64,000 bases of DNA. Source: Allolobophora icterica. Lineage: Eukaryota; Annelida; Clitellata; Crassiclitellata; Lumbricidae. The notes beneath the pieces were generated by a model. It was given only the letters and a program-made list of their open reading frames with translations. It did not search any database and was not told the origin of the DNA. The stretch's first letter is position 1; every line of letters starts with the position of its first letter. Below, piece by piece: positions 1 to 64,000 of this stretch. Made by a program: the position numbers and the translations under genes. The DNA is taken from the NCBI GenBank assembly GCA_963556255.1, contig OY744617.1:31482144-31546143 (forward strand), written 5' to 3'.

Positions 1-2111
1 GGACTAAAACTCAACAGATTGTCTATCATTTGTTGAGATTCTTCTGCAAGAAAGAATTAATACAAAAGAATTGTCCAAAGGAGGATGAGATACTCTGTAC
101 GTATCATTTGAAGACGCTGATGTTATGGACTTGTGAAGTGATGTCGCCAGAATGGTGGAATTCCTCTTCTGCCATTACGATCTGCTGCGAGTTATTGAAG
201 AAGCTCTCACACTGGCTACAGAAGAGGCACTGCCCGAACTATTTTATTCCTGAAGCAAATTTATTTCATGAATCGTCGAGCTTCACAATCCATGACAAGA
301 CTGTAAAAAGACTGAATGAATTCCGAGATTCTGGCATTCTTTGTCAGTGGTTCGTGGATAATCACATACTGCCATTCATTCGGAGACGTTTCAAGCTTAA
401 AAGCACAATGGTGGTAGTGCCACAATTAGTGGATTTCATGGTGTCTATCTTTAAGTTCAGGGAAGTGACTGAATCAGATTCGTTGAATTCATTGTGTTAT
501 AACACATTCAGAAATTCACATCATAACTGTCGTCGTATAATGAGTCGCGGATTACGTTCAGGACTGCGCCAGAGCTTGGAAACGGGTCACTATTTAAGAT
601 ATTTTGCATCGCAAATATACGACCGGTTTAGAGATCTTTCAACAAAAGGCCTAGAGAACGTCTTGTGTTTCAAGTACTGTGACAATCTACTATTTATTTT
701 GCATACAGCATATGGTTTAGGCTGCGAAGAGATTTCATGGAATAGCGATCTTTTTGTTGATTTTGTTGTTGGAATTTCGATAAAACCAACAAATGTGAGA
801 TCTCAGTATCATAATTTTCCGAGGGAATTCACAGCACAAAGTTGTCGGTTCCAATTTCTGCGTGCTCAGGAACTATTGAAAAATTTAACTGGATCAAATA
901 GTCGTCCGGAATTTCAACTACTAACTCTGATGTCAAAAGAGTTTCTAAGAAGAGCTTTAAAACATGAAGGTTCTAAGTGCAACGGCATTGCTCCTGCAGC
1001 TTTGGCCTATCTGGCTGCTATCCACTTTGCCACATCAGAACACCAACTAGCAATACGCTTCTGCTTATCAGTTCTCGTGGATCAGCCTTCCCAAGAAGAT
1101 AAGGAGACACTGAATGCAGGTTGTTTGTTGTTTATTGACGATGTCGCAAAGATCGTTGGATTGTGTGTGCTTCACAAGAAGATCACAAACAATAATTTTC
1201 ATTACGTTGGCAGGCGGCTTTATCTTGATTTGCGTCTTTCACCCGAGATCTTTGTTCATTATTTAACTGTGTCATCTACTGAAAGAATATCCAAACATTT
1301 ATATTTTTATCCTGATTTGCCGGACTCAGCATTTCCTATGGACGAATATTTGAAAGCTTTAATAAAACAGAAATTCATTGTTTCGATGAAATCAGGTTCT
1401 CATTTGAATGTCACCAGACAGATCGTTTATCGCAGAGCAGATGCACTGACAGAAACCGAGGCTTCAAGTGTGAATCCTTTGATAGTCAAAGAAACAGTAA
1501 TTGATGTTCTAATGGAATATGCTCTAGAAAATATGATTTCATTCTATAATGTCATACGTCAGGACTTTCGCATTCACTGCAACACAGCTGACTGTTATCG
1601 GGTTTTGTACCTTTACAAGTGTCGCCAATACGATGAAGTGCAGTATTTGTGTGAGCGAATTTTGCAGGAACCTGATCTACAGGGTGATCAAAAGAAATTT
1701 TCATTTGCGAATGTTTTGTTGGTGCCACCGCTTAACACTTTTTTCGATAGAGACGTACAGTCGTTGCTTGGATTTCACACACTCTTTTATTATTTATTAG
1801 GCCTACCTATAAAAGAAGACAAGTGGAAAGCTGAGATAACTCCGGAGTTATCGTTTGAACATTTGCTTGCCAGATTTGTGCATAATAGTGGAGGAGAACT
1901 CTTCTTTTTTCTTGGATATCGTTACTCCACTAAAAGCCACTATTGTCTTGGAAGATATTTTCTTGCAAAATATTTAAAGGTCAGATGTTATGTTGATTGC
2001 AATTTTCCGTATTCACGAACATTGGCTGAATTTACTGCTCAGGAAACAGATCTTCCGTTTGAACACATTATTCGCAGATTTCTTCTACGAAAGCTTAGTA
2101 TTGAAAAATAG
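1..2111 (+). CDS. Mab-21-like protein, copy 1 (5' partial, C-terminal ~700 residues)
   Basis: Coding is open from base 3 to the TAG at 2109-2111; the N-terminal nucleotidyltransferase half lies before the window. What remains begins inside the Mab-21 helical domain (LLRFFCKKELIQK, then PEWWNSSSAITICCELLKKL) and continues into a long helical C-terminal part with TPR-like pairs (ALAYLAAIHFATSEHQLAIRF; RVLYLYKCRQYDEVQYLCE). It aligns end to end with copy 3 (19929-22811). Compared with copies 3 and 4 it carries an in-frame 6-bp GGCCTA insertion at 1798-1805, and shares another with copy 4 (AAGGCCTA, 646-653). The family is a nucleotidyltransferase fold related to cGAS; a sensing role is inference. 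No lesion is visible in this part. Confidence 0.85.
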   Translation, partial: TKTQQIVYHLLRFFCKKELIQKNCPKEDEILCTYHLKTLMLWTCEVMSPEWWNSSSAITICCELLKKLSHWLQKRHCPNYFIPEANLFHESSSFTIHDKTVKRLNEFRDSGILCQWFVDNHILPFIRRRFKLKSTMVVVPQLVDFMVSIFKFREVTESDSLNSLCYNTFRNSHHNCRRIMSRGLRSGLRQSLETGHYLRYFASQIYDRFRDLSTKGLENVLCFKYCDNLLFILHTAYGLGCEEISWNSDLFVDFVVGISIKPTNVRSQYHNFPREFTAQSCRFQFLRAQELLKNLTGSNSRPEFQLLTLMSKEFLRRALKHEGSKCNGIAPAALAYLAAIHFATSEHQLAIRFCLSVLVDQPSQEDKETLNAGCLLFIDDVAKIVGLCVLHKKITNNNFHYVGRRLYLDLRLSPEIFVHYLTVSSTERISKHLYFYPDLPDSAFPMDEYLKALIKQKFIVSMKSGSHLNVTRQIVYRRADALTETEASSVNPLIVKETVIDVLMEYALENMISFYNVIRQDFRIHCNTADCYRVLYLYKCRQYDEVQYLCERILQEPDLQGDQKKFSFANVLLVPPLNTFFDRDVQSLLGFHTLFYYLLGLPIKEDKWKAEITPELSFEHLLARFVHNSGGELFFFLGYRYSTKSHYCLGRYFLAKYLKVRCYVDCNFPYSRTLAEFTAQETDLPFEHIIRRFLLRKLSIEK

Positions 2112-2238
2112 TTCAAGGGTTTCATCGCATAAAAGACCAGGATGAGTTTTTATATGAAATTTGCTTTTCATGATATGTGATTCCGAAGAATGAAACTTAC
2201 TTCTGGCGTATTGCTGTGTGTGCAGGTATACATCAATA

Positions 2239-2897
2239 AGGTCGCGCACATAAGGTGGCGCACAAAAGGTCGCGCACAAAAGGTCGCGACACAAAAGATC
2301 GTAGCGTCATAAGATCGCAGGGTAATAAGATCGCAACACAAAAGATCGCAGGGTAATTAAACTAAACTACATTTAATTTAATAACAACGGTTCATGGCTG
2401 TTGTTCTTGTTGAATTTGCAAACTTCAGTTATGAAAAATTAAGTTATGGCATGCTAACTATGATGTCCATTGAATTTGCAAACTTCAGTTATGAAAAATT
2501 AAGTTATGGCATGCTAACTATGATGTCCATTTTTAAATTTGTGCCAACCCTCTACTATAATGTCTGTTTTTAAACTTGCAAACTCTAATTGTGCCAGCCT
2601 TCTACTATAAAGGTGCGATCCAATTAGGCCTATTTGCTTGTTGACTTTCGCATATTCAAGCTACAACTTGCGTTGTTTACAGGCGCTCTAATCAACAACA
2701 GAGCTTTCAAACGATGAAAGGGGGCCTGCACCACGTATTAAAGGTGCGATCCCATTATTTGCATGCTGACTTTAGTTTGATTACCCTGCGATCTTTTGTG
2801 TTGCGATCTTATTACCCTACGATCTTATGACGCTGCGATCTTTTGTGTCGCGATTTTGTGCGCGACCTTTTCAGTCGCGATCTTTTGTGCGCGACCT
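2239..2897. mobile_element. foldback-like MITE with ~120-bp repeat-built terminal inverted repeats
   Basis: The left end starts AGGTCGCGCA and the right end finishes TGCGCGACCT, both flanked by TA. Each terminal inverted repeat (about 2239-2358 and 2785-2897) is built of short units of the form AAGRTCGC..ACAAA. There is no open reading frame, so it is non-autonomous. The flanks match uninterrupted sequence after copies 3 and 4. The TA flank fits a TA-targeting superfamily, but the family is not certain. Confidence 0.7.
2411..2530. repeat. exact 60-bp tandem duplication inside the MITE
   Basis: Bases 2411-2470 are repeated without visible change at 2471-2530. The duplication lies in the internal, non-coding part of the foldback-like MITE and looks recent. 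Confidence 0.9.
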
Positions 2898-4130
2898 TAT
2901 ATGGAGAGACTTGGAAAGAGTCTGCTTTGCCATGTCAGTGTGGCGCGATTCGAACTTGCATGACAGGACCTGCAGTTACACAGTAAACAAGGTTCATCGA
3001 AATTAAGGAGAGGTCGATCTCGTCTTCTTGAGGTGCAACAAATCGAGGTAGGCATTTGAAGAAGCGTTTAAGCACCACAGTATGGCTGTCCGGCTTCTAT
3101 GAAGTCTTTGGTGTCGGTAGCACTCGAGCTAAGATTTGCCTGTTGCAAAAAATAGATGTAAGTTGCTTTTCACTCCGCAGTAGGTTCATGTTCGTCATCA
3201 TTACCCCCTTATTCAACCTCTGCTCCATAGATCGTAGAACCGTGTGGGAATCCCGCGCCTGTGATTCTCTTATAGACAGGCAACTAGAAAGAAAAGCTTC
3301 TATACTTGAATGTCTCTCCATAAGACCAACAAAACTCTGAATATGAGTTTATGCCGTCAGTCTTTCAGGAAGCTTCTCCATATGGGTTCCATTTGTGCGG
3401 CTGAAATCTCCATCACCCATATGAGAATGAACTGTTTTGCGATTTCGTGCGTTTTTCCAAAGATTTCGTGACATTACATTACGGTACATCTCGCTCCATA
3501 ACGAACCCTAAAGAATAAAGTCAACACTTTCCAAAAACGGTACATGATGAGATGCCGGAGAATCCCTTACGATGCCCAGGTATCTAACGCTGAGGTATAT
3601 GGAGACGCCTGAGGCCGACCTCTGTCGCAGAGATGATCAGAACAAAGGCATTCGGTCACGCTCAGCATTTTGTTGGCAGATTGGACCCTGCGAATTATTT
3701 AGGTAAGTAAGGAGAAGACCCGAGCAGCAAAACGGGCAATCGGACGATCGATGTATACATGAAGAAGAACGGTTGAAACAGACTTCCAGCAGCTGAACCT
3801 CTGCAATCGTCTTCAGAAACTTGGCTCTCAATGTGACATTCGTGTGTGTTCCAACTGTCTAGGTCACCGGGAATAATGTATAGTGTTCAAGGCAGTGATT
3901 AAGCGTAGAACGTAACGTAGAAAAAGAAAGAACAGTACACACTCTTTCGCAAACAGTTGCGATAACAACCCGGATGAATTTGTATCCATCATTGTGTCAG
4001 AATCCGTATATCTTGACAGCATTATAAAGGTAGCGAGTAACTAACATCTGACTGAAAGCTAAATACTTTTAGTTTTAATGACTTTTAATATAGTATATAA
4101 TTTATTTTTATTGTATTCACCCTTTGGTCA

Positions 4131-4136
4131 AATAAA
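4131..4136 (+). promoter_or_regulatory. candidate polyadenylation signal AATAAA, downstream of copy 1
   Basis: AATAAA within the conserved context GGTCAAATAAAGCA. The same hexamer in the same context follows copies 3 (23944) and 4 (60063), although intervening distances differ by almost 1 kb. Shared ancestry through duplication explains the match; use as the real 3' end is inferred. Confidence 0.5.
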
Positions 4137-4537
4137 GCACTTGCAAAAGGACGATTACGACGATGTAATTATATTCGTTGAGACAATGATCAAAATTAAG
4201 GATAATTCGACTACTAACACGAACAGTCCCTTAAACTGCGACGCAGGAGCGGCCATGTTCGGAAAATACTGTTTTTGCGACTTCATTCTTTCATCTTCTG
4301 TCATGGATACTGTAATAGAGTCGCTTTTATTGCGCCCTAGTATATGGACATTGATTCTGGGCAACGCTGCATCGTAGTCGTTAATGCTGATGGATGTTAT
4401 TCATTCCAGACGATCTAATGTCTTTGCTTTAACGACTATCTGTTAGAAAGTAGTCAGCAAACTTAATCCGTGGGAGAATTATGACCGAAATCCGAATTAT
4501 AGAGGAACAACAACAACGACAGTATTAATAGTATAAC

Positions 4538-4669
<132 letters not shown>

Positions 4670-4734
4670 TAATAAAACCATGTGATAAAACCATCTGCGA
4701 AGACTAGCCATTCCAGAACAATGCCCCCTTAATT

Positions 4735-4990
4735 TTTGAACTCCCGAGGGATCATATGTACCTCGGAGAAAAAATAATAAAATAATAATAACCTATCAGA
4801 TCCATCCTAACGACACGCGATAATTGCACCTACTGCATTCTCTATTCGCGTTTTCCGTTCCAAAAGGACGACAATCCTCTTCCACGAATCCTGTCCTAAG
4901 TCCTCTTCTTCCCCTCTTCCGTCTCGTTGTCCAAATTCTAAACACCATCCACCACAAGCGTCTAACTGACCTTGAACTAAAGCTTATCTG
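4735..4990 (+). repeat. LINE 3'-end-like block plus post-(TAA) block, unit 1
   Basis: It begins with a short motif (CGAGGGATCATATGTACCTCGG then an AATAATAA tail) that recurs near 7400, 25850 and 61790. It continues with about 200 bp (GATCCATCCTAA onward) that aligns with 25915-26095 and 62680-62870. I read this as the 3' end of a (TAA)-tailed LINE followed by the original flank of the duplicated unit. Confidence 0.5.
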
Positions 4991-4999
4991 ACGAACCAC

Positions 5000-6560
5000 T
5001 CCCGAAGGTTCACTGTCAGGATTAGTTACAGGGAAGGCTCTATACAGTTACCTTCTGGCTCGTGGGTCCGGCCTCTGTGGTCTGCGGAGGACTTACGTTT
5101 CCAAACGACCCCGACTGCTCAGGAAAAGTATGAACACGGCAGGCAAGAGAACGATTTCACTGATTTATTAACGATTCCTTCTCAATCGACACAGAAAATA
5201 AAATAAATGAAACTCAGTTAAGCACAATTTGAAAGTTAATTTTCAATTCTTCAATTACACTATTGCAGTTTTCCACCAGCAGTCAACCACTACGATTCAC
5301 GACGTCTTTCCCGTCTTTCTTCTACTACTGTACTACCCCTTAGCTACTGCGCTACTGTACTACTTTACTACTTCAATGTACCGCTTTCTCTATGCTCCTT
5401 CTTCGCTCTGCATTACCTAATAATTGCTCTCTGTACTGCATTGCACACTGCAACACTACTACTCACTATTTGAAATTGCACAGTCAGGTGCTTACATAGA
5501 CAATAACGGTCCGGAAGGACCGGTCATGACGGTCGGTCCGGGGGACATTAACTCATCACCTTGTTGACATAATACGTAGCAATTTCACCATAACGTTACG
5601 CGTTTGGCAATTTTCCCTATACCTATAAGGAGGATAAGGATACAGGCAAGGCCAATGACCTTTATTGTGCTCAAGGCACAATACGCAGCGTCCTTAAGGA
5701 AGAACAACTTACCTAATAGGGGTTTAGATGCCTAAAATAAGTACTTTAATTCCATGAGTTCCGTTTTCAGGCGGTGCCAGTTCTAAGCCTGGATAAAAGA
5801 GGAGGGCGACGCCAGTCATATAATTCATATTCATTATGACATTATTCAGCGTCGCTAAACGGAAGTTACTCACCTGTGACTCTTCCACTGTCGTTTTCGG
5901 GTTGTACCAGTCTCAAGTAAGTTGGATAATGGGGAATACTAAACATCTGCGTAATGACACAGCGTCGTTAAACAAAAATATGACCTACCAGAGAAAAGGT
6001 TGCTGACATTTAGAATAAACCCTCAGAAAGTCCTGGTAGAAGCCAAATAAGTGCGACTAGGCCTAGTAAGTACCATTTATAAGCTTCAGACTTCCCGTAC
6101 GTGTCCCATATACAGAAAGAAGAAGTTCCTTTATAACAGCCTTTGTTTCGTTATCGTAACCTCCAAATTTCTAAAGCGTTATTCTAAACGGTAGACTAAA
6201 CCTAAGCTTAGGGCACCATCTTATTCACGAGGGCTACATCGTGTCCTTGTATGTGAATAGAGGATCTGAGTTTTTGCCATTGGTTCCCATAGTTTGATGT
6301 GGACCACCTGTGGACTATGAGCGTGGTCTTTGGCACCCACTTACCAGTTATATCTGCAACGTACCTCACAGTAAGATTGTGTTGCCTCCAACTGTGTTTC
6401 ACAGTTCGTGCGATGGTATTCTAGCCTTGTGTACACTAATACGGAATACATACTTATGTATACGTTGTATGGAATTGTCCTATATAATCTGGCTTAATCC
6501 AGTCTATTTTAATCTTATCTATGTAATTCCATTGCTCTATTATTAAAATTTACAAGACAC
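5000..6560 (+). repeat. non-coding stretch; part repeated at 62868-63640
   Basis: No gene is visible. From about 5625 (AAGGAGGATAAGGAT) to 6550 the sequence aligns with 62868-63640 in the same orientation, including GAGGGCTACATCGTGTCC at 6230. It follows the same order of blocks as the end of unit 4, so it belongs to the same segmental duplication. Bases 5000-5620 contain only short simple repeats. Confidence 0.55.
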
Positions 6561-7655
6561 CAATCGATGGTCGTTTTAATTGAAATCGTAATCAACAGTC
6601 ATTATATATATATATATCGGAGAAGCGAGGTTGAAAATGGTCCGCGAGATTCGAGATACCAAAAAATATATGACGTTACTGTTCGTATCCTGGTGCAAGG
6701 ACTTCTACTTTTATCACTTCTAAAACGCACTCGTTTTGAACCGCGGAGATCAGGCCTACTGGTTTAAGCCTCCTCCTACACAGTTACTCTGTACTAATGT
6801 GTAGGGACCTTGAGCAAGTCCTTCACTCACAATTGCTCAGCGCCATCGATTGATGATTGTTCATTAGACAGTTGAGTTTAATAAAAATGCATACTAATAT
6901 TTGTTAATTTATTACAATTAGCGTTGAACCGTAGGACTTAGGTAGCCCATCGTAAGTTTGACAGTGAAATACTTAGAGAATAACTTATGTAATAACACGA
7001 ATTTATTGACGCACCATTGCCAACCCACATCTGCTGTAATAATTGTTGATAATTGTGTGTTGCCCCGTTTTGAAATTAGTTGTGTGGCTTGTGTAAACTA
7101 TACTAGTGTACACGCGGAATGATTGGGTAGAGTTGGTTTCCTTTCCCATCCAATAGGAGACTTGCAAAAGAAGATAATAACAGAAAGGAGGGGAGAAGAA
7201 GAAGAAAGATAATAATATTAATGATGGTGGTAGTAGTGGAAGTAGTAATAATAATAAGTTAATAACACAACAACAACAACTACCACAATAATAATAATAA
7301 TGCTTCAATGCCTTTGCCTTCCGTGGCAATTTTGCTTAGCCAGAACAAGACGAGTTAAAAGTTGAGATATTTATTTTATTACCTCTGGACATTATTTTAG
7401 AACCTGAGGGATCGTGGTATCATCAGGGCAAACAATAAAATAATAATTATAATTATAATAATAGTATTAACACAAACAACAACAACAATTATAATAGAAT
7501 GCAAAGTAATACAATACCGTGGACCATCATCGCAAAGAACTCAGTTCACTCTCAATTCAAATCATATCAAATATTCGTGTAATTTTCAAACCACTTTATT
7601 GGTTCTCAATAGTCAATAGACATCTGAGTGTAAATATAATCTCACAAGAGACCTC
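6560..7655. other. no gene; short SINE-tail-like fragment and simple repeats
   Basis: Bases 6797-6846 resemble the middle of the SINE at 33290 (GGACCTTGAGCAAGTCC, then CACAATTGCTC). Bases 7200-7300 and 7440-7500 are AAT and AAC-rich. A LINE-end-like motif lies near 7395-7440. Nothing coding is supported. Confidence 0.35.
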
Positions 7656-8430
7656 CCCTTTCCAATGCCAATACATGTTTCGATAGAGAACCCGCGATAT
7701 AAAGTTTCTTTCATTCTTACTGGAAAGGGAGAAATTGTGAGCCTGAATGTAGAGAAGATAGGGAGGGGTGGCTCGGCACCTGGGGAAGTACGGGCGAAGA
7801 ACCGAGTTTGAGGCCACTGCTTTAAATAGCCAGTCATCTGCGAAGCGAGCGCGATCATCTGCTGTCTCGATGTACAGAGGTAAACAGTCCATTTTGCGCA
7901 TTCGCACTGAGCCTGTCTGCTCTTTTACTTTCACCTTGACTCGTGTAGCCCCACTATCAGGGACAGACATACATCAATGAGGATATTGTGGTAGCTCAGG
8001 CAAAATCTAATGCAGTGTGGTCGATGGAAAGCCATGTCATCGAAGGACTTTCAGATCATAGAGCCGGCCTCTTCAAGGTAACGTTGGATAACTTTTATTT
8101 TAAGAAATAACCTGATGCATTAGTGAATAGGCAGTTATCTACCTCCATTTCAGTGATTGGACATGTGAAAGATTTGTGTTTGAAATCAAGTGCGGATGTA
8201 CAGGATTCTATGATTGCCTGCTTCCGTCAACACTTTGCGTATAATATTAAAATTGTCCTAGATTGAAAACCTTATTGGTTAAAATAATAAATAAAGCATT
8301 AAAAATTGTCTTCTCAGCCGTTAACAGATGCCTTCTTTTGTGTGAAGTCACAAGTATTCACTTTATGACGGTGGCGATATAAACCAGCTCCGTTAAATTA
8401 ACAGCAACAGAAAATGGTAGCCATTTTGGA
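7655..8430 (+). repeat. duplicated upstream block, unit 2 (partner 17505-18200)
   Basis: This non-coding block aligns in direct orientation with 17505-18200, with shared landmarks such as AATACATGTTTCGATAGAGAA, TTTATTTTAAGAAATAA and ATCTACCTCCATTTCAG. In both units it lies upstream of a Mab-21 copy and before the block pair 8851/18775. It supports a duplication unit of roughly 7 kb for copies 2 and 3. No conserved reading frame is seen. Confidence 0.7.
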
Positions 8431-8689
8431 GGCCTACGTTTTGTGACCTTCATTGAGCATTTCATCACGAAAATCTTCCAGTTTTAAATCGATTAGCCAT
8501 AGTGTCACTAGGGATAGATTGCTGTGTTTAATACAACACCATCTAGCCAACTAATAACTAGCCAAAAAGTTACTGGTTGTTTTGGTGAACCAGTAGGCAT
8601 AATATTATAACAGTAGGCATTGGATAACATCTGGCGTAGAGTGCGAGAGGTACAGAGATCGAGTCCCATAGGCGGACATGCTTTGTAGG

Positions 8690-8835
8690 CTGCAATTTGC
8701 GCCGTGTATTGCAGGCTGTCTGTTCTGTTAGTAGTTAAGATTTATCGCATAACATGTACATGTACAGCGCAGTGCGTTTGCAGGCGCTTAATTAAAGAAT
8801 AAATATTATTATATTATTATTAATGGTTTTTACCA
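8690..8835 (+). mobile_element. LINE 3'-end fragment
   Basis: The stretch ending AGCGCAGTGCGTTTGCAGG, then CGCTTAATTAAAGAATAAATATTATTA, matches in reverse complement the low-coordinate end of the LINE fragment at 29970-30850. It is a severely 5'-truncated copy with an A/T-rich tail. Confidence 0.5.
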
Positions 8836-8850
8836 TGAAGGGGAATTGGG

Positions 8851-9345
8851 TTATTAACAATGCGTCTAAAAATATATTCGGCTTGCTTGCTTGCGTCCAC
8901 GGCACGTAGGTCTGCTGAGATGCAGATCCTGGTTTCCCCGAAGCCAGTAGATATTGGAGTCCATGCGGGTCTGACGTCGGGTAATTTCATCTTAAAATAG
9001 CCTATCTAGAAATAAACCGAAGAAGAGTATTGGCCACTCGCCCTCAAATACCGACGCTAAGAAAATTGGAGTCGCCAACACTTCGTACCTAGGCCTCCAT
9101 CTCAGGAAAGCAAAATGGATTGCTCTTCTTCTTCTCCTAATCTGTAGCCTGACTTTAGGCCTCTAAGGCTGATGAAATGGGAAGACAAGCTGCGGGAAAT
9201 AAGTAATCCAAAAACATTCGACATGCTCCTTGAACTGAACGACATAACCGGAATTTGCAGAGAACAGAAGAGGGAAAGAGACCAGAAACCCTGCAGCGTT
9301 CTGATTCCAGCTACATCAAGGACATTCGACGAGAGAATCTAATCC
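8851..9345 (+). repeat. duplicated upstream block, unit 2 (partner 18775-19712)
   Basis: It aligns directly with 18775-19712, from GTGCGTCTAAAATAT-like sequence through GGTCTGACGTCGGGTAATTT to the CCAGAAACCC region. The partner carries an extra 457-bp transposon (18856-19312) that is absent here, so this copy is the empty site. Confidence 0.75.
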
Positions 9346-9619
9346 AATGACTTCAATAGCACCGTTGTCAAATGCACTGCAAAAAAAACACAAAACGATC
9401 ACTGGCGTCAATTTGTGCAAAATTATGGGAGGGGGCATGGGGTCTGGACAAATGGCGAGCCTCATTGCAATTCATCCGATCGTCGTAAAACGCAGCTTCC
9501 AGTTCAAGTTCATCAGTTAACCAGCCGGACAGGAAACAAAGCGATTGACATGGTTGACTAGAAACTTTTGCTAAACCCAATTTATTTAATTGAAATACAT
9601 GAATGTTTTGCAAGTTTTG

Positions 9620-10910
9620 TGGAAGTTGATTTGGCCTCTCTGGTACTGCTCTACTCTGGTTCCAGTCCTACTTGTCTTCCCAGTTTATCTCTTTTAAAGC
9701 CTCCAGCCATTACTCGCATCCCCTCCCACTCTCCTGTGGGGTTGCTCAAAGTTCCGTCCCGGTTCCACTACTCCATCCTGTATACCACACCTTTAAGCCA
9801 TCTCATCAAATCCCTTTGTTGACCACCATCTCTACGCCGACGACACCCACCTCGACATATCCTGCCCCCCAAGTTCTTTTTCCACCTCCATCACACAAGT
9901 AATCAACCAGGTTAACCCAATCTCTCAATGGATGTCATCCAGTCTCCTCTGCCTTGACCCTTCCAAGACAGAATTCATAATCCTAGACCTTCCTGATCGT
10001 ATCAAGGAAATCCCTGACCCTTCCCCATCTATCGACTAACTCATCGTTTCTTACCTTCACCTCGGTCTACCTCGTGTGCAATCTTGGCATTACTTTTGAT
10101 CCACATCTCTCCTTTCTAACCACATCTCCAACTTCTGGCGCTCCTGCTTGTACAATGTACAATGTACAATGTACAATGTACATTCGTGACCTTCACTGAA
10201 TCCGGCCCATGATCGACCTTAAAACTGCCAGCAGCATTGCTACCTCCATTGTTCACTCAAAGCTTGATTTCAGCAATTTCCCTTCCTCAACCTTGAATCC
10301 ACCCAAATCAAGCGTCTGCAGCTTATTCAAAGCTGTCACTAGAACGCCAAAACATCATCATATCACTCCTATCTTCAAATCATTCCATTTGCAAAAAACT
10401 CCCAGAGCGATTCCACTTCAAAGTCCTATAGCTAATCTACAACTCCCTGCACTATTCCCAGCCTACTCTTCCGTGATCTCTTCACCACCCAGGCAAACCG
10501 CTCCACCCGATGATCCTCCTGTATCAGTCTTTCTCGACCCCCAGTCACTTCTTACCTCCAGTTCTCCAACGGAGACATATCCAACGCAGCACCACGCCTC
10601 TGGAACGATCTCCCTCTGAATTCCGCAGATTCTCTGTTCCTCCATCATTATTCCAACCCGTCCTCCATCCCTCTCTTCGTGTTCCTCTATCGCCCGGGCT
10701 TTCCACTCAAAATTGAGGTCTCACCTTTTCAATTACTCCTACTCTACTCATCTGATCCTCTGCCTTCCAATTCTTCTCGCCCTAAACTTCTACTTCAAAG
10801 TTGCTCTGCCCCCTCTCTTTTTCTGGCACCTCTGGAAACCGGACTCGGACCTCTTTTGGACTACTCACTCTCTAAAAACCCTCTGATTTGACGTAGCGTT
10901 CGTGAATAGG
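9620..10910 (+). pseudogene. L2/CR1-like LINE ORF2 relic (RT C-terminal part)
   Basis: Read across several frames it shows recognisable non-LTR reverse transcriptase pieces: a SSVPVPLLHPVYH-like region, YADDTHLD (about 9834), NLGITFDPHLSF (about 10080), MIDLKTASSIATSIVHSKLDF (10209 on), RTPKHHHITPIFKSFH and a PRLWNDLPLNSA tail. The order fits the catalytic core followed by the C-terminal region of L2/CR1-type elements. Stops and frameshifts break it, and the 5' part with the endonuclease is missing, so it is dead. Confidence 0.75.
10149..10182. repeat. short tandem repeat, 7-bp unit TACAATG
   Basis: About five units inside the LINE relic; probably a local slippage event. Confidence 0.85.
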
Positions 10911-11334
10911 CTGTGCCCTGCACCGTCCAGTGGCGATTTAGAAGTTAGAAGATTTCGATTACTACCAGAAACTTAACGACAGAACGCGAAAACTGATTAG
11001 GGCCTACATCATGTGCGCTTCCGGTGTTACATAATGCGTATGAAATGGTTGCGTTCAATTTACATGTAAATTTGTTTTATATTTAAGATAATGAAGATAT
11101 AAATGAATCTTTGTTTTCAATATTTTCAATATTAATTTCTGATAGTATTTCTTCTTTGTCTCTGTTTGCGAAGAAGTTTGTCTATATTGAAACATAATAT
11201 TTAAATATTTCAAAAAATTCTCCGCTCGATTTTTGGGGTGGCAATGACTCCCTTCACAATTATTGGGGCACGTACCCCGGCTGTCCCCATGCACACTATG
11301 GTCCCTTACTGAAACCACGGTCAAAGATGAATTA

Positions 11335-11770
11335 GTCAGATAGCAAATTGTAATATTTGTGAGTCTAGGTGCAAGCAAATAAGAAAGATATGTTTGCTGG
11401 CTAATGTGTACTATTGTAGACAATATAGACATGTCTTTAATTGAATGTTTTCATTCAATGGGAAGCAAGTGCAATACATAGTGTCGCGTTTTTTTAGATT
11501 TTACGATATATTGTGTAGCACATACATGTATTTTAGTTTTTTTGTAAATAGTTTTGGCCGGTAGAGATTGCTACATAGAACGTGACTCATTGAGTTGAAT
11601 TAACTGGGTTTATAATAGCATATTTTATTAAAGAATACTTATCAACAATGTTTTCTGTAATTCGTAGGGCTAGAGTCAAGAGCTTCAGTCCGCAATCAGC
11701 TGAAACTGGACAATTTATTAAACATGATCGTTCGAAATGTGGGCGATAAAGGCGTTTGATAGCACTCGAT
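11335..11770 (+). promoter_or_regulatory. conserved 5' flank of Mab-21 copy 2
   Basis: Bases 11335-11640 align with 37127-37418 upstream of copy 4, including a small palindrome (TTGAATG, TTTT, CATTCAA) at about 11440. Bases 11660-11770 (AGTCAAGAG ... TTAAACATGATCGTTCG) align with 37700-37800 and 19706-19815. These are the only upstream stretches shared between the copies, so they are the best candidates for promoter or leader sequence; no TATA box stands out. Confidence 0.5.
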
Positions 11771-11877
11771 AGGTTTGGCCAAACTAAACCTCTTGCTCTT
11801 GTTCTTCCTTCTGCTGCTGCTGATGATGATGATGACGATGACAATGGGTATTAGAATGTAGATGTATTTCATTTAGG

Positions 11878-14608
11878 ATGACGGAACAGGTATTTGAATC
11901 GAAATGAAGAAAGAGCATCTAGGTTCATCGCTAGCACGTGTCAATTACTTCCAAAGTAATTTCCTCTTGTTTCTGATCATATGCATAACCTAAACCCGTC
12001 CTTGAGCACACCATCAAATTCGCATTCAATTTTGTGTAGCAGCCATGCTGAGTTCTATATCCGACCGCCGAATTCATGCATTGATGACCTAGATTTCTGG
12101 ATCGCCAACGCTGATGTTCTGGTCTTCAGTGGCGACTTTCCAGAGTTGCCAAGGGATATGAGTGGCCTAACAGATACAAGCAAGTGCTAAAAGACTGAAT
12201 CGTCCCATGCGTTCCTAGGTTTTCTTCGATTACGATGTTTTAGGGAAATGAAGTATGATTGGAAATATAAAAAGTACGAATTTAGGCATGCAGTTCTTTC
12301 AAACAGCTACGCGGTGCTTGATGTCGATCAGGTGGCAAACGCATATGATCCTTTTGGACTGGTAGGACACGCCTTGCCAAAAATCGCTAGAGGTCCAGCA
12401 ATAAAACGTCTAAGTAACCATGATGGTCTTTCTTTCGACTGCGACATCATCCACAGCGTGTGGTGCCCACAATGGCCTAAAGATGCCCAAGGTTGGCTTA
12501 AACGACCTAGGAATAATGAATGGCCGACCATTGATACAATCGGTGAGGTTACACAAAATGGTTGTCATGTTGTCTTCGTTAAAATTCGTTCTTGCAGAGA
12601 CGATAAACAACAATGGAGATTTTCATTTTCATTGGCGGAGGTAACTTTACTTCAGAGTTGGACTCAAATTCAACAGATTGTCTATCATTTGTTGAGATTC
12701 TTCTGCAGGAGAGAATTAATACAAAAGAATTGTCCAAAGGAGGATGAGATTCTCTGTATGTATCATTTAAAGACGCCGATGTTATGGACTTGTGAAGTGA
12801 TGTCGCCGGAATGGTGGAATTCCTCTTCTTCTATTACGATCTGCTGTGAGTTAGGCCTATTGAAGAAGCTTTCAGACTGGCTACAGAAGAGGCACTGCCC
12901 TAACTATTTTAGTCCTGAATCAAATTGATTTCATGAATCATTGAGTTCCATAATCCATGATAAGACTCTAAAACGACTAAGTGAATCCCGCAATTCTGGC
13001 ATTCTCTGTGATTGGTTCTTGGAAAATTACATAATGCTATTCATTCGGAAACATTTCGAGCTTAAAAGTACGATGGAGGTAATGCCACATTAAGGGATTT
13101 CATGCTGCATATCTTTCAGCTTTGGAAAGTGACTGAATCAACATCATTGGATTTATTGATTTTTCGCACATTCGTCTATGCGCATGAGCAGAGACGTAGA
13201 ATAATAAAACGCGGACCAGAGTTTCGTAGCGAGATATAGGCTTAATTCAAGATGTATTCAGTTGAGACAGCTTCCAACAATTCAGAACGTCCAATGTTTC
13301 ACACACTGCGACGCCCTACTCTTTTTTTGCATGCAGCACATGCAAGGCCGTAGGTAGGGGGGTGTTTTTGGCGTTTAGACACCCCGTGAAATCAAATAAT
13401 GTAGAAATGAATAATGCATTCACTAACTACAAACCCCTTGATCAGTTAATTCGGTTGCTTGTCGGCTTGCTTAAGGACGAGAAAACACCCCCTGAAACAG
13501 AAAACACCACCCGAAACAAAATCCTGGCTACGCCCTGAGCATATGGTTTAGGCTTCGGAGAGATTTCATGGGACAGCAGTCTCTTTGTTGAATTTGTAAT
13601 TGGAATTTCGATGCAACCAAACAGTGTAAGGTCTCAGTATCATAACTTTCCGATAGCGTACACAGCACAAAGTTGTCGGTTTCAATATCTTCGTGCTCAG
13701 AATCTCATGCAAAATATAACTGCATCAAATAGTCGCCTGAAATTTCAACTACTGTCTCTCATTTCAAAAGAGTTTCTTAGAAGAGCTATTATAGAACACG
13801 CAGGTTCTAAATGTATTGGCTTTGCTCCTACAACCTTGGTCTATCTGGCTGCCATCCACTTTGCAACATCTGACCACCTGCTAGCAATACGCTTCTGCTT
13901 GTCAATTCTTTTGGATAAACCTTCCCAAGAGTATAAGGAGACACTGAATGCAGGTTGTTTGTTGTTTATTGACGATGTCGCAAGATTCGTTGGGTTGTGT
14001 GTGCTTCAGAAGAAGATTACTGACAATGATCTTCATTACATTGGCAGGCAGCATTATCTTGATCTGCGTCTTTCACCGGAAGTTTTTCCTCATTATTTAG
14101 CTGTATTATGTATCGAAAGAAAATCCAAACATTTATGTTTGCACCGTGATTTGCCGGAATCAGCATTTCCTATGGACGAATATTTCAAGGCTTTAATTAA
14201 AAAGAGATGCATTGTTACGAATAAATTAGGTTCTCATTTGAATGCTATTAGGCAGATGGCTACAACTGTGAATCCTTTGGTAATCAAAGAAACAGTACTT
14301 GGTGTTCTAATGCAATATGCTCTAGAAAATATGATTACATTCTTCAGTGTGATTCGCATCGAGTTTGGCATCCAGTGCAACACAGCTGACTGCTATCGTG
14401 CTTTGTACCTTTACAAGTTTCGCCAATACGATGAAATGCAGATTTGTGTGAACGAATTCTGCAAGAGCCTGATCTGCAGAGCGATTTGAAGGAATTTTCA
14501 TTTGCGAATGTTTTGTTGTTGCCACCGCTTGACTCTCTTTTTGATGAAGCAGTACAGTCGTTGCTTGGATTTCACACACTCTTTTATTATTTATCACCTT
14601 CGAATGAG
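11878..14608 (+). pseudogene. Mab-21-like gene, copy 2 (pseudogene)
   Basis: It aligns with copy 3 from the ATG at 11878 to codons before the C-terminus. Lesions include early frame loss and a TGA within 30 bases of the ATG, a TAA near 12188, a TGA at 12926-12928, small deletions around 13090-13260, a 196-bp MITE at 13343-13538 and a frame loss near 14440. It also ends abruptly at about 14608, where the last 100 codons are replaced by inverted downstream sequence. Recognisable protein pieces are PPNSCIDDLDFWIAN (active-site region), WLKRPRNNEWPTIDTI and ALENMITFFSVIR. A GGCCTA insertion at 12852-12859 adds two codons in frame. It is unlikely to make a working protein. Confidence 0.9.
13343..13538. 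mobile_element. hAT-type MITE (196 bp) in Mab-21 copy 2
   Basis: The ends are CAAGGCCGTAGG and, in reverse complement, CAGGGCGTAGCC. It is flanked by AGCACATG (13335-13342) and AGCATATG (13539-13546), an 8-bp target duplication with one mismatch. Copies 1, 3 and 4 show the uninterrupted site GCAGCATATGG. It has no coding capacity. Confidence 0.85.
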
Positions 14609-15490
14609 TCTTCTTCAAGCTCTGTTCCACAGATGGTACTACCATGTGGGACTACGGCGCTTGTGATTCTCTTAAAGACAGGTAACTAGATTAAGCTTCT
14701 ATGCTTGAGTGACTCTCCATAAGACCAACGAAACTATGAATGTGACTTTACTCTCTCAGCCTTTCAGGAAGCTTCTTCGTGTGGAAGTTCTATATGTACG
14801 GCCAGTGTTGGTTATGAGTTAACTCATATGAGTTTAAACTCACGAGTTAACTCACTTGCTGTGATTTATGAGTTTGAGTTAACTCACCTTAAAGAGTGTG
14901 AGTTATGAGTTTGAGTTAACTCATATTTTCTGTGAGTTTGAGTTGTAACTGTCAATTATTTTAAACTCAACGCACTCTTCGGCACTCGGCACATATTATG
15001 TTGAAACAAGCCTTTTTTTTATATCGTCGGCTTTCCATACTGGTGAGTGGTGACGGCAGGGAGGGTCGTAAACACTGCTAGCGGACAGTGTTTAGACACT
15101 GCATATTTTCTATATTGTGAACAGTTAAGAACAACATGTATTCCTGATGGGAAATATTTTTCTGTTACAAGTATGCGTGATGGAAAAATTGTTCCTCGAT
15201 TGGAACGTGCTAGTATGAAACGTGTGAGTTTATGAGTTAACTCATTTAACAAGTGAGTTTGAGTTAACTCATTTCACTTAGGATGAGTTGAGTTTGAGTT
15301 TAAACTCATTTTGAGGTGCGTGAGTTGAGTTTTGATTTAACTCATTTCTTGTGTGAGTTTACCCAACACTGTGTACGGCGATGAATAATTCTACGATTCA
15401 AGCATCACTCGTATGGTATCATATCGTATTTGGATATTTTTATAGCGCCGCTCACAGTTGAGGCCACTCAGCAGTGCTCCCAGTGCTAAA
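14609..15490. repeat. inverted downstream segment that replaces the 3' end of copy 2
   Basis: Outside the MITE at 14803-15371, bases 14609-14802 and 15372-15490 are the reverse complement of 23345-23660 downstream of copy 3. Copy 1 carries the same segment in forward orientation at about 3190-3400, well after its stop. In copy 2 it abuts coding sequence directly, so a deletion or inversion joined them. Confidence 0.7.
14803..15371. mobile_element. hAT-type MITE (569 bp) rich in GAGTTAACTCA
   Basis: Both ends read CAGTGTTGG inward, and the element is flanked by a perfect 8-bp duplication TGTACGGC (14795-14802 and 15372-15379). The inverted partner downstream of copy 3 (about 23430) lacks it. 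Both terminal regions contain many copies of the palindrome GAGTTAACTC; the centre (15000-15220) is unrelated and shows no clear gene. Confidence 0.9.
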
Positions 15491-15644
15491 GCTCCGATAT
15501 AAGGTTTTAAGCACAGAAAATGATGTAAGAAGAGATCCAGAAAGTAAGGTTACCCGTAGAGAGGATGGAAGGGCTGGAAGGCCCTATATTGGCAAAAGAT
15601 CTAGTTTGAGCTAGAGTGGTCCTGGCACTCGAAACAAAGAGGAC

Positions 15645-16017
15645 CAGGGCTGTAGTGGTAAAATTTGAGGTGAGTATACGCTACCGGTGAGCAGGGCTGT
15701 TGTCACCCAAAAAATATTCTGAAGACCTTTTTTTAGGAAGAAAATTTTCAGAATTTTCTTAAAATTTTGGACTTTTTACCATTTCGTCTCTGAAAAACTT
15801 GATGACCTTTTTTTTTAGTCATTCGCCCTAAAAACCGTTAAAAACCTCTCTTTTTCCCTCAAAAAGCGCCAAAAGTTACAATTATTCGGTCTTCAGAGGT
15901 AAGTATACGCTGTATACCCGCGTATACCCTCGTCTAGATCCATGAGTATACGCTCTCAAATTTCTATAGAGGTAAGTATACGCTGTATACCCGCGTATAC
16001 CCTCGACTACAGCCCTG
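15645..16017. mobile_element. hAT-type MITE (373 bp)
   Basis: Inverted ends CAGGGCTGTAGT with a perfect 8-bp duplication AAGAGGAC (15637-15644 and 16018-16025). It contains two copies of a GAGGTAAGTATACGC / CCGCGTATACCCTCG block near 15895 and 15969. No coding potential. Confidence 0.9.
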
Positions 16018-16110
16018 AAGAGGACATGCCGGTCGCTAGAACGGAGAGGTCGGTGAGAAGCTGCAGAAAGAGGGGGAGATCGATGAAGTCCCTGAGATAT
16101 TTGAAAGTAG

Positions 16111-16803
16111 TGCCCAGTAATTAAAACTAAGCAAACGAGAAAACTTTTTACCGAAGTTGTAAAAATCTGTCACCGATATGGAATATCGGACAGAGCAGAT
16201 GCCGTAATTACTAATGCTGTACTAGAAGATTTTGGTATTGTTTCACATACCGAATCAACCCATGTAATCGGTTGCTACAAGCTTCGCCGAGAAAGAACAA
16301 TTACTAGAAGGCGTACAACAATGCATTCAGGTGAAACAAGGGATTCAATAGAAACCGTGTACTTTGATGATTACTTTGCACACCCAGAAAGTATCTTATT
16401 AGCAATGATAACAGATGAACAAAAACATAGAAACGAACTGGGGTCGCGTCGACTTTTGAAAGCTCGCCAAGAGAAAGTTTGTCATGTCGACTTTGAACTT
16501 CAACGCCGAAAGTTACGTCGGGTTAATAAACTGTATGAATTTGATCGTTACCGCCCCACCGCTGCTATCAAAGATTCCAGTTTATCCGGCAGAATATTTG
16601 GTGCCAAAAACGCTTTACTGCGTGCCATTCGTCAGGGTGTCATGCCATACACAAGCTGTAAGAGAGGCGTGAAACTAGTAACCGGAGCATGTCAAGCGGT
16701 TTGCCTGGAAATTGCTCGAATTGGATTAATCAGACACAGAATAAAGTCCTGGCAACAGGTGGTTTCTTTTCTATTACAAAACAGATTAATATGTCTTCCA
16801 TGA
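16111..16803 (+). CDS. uncharacterised ORF fragment without an ATG start
   Basis: The frame is open from 16111 (after the TAG at 16108-16110) to a stop at 16801-16803, about 230 codons. The first ATG is at 16321, but the upstream 70 codons look protein-like (VVKICHRYGISDRADAVITNAV, then VIGCYKLRRERT), so the start is missing or in another exon. It is basic, with no membrane segment. It resembles a repeated family of uncharacterised invertebrate proteins that I remember only loosely; a transposon-borne or domesticated origin is possible. No catalytic motif is recognised. Confidence 0.45.
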   Translation, partial: CPVIKTKQTRKLFTEVVKICHRYGISDRADAVITNAVLEDFGIVSHTESTHVIGCYKLRRERTITRRRTTMHSGETRDSIETVYFDDYFAHPESILLAMITDEQKHRNELGSRRLLKARQEKVCHVDFELQRRKLRRVNKLYEFDRYRPTAAIKDSSLSGRIFGAKNALLRAIRQGVMPYTSCKRGVKLVTGACQAVCLEIARIGLIRHRIKSWQQVVSFLLQNRLICLP

Positions 16804-17504
16804 TGTGTGACAATTGTAATCTATGAGCTTCGGATAATTAATCGACATTTATGTCTCTGTTTCAGGCTTGTTCACGTTTTTAATTTCTTTGACGGTTTGA
16901 CAGGCATATGATAGGCCTTACCATCTGTTTTTGTCTACGTTAGTCGCTGCTTTTTTCAAAGATTACTTTTAAGGGTGTCACGACAAATGGTTCACGGACA
17001 AATGGTTTGATGAAACTAGAGCTAAACATGCTTCTTCGTAGTCCAATGTAAAAAAATCACAGATAGAAGCTGAATGAGCTATGAAAAAAAGCTCAAACTA
17101 GAAACTGGATCAGGAAATAGAAATTAGAGCAGTGGCTCTTAAAATTTTTAAAGCTAGGGACCGGCACCATCATTATGTTGTTTTTCGCGGAACACTAATG
17201 GCAATGTAACCTGGGGGATACGTACATGAAGTATGGGGGATTCAAGGGTTTTGTTGCAAAAATTGCAAGACCAAACTAAATCGCATTTTACATTTTAATT
17301 TTGAATTTCTAAGGACTGTTTCACGGACCGGTGACCTGAACTCCGCGGACCGGCGAAGGTCCGCGGACCACACTTGCGCACTGGGAGCGACTCTGAACGG
17401 TTCACCCTACTAGAGGCGCTTTATAAATGTTTAAATACAATATAATACAATACACTTTAAGAACAGCTGAATTAGAGTATTTTACTATTTAAATAAGCTC
17501 TCAG
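16804..17504. other. no gene; possible degraded DNA-transposon fragment
   Basis: Bases 17140-17400 contain an arm-like GGACCGG / CCGCGGACC-rich stretch with ends CAGTGG and CACTG, which suggests another hAT-like relic, but I could not find matching flanking duplications. A short SINE- or LINE-tail-like stretch (AGAGGCGCTTTATAAATG) lies at 17412. Nothing coding. Confidence 0.3.
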
Positions 17505-18230
17505 CAGTTCCACCCTTCCCGATGCTAATACATGTTTCGATAGAGAAACGAGATGATAGGGGGTGGGTATTGCCGAAGAATACGTTGGGAGTTTGAGGCC
17601 ACTGCTTTAAATTGCTGACAAGCGCGCGCAATCAACTGCTGTCTGGATGAACAGAGGGAGGCAGTCCATTCTGCGCATTCGCATTAAGAGCCTGTCTACT
17701 CTTTTGCTTTCACCTTGGCTCGTGTAGCCCAACCTTGAGAGGGAGCCATACATCAATGTGGATAATGTTGTTGCTTTGGCAATCTCATGAAACGTTGTCG
17801 TTGGATAGTCATGTGATCGAAGGACTCCCAGCGCACAGAGTAACGTTGGATGAGTTTTTATTTTAAGAAATAATCTGATGCATTGGTGGACAGCTAGTCA
17901 TCTACCTCCATTTCAGTTGGATAAGTGACAGGTTTCTAGTTGAAATCAACTTCAGACAGAGGGATGTAAAGGATTCTATTATATCCTGCTTTCGTCAACA
18001 CTTCGGGGTAATTTTTTTAAATTGTCTTACATGAGAACCTTAACGGTTAAAGTTAAAAACAAACCATTATATTGTCTTCTTGGTCATAGCAAGATGCCTT
18101 CTTTAAAGCGAAGTCACAAGTATCCACCTTTTGACAGTGTTGATATAAAGCAGTTCCGTAAAAACAACATCAACAGGAAATGGTGGGCAAGAGTGGTCCC
18201 AAATGGACTGTTGCCTTAATAGGACCACAC
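17505..18230 (+). repeat. duplicated upstream block, unit 3 (partner 7655-8430)
   Basis: Direct-orientation partner of the block at 7655. A 65-codon frame at 18022-18219 is open here but has no intact equivalent in the partner, so I do not call a gene. Confidence 0.7.
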
Positions 18231-18501
18231 CCGATTTACACCCTATAGATACCCATTTAACCTCGATTTCAACTGTTGTATTCTTGCGCAGTTGAATATT
18301 GATCGTATCGATGTAGGCAGTTTTACGGAATACTAAACATTATTTTTATTAAATTGCGGTTGAAACTCTTTTTCAAGTAGTTCTGATCTATTTTCAGTCG
18401 TACCTGACAACGAGAATATGCACGTTAGATTTTTAAAATGCAATCATGTTTGTTTTAATTATAGCCAGGTTTCATGTTTGAGCGACAGTAAGTGATTTTT
18501 T

Positions 18502-18768
18502 CAGTGCTTTTTTTCTAGAAAAAAAGGTTCCGGACGGAACAATAGGTGCCGGAACGCAACAATTATGGGCGAGCTAAAATCACGAGAAAAACGGGGTTGG
18601 GGGTTTGGAGGGGTCTCCATAAACACTGAAAACAGTTCAAAAACACGTAAATTAAATTAAAATAACTAAATTATTGTTTTAATTATTAAAATAAATAAAT
18701 TATTTTTTAGGAGCTGATAAAGGTGCCGGAACGCCGTACCGGCGCGTTCCGGCTGAAAAAAAGCCCTG
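18502..18768. mobile_element. hAT-type MITE (267 bp)
   Basis: Ends CAGTGCTTTTTTTC and, in reverse complement, CAGGGCTTTTTTTC, with a perfect 8-bp duplication GATTTTTT (18494-18501 and 18769-18776). Its terminal regions carry GCCGGAACG-rich arms. Non-coding. Confidence 0.88.
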
Positions 18769-18774
18769 GATTTT

Positions 18775-19712
18775 TTAACAGTGCGTCTAAAATATCTTCG
18801 GCTTGTTTGCTTGCGTCCGAAGAACGCAGGTCTGCTAAGACGCAGATCCTGGTTTGGGACAATCCATATATTACGTGCGCAAAAATCCGGGAAAATTGGA
18901 CCCGCGACCCCTTTTCGCCAGCTTACATCCTTCCACCCCCCCCCCACCTTCGTACGTACGCTTGACGCACACATCCCCCATGACCAGCTGCAGAAAGTGT
19001 CTTGACAGCTCCAGGCAGCGACTGTCTGCACTTTAGGCCAGATTGAAGGATGAGTGAGGGCCAATATAGACAAATTATAGGTGTCTCGTTAACAGCACAG
19101 AATAGCTGCACATGGCTTTTATATAATTTAATAAAATGCCATCGGACGACAATAGGACAATGCAGAGTTATAAATAGGCTAATGTGGACATCATAATTAG
19201 AAATTTATTTTGCGTACGCACACACTTTGTCTAGACCCCTCCGTTCGCACCCGTACGCAAAATCGCCTAAATCCGACCCCACTCATTGCGTACGTAATAT
19301 GTGGATGGCCCCTTTCGACATAGCTAGTGGATATTTTAGCCTATGCGGGTCTGACATCGGGTAATTTTATCTCCAAATAGCTTACATAAAAATAAACCGA
19401 AAAAGAGGACTAGAAACCGCCCTCAAAACTGACGCTATAGTTAGAGTCGCCAACACTTCCTACCTACGACTCCCTCTCAAGAAAGCTCAGTGGACTGCTC
19501 TTCTTATTCTAGTCTGGTGTCCGAGTTTAAGCCTCTAAGGCTCATGAAATCGGAAGACAGGCTGCTCGAAATAAGTAATCTGAAAAGATAGGACTTACTC
19601 CCGAAGCTAAATGACCTCACGGAATTTGCAGCGCGAACAGAACAGAGAAAAAGAACAGAAACCCAGCATCGATCTGGTTCTGGTTACATCAAGGGCATCC
19701 AATTAGAGTCAA
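18775..19712 (+). repeat. duplicated upstream block, unit 3, interrupted by a transposon
   Basis: Partner of 8851-9345, with the same order of landmarks (GGTCTGACATCGGGTAATTT, AGTCGCCAACACTTC). The 457-bp insertion at 18856-19312 separates its first 80 bp from the remainder. Confidence 0.75.
18856..19312. mobile_element. non-autonomous DNA transposon (457 bp)
   Basis: The two ends are imperfect inverted repeats: GGGACAATCCATATATTACG at the left and, in reverse complement, GGGGCCATCCACATATTACG at the right. The equivalent region at 8930 has no insertion. Flanks share only TTT, so the target duplication and superfamily are unclear. Small frames inside are not convincing. Confidence 0.75.
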
Positions 19713-19928
19713 GAGTTTCTGATCGCCATCATATAGTTGTTTAGCTGAAAGTAGACAATCTATAAACATGATCGTTCGATATGTGAATGGAAAAGGTGAT
19801 TCATGGATTGGATATGTGTGATTAAATAGAATTCAGTTCTTCCTTAGGCTGCTGAAGATGATGAAGACGATGACAGTGATAATAATGATGATGATGAGTA
19901 TTTAGAATGTAGATGTTTTACATTTAGG
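19706..19928 (+). promoter_or_regulatory. conserved 5' flank of Mab-21 copy 3, with a possible splice acceptor
   Basis: Shared with copies 2 and 4 (AGTCAAGAG, then AAACATGATCGTTCG). A pyrimidine-rich tract ending TTCCTTAG at 19847 could be a splice acceptor: the 27 codons from 19848 to the ATG at 19929 are open and acidic (EDDEDDDSDNNDDDE). Copy 4 has a comparable TTCTGCAG at 37851 and a similar open acidic run, but in a different phase, so the ATG at 19929 is the safer start. Confidence 0.4.
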
Positions 19929-22811
19929 ATGACGGAACCTGTGGGTAAATCGAATGAAGAAACGGCATCTGAGTTCATCGCTAGCATGTGTCAATTACTT
20001 CCAAAGTCAGTTCCTCTTGTTTCTGATCATATGCATAACCTAAACCCGTCGTTGAAACCTGAATCAAATTCGTATTCAATTTATTGTGGCAGTCATGCTG
20101 AGTTCAATGTCCGACCGCCGAATTCATGCATTGATGACCTAGATTTCTTGATCGCCAACACTAGTGAGCTGGTCTTCAGTGGCGACTTTCCAGAGTTTCC
20201 AAGGGATTTGAGTGGCCTAGCAGACACAGTCAAGTTCCACCAGATTGAATCATACCATGGTTTTCCAGGTTTTGTCCGATTACGATATTTCGGGGAAATG
20301 AACTATAACTGGAAATATAAAAAGTACGAATTGAAGAAAACACCTCAGTCAAACACTTACGCGATGCTTGAAATGGATCATGTTGCAAATGCATATTATC
20401 CTTTGGGAGTCGTAGGAAACGACTCGCAAAAAATGGCTAGGGGTCCGGCAATTAAACATCTGAGCAACCATGATGGTCTTTCTTTCGACAGCGATTTCGT
20501 TTGCAGCGTGTGGTGCCCACAGTGGCCTAAAGAAGCTCAAGGTTGGCTTAAACGACCTAGGAATAATGGATGGCCGACTATTGATGCAATCGACAAGGTT
20601 ACACAAAATGGTTGTCATGTTGTCTTCGTTAAGCATCGTTCTTGCATACACGATAAACTACAGTGGAGATTTTCATTTTCCGTGGCGGAGATAAGTTTAC
20701 TTCAGAGTTGGACTCAAATTCAACAGATTGTCTACCATTTGTTGAGATTCTTCTGCAAGAAAGAATTAATACAAAAGAATTGTCCAAAGGAGGATGAGAT
20801 ACTCTGTACGTATCATTTAAAGACGCTGATGCTATGGACTTGTGAAGAGATGTCGCCTGAATGGTGGAATTCCTCTTCTGCTATTACGATCTGCTGTGAG
20901 TTATTGAGGAAGCTTTCAGACTGGCTACAGAAGAGGGACTGCCCGAACTATTTTATTCCTGAAGCAAATTTATTTCATGAATCATTGAGTCCCATAATCC
21001 ATGACAAGACTGTTAAACGATTAAATGAATTTCGAAATTCTGACATTCTCTGTGATTGGTTCATGGAAAATTACATAATGTTATTCATTCGGATACATTT
21101 CAAACCTAAAAGCACATTGGAGGTAATGCCACATTTAAGGGATTTCATGCTGCGTATATGTCAGTTTTGGAAAGAGACAGAATCAATATCATTGGATATA
21201 TTGATTTATCGCACAGTCGCCTATGCACATGGGCAGAGTCGTAGAATAATAAAACGCGGATCATTTACAGGACTGCGCCACAGCTTCCTAGGGGGAAATA
21301 ATTCAAGATGTATTCAAATGAAAATATACTGGCGACTGAGACAGCTTCCAACAATTCAGAACATCCAATGTTTCACGCACTGCGACATCCTACTGTTTAT
21401 TTTGCATGCAGCATATGGATTACGATGCGGAGAGATTTTATGGGATAGCAGACTCTTTGCTGAATTTGTCAATGGAATTTCGATGCAACGAAAAAATGTA
21501 AGGTCTCTGTATCATAACTTTCCGAAAGCGTACACCGCACAAAGTTGTTGGTTTCAATTTCTGCGTGCTCAGAACCTCATGCAAAATATAACTGGATCAA
21601 ATAGTCGTCCGGAATTTAAACTACTGTCTCTCATGTCAAAAGAGTTTCTTAGAAGAGCTTTAGGACACGAAGGTTCTAAATGCAACGGAATTGCTCCTGC
21701 AGCTTTGGGCTATCTGGCTGCTATCCACTTTGCCTCATCAGAATACCAACTAGCAATACGCTTCTGCTTGTCAGTTCTCGTGAATCAGCCTTCCCAACAG
21801 GAAAAGGAGACATTGAATGCAGGTTGCTTGTTGTTTATTGACGATGTCGCAAGAATCGTTGGATTGTGTGTGCTTCAGAAGAAGATTACTGACAATAATC
21901 TTCATTACATTGGCAGGCGACTTTACCTTGATCTGCGTCTTTCACCCGAGATCTTTGCTCATTATCTAACTCTGTTATCTGCCGAAAGAATATCCCAACA
22001 TTTATATTTTCATAGTGATTGGCCCCAATCAGCATTTCCCATGGACGAATATTTCAAGGCTTTAATGAAAAAGAGATGCATTGTTTCGAATAAATCTGGT
22101 TCTCATTTGAATGCTACTAGACAGATCGTTTATCACAGAACAGATTCTTTGACAGACACCCTGGCTACAACTATGAATCCTTTGATAGTCAAAGAAACAG
22201 TACTTGATGTTCTAATGGAATATGCTCTAGAAAATATGATTTCATTCTACAATGTGATTCGCAATGACTTTGGCATCCAGTGCAACACAGCTGACTGCTA
22301 TCGTGCTTTGTACCTTTACAAGTTTCGCCAATACGATGAAATGCAGCATTTGTGTGAACGAATTCTGCAAGAGCCTGATCTGCAGTGCGATCTGAAGGAA
22401 TTTTCATTTGCGAATGTTTTGTTGTTGCCACCGCTTGACTCTTTTTTCGATAGAGACGTAAGGTCGTTGCTTGGATTTCACACACTCTTTTATTATTTAT
22501 CACCTTCGAATGACGCTTTGTGCAAAGTTAGGGTACGAGTTGCCGAGTCAAAGTTTGAACACTGGTTTGCCCCGTTGGTGTACTCTACCAAAAGTGGACT
22601 CGTCTCTTTTCTTGTATCTCATTACCCCATTAAAAGCCACTATTTTGTTGGAAGATATTTTCTTGCAAAATATTTGAAAGTCAGATGTTATATTGATTGC
22701 AATCTTCCGTATTCAGAAGCATTGACTGAATTTGCTGCTCAGGAAACACATCTTCCGTTTGAAGACATCATTCGCACATTTCTTCTACAAAAGCTTATTA
22801 TAAAAAAATAG
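19929..22811 (+). CDS. Mab-21/cGAS-like nucleotidyltransferase-fold protein, copy 3 (intact, 960 aa)
   Basis: The only complete copy. The N-terminal third has the nucleotidyltransferase signature: GS at residues 54-55, then D70 and D72 in DDLDFL, and a candidate third carboxylate at D189 before VCSVWCPQWP. WLKRPRNNGWPTID and WRFSFSVAEI (246-255) match the Mab-21 family core. The helical Mab-21 domain follows (LLRFFCKKELIQK; PEWWNSSSAI). The remaining ~500 residues are unusual in length: helical, with TPR-like pairs at roughly 600-640 and 800-830, and ending with KSHYFVGRYFLAKYLKVRCY. No signal peptide or membrane segment is seen. Metal-binding residues are kept, so catalysis (cyclic dinucleotide synthesis, as in cGAS-like receptors) is possible but unproven. 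Single exon from this ATG. Confidence 0.88.
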   Translation: MTEPVGKSNEETASEFIASMCQLLPKSVPLVSDHMHNLNPSLKPESNSYSIYCGSHAEFNVRPPNSCIDDLDFLIANTSELVFSGDFPEFPRDLSGLADTVKFHQIESYHGFPGFVRLRYFGEMNYNWKYKKYELKKTPQSNTYAMLEMDHVANAYYPLGVVGNDSQKMARGPAIKHLSNHDGLSFDSDFVCSVWCPQWPKEAQGWLKRPRNNGWPTIDAIDKVTQNGCHVVFVKHRSCIHDKLQWRFSFSVAEISLLQSWTQIQQIVYHLLRFFCKKELIQKNCPKEDEILCTYHLKTLMLWTCEEMSPEWWNSSSAITICCELLRKLSDWLQKRDCPNYFIPEANLFHESLSPIIHDKTVKRLNEFRNSDILCDWFMENYIMLFIRIHFKPKSTLEVMPHLRDFMLRICQFWKETESISLDILIYRTVAYAHGQSRRIIKRGSFTGLRHSFLGGNNSRCIQMKIYWRLRQLPTIQNIQCFTHCDILLFILHAAYGLRCGEILWDSRLFAEFVNGISMQRKNVRSLYHNFPKAYTAQSCWFQFLRAQNLMQNITGSNSRPEFKLLSLMSKEFLRRALGHEGSKCNGIAPAALGYLAAIHFASSEYQLAIRFCLSVLVNQPSQQEKETLNAGCLLFIDDVARIVGLCVLQKKITDNNLHYIGRRLYLDLRLSPEIFAHYLTLLSAERISQHLYFHSDWPQSAFPMDEYFKALMKKRCIVSNKSGSHLNATRQIVYHRTDSLTDTLATTMNPLIVKETVLDVLMEYALENMISFYNVIRNDFGIQCNTADCYRALYLYKFRQYDEMQHLCERILQEPDLQCDLKEFSFANVLLLPPLDSFFDRDVRSLLGFHTLFYYLSPSNDALCKVRVRVAESKFEHWFAPLVYSTKSGLVSFLVSHYPIKSHYFVGRYFLAKYLKVRCYIDCNLPYSEALTEFAAQETHLPFEDIIRTFLLQKLIIKK

Positions 22812-24280
22812 TTTGTTTCATCGTATCAACGACCAGGTTCAGTTTTCATATGAAATTTGCTTCTTGTGATTCTGAAGAATGAAACTTACTTCCAAAGTAT
22901 TGCTACGTGAAACAGTTATCCCTGGAGAGCAATACATAGTCTTGACATAACATTTTTCGCCGTCTTTGTGTGGTGACTTGGAAAAACGTTTTCTCTGTCG
23001 TGTCAGTGTGGCACAATTCGTGACTTGCATGATAGGGTCTGTAAATCCAAACAGTGGGCCAGTTTCATCGTGATTAAGAAGAGGTCGTTCCCGCGTTCTT
23101 GGGCTGCAAAAAAAGGAAGAAGGCATTTGAAGAGGCGTAACATCACAACAGTATGGCTGTCCGGCCTCTACGTAAGACGTCTTTGATGTCGGCGACACTC
23201 GAACTGTAAAAGAAAGGATAATCGGACGATCGAGGCATACATGACCCCGAGCGGTTGGAACAGATTTGCATCGGTTGAACCTGTGCAATGCACTTCATAA
23301 ACATGGCGCTTGTTGTGAAATTCGTGTGTCCCAACTCTTCTAACTCAGATTGGCCTCAACTGTGAGCGGCGCTATACAAATGTCTAGATGCGATATGATA
23401 CGATACGAGTGATGCTTGAATCGCAGAATTATTCATCGCCGTAAGGCCCGTACATATAGAACTTCCACACGAAGAAGCTTCCTGAAAAGCTGAGAGAATA
23501 AAGTCACATTCAGAGTTCCGTTGGTCTTATGGAGAGTCACTCAAGCATAGAAGCTTTTCCTTATAGTGGCCTGTCTGTGAGAACCACAATCGCCGGAGTC
23601 CCAATTGGTAGAACCATCTGTGGAACAGAGCTTGAAGAAGACTTACTGAGGAAGAACAGGAATCTACTGTGGAGCAAAAGCCAACCTAGATCTGTCTTTG
23701 GGAAGAGAGTGTTGTGCTCTTGGAGGAGAGTGTTGTGCTCTTGGAGGAGAGGACCCACTCTTTGGCAATCAGTTACGATTACAAGCACATTCAGCATTGC
23801 TCCAAAGTACTTCTCAGGATCCGTTTATCTTGACAGAACTATAAAATGAGTGAAAACCAGTTGACTGAATGGTAAATACTTTTAGTTTTAATGACTTGTA
23901 GCTTAGTATATAATTTATTTTTGTTGGATTCGCCCTGTGGTCAAATAAAGCATTTGCAGAAAGACGATCACGACAACACTCGTTGAGACAAAGTTGCTTA
24001 AATTAAAAGCTGATGCAACTGTTAGTTAAGTAACACGAAAGGTAGTCGAGTAATCCCTTAAACCCAGACGCAAGAGCAGCCATGTAAATAAATTACCGCA
24101 TTATTGACTTCATTCTTTGATCTCCTCCCATGTGCATGGTGACAGAATGGCTTTTATTGCGCGCTAGCAGCCTACATGGACGTTGCTTCTGGGTCACGCT
24201 GCATCATAGTACTCAGTGCTGATGGAAATTAGTAATTCCAGCGATCCAATGCGTTTAACTTACACAATTTTCTTTTGGAA
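22812..24280 (+). repeat. 3' flank of Mab-21 copy 3, with an inverted inner segment
   Basis: Non-coding. It is shared with the flanks of copies 1 and 4, and 23345-23720 is inverted relative to copies 1 and 2. A short exact repeat (GTGTTGTGCTCTTGGAGGAG) occurs twice in a row at 23709-23748. The block ending in AATAAA at 23944 is conserved with copies 1 and 4. Confidence 0.6.
23944..23949 (+). promoter_or_regulatory. candidate polyadenylation signal AATAAA, downstream of copy 3
   Basis: It sits in GGTCAAATAAAGCATTTGC, 1.13 kb after the stop codon, in the same context as for copies 1 and 4. Confidence 0.5.
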
Positions 24281-24289
24281 AGTAGTCCC

Positions 24290-25600
24290 CACTCTCAATC
24301 CGTTAGTGAAGTATCACGGAAATCCGATTGGTGAGAAAAAAAATAATAAAGTCGACGATCCCTCGTTCTACGGTTACAAACACACGCCATTAGGAGAGAC
24401 AACGTTGTTGGACTCACCTCTGATGCCCGGACCAGCCGTCGATGAGATTGTGAATAAGAATGCGGTTGACGTGGAGCTAGCTGTAGGGAAACTGTCCATG
24501 CTTCACTCACATGACTCTCTAATCCTGTCACGATATGGATTGAGCATGGCAAACCTTCTCTATACAATGCGTACAGCCATATGCGTCGACTGTCCTAGTC
24601 TAACCTTTTGTTAAGAAATGGATTGTCGGTCATCTCGAATGTGGAACTTTCCGATGAGGATTGGCTTCAGGCATCCCTTCCGGTGAGGGATGGTGGCCGT
24701 GGGATAGGCTGTGCCGATACGCAAACTCAAAGCACACATGTTGCCAACACAATCAGCTGATAACTCAGACGATGTAGAAAACACATCGATGAAGCATAAA
24801 TTGTACTCACGGATGCCGAACCACCAACAGGATTAGCAGCTCATCGTCAAAGGGAATGGGATAGCCGCTGGATAAGTAAGGCGTGGACAAGTCTGCACGA
24901 GTCTGCGAACAATGCACTAGACCAGGCTCGTCTCTTAGCCTATCGGACACCACTTGCTACTGTAGATCTTCCGTTGCTGCACTGGAACTCCTCTTGTCTG
25001 ACGATGTGATACGGATCGCGGTTGGAATACGACTCGGAATGATACTGTGTGTCACTGTGGCGAGAGAGTCGACGCCAGAGTACTCCACGGTCTTGGCTGC
25101 ATGAAACTCGGTCAGACCTAGAGGCACAGCATGCTTAATGATATCATATGGAAATCGTTTGGAAGAACAAACATCCATTTTCAGAAAGAACCGTTGTGCC
25201 TCACCAGAGAAGATGGCAAACGACCAGACGGAGTGACGCTTATCCTATGGTCAGGCGGAAGGTTCCTCCCTTGAGATGTGACTGTTTCAGAAACCTTTGT
25301 GATGTCACGCCTGGCAGCAAAATCAATAGGAGGAGGTGAGGCGGCAAACCGGGCAGCCGCCGCCAAAAGATCGAAATACGCCACAATCACCCGAACGCAT
25401 ACTTTTGTGGCGCTAGCAGTGGAGTCCAGCGGTGCTTGGAGTTCGGAAGGTTTGGATTTTGTGCTGGAACTTAACGGATGCCACTCACGATACACGAGAC
25501 AAGCTACGTGCTCCAAAAACTCTAGGTATAGCTGTCCAACGCGAGAAAGCCATCTGTTTTTCCTCGACCTTACTATGCTAACTTGTTCACCCAATTATAT
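24290..25600 (+). pseudogene. (TAA)-associated LINE, degraded ORF2 C-terminal part
   Basis: Translated pieces in order are AVGKLSMLHSHDSLILSRYGLSMANLLYTMRT (24480-24580), a degraded middle, DDVIRIAVGIRLGMILC (24998 on), then on changing frames DGKRPDGVTL, ATHTFVALAVESSGAWSSEGLDF (25380-25460). These match the region after the reverse transcriptase domain in a widespread non-LTR family, also found here at 60330-62526. Several frameshifts separate the pieces. The fragment ends at a (TAA)n tract. Confidence 0.7.
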
Positions 25601-25602
25601 TA

Positions 25603-25768
<166 letters not shown>

Positions 25769-25844
25769 ATCCTTCAGCGGCTCGATAGTAACACGATAGT
25801 AGCTGACTTGGACGAGGGATAACTGCTCCAGAAAAATAACTTAT

Positions 25845-26320
25845 CTAATCTCTAAGACCTTGAGGGAATGAAGTATCTCAGGGCAAAAAATAATAATAAT
25901 AACAATAATCCTAAAAACTCACGAACATTGCACCTATTGCATTCTCTGTTCAGGTTTTCGATTCCAAATCCTCCTCGACGAATCCTATCGTGATTCCTAT
26001 TCCTCCCCTCTTCCGGCTCGTTGTCCCAATTCCACCGTATACCTGTCTGACTGTCATTGAACTAAACGCGGCCTCATCTACCTACCCTGATCCATTCAAA
26101 CCGTCCTACCTCATCCAATTGTCCTAACCTAATTCATCCAATCCTTCCTACCATAATCCATCCAATCCTCTACCTTCCAAGTTTTCGCGACCTCGACGAC
26201 GTACATAAGCAGCTCCTCTGCCTCCTCACTGGTCTCCCTGACAACCGGACTCGGATTATCTCTTGACAACATCTCTGACACGACGCAGCGCTCATAAATA
26301 AGCTGGCACCCATCGCTTAG
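25845..26320 (+). repeat. LINE 3'-end motif, post-(TAA) block and L2-like tail
   Basis: Bases 25850-25910 repeat the LINE-end motif seen near 4735. Bases 25915-26095 align with 4793-4990 and 62680-62870. Bases 26210-26320 (CCGGACTCGG onward, then CGACGCAGCGCTCATAAATA) resemble the 3' end of the relic at 9620-10910 and the reversed tails at 36275 and 63690. Confidence 0.5.
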
Positions 26321-26534
26321 CCTAATAGTAGCGCCTTAAAAAGTTGGAGTCCAAAGTAATCGTCTCTATATAAGCTAGTTCTGCAGCGATGTAGAAATCT
26401 CCAGATTACAATTAGGAAAAGAAGACCGAAATTTAGGCCTATAGCAGTGTAATTAGCATACTGCCTAGTGCACAAACCCGCTAATAAGTCCGCAAACTTC
26501 GTCAGAAGTTTCAAATCAACTCACCAACCACATA

Positions 26535-28640
26535 TTTGTGAATATCCCATAAATTCTTAACTAGCTACGATAGTGCATTTCCCAGACAAAATTCTAAAAA
26601 AAACAAAAAAGCATAGAGCAAAAAACCATTGGATGACTCAAGGCTTAATTAAATCCGCGAGGAAAAAGGAAAGACTATACAAAAAGTATATTAAGAATCC
26701 CACAGCTAGCAATAAAAAGAAATTTCATGCCTATAGAAATATCTTTAAAACGATTAGGAACAGACTTTCTATCAAACAGAATTTACTAAACACAGTTCGA
26801 ATTTTAAAAAACCTGGAGCCTTATACGTAATATAATTCAACTGGGTGAGAGGGATCCTCCCCTGAAGTTTCTTAAAAAATATTAATGGCAATGCAATGAT
26901 TGATGACCCCGGACTATAGCCAATGCCTTTAATAATTATTTTATAAATATTGCTCAATCGTTAGCTGACCAGATTCCGGCTTCTCAAATGTCTTATTCTG
27001 ATTTTCTAGGTTCTCCTATGATGAAATCTTTTGGGGTTATTCCCATTTCCTCGGAGGAAATTTTGCAAATTGGTGCATCTATGCGACTGACTCACTCCAC
27101 AGGATATGATAATATTGATCCGACACTAGCTGCGACCAGTCTGCCGCTGCTGTCTTCGATCCTATCTGAAATTATAAACTGTTCTCTTAACTCGGGAATA
27201 GTACCACAGGCCATTAAAATTGCTAAAGTGATCCCAATTTTTAAAAAAGGTAATAGAAATGAGGTGTCAAACCATAGACCTATTTCTATTTTGCCATATT
27301 TCGCAAAGTTTTATGAAAAATCAGTGGCAAATACTTATATAACTAAATTGAACATTATCCTCCCCAATCAGTATGGGTTTCAATCCAAGCAATCCCCCTC
27401 CCTGGCGCTTATGGACTTATATGATAAAATATCTCAAACTATGGATAACAATGAATATTCTATTGCTATATATCCTGGATCTCTCCAAGGCTTTCGATAC
27501 TGTAGATCATACCATACTGCTTCACAAACTTGCTAATTATGGAATTAGAGGTGTCCAACTTGAATGGTTTACTTGCTACTTAAATAACAGGTCACAGTTT
27601 GTTTTTTGCAATGGTGCAGCATCGGAAAAAAATTAAGTTTGGTGTGCCACAGGGTTCCAACCTTGGACCTCTGTATACTTTTCCTTTTATATATTAACGA
27701 TTTACCGAATGCCTCGTCTACTCTATAATGTATCCTTTTTGCTGATGATACTTCTCTGTTTCACTCAGATAAATCCTACTTAAATGTTATCTCTACTATT
27801 AACACTGAACTTCGACTAATATCTGAATGGTTTTTAGCGAACAAATTGTCGTTAAATGTAGATAAAACGGCTTTTATGCTTTTTAAATCTCACAGGAAGA
27901 TAGGACCAGCTGAAAATTCTATTACGCTGTCAATTAATGGTTGAAATATTAACCAAGTTAATAATACTAAGTTCCTGGGAGTGATAATTGATCAACACTT
28001 AACATGGGAGTTGCGCATCAGGAGCATAGCAAATAAGGTAGCAGAAAACACTAAAAACACTATAATTTATCGTGCCTCCAATAAGCTCCCACCAAAAATA
28101 AGAATTCAATTATATTATTCACTTATATACCCCTACCTCTCCTACAGTTGCATAGTATGGGCCTCCACCTATGCTTCCAGACTTCACAAACTCTGGTTGC
28201 TCCAAAAAAGAGCTATACGTACCATCAGTGGGGTCCCATGGTGCTCGCACACGGATCCTATTTTCATTAGTAATAAAGTATTAAAAATTGACCAAATAAG
28301 AAAATACCAAATTGCTCTATTTATGTTTAAATTCACCAGAAATATTCTGCCACCTAAACTTATAAAAGAATTTAGTAAAGGCTCTGACATACATTCTCAT
28401 GACACTAGGGGTGCGGCTAGGTACAGACAAGAGTTTGCACATACGAACACAAGAATGTTCTCGATCAAAATTGCTGGTCCTAAACTCTTGGAATACCCTT
28501 CCCCCGAAGCTTCAGCAAATGGGATCTCTGTAAGGTTTAAAAAATCACTACGTGACTTTCTATCGGTTTTGCAGTCTGGGTTTTGACGGATTTAAGATCT
28601 TGCCGTGTCAATTGCCATTTGCAATTCTAGAAACATTGTT
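26535..28640 (+). mobile_element. 5'-truncated non-LTR retrotransposon (CR1/Jockey-like) with RT domain
   Basis: Pieces in order: HRAKNHWMTQGLIKSARKK (26603 on), then from 26988 a reverse transcriptase: [56 protein letters not shown] (27480, after a frame change), GVPQGSNLGPL (27640), FADDTSLF (about 27738), FLGVIIDQHLTW (27975) and a 201-residue C-terminal part. The clade is judged by eye only. The endonuclease is absent, and frameshifts near 27470 and 27620 plus a TGA near 27942 make it inactive. Similarity of all pieces to each other in decay suggests one insertion. Confidence 0.8.
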
Positions 28641-28826
28641 AAAACATTGCTAAAATAGATCTCCACCAGTTAAATTGGTTGTGTCTGTTGTAGTTCGAAT
28701 TATTGTATTATTACTCGTCTCCTAACAACTACGATCATAGCTTATTGGACTGTGCCCCCGACTGTCTTATTACTCTCTCTCTCACTCTTCTCTCTCTCTC
28801 TCTCTTCTCACTCAGACATCGTTCGT

Positions 28827-29026
28827 NNNNNNNNNNNNNNNNNNNNNNNNNNNNNNNNNNNNNNNNNNNNNNNNNNNNNNNNNNNNNNNNNNNNNNNNNN
28901 NNNNNNNNNNNNNNNNNNNNNNNNNNNNNNNNNNNNNNNNNNNNNNNNNNNNNNNNNNNNNNNNNNNNNNNNNNNNNNNNNNNNNNNNNNNNNNNNNNNN
29001 NNNNNNNNNNNNNNNNNNNNNNNNNN
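28827..29026. other. assembly gap, 200 N
   Basis: Exactly 200 unknown bases. The left edge is CT-rich low-complexity sequence (TCTCTCTC), a common cause of gaps. Frames crossing it are meaningless. Confidence 0.99.
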
Positions 29027-29965
29027 ATCGGGAAACATTCAGAAGCTGTAAATCGCGCTCGTGAGCGCCATCTGACGAACGTGCCATAAAAGCACAATGT
29101 TGTTTTAAAATGTGTGCAATGAACTGCCATCTGCGGCTGTCTTCTGTTGCCCAAGGATGCTAGGAAACCAGCGTATGTAGTTGACCGCGGAGGACGGGCA
29201 TCCGCTGTTTAATCTGCCGGTCTACTGCCCAATAACGGAAATTGCGTTAAAACGTTGGCTTTACTTAAAGAAAGTACACAAAGTATCAACACTAATTTGT
29301 AACATGTGTTTTGTGTGGGAAGGTTATTTTGTATGTATGTATGTATGCATGTGTGTTCTACGTATGGATATGATATGTCTGCATTATGCAACTATGCCTG
29401 TATGCATGTATTTACGCACGTATGTGTGCATGTTTGTTTGTGTGTATGTATGTAAATATGTATGAGGTTCCTGTAGGACGCTATGTAAATGGATAGGTGT
29501 GCATGAATGTATGTTAGTAAACATGTCAGTTAGCGCAGCAGAAAGACGTCGATATTATGGAATTCGTTTTTGGTTCGTCACGCATGAGTAAACTATGTGT
29601 CATTTCCATCTGAGACGGAATTAAGAAGTTCCTGTAAGTGCAAATGGAAAAATGAGAACTGAAAAAACAATAATTTCAATCGTCTGTATCGCTGAGGTTG
29701 CTGGCTAAGCTGAGCGCAAAGCATTCTAGGTGCGAACCCAGATGACCACGTTATCGATGACCTTGCAGCAGGCACCCAATAACCGTGCTATCTCTTCCGG
29801 GTCATGACCTCAGATCTAGAGGTAGTATTATACGTGCATGACCGCTGAATATATTTCAGATTGCCTCCGCTTTGCTGGACCATTATTATGTATGCATGTA
29901 TGTATGTATGCATAGTATGTATGTAAGTATGTATGCACGTATGTATTTGTGTATGTGTGCAGGTA
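29027..29965. other. no gene; diffuse (GTAT)n-like repeats
   Basis: Degenerate TATG/TGTA repeats occupy 29325-29465 and 29885-29975. Bases 29520-29880 show nothing recognisable. Confidence 0.6.
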
Positions 29966-29969
29966 TGTA

Positions 29970-30850
29970 AGTAAGTGAGTAAGTGTATTCTTTATTAAGA
30001 AGCGCTAGCAAACGCACAGCGCTGCTCGAAAAAGATATTACAGCACATAACTTCGTATTACATATAACAATCAAACAGTGTAACCGATTATGAGAAAAGT
30101 AATTATGAATGGATACATAAAAGATACAAAGATAATAAAAAAGACAATTTGTATAGCATCCTGACATGGAAACATTTCCGAGACAAGTTATCATACTTAG
30201 GTAGCTCTCGGTTATGGGACCGTGGGTGCAAAGAGTAGCCAGTGTGCCTAATAGTTGGCTGCATTGGATGTAATACATGGCATGGATTGTACAATATAGG
30301 CCTATTATCAAAGAGACTAACGTCAGCATTGTTACAGAGTGCCTCAAATGAGGATGATGAAGCTAAGTAGCCCTTGCGTGCCAGCCTCCCGACTATACCC
30401 TCCAGGGCTTCCCGCTCCTACCCACTCGCAACACCTCACCACACGGGCGAGCAAAAAAGCATCCTGCCATGTATAGTGGCACGTACCACATCAAACAAAG
30501 TCCCCCGAAAGCTCATGCGCTCTCAAAACCGAAGAGCATAGAAGGACTGCCTTGCTTTAATGGTCAGGTGTTTAATACGACTCGAGAACCCAAATTTTTT
30601 ATTAACGTCGACACCCAGAATATTACGAGTGTGCACCATGGCTATACCATTTAAAATGGGAGGCGGAGGCGTACCGATGGCTCCCCGATGGCGAGTGAAT
30701 ATTATTTCATTGGACTTATTTATGCTAAAATTTAGGTTACAGCAGCGTGTCCCAGTTGTGATGTGCTCAAGTTCCATCTCAGTGGTAATGATGCTATAGG
30801 CAGGGACTGCAAGGTAACAGTCATCGTCATATTTAAAGATGTATGCATAC
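29970..30850 (-). pseudogene. LINE ORF2 C-terminal relic (minus strand)
   Basis: Read on the minus strand from 30850 downwards: NLNFSINKSNEIIFTR, IGTPPPPILNGIAMVHTRNI, LGVDVNKKFGF, IKARQSFYALR, and later NPCHVLHPMQP with RHTGYSLHPRSHNRELPKYD and VRMLY (30300-30150). This is the usual order for the end of a LINE reverse transcriptase polyprotein. Stops lie between the pieces. The 3' end at about 29975 matches the LINE tail at 8690-8835. Confidence 0.7.
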
Positions 30851-30859
30851 TGCATAGTA

Positions 30860-31142
30860 AACATGAATGTATGTATGAATTTCTGTATGTATGCATGCAT
30901 GTACGCATGTATGTGTGTCTGTATGTATTTGTGTATGTATGCATGCATGTATGTATGTATGTATGTATGTATGTATGTATGTATGTATGTATGTATGTAT
31001 GTATGTATGTATGTATGTATGTATGTATGTATGACATGTATGTATGTATGTATGTATGTATGTATGTATGTATGTATGTATGTATGTATGTATGTATGTA
31101 TGTATGTATGTATGTATGTATGTATGTATGTATGTATGTATG
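30860..31142. repeat. (TGTA)n microsatellite
   Basis: Degenerate at 30860-30950, then almost pure ATGT units at 30950-31142, with one break (GACATG) at 31033. All three frames stay open and give cysteine-tyrosine-methionine artefacts. Confidence 0.95.
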
Positions 31143-31384
31143 CTTATTATCGCGACTTTCTACCAGGTTTTATGGCGTACCTGTCACGTAGTTGCTTGTC
31201 GCCTGACAAAGGTCATTTATGTTTTAAGATAAAGTCTGGTAACGCCATACACTGTGTCTCTGAAGGATGGCGCTATATGAATGCTGAAGCACATACAAAC
31301 ATACATACATGTACAAATGCATACGTGTACATACGTCGTATAATACTGTCTTCGTAGGCTTGTCGAAATTCACGTTGCATCAGC

Positions 31385-31925
31385 TCTAGTCCGCCCTGAA
31401 CTGCTCTGCTCGTCTAGTGGCCAATCTACTATAAAGTCTCTTAAACTTCAGCATACTGGAGAGGTACACTCCACTGGCTACCTATCGAATATAAATCAAA
31501 TTCCAGATCCTTCTGCTTAATTGGCCGGGCTTCGTTGGTTGGGTCTGGTCCATCATACATACGAGAGCTGTTTGTGCTGGTTTCAGCTCAGTCAGGTCGA
31601 CGGTCGCTTCGTTCAAACGCCCGTGGAGATCTTTTGATCCCTCGCTTCTGTACGTCTACAATACTGCACCGTGTATTCTCACTCATATGCGGCTCAGATC
31701 AACGTCGTCGATCAGACAATTTACAACTGCATCGGCAGCACTCGTAAAACCTTGCCTGATAAAGGAACCATTGCTGCTCACACCCATGAACTGTGTTTTG
31801 AATATTTTAATAAATTTCTATTTCACGCGTTTCAGAGGCCAATCACCTTCGAAATTCAATTCCCACAGCACTATATTCAGCAAAAAAATACTTCAAAAAG
31901 AATTTCAATCATAAGAGCTCAAGAA
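31385..31925 (+). pseudogene. CR1/L2-like LINE C-terminal relic
   Basis: Shifting frames give an LHWLPIEYRIKFQILLL-like segment (31455 on), GPSYIRELF (31545), RRSLRSNARGDLLIPRF (31590) and a degenerate tail. This matches the end of CR1-type ORF2. It is short and has several frame changes. Confidence 0.6.
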
Positions 31926-31929
31926 ACGT

Positions 31930-33289
31930 AAAGTGGTCATAGGTTAAATATCAAGTAGGCCTACAGCAAATGTCGAGGTCGTTTTGTATTGGCGGCAGAT
32001 GTGTTTATATTTGGGTTTCAGTAAACCTTTCAAAGAATATTAAGTTAGCTATAAAACAGATGTTAAGTGACACTTCTTAACTTGGCTAAGTTGAAAATTA
32101 AGTGTCTCTTGAGCCGCTTCTTACAAAAAAGTTCTGGTTTTCGGTGCGTGATTATTTAAGTTATACTGGTCAAAGGTAAATCATCGTCGTCGTTATCGTT
32201 GTCGTCATCATCATCATCAGCTGCAGCAGCAACATCATCGTCATCATCATCATCAGTGAAGTGCCTTTGTATGGAGCATTGCCTTTCCACAACACTTTGC
32301 CAGCTATTGTGTCTATCTGGATCAGTAACCAGACCGTGTGTAGTTCGTGTCAACAACAGCTGGTTATTTATTAGCGGTTTTACCTTAGCTGCTTATACAC
32401 TCAACCTTTGTCTTGTTTAGACCTAATCTTCACACGGTGAACTCAAGAGTTTTACAACATTTATGTCGATCCATATTGTATCCAGTGGATTTATTTAAAG
32501 AACCTTAACGATAAAGTTTTCTGCAATTTAGTCCACTTGATTAACGACAAGTCCATCAAGTTACTATTCAGATATAAAGAGCGTGTAAAGTTTCGTAGGA
32601 CATCACCATCACTAAATAGGTATTCACAGGTAAGCTCGAAATGCAACGAAGCTATTTGATCGTCAGAATGTCAGAATATTTCGTTGTTGAATAAACGTAT
32701 CACATGAACTGCGCATTTTCAAACAATCTGCATTGTAGCCTCGTGTGAAATACTGCAATGTAGGGTGCTAGATTGCCTAAAGCATGAGCATCGAAAGTTC
32801 GAATCCTCATGCGTTTCCATGTTTATGAACGATGCGTATCATAAGCATGGAAACACATGAGGATTTTGACACATTTATAAATACAAGGTTTCTAGTTAAC
32901 GGATTGTTGCTGTCGACTCTGAATTTAATATGGACCCACATTTAATGCTAAGTTTTCCGATAACTATATGTATTTGAGACGGAGATGGTAAAAAGGGGTT
33001 AAAAGCCTGACAAATGATTTGTCTTTTCAGCAAGCATAAACTGCCATATCATCCAGGGGATCCTCTTAAACTATGACGCAAGAAAGTAAGGAAGACTCAG
33101 CGTTGCTTATGATGGCGCTTGTTCGTTTGCGCTCGCACTTCACTATAAAGTACGGTTAGGCCTATGTAATAGGTGAACTGCATAATTATTGTTCAAAACC
33201 ATTTTCATCAGTTAATAAGAAAGTGTGGCGACGAGACCACAAAGCCTGAATTCAAATTTTGTTGATAATAGCTTAATTTAAGTAATTGT
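31930..33289. other. no gene; (TCA)n repeat and unique sequence
   Basis: Bases 32178-32257 are a TCA/TCG-rich repeat. A candidate inverted repeat (GAATCCTCATGCGTTTCCATG and CATGGAAACACATGAGGATT) lies at 32800-32864 and could be the arms of a small palindrome. I see no supported coding region. Confidence 0.5.
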
Positions 33290-33524
33290 GAGGCGTGGTG
33301 GCTCAGTGGTAAGTTCGGCGCCTTGTGACCGGAGGGTTGCAGGTTCGAATCCCACTCTAGCCGCTGCGTACGGACCTTGGGCAAGTCCTTCACTCGCAAT
33401 TGCTCGTGGCGCTTCGGCGTGAAAATTCCGGCACAGTATCAAATGCTGTAGTCGGGAGCGCCTCAGAGTAGTAGTAGACTTCGAGAGGCGCTATAGAAAT
33501 ATCCTGAATAAATAAATAAATAAA
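33290..33524 (+). mobile_element. tRNA-derived SINE (full length, ~235 bp)
   Basis: The head has RNA polymerase III promoter boxes: A box TGGCTCAGTGG (33298-33308) and B box GGTTCGAATCC (33341-33351). A non-tRNA body follows, and the copy ends in AGGCGCTATAGAAATA with an (AATA)n tail. A truncated copy of the head lies in the Polinton at 40523-40620. It is not a functional tRNA gene because the acceptor stem does not close. Confidence 0.85.
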
Positions 33525-34084
33525 AACATATCAGTTTTATATTTAGGTTGATCAATACTCTGTAGTTTATTTTCGACATTTCACAGTTTTCTTTATTACT
33601 TACATTCACTATATTTATAATGCCCCTTCCCATGCAATAATTAATTTACACAATTAATGCGCCGTTTGCATTAAGAACTTCAATATAGGCGATCGACCTA
33701 ACAAGGTCGCAATGAAATAGTTCGGAAGCGAAAATTCGTCTTCCGTACTACCCCAAGGATGGCGCAAAATAATCGTCGTTACATTCACACATGGATATAT
33801 ACACATGTGCAGATGCATGCATACATACACATATACAATACATAGATACATATATACTTGCATGCATAATATAGATTATAAATACACATGCATAAATACA
33901 CACAAATGCTTATATTGATACATATTATTCAGTTACATATACATGCTTACGCACATACATTGCCGTCAACCAGCACACATGAATACAGTACAGACAGATA
34001 AATGTAACACACATGGATAGTCATACATAGATGTATTTATAGCCTATATTAAGTGGTAAAAAATTTTAAACTAAAAAAATAACT
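33525..34084. other. no gene; CATA/ACAT-rich simple repeats
   Basis: Bases 33780-34030 are diffuse ACATACA-type repeats. The rest is unremarkable AT-rich sequence. Confidence 0.5.
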
Positions 34085-35220
34085 GCTTAAACTGGAAAAA
34101 TAATTATATTGAGAATTACAGACCCATTACTCTGGTCCCTGAGATTAATAGACTTTTTGAATTTTTGCTTCTTGATTTTTGTCATAAATATTTGCGGTTG
34201 ATGACCTAGGGTTTGGCCTCAAGCCCGAGCTGGGCTGCACTGATTTTATTGTTGTCCTGAAGTCAGCATATATAATTTCAACACTATTTGCGTGTGTGCT
34301 GTGCGCTTGATCTCTGAAAAGCTTTAGATAGCGTGAACCATTGTAAATTGTTTAAGGAATCACTTAATTTACGAAATACCGGTAGGCCCTATTCACTGTC
34401 GACATTATTTGCAATCGGTGTGGTAAGTCTATTTAGCAGTTAGATGCATAGGCGCCGACTTTTGGTTTTGTCTCTGGGTGCCAGTCAGGGGCGGATCCAG
34501 AAAGTTTTACAGGGCGAACGGAATTTTTTTTAGGAAATCATCTCCGAAAAAACTGATGCCCTTTTTTAGTCATACGGATAAATTCCACATTATTTCGTCA
34601 TTTTCCATCATCTACACATAAAAAAATTGTAAAGGGGGCCATGTCTCGTTAAATTTTTAGACTTTTTTAGGAATTCATCCCCAGACAAAATTAGACGACC
34701 TTTTTTGGGAATACCCCAAATATTTTTATTTAAGGTCAGAATTCTTCTGGGGGCCAGGCCCCCACTGAACTTTTTCTCTGGGTGCATTGGCACCCAAGCC
34801 CCCAAGAAGTCGGCGCCTATGGTTAGATGGAATGCTCGCTTGTCATCCGGATCCCATGTTGTCAGTGGTGTTCGGCATGGCAGCACTCCGTCTCCTGAGC
34901 TCTTTAGCTTTTTCATGCATGTATTCATTTCCAATTTAAGGCGTGCTGATACGGGTTTCATATACATGTAGAAAATAATTTCTATGGTTGTGTTTGTATG
35001 TTGATGACATTATTTCACTCTCTCCTTAAGTGTTTGGTCTTCAAATCATACTAAATGTTTTCAGCGCGCCCTGCAGTGCACTTGCCTCAGTTTAACTGTT
35101 CTAGGACTTATGGCATACGATGATGTTAAACTGTGCTTTTTTTTTAGATTGTGTCAATATGATGCGAAGTCTTTGGGTGCTAGCTCAATTTCTCGGGTTG
35201 CTCCCTTAAGTGTTTGAGTG
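34085..35220 (+). pseudogene. LINE reverse transcriptase relic, interrupted by a MITE
   Basis: Translated pieces are NYRPITLVPEINRLFEFLLLD (34110 on), CALDL then KALDSVNHCKLF (34300 on), and after the MITE RWNARLSSGSHVVSGVRHG and SPELFSFFMHVFISNLRRA (34825-34950), followed by a WHYF stretch. They match the order of a non-LTR reverse transcriptase core. Stops and the insertion at 34447-34821 show it is dead. Confidence 0.65.
34447..34821. mobile_element. hAT-type MITE (375 bp) inside the LINE relic
   Basis: Both ends read CATAGGCGCCGACTT inward, and a perfect 8-bp duplication GTTAGATG flanks it (34439-34446 and 34822-34829). Non-coding. Confidence 0.92.
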
Positions 35221-35348
35221 TGCATTTATTTTTAAGCTGTAGACATGTAACGTTTGATGTTGATCCTTTGAAGCGGTCGTTCTAACTGGCATGTATTGTA
35301 TTCAATGATTTCTGTAAATACGAGTATATTTGTATTGCGTCTTATGCC

Positions 35349-35528
35349 CAGAGGCGGCGCTACACTAGGGGAACCACGACAAATGCCCTGGTAAAAAAGC
35401 CTTTGTCCTCGTCGTTGCTCTGCCAGAATTTTTGCCCTGCCCATGATTTGTTCGGTGCATAAATCGCCCTATGCACTGGTTACTTGTATGACTGCCCTGG
35501 TTACAAAATTTGTCAAGCGCCGCCACTG
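35349..35528. mobile_element. hAT-type MITE (180 bp)
   Basis: Ends CAGAGGCGGCGCT and, in reverse complement, CAGTGGCGGCGCT. It is flanked by CTTATGCC (35341-35348) and CTCATGCC (35529-35536), an 8-bp duplication with one change. Confidence 0.85.
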
Positions 35529-35529
35529 C

Positions 35530-36270
35530 TCATGCCTTCAATTTAGATTAAATATTTAGATTAAAATTTACATCTCTACTTACCAGTCTCTACTCATTGC
35601 CCGGTTTTGACCTATGCCTTCCCTGCCTTAACTTTACCAGCAAGATAATCGAATGAATTGAATGTATGCCGGAATTCTGTAATTATAATCGTATTTTAGT
35701 CGGGTTTTAAAAATTAGAGAGTGTTGAAGGCTTTATTAATGGACCGGGCAGACTGAGTTTAATTTTTCTGGCGAAAATACGTTGTTGTAAATTGTATTTC
35801 CGTTTGTAATTTTCTGTAAATGTTGCTATTCAATATCTGCTGCAGACATACCTGCTAGAAAATTATCATAATGATCATTGCCTTTCTTTGGCTTTCATTA
35901 ATAAACATGATGCCATTCCTCAATTGTATTGTAAGTCTGATTACATGTGTACACTGTACATTGAGCTGATCTGCTGTTGACTCTAATCTTGCTATGTTCT
36001 TTTCATTTTTCATTTGGCATAGTTAAGGTGTTCATTAAAATACCCATGTATACACTTTTGCTCCTACAATATCCGTGCACTCATTATCTAATTGAAACTG
36101 TGTCTGAGGTCAGCGTATAACAAGATGTCGTCAGTAAAACAATTGACAACCCCTGAAGCTACACTTGTTAAAGCTGTGTCCCATAGAAGCAGAGCCGTTG
36201 TCGCTCACAGCGATCAATTCTCTTGTACCAACAAGTATATCACTTTGCTACTTAATGCCATCGCAATCGT
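35530..36270. other. no gene recognised
   Basis: AT-rich sequence without a supported coding region or repeat family. A short frame at 36092-36286 is not convincing. Confidence 0.4.
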
Positions 36271-36274
36271 AAAC

Positions 36275-36440
36275 TCCAAGTTTTAAAAAGCTAAGCGCAG
36301 GGTACCAGCTTATTTATGAGCGCTGCGTCATTTCAGAGGGATTGTCCAGGGATCGATGTCTAGTGGAGGTCCGAGTCCGGTTGCCAGAGAGACCAAAGAG
36401 ACCAGAGAGAGGAGGTAGAGCATCTGGTATTAGCGGGTTT
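36275..36440 (-). mobile_element. L2-like LINE 3' tail (minus strand)
   Basis: The sequence AGCTTATTTATGAGCGCTGC, then AGGTCCGAGTCCGGTTGCC, is the reverse complement of the 3' end of the relic at 9620-10910 and resembles 63690-63925. Confidence 0.5.
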
Positions 36441-36529
36441 TGTTGAGGACAAGAAAGCTTGAAAGCTTGCCACGCAGTTTTCACATGAGTACTATTACTA
36501 CAGTAGGCCTCATGATATATATATATATA

Positions 36530-36685
36530 TATGTTACAGGCAATTCGTAAAACCAGGGATTTTGTAAAATGCCTGAAATTTTTAGGCAATTTGTAAAATC
36601 CCTGATTCACTCAGGCACTTTACAAAATCCCTGAAAAAACCAGGGATTTTGTAAAATCCCTGAAATCAAGGACTTTCCCTGATCG
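36530..36685. repeat. inverted and direct repeats of an AGGGATTTTGTAAAATCCCTG unit
   Basis: Five or more degenerate copies of TTTTGTAAAATNCCTGA in both orientations make a strongly foldable stretch. CAGGGATTTTGTAAAATCCC at 36642 is almost a perfect palindrome. It is probably a small foldback MITE; I could not define its ends. Confidence 0.6.
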
Positions 36686-37126
36686 CTTACATCTTGTACT
36701 CTGTAGGAGTGTCAGATCTGCACCCTATCTATGGCTCTAACATTCTGCTCAAATATGCTGAAGATTCCTAATTACAGAAAAGGTCAAGTCCATGAAAATA
36801 TTAGTCGTAACGTTGCAGTCGGACCTAGGAGTGACACCCCATGTAGACCAGATCCTCTGCGCCAACTCATCTTCGATATGCTCTGCTTGTGCTCCTTTCG
36901 CATGGTCTCCAATCAGCAGCCGTTCGCGATGTCACAATGGCAACAACGGTGGCGCATGTTTTATACGCCTCCCCAGGCAACTTTTTGTTGACCGCCATTT
37001 GCGCCACTTTGGGCCGCCATCTTATTCCCGATCATTGACTTATATCGCGACGTTATCACAACGCACAAAGCATAAAACGATGGTCACTTGAAGAAACTAT
37101 TGTCAAAGTTATAGATCGGATAAGCC

Positions 37127-37800
37127 ATATCGCAAATTGTAATATTTTGTGAGTTTATGTGCAAGCCAATTAAAAAGATAAGTTTGCGAGCTAAGAGTGT
37201 GTTTTTCTCGACAATGTAGATTTGTCTTTAAACAAATGTTTTCATTCAATGATAAACAAGTGCGATACATTGTGTCGCGTCTTTTACATTTGCAGTACAT
37301 TGTGTGGTACATATTTTAGTTCTTTTTTCAGTAAAAGCTTTTGGTCAGTAAAGATTGCTTCGGTACGTCATTATTTGAGTTGAATTACTTGAGTTTGTAA
37401 TAACACATTTTATTTAAGACTAGCTGTAACCCGTGAAAAATCACGGTATATAAAACAATTATTATTGCAGTGATAACAATTAAGCTTACTTCCCCGTTAT
37501 ATTATGACGTCATATTATAGGCCTATAGCCGTCATCAAGATAGCGTAACACAGCTAGACAGCTAGTCTGCTGGCCTATAATAGCCGTCGCCAAGGCGGCA
37601 GTATAGTGACGTCACAATAGTGTTTGTTACGGGACAGACGTACATCGGTTATTATGTTGTTTAATTACATATCAATACTGATGTCTGTTATTCGTAGCGT
37701 TACAGTCAAGAGTTTGAGGTCGCCATCAGATAGATGGTTAGCTGAATCTAGACAGTCTATTAAACATGATCGGTCGAAATGTGAGTGAAAAAGGTTATTG
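37127..37800 (+). promoter_or_regulatory. conserved 5' flank of Mab-21 copy 4, with an insertion
   Basis: Bases 37127-37418 match the flank of copy 2 at 11335-11640, and 37675-37800 match the proximal block of copies 2 and 3. Between them lies about 240 bp found only in this copy (37420-37660, starting GACTAGCTGTAACCCGTGAA). The insertion carries two perfect TGACGTCA sites at 37505-37512 and 37607-37614, the consensus for CREB/ATF factors. Whether these sites act on the gene is unknown. Confidence 0.45.
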
Positions 37801-37927
37801 ATGGAACTTGATGTGTTATAAACTAGAACTCAGTTATTCATTCTTCTGCAGCGCTGATGATGATGAAGGCGATGACACAAATAATAATGGTGATAAGGTT
37901 TTAGAATGCAGATGTTTTTCATTTAGG

Positions 37928-39352
37928 ATGACGGAACATGTGGATATATTGAATGAAGCAATGGCATCTGGGTTCATCGCTAGCACGTGCCAATTACTTC
38001 CAAAGTCATTTCCCCTTGTTTTTGATAATATGCATCACGTACAACCGTCGGTGAGCACCGCACCAAAAAATTACTCAATTTTGTGTGGCAGCCACGCTGA
38101 GTTCAATATCCGACCCCCAAATTCTTGCATTGATGACCTAGATTACTTGATCGCCAGAGATGATGAGCTGGTCTTCAGTGGCGACTTTCCAGAGTTCCCT
38201 AAGGACATGAGAGGCCTAGCAGACACAATCAGGTTCTACAAGATTGAATCATACAGTGCGTTTCCGGGTTTTGTTCGATTACGACGTTTTGGGGAAATGA
38301 ACTATAATTGGAAATATAAAAAGTATGAATTTAAGCGATCAGCTCCTATAAGCCCATATCGGGTGATAGATTTGAATGCTGTAGCAAATGGGTATTCACG
38401 TTCTGTACTCATCATAAACGATTTACCAAAAATCATTAGTGGTCCAGCAATTAAAAATCGTGATGGTGATTGGCTGGCATGTGATCACGTCGATAGCTTG
38501 TGGTGCCCAAAATGGCCTAAAGAAGCCAAAGGTTGGCTTAAACGACCTAGGCATAATGGATGGCCGACCATTGATACAATCGGCGACGTTACACAAAATG
38601 GTTGTCATTTTGTCTTCGTTAATCATCGTTCTTGCAGAGACGATGAACTACAGTGGAGGTTTTCATTTTCATTGGCTGAGGTAATTTTACTTCAGAGTTG
38701 GACTAAAATTCAACAGATTGTCTACCATTTGTTGAGATTCTTCTGCAAGAGAGAATTAATACAAAAGGATTGTCCAAAGGAGGATGAGATTCTTTGTACG
38801 TATCATTTAAAGACGCTGATGTTATGGACTTGTGAAGAGATGTCGCCGGAATGGTGGAATTCCTCTTCTGTTATTACGATCTGCTGTGAGTTATTGAAGA
38901 AGCTTTCAGACTGGCTACAGAAGAGGCACTGCCCGAACTATTTTATTCCTGAAGCAAATTTATTTCATGAATCATCGAGCTTCACAATCCATGACAAGAC
39001 GAAGGAACGACTAAATGAATTCCGAGATTCTGGCATTCTCTGTCACTGGTTCGTGGAAAATTACATACTGCCAATCATTCGGAGATATTTCAATCTTGAA
39101 AGCACAGTTGAGGTAACCCCACTGTTTGGGGGGTTCTTGCCGCTTCTCTTTAAGTTTTGGAAAGCGACTGAATCGGAATCATTGGATTTATATTTTTATC
39201 TCACATTTACACATTCAAATCGGACAAGTCGTCTTGTAATAAAAGGCGGATTAAGTTCAGGACTGCGATACACCTTCGTAGCTGGAAATTATTCAAGATC
39301 TGTAGAATCGATAAGACACTGCCGACTGAAAGAGCTTTCAACAATAGGCCTA
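37928..39352 (+). CDS. Mab-21-like gene, copy 4, 5' part (interrupted by Polinton)
   Basis: It starts at the ATG aligned with copy 3 and reads in frame into the Polinton terminal repeat, stopping at 39386-39388 (486 codons). It holds the whole nucleotidyltransferase and Mab-21 region: LCGSHAEFNIRPPNSCIDDLD with GS and DxD, a D in CDHVDSLWCPKWP, and WRFSFSLAEV. Upstream the frame stays open to 37808 with an acidic run, as in copy 3. The break falls at codon 474, near the boundary before the TPR-like half, just after TAGGCC. The other part resumes in the same phase at 56862. No other lesion is visible, so disruption is recent. Confidence 0.88.
39347..39352 (+). other. left target-site duplication, GGCCT(A)
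   Basis: GGCCTA here is repeated at 56862-56867. The element's canonical first base A (39352) coincides with the last base of the duplication, so a 5- or 6-bp duplication cannot be told apart; Polintons usually give 6. Confidence 0.85.
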
Positions 39353-39580
39353 GTAGATAGGAGATACAGGAACTGGCGCATTCGCTAGGTGTCGTTCTGA
39401 AAGCTTAAAAACCGTTACAATGAGTGAATCTGAAACCGGAGTTAACGCATTCGCCAGGCGGCGTTCTAAAAGCTTAAAAACCGTTACAAAGAGTGAATCT
39501 CAAACACCAACCCGTTGGTGCTATCAAGGGCCTGCCAGAGGGGAATGGAATGGCCATTCAGGGTAAAGAAATGAGATTAC
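39352..39580 (+). repeat. Polinton left terminal inverted repeat (229 bp)
   Basis: It pairs with 56633-56861 with two mismatches by eye. Inside are two tandem 69-bp sub-repeats (each GCATTCGC ... CTTAAAAACCGTTACA, at 39378 and 39447). It supplies the in-frame stop for the truncated Mab-21 reading frame. Confidence 0.95.
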
Positions 39581-39840
39581 AAGCCTTCTCGTGACCAGCC
39601 AGCCCTTATAAACAGATCGGCTTTAAAAACAGTGCCTATGCTTATAACTCTCCCAGCCCTAAGTCTGCCACCTTCTCATCGTTCTCCTCCAGCACCAGGC
39701 AATTAAAATAACTCAATAGCACACACAACAACACACAGACACACACACAGACACACACACACAGACACACACACACCTACACACCTACACACACATACAT
39801 ACACACATACACAAACACACATACACACATATACTGTCTG

Positions 39841-39873
<33 letters not shown>

Positions 39874-40522
39874 GCAACGCACCGACAGACAAACAAACAG
39901 AAGAGACGCCCATATAGACAGGAACACACACACATACAGTGGCATAGACAGACCTACGCACAGACAGGCCCATACATAAAATTTTAAGTTACAGAATCGG
40001 ATAGAGGGTGAAAAATCCGGAATTTTGCGTACCTACACGGCATACTTCCCTTCATAAATAAAGAAACGCAGCGCTGGCCCATTTAAATCTTCAGCCATGA
40101 AGAACATACTGGGCCAAGCTGCCCATCTTAACGACTGCAGAACAAGCCACCTATCGAGTGTGGCGGAATCATTTGATAATGCGATAGATATAACAAACTG
40201 AAATATGGTTCTTCTCGTAGATGGCACAGTAGCTACATTGGTAACGGCGTTAGGCATGATTGTTACGATCCCAGTTCGCCTCCCGAAGACGGCATGACTT
40301 TTGTAAATACTTTAGTAATTTAAAATCTTGGTCTATCACGGTTGGTATTATACACTGGGACCTTAAATTGCGTAGTTCCGACCCATACGGGCAGCGGTGA
40401 TGAAGATTCTCATCCGATCAATGATCAAGGTCGAGACCATACAGTCGCTATATAAAACACGTACATTTGCATGTTCCCATTTCAGGTTACACGAGGGCTT
40501 AATTGATGCAACCATCATTTGT
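39581..40522. other. non-coding left arm of the Polinton with simple repeats
   Basis: A (CA)n-type repeat runs 39720-39835 and a (TGTC)n run covers 39836-39873. The remainder up to 40522 has no supported gene. This gene-poor arm differs from the tightly packed gene block that follows. Confidence 0.7.
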
Positions 40523-40620
40523 GGGGCGTGGTGGCTCAGTGATAAGTTCGGCGCCTTGTGACCGGAGGGTTGCAGGTTCGAATCCCACTCTAGCCGCTGC
40601 GTACGGACCTTGGGCAAGTC
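40523..40620 (+). mobile_element. truncated tRNA-derived SINE head inside the Polinton
   Basis: It matches the first ~98 bp of the SINE at 33290, with both polymerase III boxes present (GGCTCAGTGAT and GGTTCGAATCC). It stops abruptly at GGGCAAGTC, where the first 124-bp tandem repeat begins. Confidence 0.85.
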
Positions 40621-41460
40621 ACCCCGAAACAAATTTTTCATTGTCAAAAATTCATCAGGCCAAAATCAATATTTACACCTGAAACGTGCAGAAAAATCGT
40701 TTTTACGCTGTGTAAAATTTTTTCACCCATCCCCAAAAACTTTTACCCCGAAACAAATTTTTCATTGCAAAAAATTCATCAGGCCAAAATCAATATTTAC
40801 ACCTGAAACGTGCAGAAAAATCGTTTTTACGCTGTGTAAAATTTTTTCACCCATCCCCAAAAACTTTTACCCCGAAACAAATTTTTCATTGTCAAAAATT
40901 CATCAGGCCAAAAACAATATTTCCACCGGAAACGTGCAGAAAAAGCAATTTTGCTATGTGTATAATTTTTTCACCCATCCCCAAAAACTTTTACCCCGAT
41001 ACAAATTTTTCATTGCCAAAAATTCATCAGGCCAAAATCAATATTTACACCTGAAACGTGCAGAAAAATCGTTTTTACGCTGTGTAAAATTTTTTCACCC
41101 ATCCCCAAAAACTTTTACCCCGAAACAAATTTTTCATTGTCAAAAATTCATCAGGCCAAAAACAATATTTCCACCGGAAACGTGCAGAAAAAGCAATTTT
41201 GCTATGTGTAAAATTTTTTCACCCATCCCCAAAAACTTTTACCCCGAAACAAATTTTTCATTGCCAAAAATTCATCAGGCCAAAATCAATATTTACACCT
41301 GAAACGTGCAGAAAAATCGTTTTTACGCTGTGTAAAATTTTTTCACCCATCCCCAAAAACTTTTACCCCGAAACAAATTTTTCATTGTCAAAAATTCATC
41401 AGGCCAAAAACAATATTTCGAACGAAATCGTGCAGTGAACGCAAATCTACGCTGAGTAAA
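40621..41460 (+). repeat. 124-bp tandem array, about 6.7 units, two alternating subtypes
   Basis: Units start ACCCCGAAAC or ACCCCGATAC at 40621, 40745, 40869, 40993, 41117, 41241 and 41365, exactly 124 bp apart. Subtype A has TTTACACCTGAAACGTGC and subtype B has TTTCCACCGGAAACGTGC; the order is A A B A B A B, with the last decayed. A 230-codon frame across the array is a repeat artefact because 124 is not a multiple of three. Confidence 0.95.
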
Positions 41461-41547
41461 ATTTTCAGCCGGACTTTGAAATTTCAAAACGTGACACTTC
41501 TCGTCGTTTTCTGAATACCATTTTTCGGTCACGTTTTTGGACTTGTG

Positions 41548-41670
41548 AATTATGGAAATCGGGGAACTATGGAAATCGGGGAAATACGGAAATCTGGAAC
41601 CACGGAAATCGGGGAACTGCGGAAATCGGGGCACTACGGAAATCGGGGAACTGGGGAAATCGTACGGCGG
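41548..41670 (+). repeat. minisatellite of GGAAATCGGGGAACTRC-type units
   Basis: Six to seven degenerate ~17-bp units in the Polinton between the 124-bp array and the first gene. Non-coding. Confidence 0.8.
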
Positions 41671-41790
41671 TGGCGCGGTGACCTGCGGAAACTTGAGCAC
41701 GTAAAAAATTATAAATCCGCTAATCGTATGGTGGTGGCGCGGTCGGAACAACAACAGATTCAACGTTCCAACCGCCTACGACGAAAATTT

Positions 41791-42396
41791 TTATATCGTG
41801 GTTCGCGGAGAAGACCCAGCGCTGGTTAGTTTCTTGATTAGTTCTGCCACCATCTGGTCTTTGCTTTGACTCGGCAACTCTTTTTTTCCATTCTTGCTTT
41901 GTATATCACGTTTCATCGTTCTATATTTCTCCTCCTCTCCCAGAATAAGTTTATATTCTTCATCGCTAATAGCCGTGTCTTCCAATGCCTTAGAAATGTG
42001 GTCATGAACAGTGTTTAGCTTACTTTCCGCCAAAATACAAATTTCGTCGTGTTTTGAAGCTTTAGCAACAAAACTTCTACTGACAACATTTCCAATAATA
42101 TCCAGAAAACTCGTCGCTATGGCTAAACCCTCTAGAACAATACCAGGAACAAAACCAATACCAGTGGCTAACATAGCTGCCCCACCCACCCCAGTTCCAA
42201 GACTAACTATAGCAAGGCCGGCCGACGCCCCATTAGCCACATCTACAACCCTCTTATACTTTTTGCACAGTTGTCCCCGACTTATCGCCTCAGACCTCAG
42301 GAATGCTTCTATTTCGCCGATCTTCTGCAAGCGAAATGTTTGCGACGTCGTGTCTGACGAAATTGTTGACTCCATCAGCGGTGGGTACAAAGACAT
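41791..42396 (-). CDS. Polinton hydrophobic protein of unknown function (201 aa)
   Basis: The start is the ATG at 42396, six bases after the upstream gene's stop. The protein has a polar N-terminus (RLQKIGEIEAFLRSEA), then a long glycine- and alanine-rich hydrophobic segment at about residues 52-105 (ASAGLAIVSLGTGVGGAAML onward), then a charged helical tail (about 120-190). This layout suggests membrane insertion or lipid association. I do not recognise the family. It is the last gene in the minus-strand block. Confidence 0.7.
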   Translation of the reverse strand: MSLYPPLMESTISSDTTSQTFRLQKIGEIEAFLRSEAISRGQLCKKYKRVVDVANGASAGLAIVSLGTGVGGAAMLATGIGFVPGIVLEGLAIATSFLDIIGNVVSRSFVAKASKHDEICILAESKLNTVHDHISKALEDTAISDEEYKLILGEEEKYRTMKRDIQSKNGKKELPSQSKDQMVAELIKKLTSAGSSPRTTI

Positions 42397-42402
42397 ACTT
42401 TT

Positions 42403-42948
42403 TTATAGTTGCTCTATCAGTAACGTTACGTTTAACTCAATAGTTGAAGTACTTAAAACGCCTCTCTTTTTTCCTTCAATTCGAAAACTCGTTTGTCCTG
42501 GAATGAATATTGCCCTAGATGCATCAAATTGTCCACTTTGAATGTCAACTGTACGATCGATGCTACCCGCGGCTGTAATAATGCGAACTGACGCATCACC
42601 GGTACTAACACCAAACATTGTAAGCTTCCAGAACCCGCCCTCTAACGAAACCCCCTGATTGGTGGTTTGCAAAGTTATACACGGAAAACGCGCAGCGGTC
42701 AATGGAAGAGTTTGCCACGCAGTCGTGGTTACCGTTCCGGCCGCCGTATAGATATCGCGGTTGTGGTAATCGTCAGACACGAAGTCGATGTGCTGTTGAG
42801 GCACCGCGGTCAATAGCTCTGCGGTGGGCTTCGGGATGTCGTACCCCCAGTGGCCCACATCACCTAGACTGTCTATGCTGTATTTGCACATGTCTATTTC
42901 TCCGTGTTGACGGAGATACCCCCGAATCTTGTAGTGCGCGTCAGTCAT
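42403..42948 (-). CDS. Polinton beta-rich protein of unknown function (181 aa)
   Basis: ATG at 42948, six bases after the fibre gene's stop, with an A-rich leader (AAAAAT). The second half looks like beta-strands with alternating hydrophobic residues (GFWKLTMFGVSTGDASVRII; STIELNVTLLIEQL), like small capsid or fibre-knob domains. Its place beside the fibre-like gene suggests a structural or attachment role, but this is inference. Confidence 0.65.
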   Translation of the reverse strand: MTDAHYKIRGYLRQHGEIDMCKYSIDSLGDVGHWGYDIPKPTAELLTAVPQQHIDFVSDDYHNRDIYTAAGTVTTTAWQTLPLTAARFPCITLQTTNQGVSLEGGFWKLTMFGVSTGDASVRIITAAGSIDRTVDIQSGQFDASRAIFIPGQTSFRIEGKKRGVLSTSTIELNVTLLIEQL

Positions 42949-42954
42949 ATTTTT

Positions 42955-45126
42955 CTATACTACTGACTGTCCCCCGTGTCTAAAATATGTATAGATCTGG
43001 AAGTGTGATATTCCAAAAGTACCTTGTGTTGGGCTGGTGGCCAAGACCACCAGCATGAATTTTTTGTGTACTGTGTCACAAGTGAAGGTGAACTCTTGTG
43101 CAGAATTAGTCAAAGCGACAGTGGAGGAAATGAGAGCAGGGACTCTCTGTGAATCGGTGGTTGGAACCCCATAAAACTTCCAGGACGTGATACGCGGAGC
43201 AGTAGGACTAGATCCCCCGGCCAGACTAACCTTCCATATTCGCACAGGCGTCGGGCATTCAATCATTAAAAAAGTCCCTGTAACCCGATCCCCAATCTGG
43301 GTTCTCGATGTGGACGCCGTCTTCCACTCACCTCTCACACCCGAGTTGAATGCCATATGGGGCGGGTTAGTGGGTAAAGATTCGTTGGCTGAGGCAATAA
43401 AACCCGTTTCGGAAACGTTTCTGGAAAGGGGCGGAATATGGCCGCTGTAGTTGAGAATCTTGATGCCCGTCACGTATCGCCTTTCATTAGCTATCTCACT
43501 GTCCACATACTGCTTGTTAGTCAAGTACTTTGGTCCCGCAGGCGCCGTATCATTATTCATAGTGGCATCAGTGATCAGCTGCGCCACTTGTTTTAAACTC
43601 GCGGCGTCACTATCAGATCCTGGAATTTCTGTTGGTAGCCCAGTCACTCTTTTACCACCCATAGCCAGATCACCGGTCATGGTACTGCCGGATTTGAGCA
43701 CGCACGCGTTCCTGACGATAACATCTTGCTCGTTGGCGTACCTCTTAGCAGCTTCAGCTTTCTGGTCCGCATAGAGTCTAACGGAAGCTCCAATCTCAGC
43801 GTTTTTCACGTCAACGTATCGTTTATTTGTCACATGCAACGGTTCTGTTGGTACTCTATCACTCTTTGTCATGTTGTCGGCGATCAGCTTCGATACTTGT
43901 GCCATACTCGTCGCGTCGCTTTCGGACGTTGCTGCGCCCGTAGGGAGCCCAGTAACTCTTTTACCGCCCATGATTAAATCACCAGTCATTGCATCACCAG
44001 CTTTAAGCACGCATGCGCTCCTAACGATAACATCTTGCTCGTTGGCGTACGTCTTAGCAGCTTCAGCTTTCTGGTCCGCATAGAGTCTAACTGAAGCTCC
44101 AATCTCAGCGTTTTTCGCGTCCACATACCGTTTGTTAGTCAAGTACTTTGGTCCAGCCGGCGCCGTATCATTATTCATAGTGGCGATGGTGATCAGCTGC
44201 GTCACCTGTTTCAAACTCGCGGCGTCGCTATCAGATCCTGGAATTTCTGTTGGGAGCCCAGTCACTCTTTTACCACCCATGGTCAAATCACCAGTCATAG
44301 AATCGCCGCTTTTGAGCACATGCCCGCCTCTTACGATAGCATGCTTCTCGTCCACATATCTTCTAGCGGTGGTGACCTTCTCATCCACGTACTGTCTGTA
44401 AGAAGCGTCGCGGGAATCTACATACCGCTTATTCACCACATGCAACGACTCCGTGGGTACTCTATCGAGTTTTACTAGAGCGCCAGCGACCGCTGTTGAC
44501 ACTTGTTTCCAACTCGCTGCGTCGCTATCGGATCCTGAAATTTCTGTTGGGAGCCCAGTAACTCGGTGGCCACCCATAACTAAACTTCCAGTCATTACAC
44601 CGCCGGATTTGAGCACGCACGCATTCCTGACGATAACATCTTGCTCGTTAACATAACTTTTAACAATAAGGTCCTTGTCATCTGCATACCGCCTAACGGA
44701 ATCTCTCAGCCCCGCATTCTTCTCGTCCGTGTACTGCCTGGCATCGATAAGCTTTTGGTCTGCATGATTTTCGGCCGCGGTCGCCTTCTGGTCCGCGTAT
44801 CGTACCACTTGTGCCCAGCTCGCAGCGTCGCTTTCAGACGCACCAGCGTCTGTGGGCAGCCCAGTAACTTTGTGGCCACCCATTTTTAGAACACCAGACA
44901 TCGTTCCACCGGTGATTTGTAAGTTGTCCTGATCTATGATGTCTGCATAAGCCTTTGTCGCGGCGTCTGTTTCCATCGTGGGCGTTCCCACGTTTGTCAG
45001 TCGAAAACCTCCAGCCGACAGAATTCCCATCATGGTATCACCCGCTTTGTGGACGAGCCCAGCGGCGCTTATCTGCCCCCCTCCCACCCCACCTCCACCG
45101 TCTCTTCCAAATTTATCAACCGGCAT
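42955..45126 (-). CDS. Polinton fibre-like protein with six repeat modules (723 aa)
   Basis: ATG at 45126 directly behind TATATAAAAA. Six modules of the form MTGDLxMGGKRVTGLPT, then DSDAASxxQV and YVDxK, cover roughly residues 30-530; they resemble repeats of phage tail fibres. Between them are charged coiled-coil-like stretches (YADQKAEAAKTYANEQDVIV). The C-terminal ~190 residues are different and beta-rich (VRIWKVSLAGGSS, then RITSWKFYGVP), somewhat like a discoidin or F5/8 C fold, and may bind a receptor. Modules 4 and 6 are nearly identical, indicating recent unequal exchange. The role is inferred from architecture. Confidence 0.75.
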   Translation of the reverse strand: MPVDKFGRDGGGGVGGGQISAAGLVHKAGDTMMGILSAGGFRLTNVGTPTMETDAATKAYADIIDQDNLQITGGTMSGVLKMGGHKVTGLPTDAGASESDAASWAQVVRYADQKATAAENHADQKLIDARQYTDEKNAGLRDSVRRYADDKDLIVKSYVNEQDVIVRNACVLKSGGVMTGSLVMGGHRVTGLPTEISGSDSDAASWKQVSTAVAGALVKLDRVPTESLHVVNKRYVDSRDASYRQYVDEKVTTARRYVDEKHAIVRGGHVLKSGDSMTGDLTMGGKRVTGLPTEIPGSDSDAASLKQVTQLITIATMNNDTAPAGPKYLTNKRYVDAKNAEIGASVRLYADQKAEAAKTYANEQDVIVRSACVLKAGDAMTGDLIMGGKRVTGLPTGAATSESDATSMAQVSKLIADNMTKSDRVPTEPLHVTNKRYVDVKNAEIGASVRLYADQKAEAAKRYANEQDVIVRNACVLKSGSTMTGDLAMGGKRVTGLPTEIPGSDSDAASLKQVAQLITDATMNNDTAPAGPKYLTNKQYVDSEIANERRYVTGIKILNYSGHIPPLSRNVSETGFIASANESLPTNPPHMAFNSGVRGEWKTASTSRTQIGDRVTGTFLMIECPTPVRIWKVSLAGGSSPTAPRITSWKFYGVPTTDSQRVPALISSTVALTNSAQEFTFTCDTVHKKFMLVVLATSPTQGTFGISHFQIYTYFRHGGQSVV

Positions 45127-45154
45127 TTTTTATATACAAAAAGGTGACGGAAGT

Positions 45155-45460
45155 CTAACATAAGTCAAGCACGATATCTTCAAAATTCTTTCCAGCAGCG
45201 AGCTCTATTAGCACGGCTAGGCAGAGATGACCACATACCACATCATCTGGCCCCTGTAGCTGAAATGTTTGTGTTCTTATAGGATTTTTTAAATATCTAG
45301 AAATTTCGAGAGGCGGATCCAGCCCATAACTGTCAAAATAGACGGCTTTTGGTCCATCTATCCAATAGGCGACCCAGTGAGTACCATCACCAGAACCGGA
45401 ATCCAGATTAACAACTCCACACTCCTTCTCACGAGCCACGGCGGGCAGACCATCTCGCAT
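45155..45460 (-). CDS. Polinton adenain-like cysteine protease
   Basis: Adenovirus-type maturation protease. From the first ATG (45460) the protein has 101 residues: GTHWVAY with catalytic His28, Asp43 in YFDSYG, a Gln in QLQGPDD (69), and CGHLC with catalytic Cys80. The frame continues open upstream to 45559 with protein-like sequence including the family's FRGVF segment just before the ATG, but without another start codon. The upstream gene ends at 45526 in the 0 frame and this gene is in the -1 frame, so synthesis by ribosomal frameshifting is the simplest reading (see 45492-45535). The enzyme would cleave capsid precursors. Confidence 0.85.
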   Translation of the reverse strand: MRDGLPAVAREKECGVVNLDSGSGDGTHWVAYWIDGPKAVYFDSYGLDPPLEISRYLKNPIRTQTFQLQGPDDVVCGHLCLAVLIELAAGKNFEDIVLDLC

Positions 45461-45491
45461 GAAAACACCGCGGAAATGCGGCAGCGCTCCG

Positions 45492-45535
45492 GCAACTTTC
45501 TCTATGTCAAAGTTGCTCAGCGGTTTTAGTTTTTT
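45492..45535 (-). other. candidate -1 ribosomal frameshift signal
   Basis: On the minus strand the 0 frame of the 190-residue gene reads GGA CAA AAA AAC TAA. A AAA AAC (45535-45529) is a canonical slippery heptamer in the correct phase and lies directly before the TAA at 45528-45526. Twelve bases on is an 8-bp perfect stem GCAACTTT / AAAGTTGC (45516-45509 and 45499-45492) with a 9-base loop. The -1 frame enters the protease. A sequencing error in the A7 run is the main alternative. Confidence 0.65.
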
Positions 45536-46098
45536 TGTCCGATGTAGAGACCCGATCCTTTACACATTGGGCAACAGCCACCATGAGTCTCCCGCCCGAG
45601 ATATAAACCAGTCCCGCGGACCTGGGCCTCGAGTTCGCGATTGTGACGCGCGGCCTCTGCTAAAGCCGCGTCGTCGATCCGTTTTTTCTCGGCTTGGGCC
45701 GCATCGCTGGCCTGTTTCTTGCGCAGAGCCTCTGCATCGCTGGCCTGTTTGTTGTGCACGGCCTTTGCCACCTCGGCGGCCCCTCCAGCCGCGGCACCCA
45801 CCGCGGTTAACCCGCCAAAAATCAGCGGGAGGAGAGCCAGTAGTGGAAGAAATCCGCCCGATTTTGTCATCTTTTTCAGTTGCGTTTTGGTGAATCTCAG
45901 CTCCATGCCAACGCCTTCCGAAATCTTCTTCACGATTCGGGCGGCTTGAACTTTCGTAAGCGCGAGCTTATCGTCTCCACGAAGCTGGCCATGAGCGAGT
46001 CGGATCGTGGCACCAGTGCCGGCGCGCGCAGCTCTAGCTAATGTTTGCTTTTGCCCTTCGGTCAGTGAAAGGCCGAACGCAACGTATTCAGTTTTCAT
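45526..46098 (-). CDS. Polinton minor-capsid-like protein (190 aa), upstream frame of the protease
   Basis: ATG at 46098 after a TAGATATATTTT leader. Residues 1-80 are a basic region (SLTEGQKQTLARAARAGTGA), followed by a hydrophobic glycine-rich stretch (GGFLPLLALLPLIFGGLTAV, about 82-101), an alanine- and lysine-rich helix, and a CPMCKGSG end. IFGG-L matches the consensus cleaved by adenain, which would release a membrane-active part as in adenovirus protein VI; this is inference. The stop codon directly follows the slippery heptamer. Confidence 0.7.
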   Translation of the reverse strand: MKTEYVAFGLSLTEGQKQTLARAARAGTGATIRLAHGQLRGDDKLALTKVQAARIVKKISEGVGMELRFTKTQLKKMTKSGGFLPLLALLPLIFGGLTAVGAAAGGAAEVAKAVHNKQASDAEALRKKQASDAAQAEKKRIDDAALAEAARHNRELEAQVRGTGLYLGRETHGGCCPMCKGSGLYIGQKN

Positions 46099-46156
46099 TT
46101 TTGGAAAAAATATATCTAAAAGAGGGCCTTGTATCTAAATGTGAAAAAACCGATTT

Positions 46157-47452
46157 CTAGTAGACGACGTTGAATTTGCTGCCATCCGATTCAAAATTCA
46201 GGAGTCGGTCGCTGATCAGGACGGCATATGCTGTCGTATTATTTGGTACCCCTTCGTTAAAGTCCACCTTGATTTGTATGTCCTGTACAGAGGTTTTAAG
46301 TCGTTCAGATTGCCTGCGCACGTCCAGAACGAAGATCGGAAACAAATCTACAAATTCGATTGGTGTCGGTTGGCATGACGATTCACGCGCGTCTATGCCG
46401 CAATATTCTTCCTTGAAGTCACGTAGGGCCTTGTAAGCGCGAGAGGTTGTCCTCTTGGTGAAGTCGAGATTCATGTCAACCACGGGGTAGCGATCGGTGT
46501 TGAGCATAGCGAATATGTTGCGAACCTGTGCATGGTCAAACAGTGCCGGATTCTGGCCTTGATGTGCATTCTTTCCAGTCTGAAAAGCAACAAGAATCCA
46601 GCGTGGCTTTTCCGTGCCCGACTTAACGCTCAAACGCCAGGAAAAAGTCGTCGCTCGTGGCACCGCAATGTTGTCGCATTGCATGGCGCGGAATGCCACA
46701 GGTACCTTAACCTTGGCTTCAATCTGCTTCATAAGCATGCTTTTATACTCCAAAGCGGGTATTATATGCGGCATGAACCAGGAGAGTTTAGTCAGCATGA
46801 TCTGGCCATTGGCCGCTGCGGCTTCCTTGAAGATCGCGTCTGCATCCCCCTGCCGGCTCAGCAGTAAAGAGTGTTTGATCCCGTATACGACCTTGTGATA
46901 ATCATCGCAAAAACCGAATAGATGTCTTAAGGGAACGATGAATGAAAACGTTCCAATAGGGACGGGTTTTCCAATGATCATCAGTCGACGGGCCTCGAAG
47001 CCGATATTCGCAGCCGCCGCCGCCGCACTCGTGTCCTTCTGCCAACACATGTTTAAACCTTCGCCTTTGGAAAAATCATCGCCGTATACCAGCATGCCTT
47101 TCATCGTCGTGGCTTGCCCAGGTGACATGACATTCTCTATCTCGGTATTGTTAGCCAGGTATCGAATTTGAGAAAACATGTACGGGATAGCATTGTTGAT
47201 GAATGACACCAACGAGTCTGCGTTGTAAGCCGCGCCAGTTGATGTAATCCTGCCCTCCACAAGAAGGTAGCTCTTGGAAGGCTGTGTGAAAATGTCTTGG
47301 TTCTGGATGTCTATCTGTATGGCCTGACCGTTGTTAATAGCCGCAGGGTTTTGTGATTCATACTCGCGGTATTCAAACGATTCGATGCTATTATCATCGG
47401 GTACCGCCGAAGCGATGTCCAACATTTCACTCGGCACGTCAAATGCCGCCAT
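46157..47452 (-). CDS. Polinton major capsid protein, double jelly-roll type (431 aa)
   Basis: The longer frame to 47473 starts with TTG; the ATG at 47452, preceded by CTATAATA, is the likely start. The sequence has the family's early IESFEYREYESQNP region, SYLLVEGRI, and late FVDLFPIFVLDVRRQSERLK and AYAVLISDRLLNFESDGSKF. It resembles a widespread invertebrate family linked to Polinton capsids; length is near that of the short type. It would form the icosahedral shell with the penton protein at 48047. No frame damage. Confidence 0.75.
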   Translation of the reverse strand: MAAFDVPSEMLDIASAVPDDNSIESFEYREYESQNPAAINNGQAIQIDIQNQDIFTQPSKSYLLVEGRITSTGAAYNADSLVSFINNAIPYMFSQIRYLANNTEIENVMSPGQATTMKGMLVYGDDFSKGEGLNMCWQKDTSAAAAAANIGFEARRLMIIGKPVPIGTFSFIVPLRHLFGFCDDYHKVVYGIKHSLLLSRQGDADAIFKEAAAANGQIMLTKLSWFMPHIIPALEYKSMLMKQIEAKVKVPVAFRAMQCDNIAVPRATTFSWRLSVKSGTEKPRWILVAFQTGKNAHQGQNPALFDHAQVRNIFAMLNTDRYPVVDMNLDFTKRTTSRAYKALRDFKEEYCGIDARESSCQPTPIEFVDLFPIFVLDVRRQSERLKTSVQDIQIKVDFNEGVPNNTTAYAVLISDRLLNFESDGSKFNVVY

Positions 47453-47565
47453 TATTATAGCTAAAAAGTTCAAGCTTCAATTATTAATCATGCTGTAAAT
47501 GAAATTCATGTGTGGTGGGTAAAGCATTTTTGCGTTTTATGAATTAGTCGGAAATTTTTTTTATT

Positions 47566-48024
47566 TTATTTTGCGAGAAACAGACCCCTACCACCACGAC
47601 TCGGCTTTATAGTTTTGAAACCGGATCCAGCAATGCGGCTGTTTATGTCGGCCATTGCCGGAACAACGGGTGGCGGACTCACAGCCAGTTGTTTTAAGTA
47701 TTCGATGCTCTTGTCGCTGAGCGCCTTCTCCAAAGGTGCGGGAACAACAGGCGCGGCAGATGAATTTTCATTTCGTAAATGAGCTTCATTTACGGCCGCA
47801 GCGCGTCTCGCTTTCACGGCATCAACAATTTGCCTGACGGCAGATGCTGTTGTGGCGCCGGCTTTCGCGACATTACCAACCGCCTTGGCAACGTTTGTGA
47901 TTGTGCCTCTATTCGCCGAAATGAAGGAGCCTGCACGGCCAAGGAAACCCGCGATTTTGGGTATCCAGTCGAAAAGTCCACCACCCACGACACGACGCCG
48001 CTTTTTAATTCCAAGAACAAACAT
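47566..48024 (-). CDS. Polinton small basic protein, capsid-associated (152 aa)
   Basis: The frame extends to 48054, but that overlaps the upstream gene; the ATG at 48024 is preferred. The N-terminus is very basic (GIKKRRRVVGGG) and is followed by an amphipathic helix-like stretch (LFDWIPKIAGFLGRAGSFI) and an alanine-rich part. IAGS-G near the C-terminus fits the (I/L/M)xGx-G adenain consensus. By layout it resembles adenoviral core or pVI-type precursors, an inference. Confidence 0.65.
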   Translation of the reverse strand: MFVLGIKKRRRVVGGGLFDWIPKIAGFLGRAGSFISANRGTITNVAKAVGNVAKAGATTASAVRQIVDAVKARRAAAVNEAHLRNENSSAAPVVPAPLEKALSDKSIEYLKQLAVSPPPVVPAMADINSRIAGSGFKTIKPSRGGRGLFLAK

Positions 48025-48046
48025 GAGAATATTTAAGTGTGAAAAT

Positions 48047-48838
48047 CTACGCACTGCGGATGTGAAACCTTATAGTTACTGTCTCACCGCGGAGGTTTAA
48101 TTGTTCACCATTCTGGTCGGTCAGCCACACACGAATGCCCTGTACGTTACCAGCCGGTGCAACTGGTAGGTACACCAGATTTTTCGGAGACTCGATTACC
48201 TTGTAGCCGGGCGACACATCCGGGAAAAAACTGTAGATTACTGGCAGCTGGCTACCATTTCGATACGATCCAGAGATAATGTCACAATTTACCAGGATTG
48301 TGTCCACGCGGAGAATATCGACTGGATTTTCTCCCTCTTTATAACCACTACCAAGCCTCTGAGGGTTAAAACCGAGCATTTGCCTGATGGTAGATTGAGC
48401 CATATTTACCTTATATAGGGCATTCGTAATTTTTATGAAGGCGCGTAGGGTAGATGCGTTAGCTCCTATGGTAATAGGAGAATTAAAGCCGAGTGGTGCC
48501 ACACCCGTCGGAGAATTTTGCTTTTCTAACTGCCTACCGATTTCATCATTAATCTGTGCGATCTCGTAGCTTCCGTCGGGCAAAATGATCGTCTTCCACG
48601 TCACACCATTGTCGGTGCTGTAGACGAACTTGTTATTTGTGCTATCGATGTTGGGAATCGAATTATAAGTTTCAAGATTGACCAAAGCAAGCTCAAAGCG
48701 TCTTTTTGGATCCAGGTACAGCGGTGGTGAGAAAGCCGTGGTCCACCCTGTAGTATCTGAGGAAACAACTATACTAAAATTTTCCTTAGGCTGTAAAAGT
48801 TCTCTAATTTCTTCGAGCAGTTTCTCCGAGCGTTCCAT
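48047..48838 (-). CDS. Polinton minor capsid (penton-like) protein, single jelly roll (263 aa)
   Basis: ATG at 48838. It has an N-terminal helix (ERSEKLLEEIRELLQ), then TTGWTTAFSPPLYLDP, FELALVNLETYNSIPNIDST, FVYSTDNGVTWKTIILPDGSYE, and ends with ETVTIRFHIRS. This order matches Polinton penton proteins as I know them. It would occupy the fivefold vertices. It lies between the small basic protein and a structural protein, with short gaps. Confidence 0.75.
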   Translation of the reverse strand: MERSEKLLEEIRELLQPKENFSIVVSSDTTGWTTAFSPPLYLDPKRRFELALVNLETYNSIPNIDSTNNKFVYSTDNGVTWKTIILPDGSYEIAQINDEIGRQLEKQNSPTGVAPLGFNSPITIGANASTLRAFIKITNALYKVNMAQSTIRQMLGFNPQRLGSGYKEGENPVDILRVDTILVNCDIISGSYRNGSQLPVIYSFFPDVSPGYKVIESPKNLVYLPVAPAGNVQGIRVWLTDQNGEQLNLRGETVTIRFHIRSA

Positions 48839-48848
48839 CTTGTGTGCT

Positions 48849-49970
48849 TTATTTTATGAGCATGTTTCTATTCAATTCGAGTGCCAGCTCTTTGGAGATC
48901 GCACCGGAACGCAGTAACTCGTCGAGAATGGCGGAGATTTCGTTGCCGAGACCAGTGTTTCCCGCGGCCCTAGAGGCCACCAAAAGCTGCAACCTCTCTA
49001 CCAGGGCGTTTGGATCGTTGTAAAATTGCACCGCGCCGCCTCGAATCAGCTGGAACTTTTTACTTTTCCGGCCATGAATAGGCAGACCAGACATCTGTAC
49101 GAGCTTTTTAAAAGTTTCAATTGCTTGAGGCGAATATTGCTTAGTCTTAACGAAGCGTTTCGTTAACAGGCTGAACAACGACTCATCGGCCGGAGACTCG
49201 AGAACGAGGTTACCACCTTTAAACACTCTCAGTCTACCGGCAGACAACGCGACGGGGTCAACGGAGAGCTCACCCAAGGCGTTACCTTGTAATTTCAGAG
49301 GAACGGCTGGAACACTGAAACCCTTTCCTTTTTTAGTGAGGGCGTGGCCTTTCAATAGCAAACGAATTCGATCTCTGTAGTCCTGTAGGACGCCGATATC
49401 TACGGCCAGCGCATGTACCTTTTCTTCGTCTCCGTTCTTATTGGCCTTCCTTTTCTCTTTGCCCAGGGTGTGGCGATTATAATAATTTACGCCTTCGATT
49501 ATCTGTTTCACAGCTGCCGTGTCGTTCAGGTCGAGCTCGCTCGGAGGGGTAAAACCGTGCCGCCTGATTGTATCGACGTTGAGATGTCTGTTTGGGTGGA
49601 CGAGCAATGCTTCCGCTGGAGCAGATGCTCCTGCGGCGGGGTGTGCCTCAATCGCTGGAATAGCCGTTGGAGCAGTTGCTCCAACGGAATCACCGAACAA
49701 CGCCGCTATCGGGTTAAAATTAGCAGACTCTGAAATCTGCGCCGGCAAATCCTGTAAAGCGCTGGTAACTTTCTGCAGCTCCTTAGACGTAGCCGCCTGG
49801 GATTCAGCTGTGGCTGTGGCGATTGGTTTGAAAAGCTTTGCCGCATCGTACTGAAGATTGGCTTCACCGAGCTTCTCGTCCACGAAACGCTGTCTCAAGC
49901 GATTTCTCCGAGCTAAATAATCCTGAGTTAACGCGTCTCGCTCCTGTTTAGAAGAAACCTTTGTCCACAT
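48849..49970 (-). CDS. Polinton conserved structural-type protein (373 aa)
   Basis: ATG at 49970. The N-terminal third is charged and probably coiled coil (ERDALTQDYLARRNRLRQRF; ATSKELQKVTSALQDL). The middle has HPNRHLNVDTIRRHGFTPPS, and the C-terminal part is globular, with FSLLTKRFVKTKQYSPQAI and GLPIHGRKSKKFQLIRGG. Similar proteins recur in Polintons of other animals, but their function is not known to me. Confidence 0.65.
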   Translation of the reverse strand: MWTKVSSKQERDALTQDYLARRNRLRQRFVDEKLGEANLQYDAAKLFKPIATATAESQAATSKELQKVTSALQDLPAQISESANFNPIAALFGDSVGATAPTAIPAIEAHPAAGASAPAEALLVHPNRHLNVDTIRRHGFTPPSELDLNDTAAVKQIIEGVNYYNRHTLGKEKRKANKNGDEEKVHALAVDIGVLQDYRDRIRLLLKGHALTKKGKGFSVPAVPLKLQGNALGELSVDPVALSAGRLRVFKGGNLVLESPADESLFSLLTKRFVKTKQYSPQAIETFKKLVQMSGLPIHGRKSKKFQLIRGGAVQFYNDPNALVERLQLLVASRAAGNTGLGNEISAILDELLRSGAISKELALELNRNMLIK

Positions 49971-50010
49971 CGTGGTTGTATGTCGACTATATCTTGCCTA
50001 TATTGTGTCT

Positions 50011-50697
50011 TTAAATACTTGCCTTGGGCTTATAGAAGCGATCGAACCCGCAACGATATTTTCCGTCGTACACTTTAGACGTCAAATCTATGACTGCGAA
50101 TCCATATGGCTGGGCAGCACACTCGCTGAAAAATGAACGGAACTCATCGAAAGACATGTCGCCGCCCACGAACGTATCGTGAATGGCTCGCAAATTTTTA
50201 CTGTCTTGGTTGAAGAGGACGATAAGATTGGCATTGTCGCGGATGGCTTGCTTCGGAATTCGAAAATAATTCTGTGTTAAGTAGAAGCAGTCCGCGCCAC
50301 CGTGTCGACCCATAGTGAAATACCTTTCGATGGGCGACTGTTTTTCAAGCATGACGTCATCGAAAACTAGAAGGCTTCTGGCATTCTTATTTAATGATTC
50401 AACTGGAACTATTTCATCTGAGCAAGAGTGAAAGGAAGCCACTTCCTTACCGGCAACTTTTTCGAGTTCTGTTATCCAGTCCCGAAGAAACTGATATTTT
50501 TCCTGTCCCAGAGACTTTGAGTATAGATAGAGCCGGTCAAAACGTAGGTACCCCTTCTTCAGAAGGAGGTTAAGCAGTAGGTTTGTTTTCCCACATCCGC
50601 TAGGCCCGCAGATTATACACCGTATGCTGGATGGCAACAACCAATGGTGGTGTTTTTTCCCATCGTCGGCTTCGAGATCGAAATTTGTTATTTCCAT
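50011..50697 (-). CDS. Polinton DNA-packaging ATPase, FtsK/HerA type (228 aa)
   Basis: The frame to 50844 begins with TTG; the ATG at 50697 leaves a normal N-terminus. Walker A is GPSGCGKT (residues 31-38), Walker B is SLLVFDDV (about 115), and a polar sensor motif LTQNYF follows. It would pump the DNA into capsids. It is divergent from the phospholipase gene: their ATGs are separated by only 38 bp. Confidence 0.9.
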   Translation of the reverse strand: MEITNFDLEADDGKKHHHWLLPSSIRCIICGPSGCGKTNLLLNLLLKKGYLRFDRLYLYSKSLGQEKYQFLRDWITELEKVAGKEVASFHSCSDEIVPVESLNKNARSLLVFDDVMLEKQSPIERYFTMGRHGGADCFYLTQNYFRIPKQAIRDNANLIVLFNQDSKNLRAIHDTFVGGDMSFDEFRSFFSECAAQPYGFAVIDLTSKVYDGKYRCGFDRFYKPKASI

Positions 50698-50735
50698 ATA
50701 GAGACAACGAGTTATGATTGTATTCAACGAAAACA
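50698..50735. promoter_or_regulatory. 38-bp divergent intergenic region
   Basis: It separates the ATPase ATG (minus) and the phospholipase ATG (plus). Any shared promoter must overlap one of the coding starts. No TATA box is obvious within it. Confidence 0.4.
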
Positions 50736-51302
50736 ATGTATTGCCTACGATGTAAGAAACATACTGAGACTTCAAATGAAACAATTGTCGAGTTACGAAA
50801 CGGTCGGCCAGCCAAGAAGGGAACCTGTGCCGTCTGCGGTGCAAAGAAGAGCCAAATTTTGCCTTCTAAAGTGCGAAAGCATAAGTCTCGTGAGACTTAT
50901 GGAGGCTCGCTACTGAATAGGGCCCTCAACGCTCTACCTCTACCAGAAATGCATATGAGCCTTCCATCCGGTATGTCTTCGGAAGATAATCCGGGAGGTT
51001 CTTTTCAGAACACGGGAAAGTACTCTTACTGTGGACCATTCACAAAACTCGACAAACGGCTGTCACAGCGATATCACGGTGTTAATCAGCTCGACCGTGC
51101 GTGCCTCCACCACGATGTGGCTTACGCAGTTCATAAAGATACTCCGGGGCGTAACCACGCAGATGACATCCTCGCTGCAGCCGCGTCGAAGATCGCACTC
51201 ACCGATGAAACTCCGGATTATGAGAAGAAGGATGCCCGGCTCGTATCGGCCATTATGTCAGCAAAGTCGAGGCTAGGGATGGGTGTTGGACGGCGGCGCT
51301 AA
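50736..51302 (+). CDS. Polinton zinc-ribbon plus phospholipase A2-like protein (188 aa)
   Basis: An upstream TTG extension exists, but the ATG at 50736 is preferred. Residues 1-45 form a zinc ribbon (CLRCKKHTE ... GTCAVCGAKKSQ) like the DUF5679 family. The C-terminal part has the phospholipase A2 signature: YCGPFTKLDKRL as the calcium loop, and DRACLHHDVAYA with the catalytic His-Asp pair. The domain resembles those of parvovirus VP1, where it helps virions leave endosomes; such a role here is inference. The TAA overlaps an ATG of the integrase frame by one base. Confidence 0.85.
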   Translation: MYCLRCKKHTETSNETIVELRNGRPAKKGTCAVCGAKKSQILPSKVRKHKSRETYGGSLLNRALNALPLPEMHMSLPSGMSSEDNPGGSFQNTGKYSYCGPFTKLDKRLSQRYHGVNQLDRACLHHDVAYAVHKDTPGRNHADDILAAAASKIALTDETPDYEKKDARLVSAIMSAKSRLGMGVGRRR

Positions 51303-51355
51303 TGAAAATCATTTGTGTATGTGTTTACCTGTTTGTAATATATAGTATTACTGAA

Positions 51356-52369
51356 ATGTCTAAGCACCTTTCAGCCGTCTATTACAGCCCTAGAGGTTAC
51401 TGGCGAGGTAAGGCTGCGGTGAAGAAACTAGCCTCAGCCGCCAACGTTTCCGAGGCGGAGGCTCGTGATTGGCTGAAGAAACAAGCGGTGTGGCAGATTT
51501 ATCTTCCCGTTCCACGCCGCATACCGCGTCCAAAGTTTGAGGAAAATCGACCAAACGCCGTACACCAAGCCGATCTCTTGTTTTTACCTCACGATAAAGT
51601 AGGTCGAAAGACTTATAAATACGCTCTCACTGTTGTTGATGTTGCCTCACGATACAAAGAAGCTGAACCGTTGATAAACAAAAGTGCGACCGAAGTCGCC
51701 GCCGCTTTAAGCCGGATCTATAAGAGGGGCCCATTAACTTGGCCTCGACTCTTTCAGGTCGATCCTGGACGCGAATTTATGGGTGATTTTACACCGTTGC
51801 TGACGAAGCACGACGTTCTTGTAAGACGCGGACAGGCCGGAAATCATCGCCAACAGGGCATCGTTGAACGCTTTAACCGTACTCTAGCTGAGCGACTTTT
51901 CGGTGCCCAGTACGCTCAGGAATTGCTCCTGGCTGCAAGGGGTTCATCCGAACGGTCGGTGGAATGGGTTCGCCGGATGCCCGAAGTTGTTGCTGCACTA
52001 AACGATGAGCCGACGCGCTTGCTCGAGATGAAGCCGGTTGAAGCGATGAAAGCTGCTAAAGTGACACAGAAGCCCTCTCATTCACAAATGAAAACTCGTT
52101 TGTGGGGAATGGATGAGCCTATTCTCGGACACGACGTTCTCGTCCGATATTTGTACGCTCCCGGCGAGCTCGAAGGTGGAAGCAAACGAGCCACCGACCC
52201 TAACTGGTCGCTCACCATCCACGCTATTTTGGATGTTGTTCGGCGGGCTGGTCAACCGGCTTTGTACCATCTAGTTGATGGACCTGGCCGCGGTTTTGTC
52301 CGTGAGGAGCTGCTTCTGGTGCCTATGGGCACTGAGTTACCCCCCGATAGAATACTCAACCGTCGTTGA
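51356..52369 (+). CDS. Polinton retroviral-type integrase (337 aa)
   Basis: The frame opens at the ATG at 51302, but the ATG at 51356 (MSKHLSAVYYSPRGYWRG) fits the family, and a TAATATATAG stretch precedes it. Catalytic DDE residues: D71 in HQADLLFL, D135 in QVDPGREF, E170 in QGIVERFNRT. The C-terminus has an SH3- or chromodomain-like part (LGHDVLVRYLYAPG). It inserts the element and makes the short target duplications. It ends tail-to-tail with the polymerase, overlapping 14 bp. Confidence 0.92.
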   Translation: MSKHLSAVYYSPRGYWRGKAAVKKLASAANVSEAEARDWLKKQAVWQIYLPVPRRIPRPKFEENRPNAVHQADLLFLPHDKVGRKTYKYALTVVDVASRYKEAEPLINKSATEVAAALSRIYKRGPLTWPRLFQVDPGREFMGDFTPLLTKHDVLVRRGQAGNHRQQGIVERFNRTLAERLFGAQYAQELLLAARGSSERSVEWVRRMPEVVAALNDEPTRLLEMKPVEAMKAAKVTQKPSHSQMKTRLWGMDEPILGHDVLVRYLYAPGELEGGSKRATDPNWSLTIHAILDVVRRAGQPALYHLVDGPGRGFVREELLLVPMGTELPPDRILNRR

Positions 52370-55300
52370 TTTTGTAGTGCCCGTATGCCAGCGTTGTTAT
52401 CCCATCGGCCTCTATCCACTTTTTTGTGTCTAATGGAGAGAGGCTGATCTTATTCTGCTCGTACACTCCGATCTGGTGGTCGTGGCTTCGAATCACGACT
52501 TGTGTGTGCCGCATCTCTTCTCGTTCGAACAGGCATTCCTTGTATAGCTCGTGGTGCAGATCCTTCTTGACAACTGCTCTCTGAACGCCTTTAGCTTTCC
52601 TGATCTCTGAACCACCCGATTTTAAGATCGAGTACATCTTCGGACGCAGTCCCACGAATTCGGCTATGGCAACTCCGTTACATTCATCTTTGAACTTGCC
52701 CACGACTTTCTTGTTCTCGACGCCGTAGTACGGGCTGTCTCTAGGAAACTCACTAAAGTCGTATGAATGTTTTTTGTTCCACATATCGGCATAGGCGTCC
52801 GGAGTTTCCACCTGAAATAAGAGGCTATCTGTGTCTGTGTATAAGAGTTGAGCATTGTTGCCGTACTCGTTTTTCACATCGTTGTACCAGAAGTCGTACA
52901 TCAGATGCTTGCTGAGGTCGAGGACAGCCTGGCCGACATATACAGGTCTGTTTAACTTGAGCTTGTTCTTCAAACTGTGAATCGCGGCGAGTTGGTCGTT
53001 GAAGATTTTGTGTGATATGTAGGCCGGGTCAGCAATTAGTTTACGAAGTTTGTCAACTTTTGAGGTCGGTACCAGGTTAACTCTGATTCTTTTTCTAAGA
53101 TTTTCCATGGTTTTTCCGAAAACTGCATTATTAGCCAGTTTGAAGAAGTCTTTTTCAAATTCTGACGTTGCCTTCGCCCTCAATTTCGTATTCATCTCGA
53201 TGTATGGAGCCATCCATGCCTCCTGTCTGAATTTAATGGCACGATGAATTTTAGAAACTCGTAGGCCCAACGAGTGGTAGAGCTTGAGATTTCTATAATG
53301 GACTACATAACGCTCCTTGGGTCGTAGGCTGGGTACTAACTTCACATGCTTTGTGAACTTGCCTCCCAACTCGTTCATAAGCACATTCTGATAGTCACTC
53401 AACCACTCCTCTTGGACTGTCAGGGTCTCCGGTGCTAGGGGATAGTCGCTATGTGATTCGTGGAGGTGCTCCGGGTACTCAAGATCGACTTCGAGCAGGA
53501 AGCCTTCAGGCGCGTCGTCTGGAGTTTCCAACACTTCATCGAGAGTTGGACTTTCCCAGCTAAATCCTCCAACTGGCAATGACTGTTGCATCGCCCAGCC
53601 ATAGAGGTTATTAGCATCGAGGTACATGATCCAGTTGTCTGGCTTCGTGGTATCGTGATCTGGGCATTGCGGATTGTTAGCCTTTGCGAAGCGCTTAGAT
53701 ACCATCGAAATTCCACCTCGGAGACCGTTCTCTACAAATAAGTGCATGTCTATATCGGTGAGAAGTTCGAGCTCGATTTTCGTCTTTTTCAGCAAAGCGT
53801 CCCAGGCCATTCCTGGCAGGCTGAAGTAGTTAGCCGGGTCCAGACTGTAGTGTTTCATCGATGTGTTTCTGAAGGTCTCGAATACATAGGCTAGTAGGAG
53901 TACATCCGTACGGAGATACAAGTCGTGATAGTCACCCAGATTCTTACATTCGAATTCATCCCATACTCTTTGAGCGTGTTGATAATCCTCATCAGAGATG
54001 TTCTCTCGGGACAGCCTGCTGTAGAACGCTTCTTTGGGTGGAAGTCGGTCTTCTTCGAAGCGGTGGTAATCGTCAATGTGCTCGTAACAATATACGCCCT
54101 TTCGCCTCAAAAGATCTAGTTTTGTCCTATCATCATGAACGAAATTTTCCTTTATATATGCCGTTGTCACTTTCAAATCCTCTAGCGACAGATTTCCTGA
54201 TAATTTATCCAACGAGCTGTTTAGAAACTGGAGGCTGTCGATGAACTGTAGTTGTCCTATGTTGAATGTCATGTACTTCTCCATATTGTTTGGAATACAG
54301 TTAATTTCAGTTTCCTCATCCTGCGCGGCCTCACAGCTACCTATCGCTTGCATTATGAGGTGGCTGTCGTAACCTCGGAGATTGTGGAAGACCACCGGTA
54401 GCTTACACTTATCGGGATATATTCGAAGTTTGAGGTTGCAGGCGTTGTGAGCGGCACCTCGGTACTTACCGGTAATGTGACAGTGGTCGCGAACTCTATC
54501 CTCTTCGAGCGTTTCTCCGCAGATATGACATTCAGTAGCCTCGCGGAATGATTGGCGATCAACTGCTGACATAACCATCTTAGCTGGGGTGGCCAGCCTT
54601 TGTTTGATAGTGGCTAGCTCGCCTTGTAGTCGTTGTAGGAACTCTTGCACAGCGTTCTCTCCACGATACAGCACCGGCTTCTTCGTGCGACCGTCGCATC
54701 GAACTACTATATAACAAAAACTACATGGTTTCTGCTCAGCTATCTGTCTAGTGTTGCTCTCGTTGGGGTTCATGGCTGCACCTTCGACTGGTATGTTTAG
54801 AGCCTCGAAGTCCGCGTAAATAATATACGGAGTGCGCATCTGTTTGTGATGGTTCTGGAATTTTAGGATATTTTCATCCTCTTTTGGCATCTCAATCCGC
54901 TGAGGCTTCTCACTGATGCCCTGGCAATCTGTGATATGGGCATCCAGCAAGTCTTGTCTACAGAATATGTGTAGGCAGCGACGACATGGGTGTTTCTTGT
55001 GCTTGTCTTTGCTATTTTGATGAAGAATTCGGCCAAGGTCTTTAATCCAGACGTAGTGGTAATCCTCACCTTTAACTAATAGTAGAAGATCGATATTATA
55101 GTCTCTATTGGTCTGCTTTGAGACATAAATCGGGTACAGCCCTTCATTCCATCCGAAGACCGATACGGACACCATCGGGTTCTGACGCTCGAACTTGCCG
55201 ACATCTGTGACCTTCACTGGAAATTCTATTCCGTCGAAGTTTAGCTCGAGGAGGTGGGCACGATACTTAGTTGGGCGTTGAGGGTCCTTATCTACTGGAT

Positions 55301-56096
55301 ACATTGCGCTTAGAATGGCCCACTCGAAGCACCGGTTGTCTTCATTCTTTACATTAACGACTGAATGATAGGGGATATACTTCGGTGTTGGAAAATAGCT
55401 CTTGCCTCGGAAAGGCTTATATCTTGCAAAACTGAGGTCTAGCGCCACGACCCGCCTCACCCTCCACCCCGACCCCTCATTGGTGTAATCCTCGAGGAGT
55501 TTTAGTATTTCGGCCTTGGCCTTCCGTATAGCCCCTTGGATTTTACCCGCATTGGTAATTGGTGCTGCTGTGCTTCGAAAGTAGGCGGTGTTGGTAATGA
55601 TGCCGGGGGGCGTGTTGCCACCATACACATTATCAACGGTCGGTGCCAACTTTTCCAAATCAACAGTCAACACTTGTGAGTATTTCAAACCGCCATTTCT
55701 CAAGAGCTCTTCGTTTAGCTGTGCCTCGATGTTCTGCTCCATTGCACTCAAGAAAGCTAACGCATCTCCTTCCAGCCTGTTGTTAAGAGGTACTTCTGCG
55801 CGGAAGTCTCTCAGATGCTGATTGGCGAGCTCTTTGTGCACTAGAAATGGTGGTGGCCCACCTCCATCCTTCTTAATTAGGAGAGGGTCGAATTCTGCCA
55901 GAAGGGCTTTACGTTTTGCCCCTCTGCGCTTGCGCACTGGCGGAATTGGCCTTGGAAGCAGTGGCTGTAGTAAGCGCCTTTTGACTGCATCTGGGATAGG
56001 TTCGTCTAAGATATTCTGTAGAACAGCTCGAAGAGCTGGGGGACCAGTAAACTCACCCAACAATTGTTCAATTTTTTCATTCGTAGACAATGCCAT
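52356..56096 (-). CDS. Polinton protein-primed DNA polymerase B (1246 aa)
   Basis: ATG at 56096. A basic N-terminal extension (RRLLQPLLPRPIPPVRKRR) leads to a Cys/His motif (CRRCLHIFCRQDLLDAHITDC, ~375). Exonuclease motifs: YADFEAL (~430), HNLRGYDSHL (~575), YLRTDVLLL (~727). A second zinc site CHICGE ... HCHITGKYRG ... HNACN lies at 520-555, like endonuclease VII-type fingers. Polymerase motifs: LDANNLYGWAM (~829), KLANNAVFGK (~989), YTDTDSLLF (~1088). All key residues are present and the frame is uninterrupted. It replicates the linear element from a terminal protein primer, which may be part of the N-terminal extension. Confidence 0.95.
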   Translation of the reverse strand: MALSTNEKIEQLLGEFTGPPALRAVLQNILDEPIPDAVKRRLLQPLLPRPIPPVRKRRGAKRKALLAEFDPLLIKKDGGGPPPFLVHKELANQHLRDFRAEVPLNNRLEGDALAFLSAMEQNIEAQLNEELLRNGGLKYSQVLTVDLEKLAPTVDNVYGGNTPPGIITNTAYFRSTAAPITNAGKIQGAIRKAKAEILKLLEDYTNEGSGWRVRRVVALDLSFARYKPFRGKSYFPTPKYIPYHSVVNVKNEDNRCFEWAILSAMYPVDKDPQRPTKYRAHLLELNFDGIEFPVKVTDVGKFERQNPMVSVSVFGWNEGLYPIYVSKQTNRDYNIDLLLLVKGEDYHYVWIKDLGRILHQNSKDKHKKHPCRRCLHIFCRQDLLDAHITDCQGISEKPQRIEMPKEDENILKFQNHHKQMRTPYIIYADFEALNIPVEGAAMNPNESNTRQIAEQKPCSFCYIVVRCDGRTKKPVLYRGENAVQEFLQRLQGELATIKQRLATPAKMVMSAVDRQSFREATECHICGETLEEDRVRDHCHITGKYRGAAHNACNLKLRIYPDKCKLPVVFHNLRGYDSHLIMQAIGSCEAAQDEETEINCIPNNMEKYMTFNIGQLQFIDSLQFLNSSLDKLSGNLSLEDLKVTTAYIKENFVHDDRTKLDLLRRKGVYCYEHIDDYHRFEEDRLPPKEAFYSRLSRENISDEDYQHAQRVWDEFECKNLGDYHDLYLRTDVLLLAYVFETFRNTSMKHYSLDPANYFSLPGMAWDALLKKTKIELELLTDIDMHLFVENGLRGGISMVSKRFAKANNPQCPDHDTTKPDNWIMYLDANNLYGWAMQQSLPVGGFSWESPTLDEVLETPDDAPEGFLLEVDLEYPEHLHESHSDYPLAPETLTVQEEWLSDYQNVLMNELGGKFTKHVKLVPSLRPKERYVVHYRNLKLYHSLGLRVSKIHRAIKFRQEAWMAPYIEMNTKLRAKATSEFEKDFFKLANNAVFGKTMENLRKRIRVNLVPTSKVDKLRKLIADPAYISHKIFNDQLAAIHSLKNKLKLNRPVYVGQAVLDLSKHLMYDFWYNDVKNEYGNNAQLLYTDTDSLLFQVETPDAYADMWNKKHSYDFSEFPRDSPYYGVENKKVVGKFKDECNGVAIAEFVGLRPKMYSILKSGGSEIRKAKGVQRAVVKKDLHHELYKECLFEREEMRHTQVVIRSHDHQIGVYEQNKISLSPLDTKKWIEADGITTLAYGHYKINDG

Positions 56097-56256
56097 AGTT
56101 ATAAATTAGTTTATACTACTGTGGCAAACTTTTCTTTAATATAATAATTATGTCGTTTGTTCAAAATGAAATTTTTGTTTACTGATATTCGATTGACGCT
56201 TGCTCATCTGTATTACCTCAATACAATAACTATGTCGTTTGTTCAAATGATAATTT
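56097..56256. repeat. intergenic region with an ~40-bp direct repeat
   Basis: ATGTCGTTTGTTCAAA begins at 56150 and again at 56232, each followed by an ATTTTT-rich stretch and ACTGATAT. The second copy runs into the 3' end of the next gene. It could be promoter sequence for the polymerase. Confidence 0.7.
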
Positions 56257-56532
56257 TTATTCTACTGATATATTTGATAGTCGCTTCCATTCCCTATTAA
56301 ATTCACGGACTAACCCACCACGCCGTATTCTTGATTGTATAGCATAATAGCCACACTTCATACACTCACCCAAGCGGTTTTTGATACCCCTCCCACATTT
56401 AGCGCAAGGTTTTGTCCCGCAACCGTTTCGCAGTCGTGCCAAATGCTTGAAACAGTACTCCCCAATGCATCTGTGGCAGCAGAGAGTTGTTTTGCCTATC
56501 ATAAGCCATTTGCAAAAGTTTTGCCCTAACAT
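56257..56532 (-). CDS. Polinton small cysteine-rich zinc-binding protein (91 aa)
   Basis: ATG at 56532, 100 bp from the right terminal repeat. Cysteines are spaced as CCHRC, GEYC, CGTKPCAKCG and CMKC, enough for two zinc sites, and the C-terminus is basic (SRIRRGGLVREFNREWKRL). It is the gene nearest the right end, upstream of the polymerase on the same strand. DNA binding or regulation is plausible; I do not recognise the family. Confidence 0.6.
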   Translation of the reverse strand: MLGQNFCKWLMIGKTTLCCHRCIGEYCFKHLARLRNGCGTKPCAKCGRGIKNRLGECMKCGYYAIQSRIRRGGLVREFNREWKRLSNISVE

Positions 56533-56632
56533 TATGTTTTATGTATACCACAACCTATTCATTTATTTAAATTGAAAAATGGCCCGGTTTGGGCCGGCCT
56601 CGTGGGAGGTTCTCGGCCGGCAGCAAACGTTG

Positions 56633-56861
56633 GTAATCTCATTTCTTTACCCTGAATGACCATTCCATTCCCCTCTGGCAGGCCCTTGATAGCACCAACG
56701 GGTTGGTGTTTCAGATTCACTCTTTGTAACGGTTTTTAAGCTTTTAGAACGCCGCCTGGCGAATGCGTTAACTCCGGTTTCAGATTCACTCATTGTAACG
56801 GTTTTTAAGCTTTCAGAACGACACCTAGCGAATGCGCCAGTTCCTGTATCTCCTATCTACT
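56633..56861 (-). repeat. Polinton right terminal inverted repeat (229 bp)
   Basis: Mirror of 39352-39580. On the plus strand it holds an ATG at 56832 that opens directly into the 3' part of Mab-21 copy 4. Confidence 0.95.
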
Positions 56862-58313
56862 GGCCTAGAGAACGTCCTATGTTTCACGTACTATGACATC
56901 CTACTGTTTGTTTTGAATACAGCATATGGTTTAGGCTGCGGAGAGATTTCATGGGATAGCAGTCTCTTTGTTGACTTTGTTATTGGAATTTCGATGCAAC
57001 CAAAAATTGTAAGGTCTCAGTATCATAACTTTCCAAAAGCGTACACAGCACACAGCTGTCGGTTGCAATTTCTGCGTGCACAGGATCTCTTGAAAAATTT
57101 AACTGGATCAAATAGTCTTCCGGAATTTCAACTACTGTCTCTGATGTCAAAAGAGTTTCTGAGAAGAGCTTTAGAACAAGAAGGTTGTAAGTGCAACGGA
57201 ATTGCTCCTGCAACTTTGGCCTATCTGGCTGCTATCCACTTTGCTACATTAGAACACCAACTAGCAACACGCTTCTGCTTGTCAGTTCTCGTGGATCCGC
57301 CTTCCCAAGAGGATAAGGAGACACTGAATGCAGGTTGTTTGTTGTTTATTGACGATGTCGCAAGAATCGTTGGACTGTGTATACTTCAGAAGAAGATTAC
57401 TGGCAATAATCGTCATTACATTGGCAGGCGGCTTTACCTTGATCTGCGTCTTTCACCCGAGATATTTGCTTTTTATTTAATTGTATTAGCTGCCGAAAAA
57501 GGAATATCCAAATATTTATATTTTTATCGTGATTTGCCGGGCTCGGCATTTCCTATGGACGAATATTTGAAGGCTGTAATAAAACCGAAATGCTTTGTTT
57601 CGAGGAAGTCAGGTTCTCATTTGAATGCTACTCGACAGATCGTTTATCACAGAACAGATGAATTGACAGAAATCGAGGCTTCAAATGTGAATCCTTTGAT
57701 AGTCAAAGAATCAGTTATTGATGTTCTAATGGAATATGCTCTTGAAAATATGATTTCATTCTACAATGAGATTCGCAATGACTTTGGCATTCAGTGCAGC
57801 ACAGCTGACTGCTATCGTGCTTTGTATCTTTACAAGTGTCGCCAATACGATGAAGTGCAGTATTTGTGTGAGCAAATTCTGCAAAAGCCTGAACTGCAGA
57901 GTACATTTTCATTTGCGAATGTTTTGTTGGTGCCACCGCTTGAGTCTTTTTTCGACAGAGACGTACAGTCGTTGCTTGGATTTCACACACTCTTTTATTA
58001 TTTATCACCTTCGATTGACAATATGGCGAAAGTTAAGTTAACTGTCGAATCCACGTATGAACATTGGTTTGCCCAATTGGTGTACAATCATAGGTTCGAA
58101 CTCTCCACTTGTCTTGAATTTTCTTACACCATTAAAAGTCATTATTTTCTTGGAAGGCATTTGCTTGCAAAATATTTGAAAGTCAGATGTTATATTGATT
58201 GCAATCTTCCGTATTCAGAAGCATTGACTGAATTTGTTGCTCAGGAAACAAATCTTCCGTTTGAACACATCATTCGCAGATTTCTTCTACGAAAGCTCCG
58301 TATAAAAAAATAG
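56862..58313 (+). CDS. Mab-21-like gene, copy 4, 3' part (after the Polinton)
   Basis: It continues copy 4 from the right target duplication, in the same codon phase as the 5' part, to the stop at 58311-58313. An ATG in the Polinton repeat (56832) gives a 493-codon frame. It contains the TPR-like half only: ATLAYLAAIHFATLEHQLATRF, then ALYLYKCRQYDEVQYLCEQI, and ends KSHYFLGRHLLAKYLKVRCY onward. There are no stops or frameshifts. Closest in sequence to copy 1, with which it shares the GGCCTA codons at the junction. Confidence 0.88.
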   Translation, partial: GLENVLCFTYYDILLFVLNTAYGLGCGEISWDSSLFVDFVIGISMQPKIVRSQYHNFPKAYTAHSCRLQFLRAQDLLKNLTGSNSLPEFQLLSLMSKEFLRRALEQEGCKCNGIAPATLAYLAAIHFATLEHQLATRFCLSVLVDPPSQEDKETLNAGCLLFIDDVARIVGLCILQKKITGNNRHYIGRRLYLDLRLSPEIFAFYLIVLAAEKGISKYLYFYRDLPGSAFPMDEYLKAVIKPKCFVSRKSGSHLNATRQIVYHRTDELTEIEASNVNPLIVKESVIDVLMEYALENMISFYNEIRNDFGIQCSTADCYRALYLYKCRQYDEVQYLCEQILQKPELQSTFSFANVLLVPPLESFFDRDVQSLLGFHTLFYYLSPSIDNMAKVKLTVESTYEHWFAQLVYNHRFELSTCLEFSYTIKSHYFLGRHLLAKYLKVRCYIDCNLPYSEALTEFVAQETNLPFEHIIRRFLLRKLRIKK

Positions 58314-60325
58314 TTCAAGAGTTTCATCGTATCAATTACCAGGTTGAGTTTTCATATAAAATTTGCTTTATGTGACATGTTATTCCGAACAATGAACTTC
58401 TTAAGTATTGCTGCTATTGCTGCGTGACGCGGCTATCGCTGGAGAGCCAATACATAGTCTTGAAAGTTTTCTTCGTTCTATTGTGTAGACTTGGAAAAAC
58501 GTCTCCTCTGCCATGTTATTTTTTTTTCCTATTCGAAACTCGCATGATAGAGCCTTCAGATCTACCCAAACAGTAAGCCAGTTTCATCGTAATTAAGAAG
58601 AGGTCGTTCCCACCTTCTTGCGCTGCAACAAAAAGAGGAAGGCATTTGAAGCAGCTTTACAGCACCACAGTATGGTTGCTGGCTTGTGAACGTCTTTGGT
58701 GTCAACGACACTCGAACTGAGAGGCATTGCCTGTTCCATAAAGAGAACCAAATTGGTTTTTCTATTGATTGATTTTTGCGCACGTTGTTCTTTTGCGTAA
58801 GCTTGCTTTTATTTTATATTATTGGTATTCATTGCCTGGCTTTGTACAGGTCGCTTCACCACTACTGTCTTCATATTCTAGGTCTTCCTTTTGTTAGTAC
58901 CTATGGCCACCTATTTTGCACCTCCCTCTTCCCTCGTATTTATATACTTCCTTTGCCATGTTGTTCGTAATGTCTGTGCCCTATTATTGCTTGCACCTTT
59001 ACCATACTACATGATACACTCCCCTTGTTTAACTTTATTGCAATATTTAACTATTCACCTCCTCTGGCTAACTTGTTTTAGGTGTTCCATGAGATTCCAT
59101 TTAAGTCATTTTTGTATATTTAGATTTTATAATATTTGTATTTAGAAACACTTGACTTGGTTTTAAGCGTTCATCCTAGACAATGGACATACACCCTTAT
59201 TAAAAATTATAGTAAAAATGTTTTTCTTTAACCTATAGGCTGCTGAGAATGCAATTGACGCCGAAAGCTCACCAGCTAATGTAGGCCTAACTGTCTTATG
59301 AATACTGTTTGTTGATCAATAACTTCTGCACAGAACTTGAAAAAAGGGGCTATGCTCTAATTAATAATTGTTTCTGCAACTCCTGAAGAATAACCTCAAG
59401 ACCATCAAAAAACGGTACATAAGGAGAAGCCTAAGAATGCCCAGAAAACTAACGCTGAAGTATGGAGACGCACAAAGCCGACCTCTGTCACTGAGATGAC
59501 CAAAACAAAGGCATTCGGTCGCATTAAGGATTTTGCTGGCTGATTGGACCCTGCCAGAGAGCACTGAGAAAGTTGATCAACAAACAACGAGAAGACCCAA
59601 GAAAAAGAAAGGGCAATAGGACGATGGAAGCATACATGAACGCGAAGAGTTGAAACAGACTTCCATCAGTTGACCCTATGTAGTGCTCTTCAAAAACTTG
59701 GCGCTTAATGTGACATTTGTGTGTTTTCCAACTCATCTAACTAACATGGAAAGCAAGTAGTGTTCTTGGCAGCTTATTATTATTCTGGTCGGAGCATTAA
59801 TAGCTGCAGAACACGACAAAGAAGAGAAAGGAGCTCTACCCACTCTTTGGCAGACAGTTGCGATAACGTGACCGGTGGATTTGTATACAGCATTGTTCCA
59901 TAGATGGTGTCAGAAATTCTCAGAATCCATTTACCTTGACAGAATTATAAAATGAGCGAATAACTGATGTGAAAAATACAAGACTGAATGTTAAATACTT
60001 TTAGTTTTCATAATTTTTTATTTAGTAGATAATTTATTTTTGCCATATACACCCTGTGGTCAAATAAAGCATTTGCAAAAAAACGATAACGACGATATTC
60101 TTTGAGACAACGATGATGAAAATAAAAGACGATGCCACTACTAACACGAAAGGAAGTCGAGCAACCCCTTAAACCCCGACGCAGGAGAAGCCGTTTACGT
60201 GAAATAGGCCACTGGATTAGTGACTTCATTCTTTGATCTCTTCTGATAGGCATTGTGACAGTATGGCTTTTACTGAGCGCTAGTGCAAGGACATTGATTC
60301 TGGTTCACGCTGCATCAAAGTAGTC
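58314..60325 (+). repeat. 3' flank of Mab-21 copy 4
   Basis: It aligns with the flanks of copies 1 and 3. A part around 58770-59220 has no partner in the other flanks and looks like a separate, unidentified insertion. No supported gene. Confidence 0.6.
60063..60068 (+). promoter_or_regulatory. candidate polyadenylation signal AATAAA, downstream of copy 4
   Basis: Same GGTCAAATAAAGCATTTGC context as after copies 1 and 3, 1.75 kb beyond the stop. Confidence 0.5.
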
Positions 60326-60329
60326 AGTG

Positions 60330-60645
60330 CTGATGGATGTTAGTAATTCCACTTTTGCGCCATCATACTTGGCCGAGACCTCTACAGCAGCGGGGGGAGC
60401 TGCAGAAATAGTCGCAACTCGTAAGAAGTCCAAATACGCGGAGCTATCGACGATATACAGTTTCACACCAATCGCAATAGAAACGATGGGACCCATGGAC
60501 CAAGAAGGCTCTGCGTTTATCAAAGAACTCGGACGACGGTTGACAAGAATAACGGAAGATCCTCGAGAAACCTTCTTCCTGTAACAAAAAATATCCATCA
60601 CAATCCAGAGGTTCAATGCTATCGCGTGCCTAGGCACGATGGGGA
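60330..60645 (+). pseudogene. (TAA)-associated LINE, ORF2 C-terminal fragment 1
   Basis: It encodes APSYLAETSTAAGGAAEIVA, then ELGRRLTRITEDPRETFFL, the far C-terminal part of the same non-LTR family as 24290-25600. It is short and 5'-truncated, and a (TAA)n tract follows at about 60730. Confidence 0.65.
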
Positions 60646-60699
60646 ACCAGAATCCTGAATTTAGTATTACCGGATAATGACAACGCATTGGATAACAAT

Positions 60700-60733
60700 A
60701 ATAATGATGATAATGATGATAATGATGATGATG

Positions 60734-60796
<63 letters not shown>
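60700..60796. repeat. (GAT)n/(TAA)n microsatellite
   Basis: GATAAT-type units at 60700-60736 pass into pure TAA units to 60796, where LINE fragment 2 starts directly. Confidence 0.95.
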
Positions 60797-60797
<1 letters not shown>

Positions 60798-61860
60798 GCC
60801 GGGTGGTCTCGCTTGCGCTTTCTGCCATATTGGCTTCCGCTGCGAGCACCCGAGCCCTCCAGTCCGTCGTGCTCGGTGATGCTTGTCCCGACACTGACGT
60901 GCAGGTGGAGGCGATGGCGCTAAGATGTTGTATCGAGAGTCAGAGGGTGCACCCGGATATAAAAAAACTCACAAACAATCGTTTTGGGACAGGCCGCTCA
61001 TGCAGAAACCGGCAGCTGAGCTGTGCCACGCCCATGCCAACCAATACCACCAGGCGAGAATCAGGGTAGCAGAGTCGCCACATGCCGGAGACTGGCTCTA
61101 CGCCCTCCCGGTGACATCATGTGGCCTGCGACTGGATGACAAGGCGGTGCGAATCGCGGCGGGACTCCGAGAATATGTGAGCCGCATGTGCGCCCGTGCG
61201 GAGCACGGGTGACGGCGGTTGGGTCACACGGGCTGTCCTGTGGACTGGGTCCGGGCCGGAACGCCATACATGCCGCGCTAAACGACCTAATAAGTCGCAG
61301 CCTTACACGTGCTGGATTCCCAAATGTCAAGGAGCCGCCCGGTCTTTCGAGAACTGACGGAAAGCGACCGGATGGACTTACACTGATCCCATGGCGAAGA
61401 GGACGGGGTCTTGTCTGGGACGCTACAGTAGTAGACACCGTGGCGCCGTCACACGTACAGGCGACATTGGCATCGGCGGTCGCAGCGGCAGATTTGGCAG
61501 CAATCCGGAAGAATACAAAGTGCAGCCAGCTCAGCACACCCTACTCTTCTTCCATTGGCCTTTGAGACCATGGACTCCATCAACAACAATGGAATAGAAT
61601 TTATTAAGGATTTGGGGCGACATCTAACCCAAAGCACGGGAGATCCGAAGGAAACATGTTTCCTATTCCGACGCCTATTAGTTTGCATTCAGCGCTTTAA
61701 TGCCATCGAACCTTCGAGTAGCCAGATCTTGTCGAGTGATTCGTTCCAGACGAGGCGGATGGACTTACACTGGACATAATTCCATAGCCTGAGAGAACAG
61801 AACTACCTCGGGTGCAAATTTTTTTTAAATAATTATAATAACACAACAAGAACAATAAAA
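60797..61860 (+). pseudogene. (TAA)-associated LINE, ORF2 C-terminal fragment 2
   Basis: Pieces in order, with frame changes: LALSAILASAASTRALQSVV, AGDWLYALPVTSCGLRLDDK, then SHGLSCGLGPGRNAIHAALN, TDGKRPDGLTLIPW and LGRHLTQSTGDPKETCFL. It begins exactly at the end of one (TAA)n tract and ends at another. A LINE-end motif (CTGAGAGAACAG ... CCTCGGGTGCAAA) lies at 61790-61825. Confidence 0.7.
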
Positions 61861-61861
61861 A

Positions 61862-63640
<1,779 letters not shown>

Positions 63641-63689
63641 ATCTAACATGGTGGATTCGTAATCGTAATCGTAATCTCCAAACTTCTAA

Positions 63690-63925
63690 AGCACCACTCG
63701 AAGGCCAAGCGCTACGTCAGATCGGAGGGGATTTCCAGAGAGTAGTCCAAAAGAGGTCCGAGTCCGGGTTCCAGAAGGCCAAACCAAATCAGAGGAGGTT
63801 TCCAGAGAGTAGTCCAAAAGAGGTCCAAGTCCGATTTCCAGGAAGCCAAACCAAATCAAAGGGGGTTTCCAGAGAGTAGTCCAAAAGAGGTCCAAGTCCG
63901 ATTTCCAGGATACCAGATCAGGAAA
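63690..63925 (-). repeat. L2-like LINE tail with three 67-bp tandem units
   Basis: Units start AGAGAGTAGTCC at 63737, 63804 and 63871. Reverse complement of the LINE end near 10840-10900. Simple tandem amplification of a LINE tail. Confidence 0.75.
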
Positions 63926-64000
63926 GGCAGAGCAGCTGTCAAGGCGGGTGTCGTTTACGGCGAGAATAATTGGAAGGCGGAGGATCAGATGAGTCAGGGT

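Follow-up and report, generated by a model that had tools for sequence, protein, structure and literature searches.

A predicted −1 ribosomal frameshift linking a pX/mu-like core protein gene to the adenain-like protease frame of an annelid Polinton

In retroviruses of the MMTV and HTLV type, the −1 frame at the end of a gene for a virion protein encodes the protease, which lacks a start codon of its own, is reached at A AAA AAC and is made as a fusion with the virion protein. The Polinton locus described here shares this layout, with the fusion as a prediction. The partners differ, however, since gag is joined to an aspartic protease in the retroviruses, whereas the Polinton is a DNA element that carries an adenain-fold cysteine protease next to a pX-like partner. 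It also departs from the retroviral model in that the 0-frame stop directly follows the heptamer, and in that a simple scan found no pseudoknot. In adenoviruses, the cofactor of adenain derives from a core protein, and the protease and the core proteins are separate genes, unlike the arrangement proposed below. Adenain has been crystallised with an 11-residue cofactor, according to PDB entry titles, and the adenovirus protease with pVI/pX (1avp, 1nln) resembles our locus both in its fold and in its pX-like partner. The same protease family occurs in the Polintons grouped with P0019 and in the vertebrate Mavericks. In the former, the protease has its own start codon where the protease studied here has the slip site; for the latter, the available text of PMC8097293 gives pro as an ordinary ORF. 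The nearest precedent is a passage of PMC11071296 that gives slippery sites suggested by KnotInFrame for certain adintovirus Penton ORFs and considers a similar Hexon–Adenain relationship possible. The adintoviruses belong to the same broad virus lineage, and they are alike in the predicted −1 frameshift, which in one case ends in adenain. However, their partner is hexon and not pX, and the proposal, as far as the available portion of that paper goes, occupies a single sentence that gives neither sites nor conservation and leaves the clade unstated.

The window, by which we mean the whole stretch of 64,000 nucleotides analysed from Allolobophora icterica, contains a complete Polinton at 39352–56861 (no strand assigned), bounded by terminal inverted repeat arms of 236 nt each (39352–39587 and 56626–56861) that are 98% complementary. 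Pfam searches identified PolB (PF03175), an rve integrase, an A32-like ATPase and a double jelly-roll capsid protein. With its terminal inverted repeats, protein-primed-type PolB, integrase, ATPase, double jelly-roll capsid and adenain-like protease, the element is a Polinton/Maverick. On the minus strand, the major capsid gene (46157–47452; PF21738, E 4.4e-54) is followed by a gene of 190 codons (45526–46098), and this in turn by the adenain-like protease frame (45155–45559), which spans 134 codons from stop to stop. The 190-residue product of the upstream gene, which defines the 0 frame, ends in ...CKGSGLYIGQKN before its stop and resembles the pX/mu core protein. Its own Adeno_PX match has an E value of 0.023 and 15 bits, set against a cut-off of 25. 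A homology search with the gene plus six extra codons at its 5′ end returned 78 proteins, and PF05829 (adenovirus pX/mu) is precomputed on 17 of these.

The 3′ end of the upstream gene reads GGA CAA AAA AAC TAA. The slippery heptamer A AAA AAC (45529–45535, minus strand) lies in the 0 frame at codon 188 and overlaps a run of seven A (45530–45536, minus strand); the 0-frame stop TAA (45526–45528, minus strand) stands immediately 3′ of it. The protease frame is −1 relative to the upstream gene, whose ATG is at 46098; it is limited upstream by a −1-frame TAA (45560–45562, minus strand) and ends with the stop at 45155. The part predicted to be used runs from the slip site at 45535 to that stop. 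The preliminary description had stated that the protease frame overlaps its upstream neighbour in the −1 frame at A AAA AAC, with the stop at once behind, and that it has no start codon ahead of its conserved N-terminal segment; both statements are borne out by the sequence. In the codon list of the frame, no ATG, GTG or TTG occurs before residue 34, where the first ATG (45458–45460, minus strand) falls within a strand of the model, E29–34. Two hallmarks of a retroviral-type −1 site are thereby present, namely an X XXY YYZ heptamer that is read in the 0 frame and placed in the overlap, and a downstream frame in −1 that has no start codon of its own. The available text of PMC5009743 places A_AAA_AAC with the heptamers on which mammalian ribosomes shift most. 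It is the sole strict heptamer of the upstream gene. When the codons of this gene were shuffled 100,000 times, a strict heptamer appeared within the last 12 codons in 2.6% of the shuffles, and A AAA AAC immediately before the stop in 0.016%. Elsewhere in the element, 16 strict heptamers are spread across nine of the 12 other frames tested, and the heptamer by itself therefore means little.

A perfect 8-bp stem with a 9-nt loop, 12 bases downstream of the heptamer, had been put forward as a further mark of the site. The stem, a possible stimulator, is present at 45492–45516 on the minus strand with the spacer of 12 nt (arms GCAACTTT at 45516–45509 and AAAGTTGC at 45499–45492), but its importance found no support. 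A stem of equal geometry occurs in 136 of 20,000 random 60-mers drawn from the element, and the 45-nt folding energy at the stem ranks 70th of 1165 windows. The folding z values are −0.03 for 86 nt and −0.93 for 121 nt, and we rejected the stem as proof of frameshifting on these statistics. The minimum-energy fold of the 121 nt offers an alternative, a longer helix (45485–45522, minus strand) that adds four outer base pairs, CGCU/AGCG (45522–45519/45488–45485), to the 8-bp stem and begins 6 nt past the heptamer. This distance falls within the 5–9 nt given in the available text of PMC5009743 as the commonly studied spacing between slip site and structure. A scan for simple H-type pseudoknots (stems of at least four uninterrupted pairs, loop 1 of up to 8 nt, loop 3 of up to 24 nt; bulged or longer knots fall outside it) found none in the window or in L001, a distant relative considered below, in which the fold 3′ of the slip has a z of −0.33. 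The 8-bp stem is thus real yet only mildly unusual, and the evidence for a stimulator is weak.

The protease has the adenain/Peptidase C5 fold, with catalytic His and Cys regions. Pfam assigned no family to the protease of the window itself; PF00770 was found in 23 of 38 alignment members at E values of up to 1, the best being 0.0029. In the AF2 model, pLDDT is below 50 at residues 1–8, and the block mean reaches 92 at residues 11–20. A structure search with this one model against the pdb_via and viral libraries aligned residue 1 or 2 of adenain with residue 11–13 of the model. Order in the modelled fold sets in at about the slip codons, and adenain of known structure starts 1–3 residues past them.

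Relatives at the protein level show how far the junction is shared. The protease search returned 143 proteases, and among the best 120 of these, which were listed, many of the closest carry KK and then PLSNFD within a few residues, and many others begin only at an internal MRD. Among the 22 closest homologs of the upstream gene (P0121–P0142), 11 end in KN directly before the stop. The rest comprise one ending in KNH, one ending in PKK, two that read on in the third frame (P0123 and P0139), one that runs on (P0134) and six that are short or divergent; the third-frame and run-on cases indicate a variable A run, whether through decay or through error. As an observation apart, the distant upstream homologs P0195 and P0196 end in QSKN and HSKN, which could hide A AAA AAY plus stop. 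No fused pX–protease protein was found among the 78 upstream homologs, as judged by their lengths and last 45 residues.

The slip-site heptamers of the close relatives were deduced from peptides and not read as DNA. Upstream protein and protease were assigned to one contig where longest contig and source matched, as for P0121 with P0001 (1356, jgi) and P0124 with P0007 (13171, ena). The only DNA that fits both peptides has a pyrimidine and then a stop behind an A run of eight in the first pair and of six in the second, in the −1 phase both times; a third matched pair, P0018/P0129, gives no overlap peptide. When upstream tails were taken as six residues plus stop, at least one of them could be matched by ten of the 198 listed proteases. 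Eight of them fit at the KK register before PLSN, and the other two fit elsewhere, by chance. Moreover, when back-translated in the 0 frame, 10 of the 14 KK-type extensions can yield GxGL[YF]L, with which upstream proteins usually end; eight among 87 other proteases can do so, and 371 among 28,000 residue shuffles. The 14 were picked for their KK, and the KK count itself is no evidence. The extensions of P0002, P0011, P0014 and P0223 cannot spell this motif.

One relative could be read as DNA. Profile searches of viral contigs yielded a single contig, IMGVR_UViG_3300046323_000841 (L001, L002, L003), while a profile search of genome contigs with the protease alignment and a tblastn of the capsid against phages gave no match. 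L001 is a distant metagenomic contig that encodes an ATPase and, besides a capsid-size ORF, a protease that is 41% identical to ours in the best segment (hhalign probability 99.8%). Its upstream gene (5330–5953), with the tail T K K K N P E F before the stop, contains A AAA AAC at 5935–5941 within a run of 11 A, and the protease frame is again −1, open from 5932. The hhalign probability of the upstream gene against the pX family is 10.8%, and it is not securely a pX homolog; the A11 run may be misassembled. A comparison of related Polintons for a conserved heptamer and phase had been suggested at the outset, and both recur: slip site and −1 phase appear conserved in eight of the 198 proteases by peptide deduction, two of them paired, and in L001 by DNA.

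Taken together, the conserved phase and heptamer, the missing start codon and a fold that begins at the slip support the view, already taken in the preliminary description, that the protease is a −1 frameshift extension of the upstream gene, and we consider it likely that this Polinton makes its protease by programmed −1 ribosomal frameshifting. Ribosomes on the mRNA of the abundant pX/mu-like core protein would arrive at A AAA AAC, where most would stop at the adjoining TAA. On a minority, the tRNAs of the P and A sites would shift back together by one base, and translation would go on in the protease frame to give a pX–protease fusion reading ...GQKN-LKPLSNF.... The gains might be a low, fixed dose of protease and its packaging together with the core protein, and the pX part could act in cis as the cofactor required by adenain. 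We infer the slippage, its rate, any contribution by the stem and the purpose of the fusion.

Another possibility would be that the protease starts independently, through leaky scanning or reinitiation. The start codon could then be the CUG of residue 14, some other near-cognate triplet or the AUG of residue 34. The CTG at residue 14 adjoins the beginning of adenain, seven relatives have an ATG at a neighbouring residue, and P0017 resembles a stop/start overlap, its peptide start MKKVP forcing a TGA that overlaps the start (NTGA, as deduced from the peptide). A start at residue 34 was nevertheless rejected, as it would remove helix 16–23 and most of strand 29–34 of the model, despite P13, L14, S15, N16 and D18 being invariant in a 14-row alignment. 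L001 contains neither ATG nor CTG before FRGVFM, the nearest to start codons being ATC and ATT. In P0007, where the upstream residue is Met, the first codon chosen by the gene caller must be GTG. Nor would an independent start account for the recurrence of A AAA AAY and of one and the same −1 phase, and we regard it as unlikely.

Slippage during transcription of the A run would act in a different way, adding an extra A to some transcripts so that a normal ribosome reads from pX into the protease. Runs of seven A here, eight in P0121/P0001 and 11 in L001 would suit such a process. However, six A are probably too few for slippage by RNA polymerase II, and P0124/P0007 has six only; moreover, the whole heptamer recurs together with its following pyrimidine, as tandem tRNA slippage needs. 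We consider transcriptional slippage distinctly improbable. The homopolymer at the site and the other phases of P0123 and P0139 might instead point to a frame break caused by mutation, or by a homopolymer error, in a dying copy. Against this, the other core genes are open at full length, peptides unique to the −1 frame are conserved, and the same phase is kept by relatives with different run lengths, A6, A7, A8 and A11 alike. A homopolymer artefact was rejected on the last ground, and a dying copy has very little to recommend it. Hardly credible, finally, is splicing of an upstream exon that carries an ATG to the protease frame, for which adenovirus late transcripts, which are spliced, offer a model, as it leaves the heptamer, the phase and the KN ends unexplained.

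Given that programmed frameshifting is the preferred reading, its distribution among relatives deserves attention. In a tree of 104 rows and 103 columns, composed of the window and 103 hand-picked proteases of the 198 listed, the window falls in a clade of 34 rows (support 99/98). The KK register is seen in 14 of these (13 labelled FS, and P0005), 12 lack a listed start before the internal MRD, and eight are fragments or ambiguous. A frameshift arrangement would explain why gene callers shorten the proteases of this clade. Two of the eight, P0009 and P0017, may start on their own, P0017 possibly by stop/start overlap instead of frameshifting. ATG-started proteases in related elements had been named beforehand as evidence against the frameshift. 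Such relatives exist, as seven rows starting with MPLSNFD, but they are confined to a separate neighbouring group, which includes the KK-type P0015, indicating that the arrangement is lineage-specific and not wrong. In one listing of 78 relatives, the more distant members mostly have their own Met-led extension, for example MISIKN...KPLSNF. Judging from this mixed distribution of KK-type and Met-led relatives, a frameshift seems to take the place of an ATG start and vice versa.

What emerges is a conserved, lineage-specific arrangement for making adenain by a predicted −1 frameshift, a known type of recoding in a kind of element for which we found one predictive sentence. The preliminary description knew of no such case in Polintons. 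In the open-licence literature, we found no frameshift-made protease or pX–protease fusion in Polintons, and the available portions of PMC8097293, PMC5601938, PMC11071308, PMC12567637, PMC8363768, PMC10120064 and PMC12721341 contain no such frameshift site. The idea is nonetheless not entirely new, given the sentence on possible Hexon–Adenain fusions in the available text of PMC11071296. A broader proposal would be that a conserved gag-pro-like frameshift couples adenain to pX widely in Polintons and allied elements (the window clade, P0015, P0023 and L001), with lineages switching repeatedly between frameshift and ATG start, and that the fusion sets the dose of protease and brings it into the particle along with the partner that activates it; we advance this tentatively, at somewhat less than even likelihood. 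If true, virion maturation by recoding would be a convergent invention of retroviruses and DNA transposon-viruses. A conserved recoding site would further show that selection acts on the ratio of core protein to protease, and hence that particle assembly matters to these elements, the virions of which were unobserved as of 2021 according to the available text of PMC8097293.

The surroundings of the junction offer several minor observations. Directly 3′ of the protease or one gene further, both the window (42955–45126, minus strand) and L001 (7182–9692) encode a repetitive protein with GG/GN..V/I..L...DAA(S/T).. repeats that resemble those of phage tail fibres; that of the window is built of four copies of about 300 nt. 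Near the left end of the Polinton, a tandem array at 40497–41540 shows a 300-nt register seven times, with a spacing of 124 nt, and a gene or fragment of the Mab-21 family (37802–39388, plus strand) terminates near the left terminal repeat. One ORF of the Polinton (50718–51302, plus strand) fuses a phospholipase A2-like domain (PF08398) to DUF5679.
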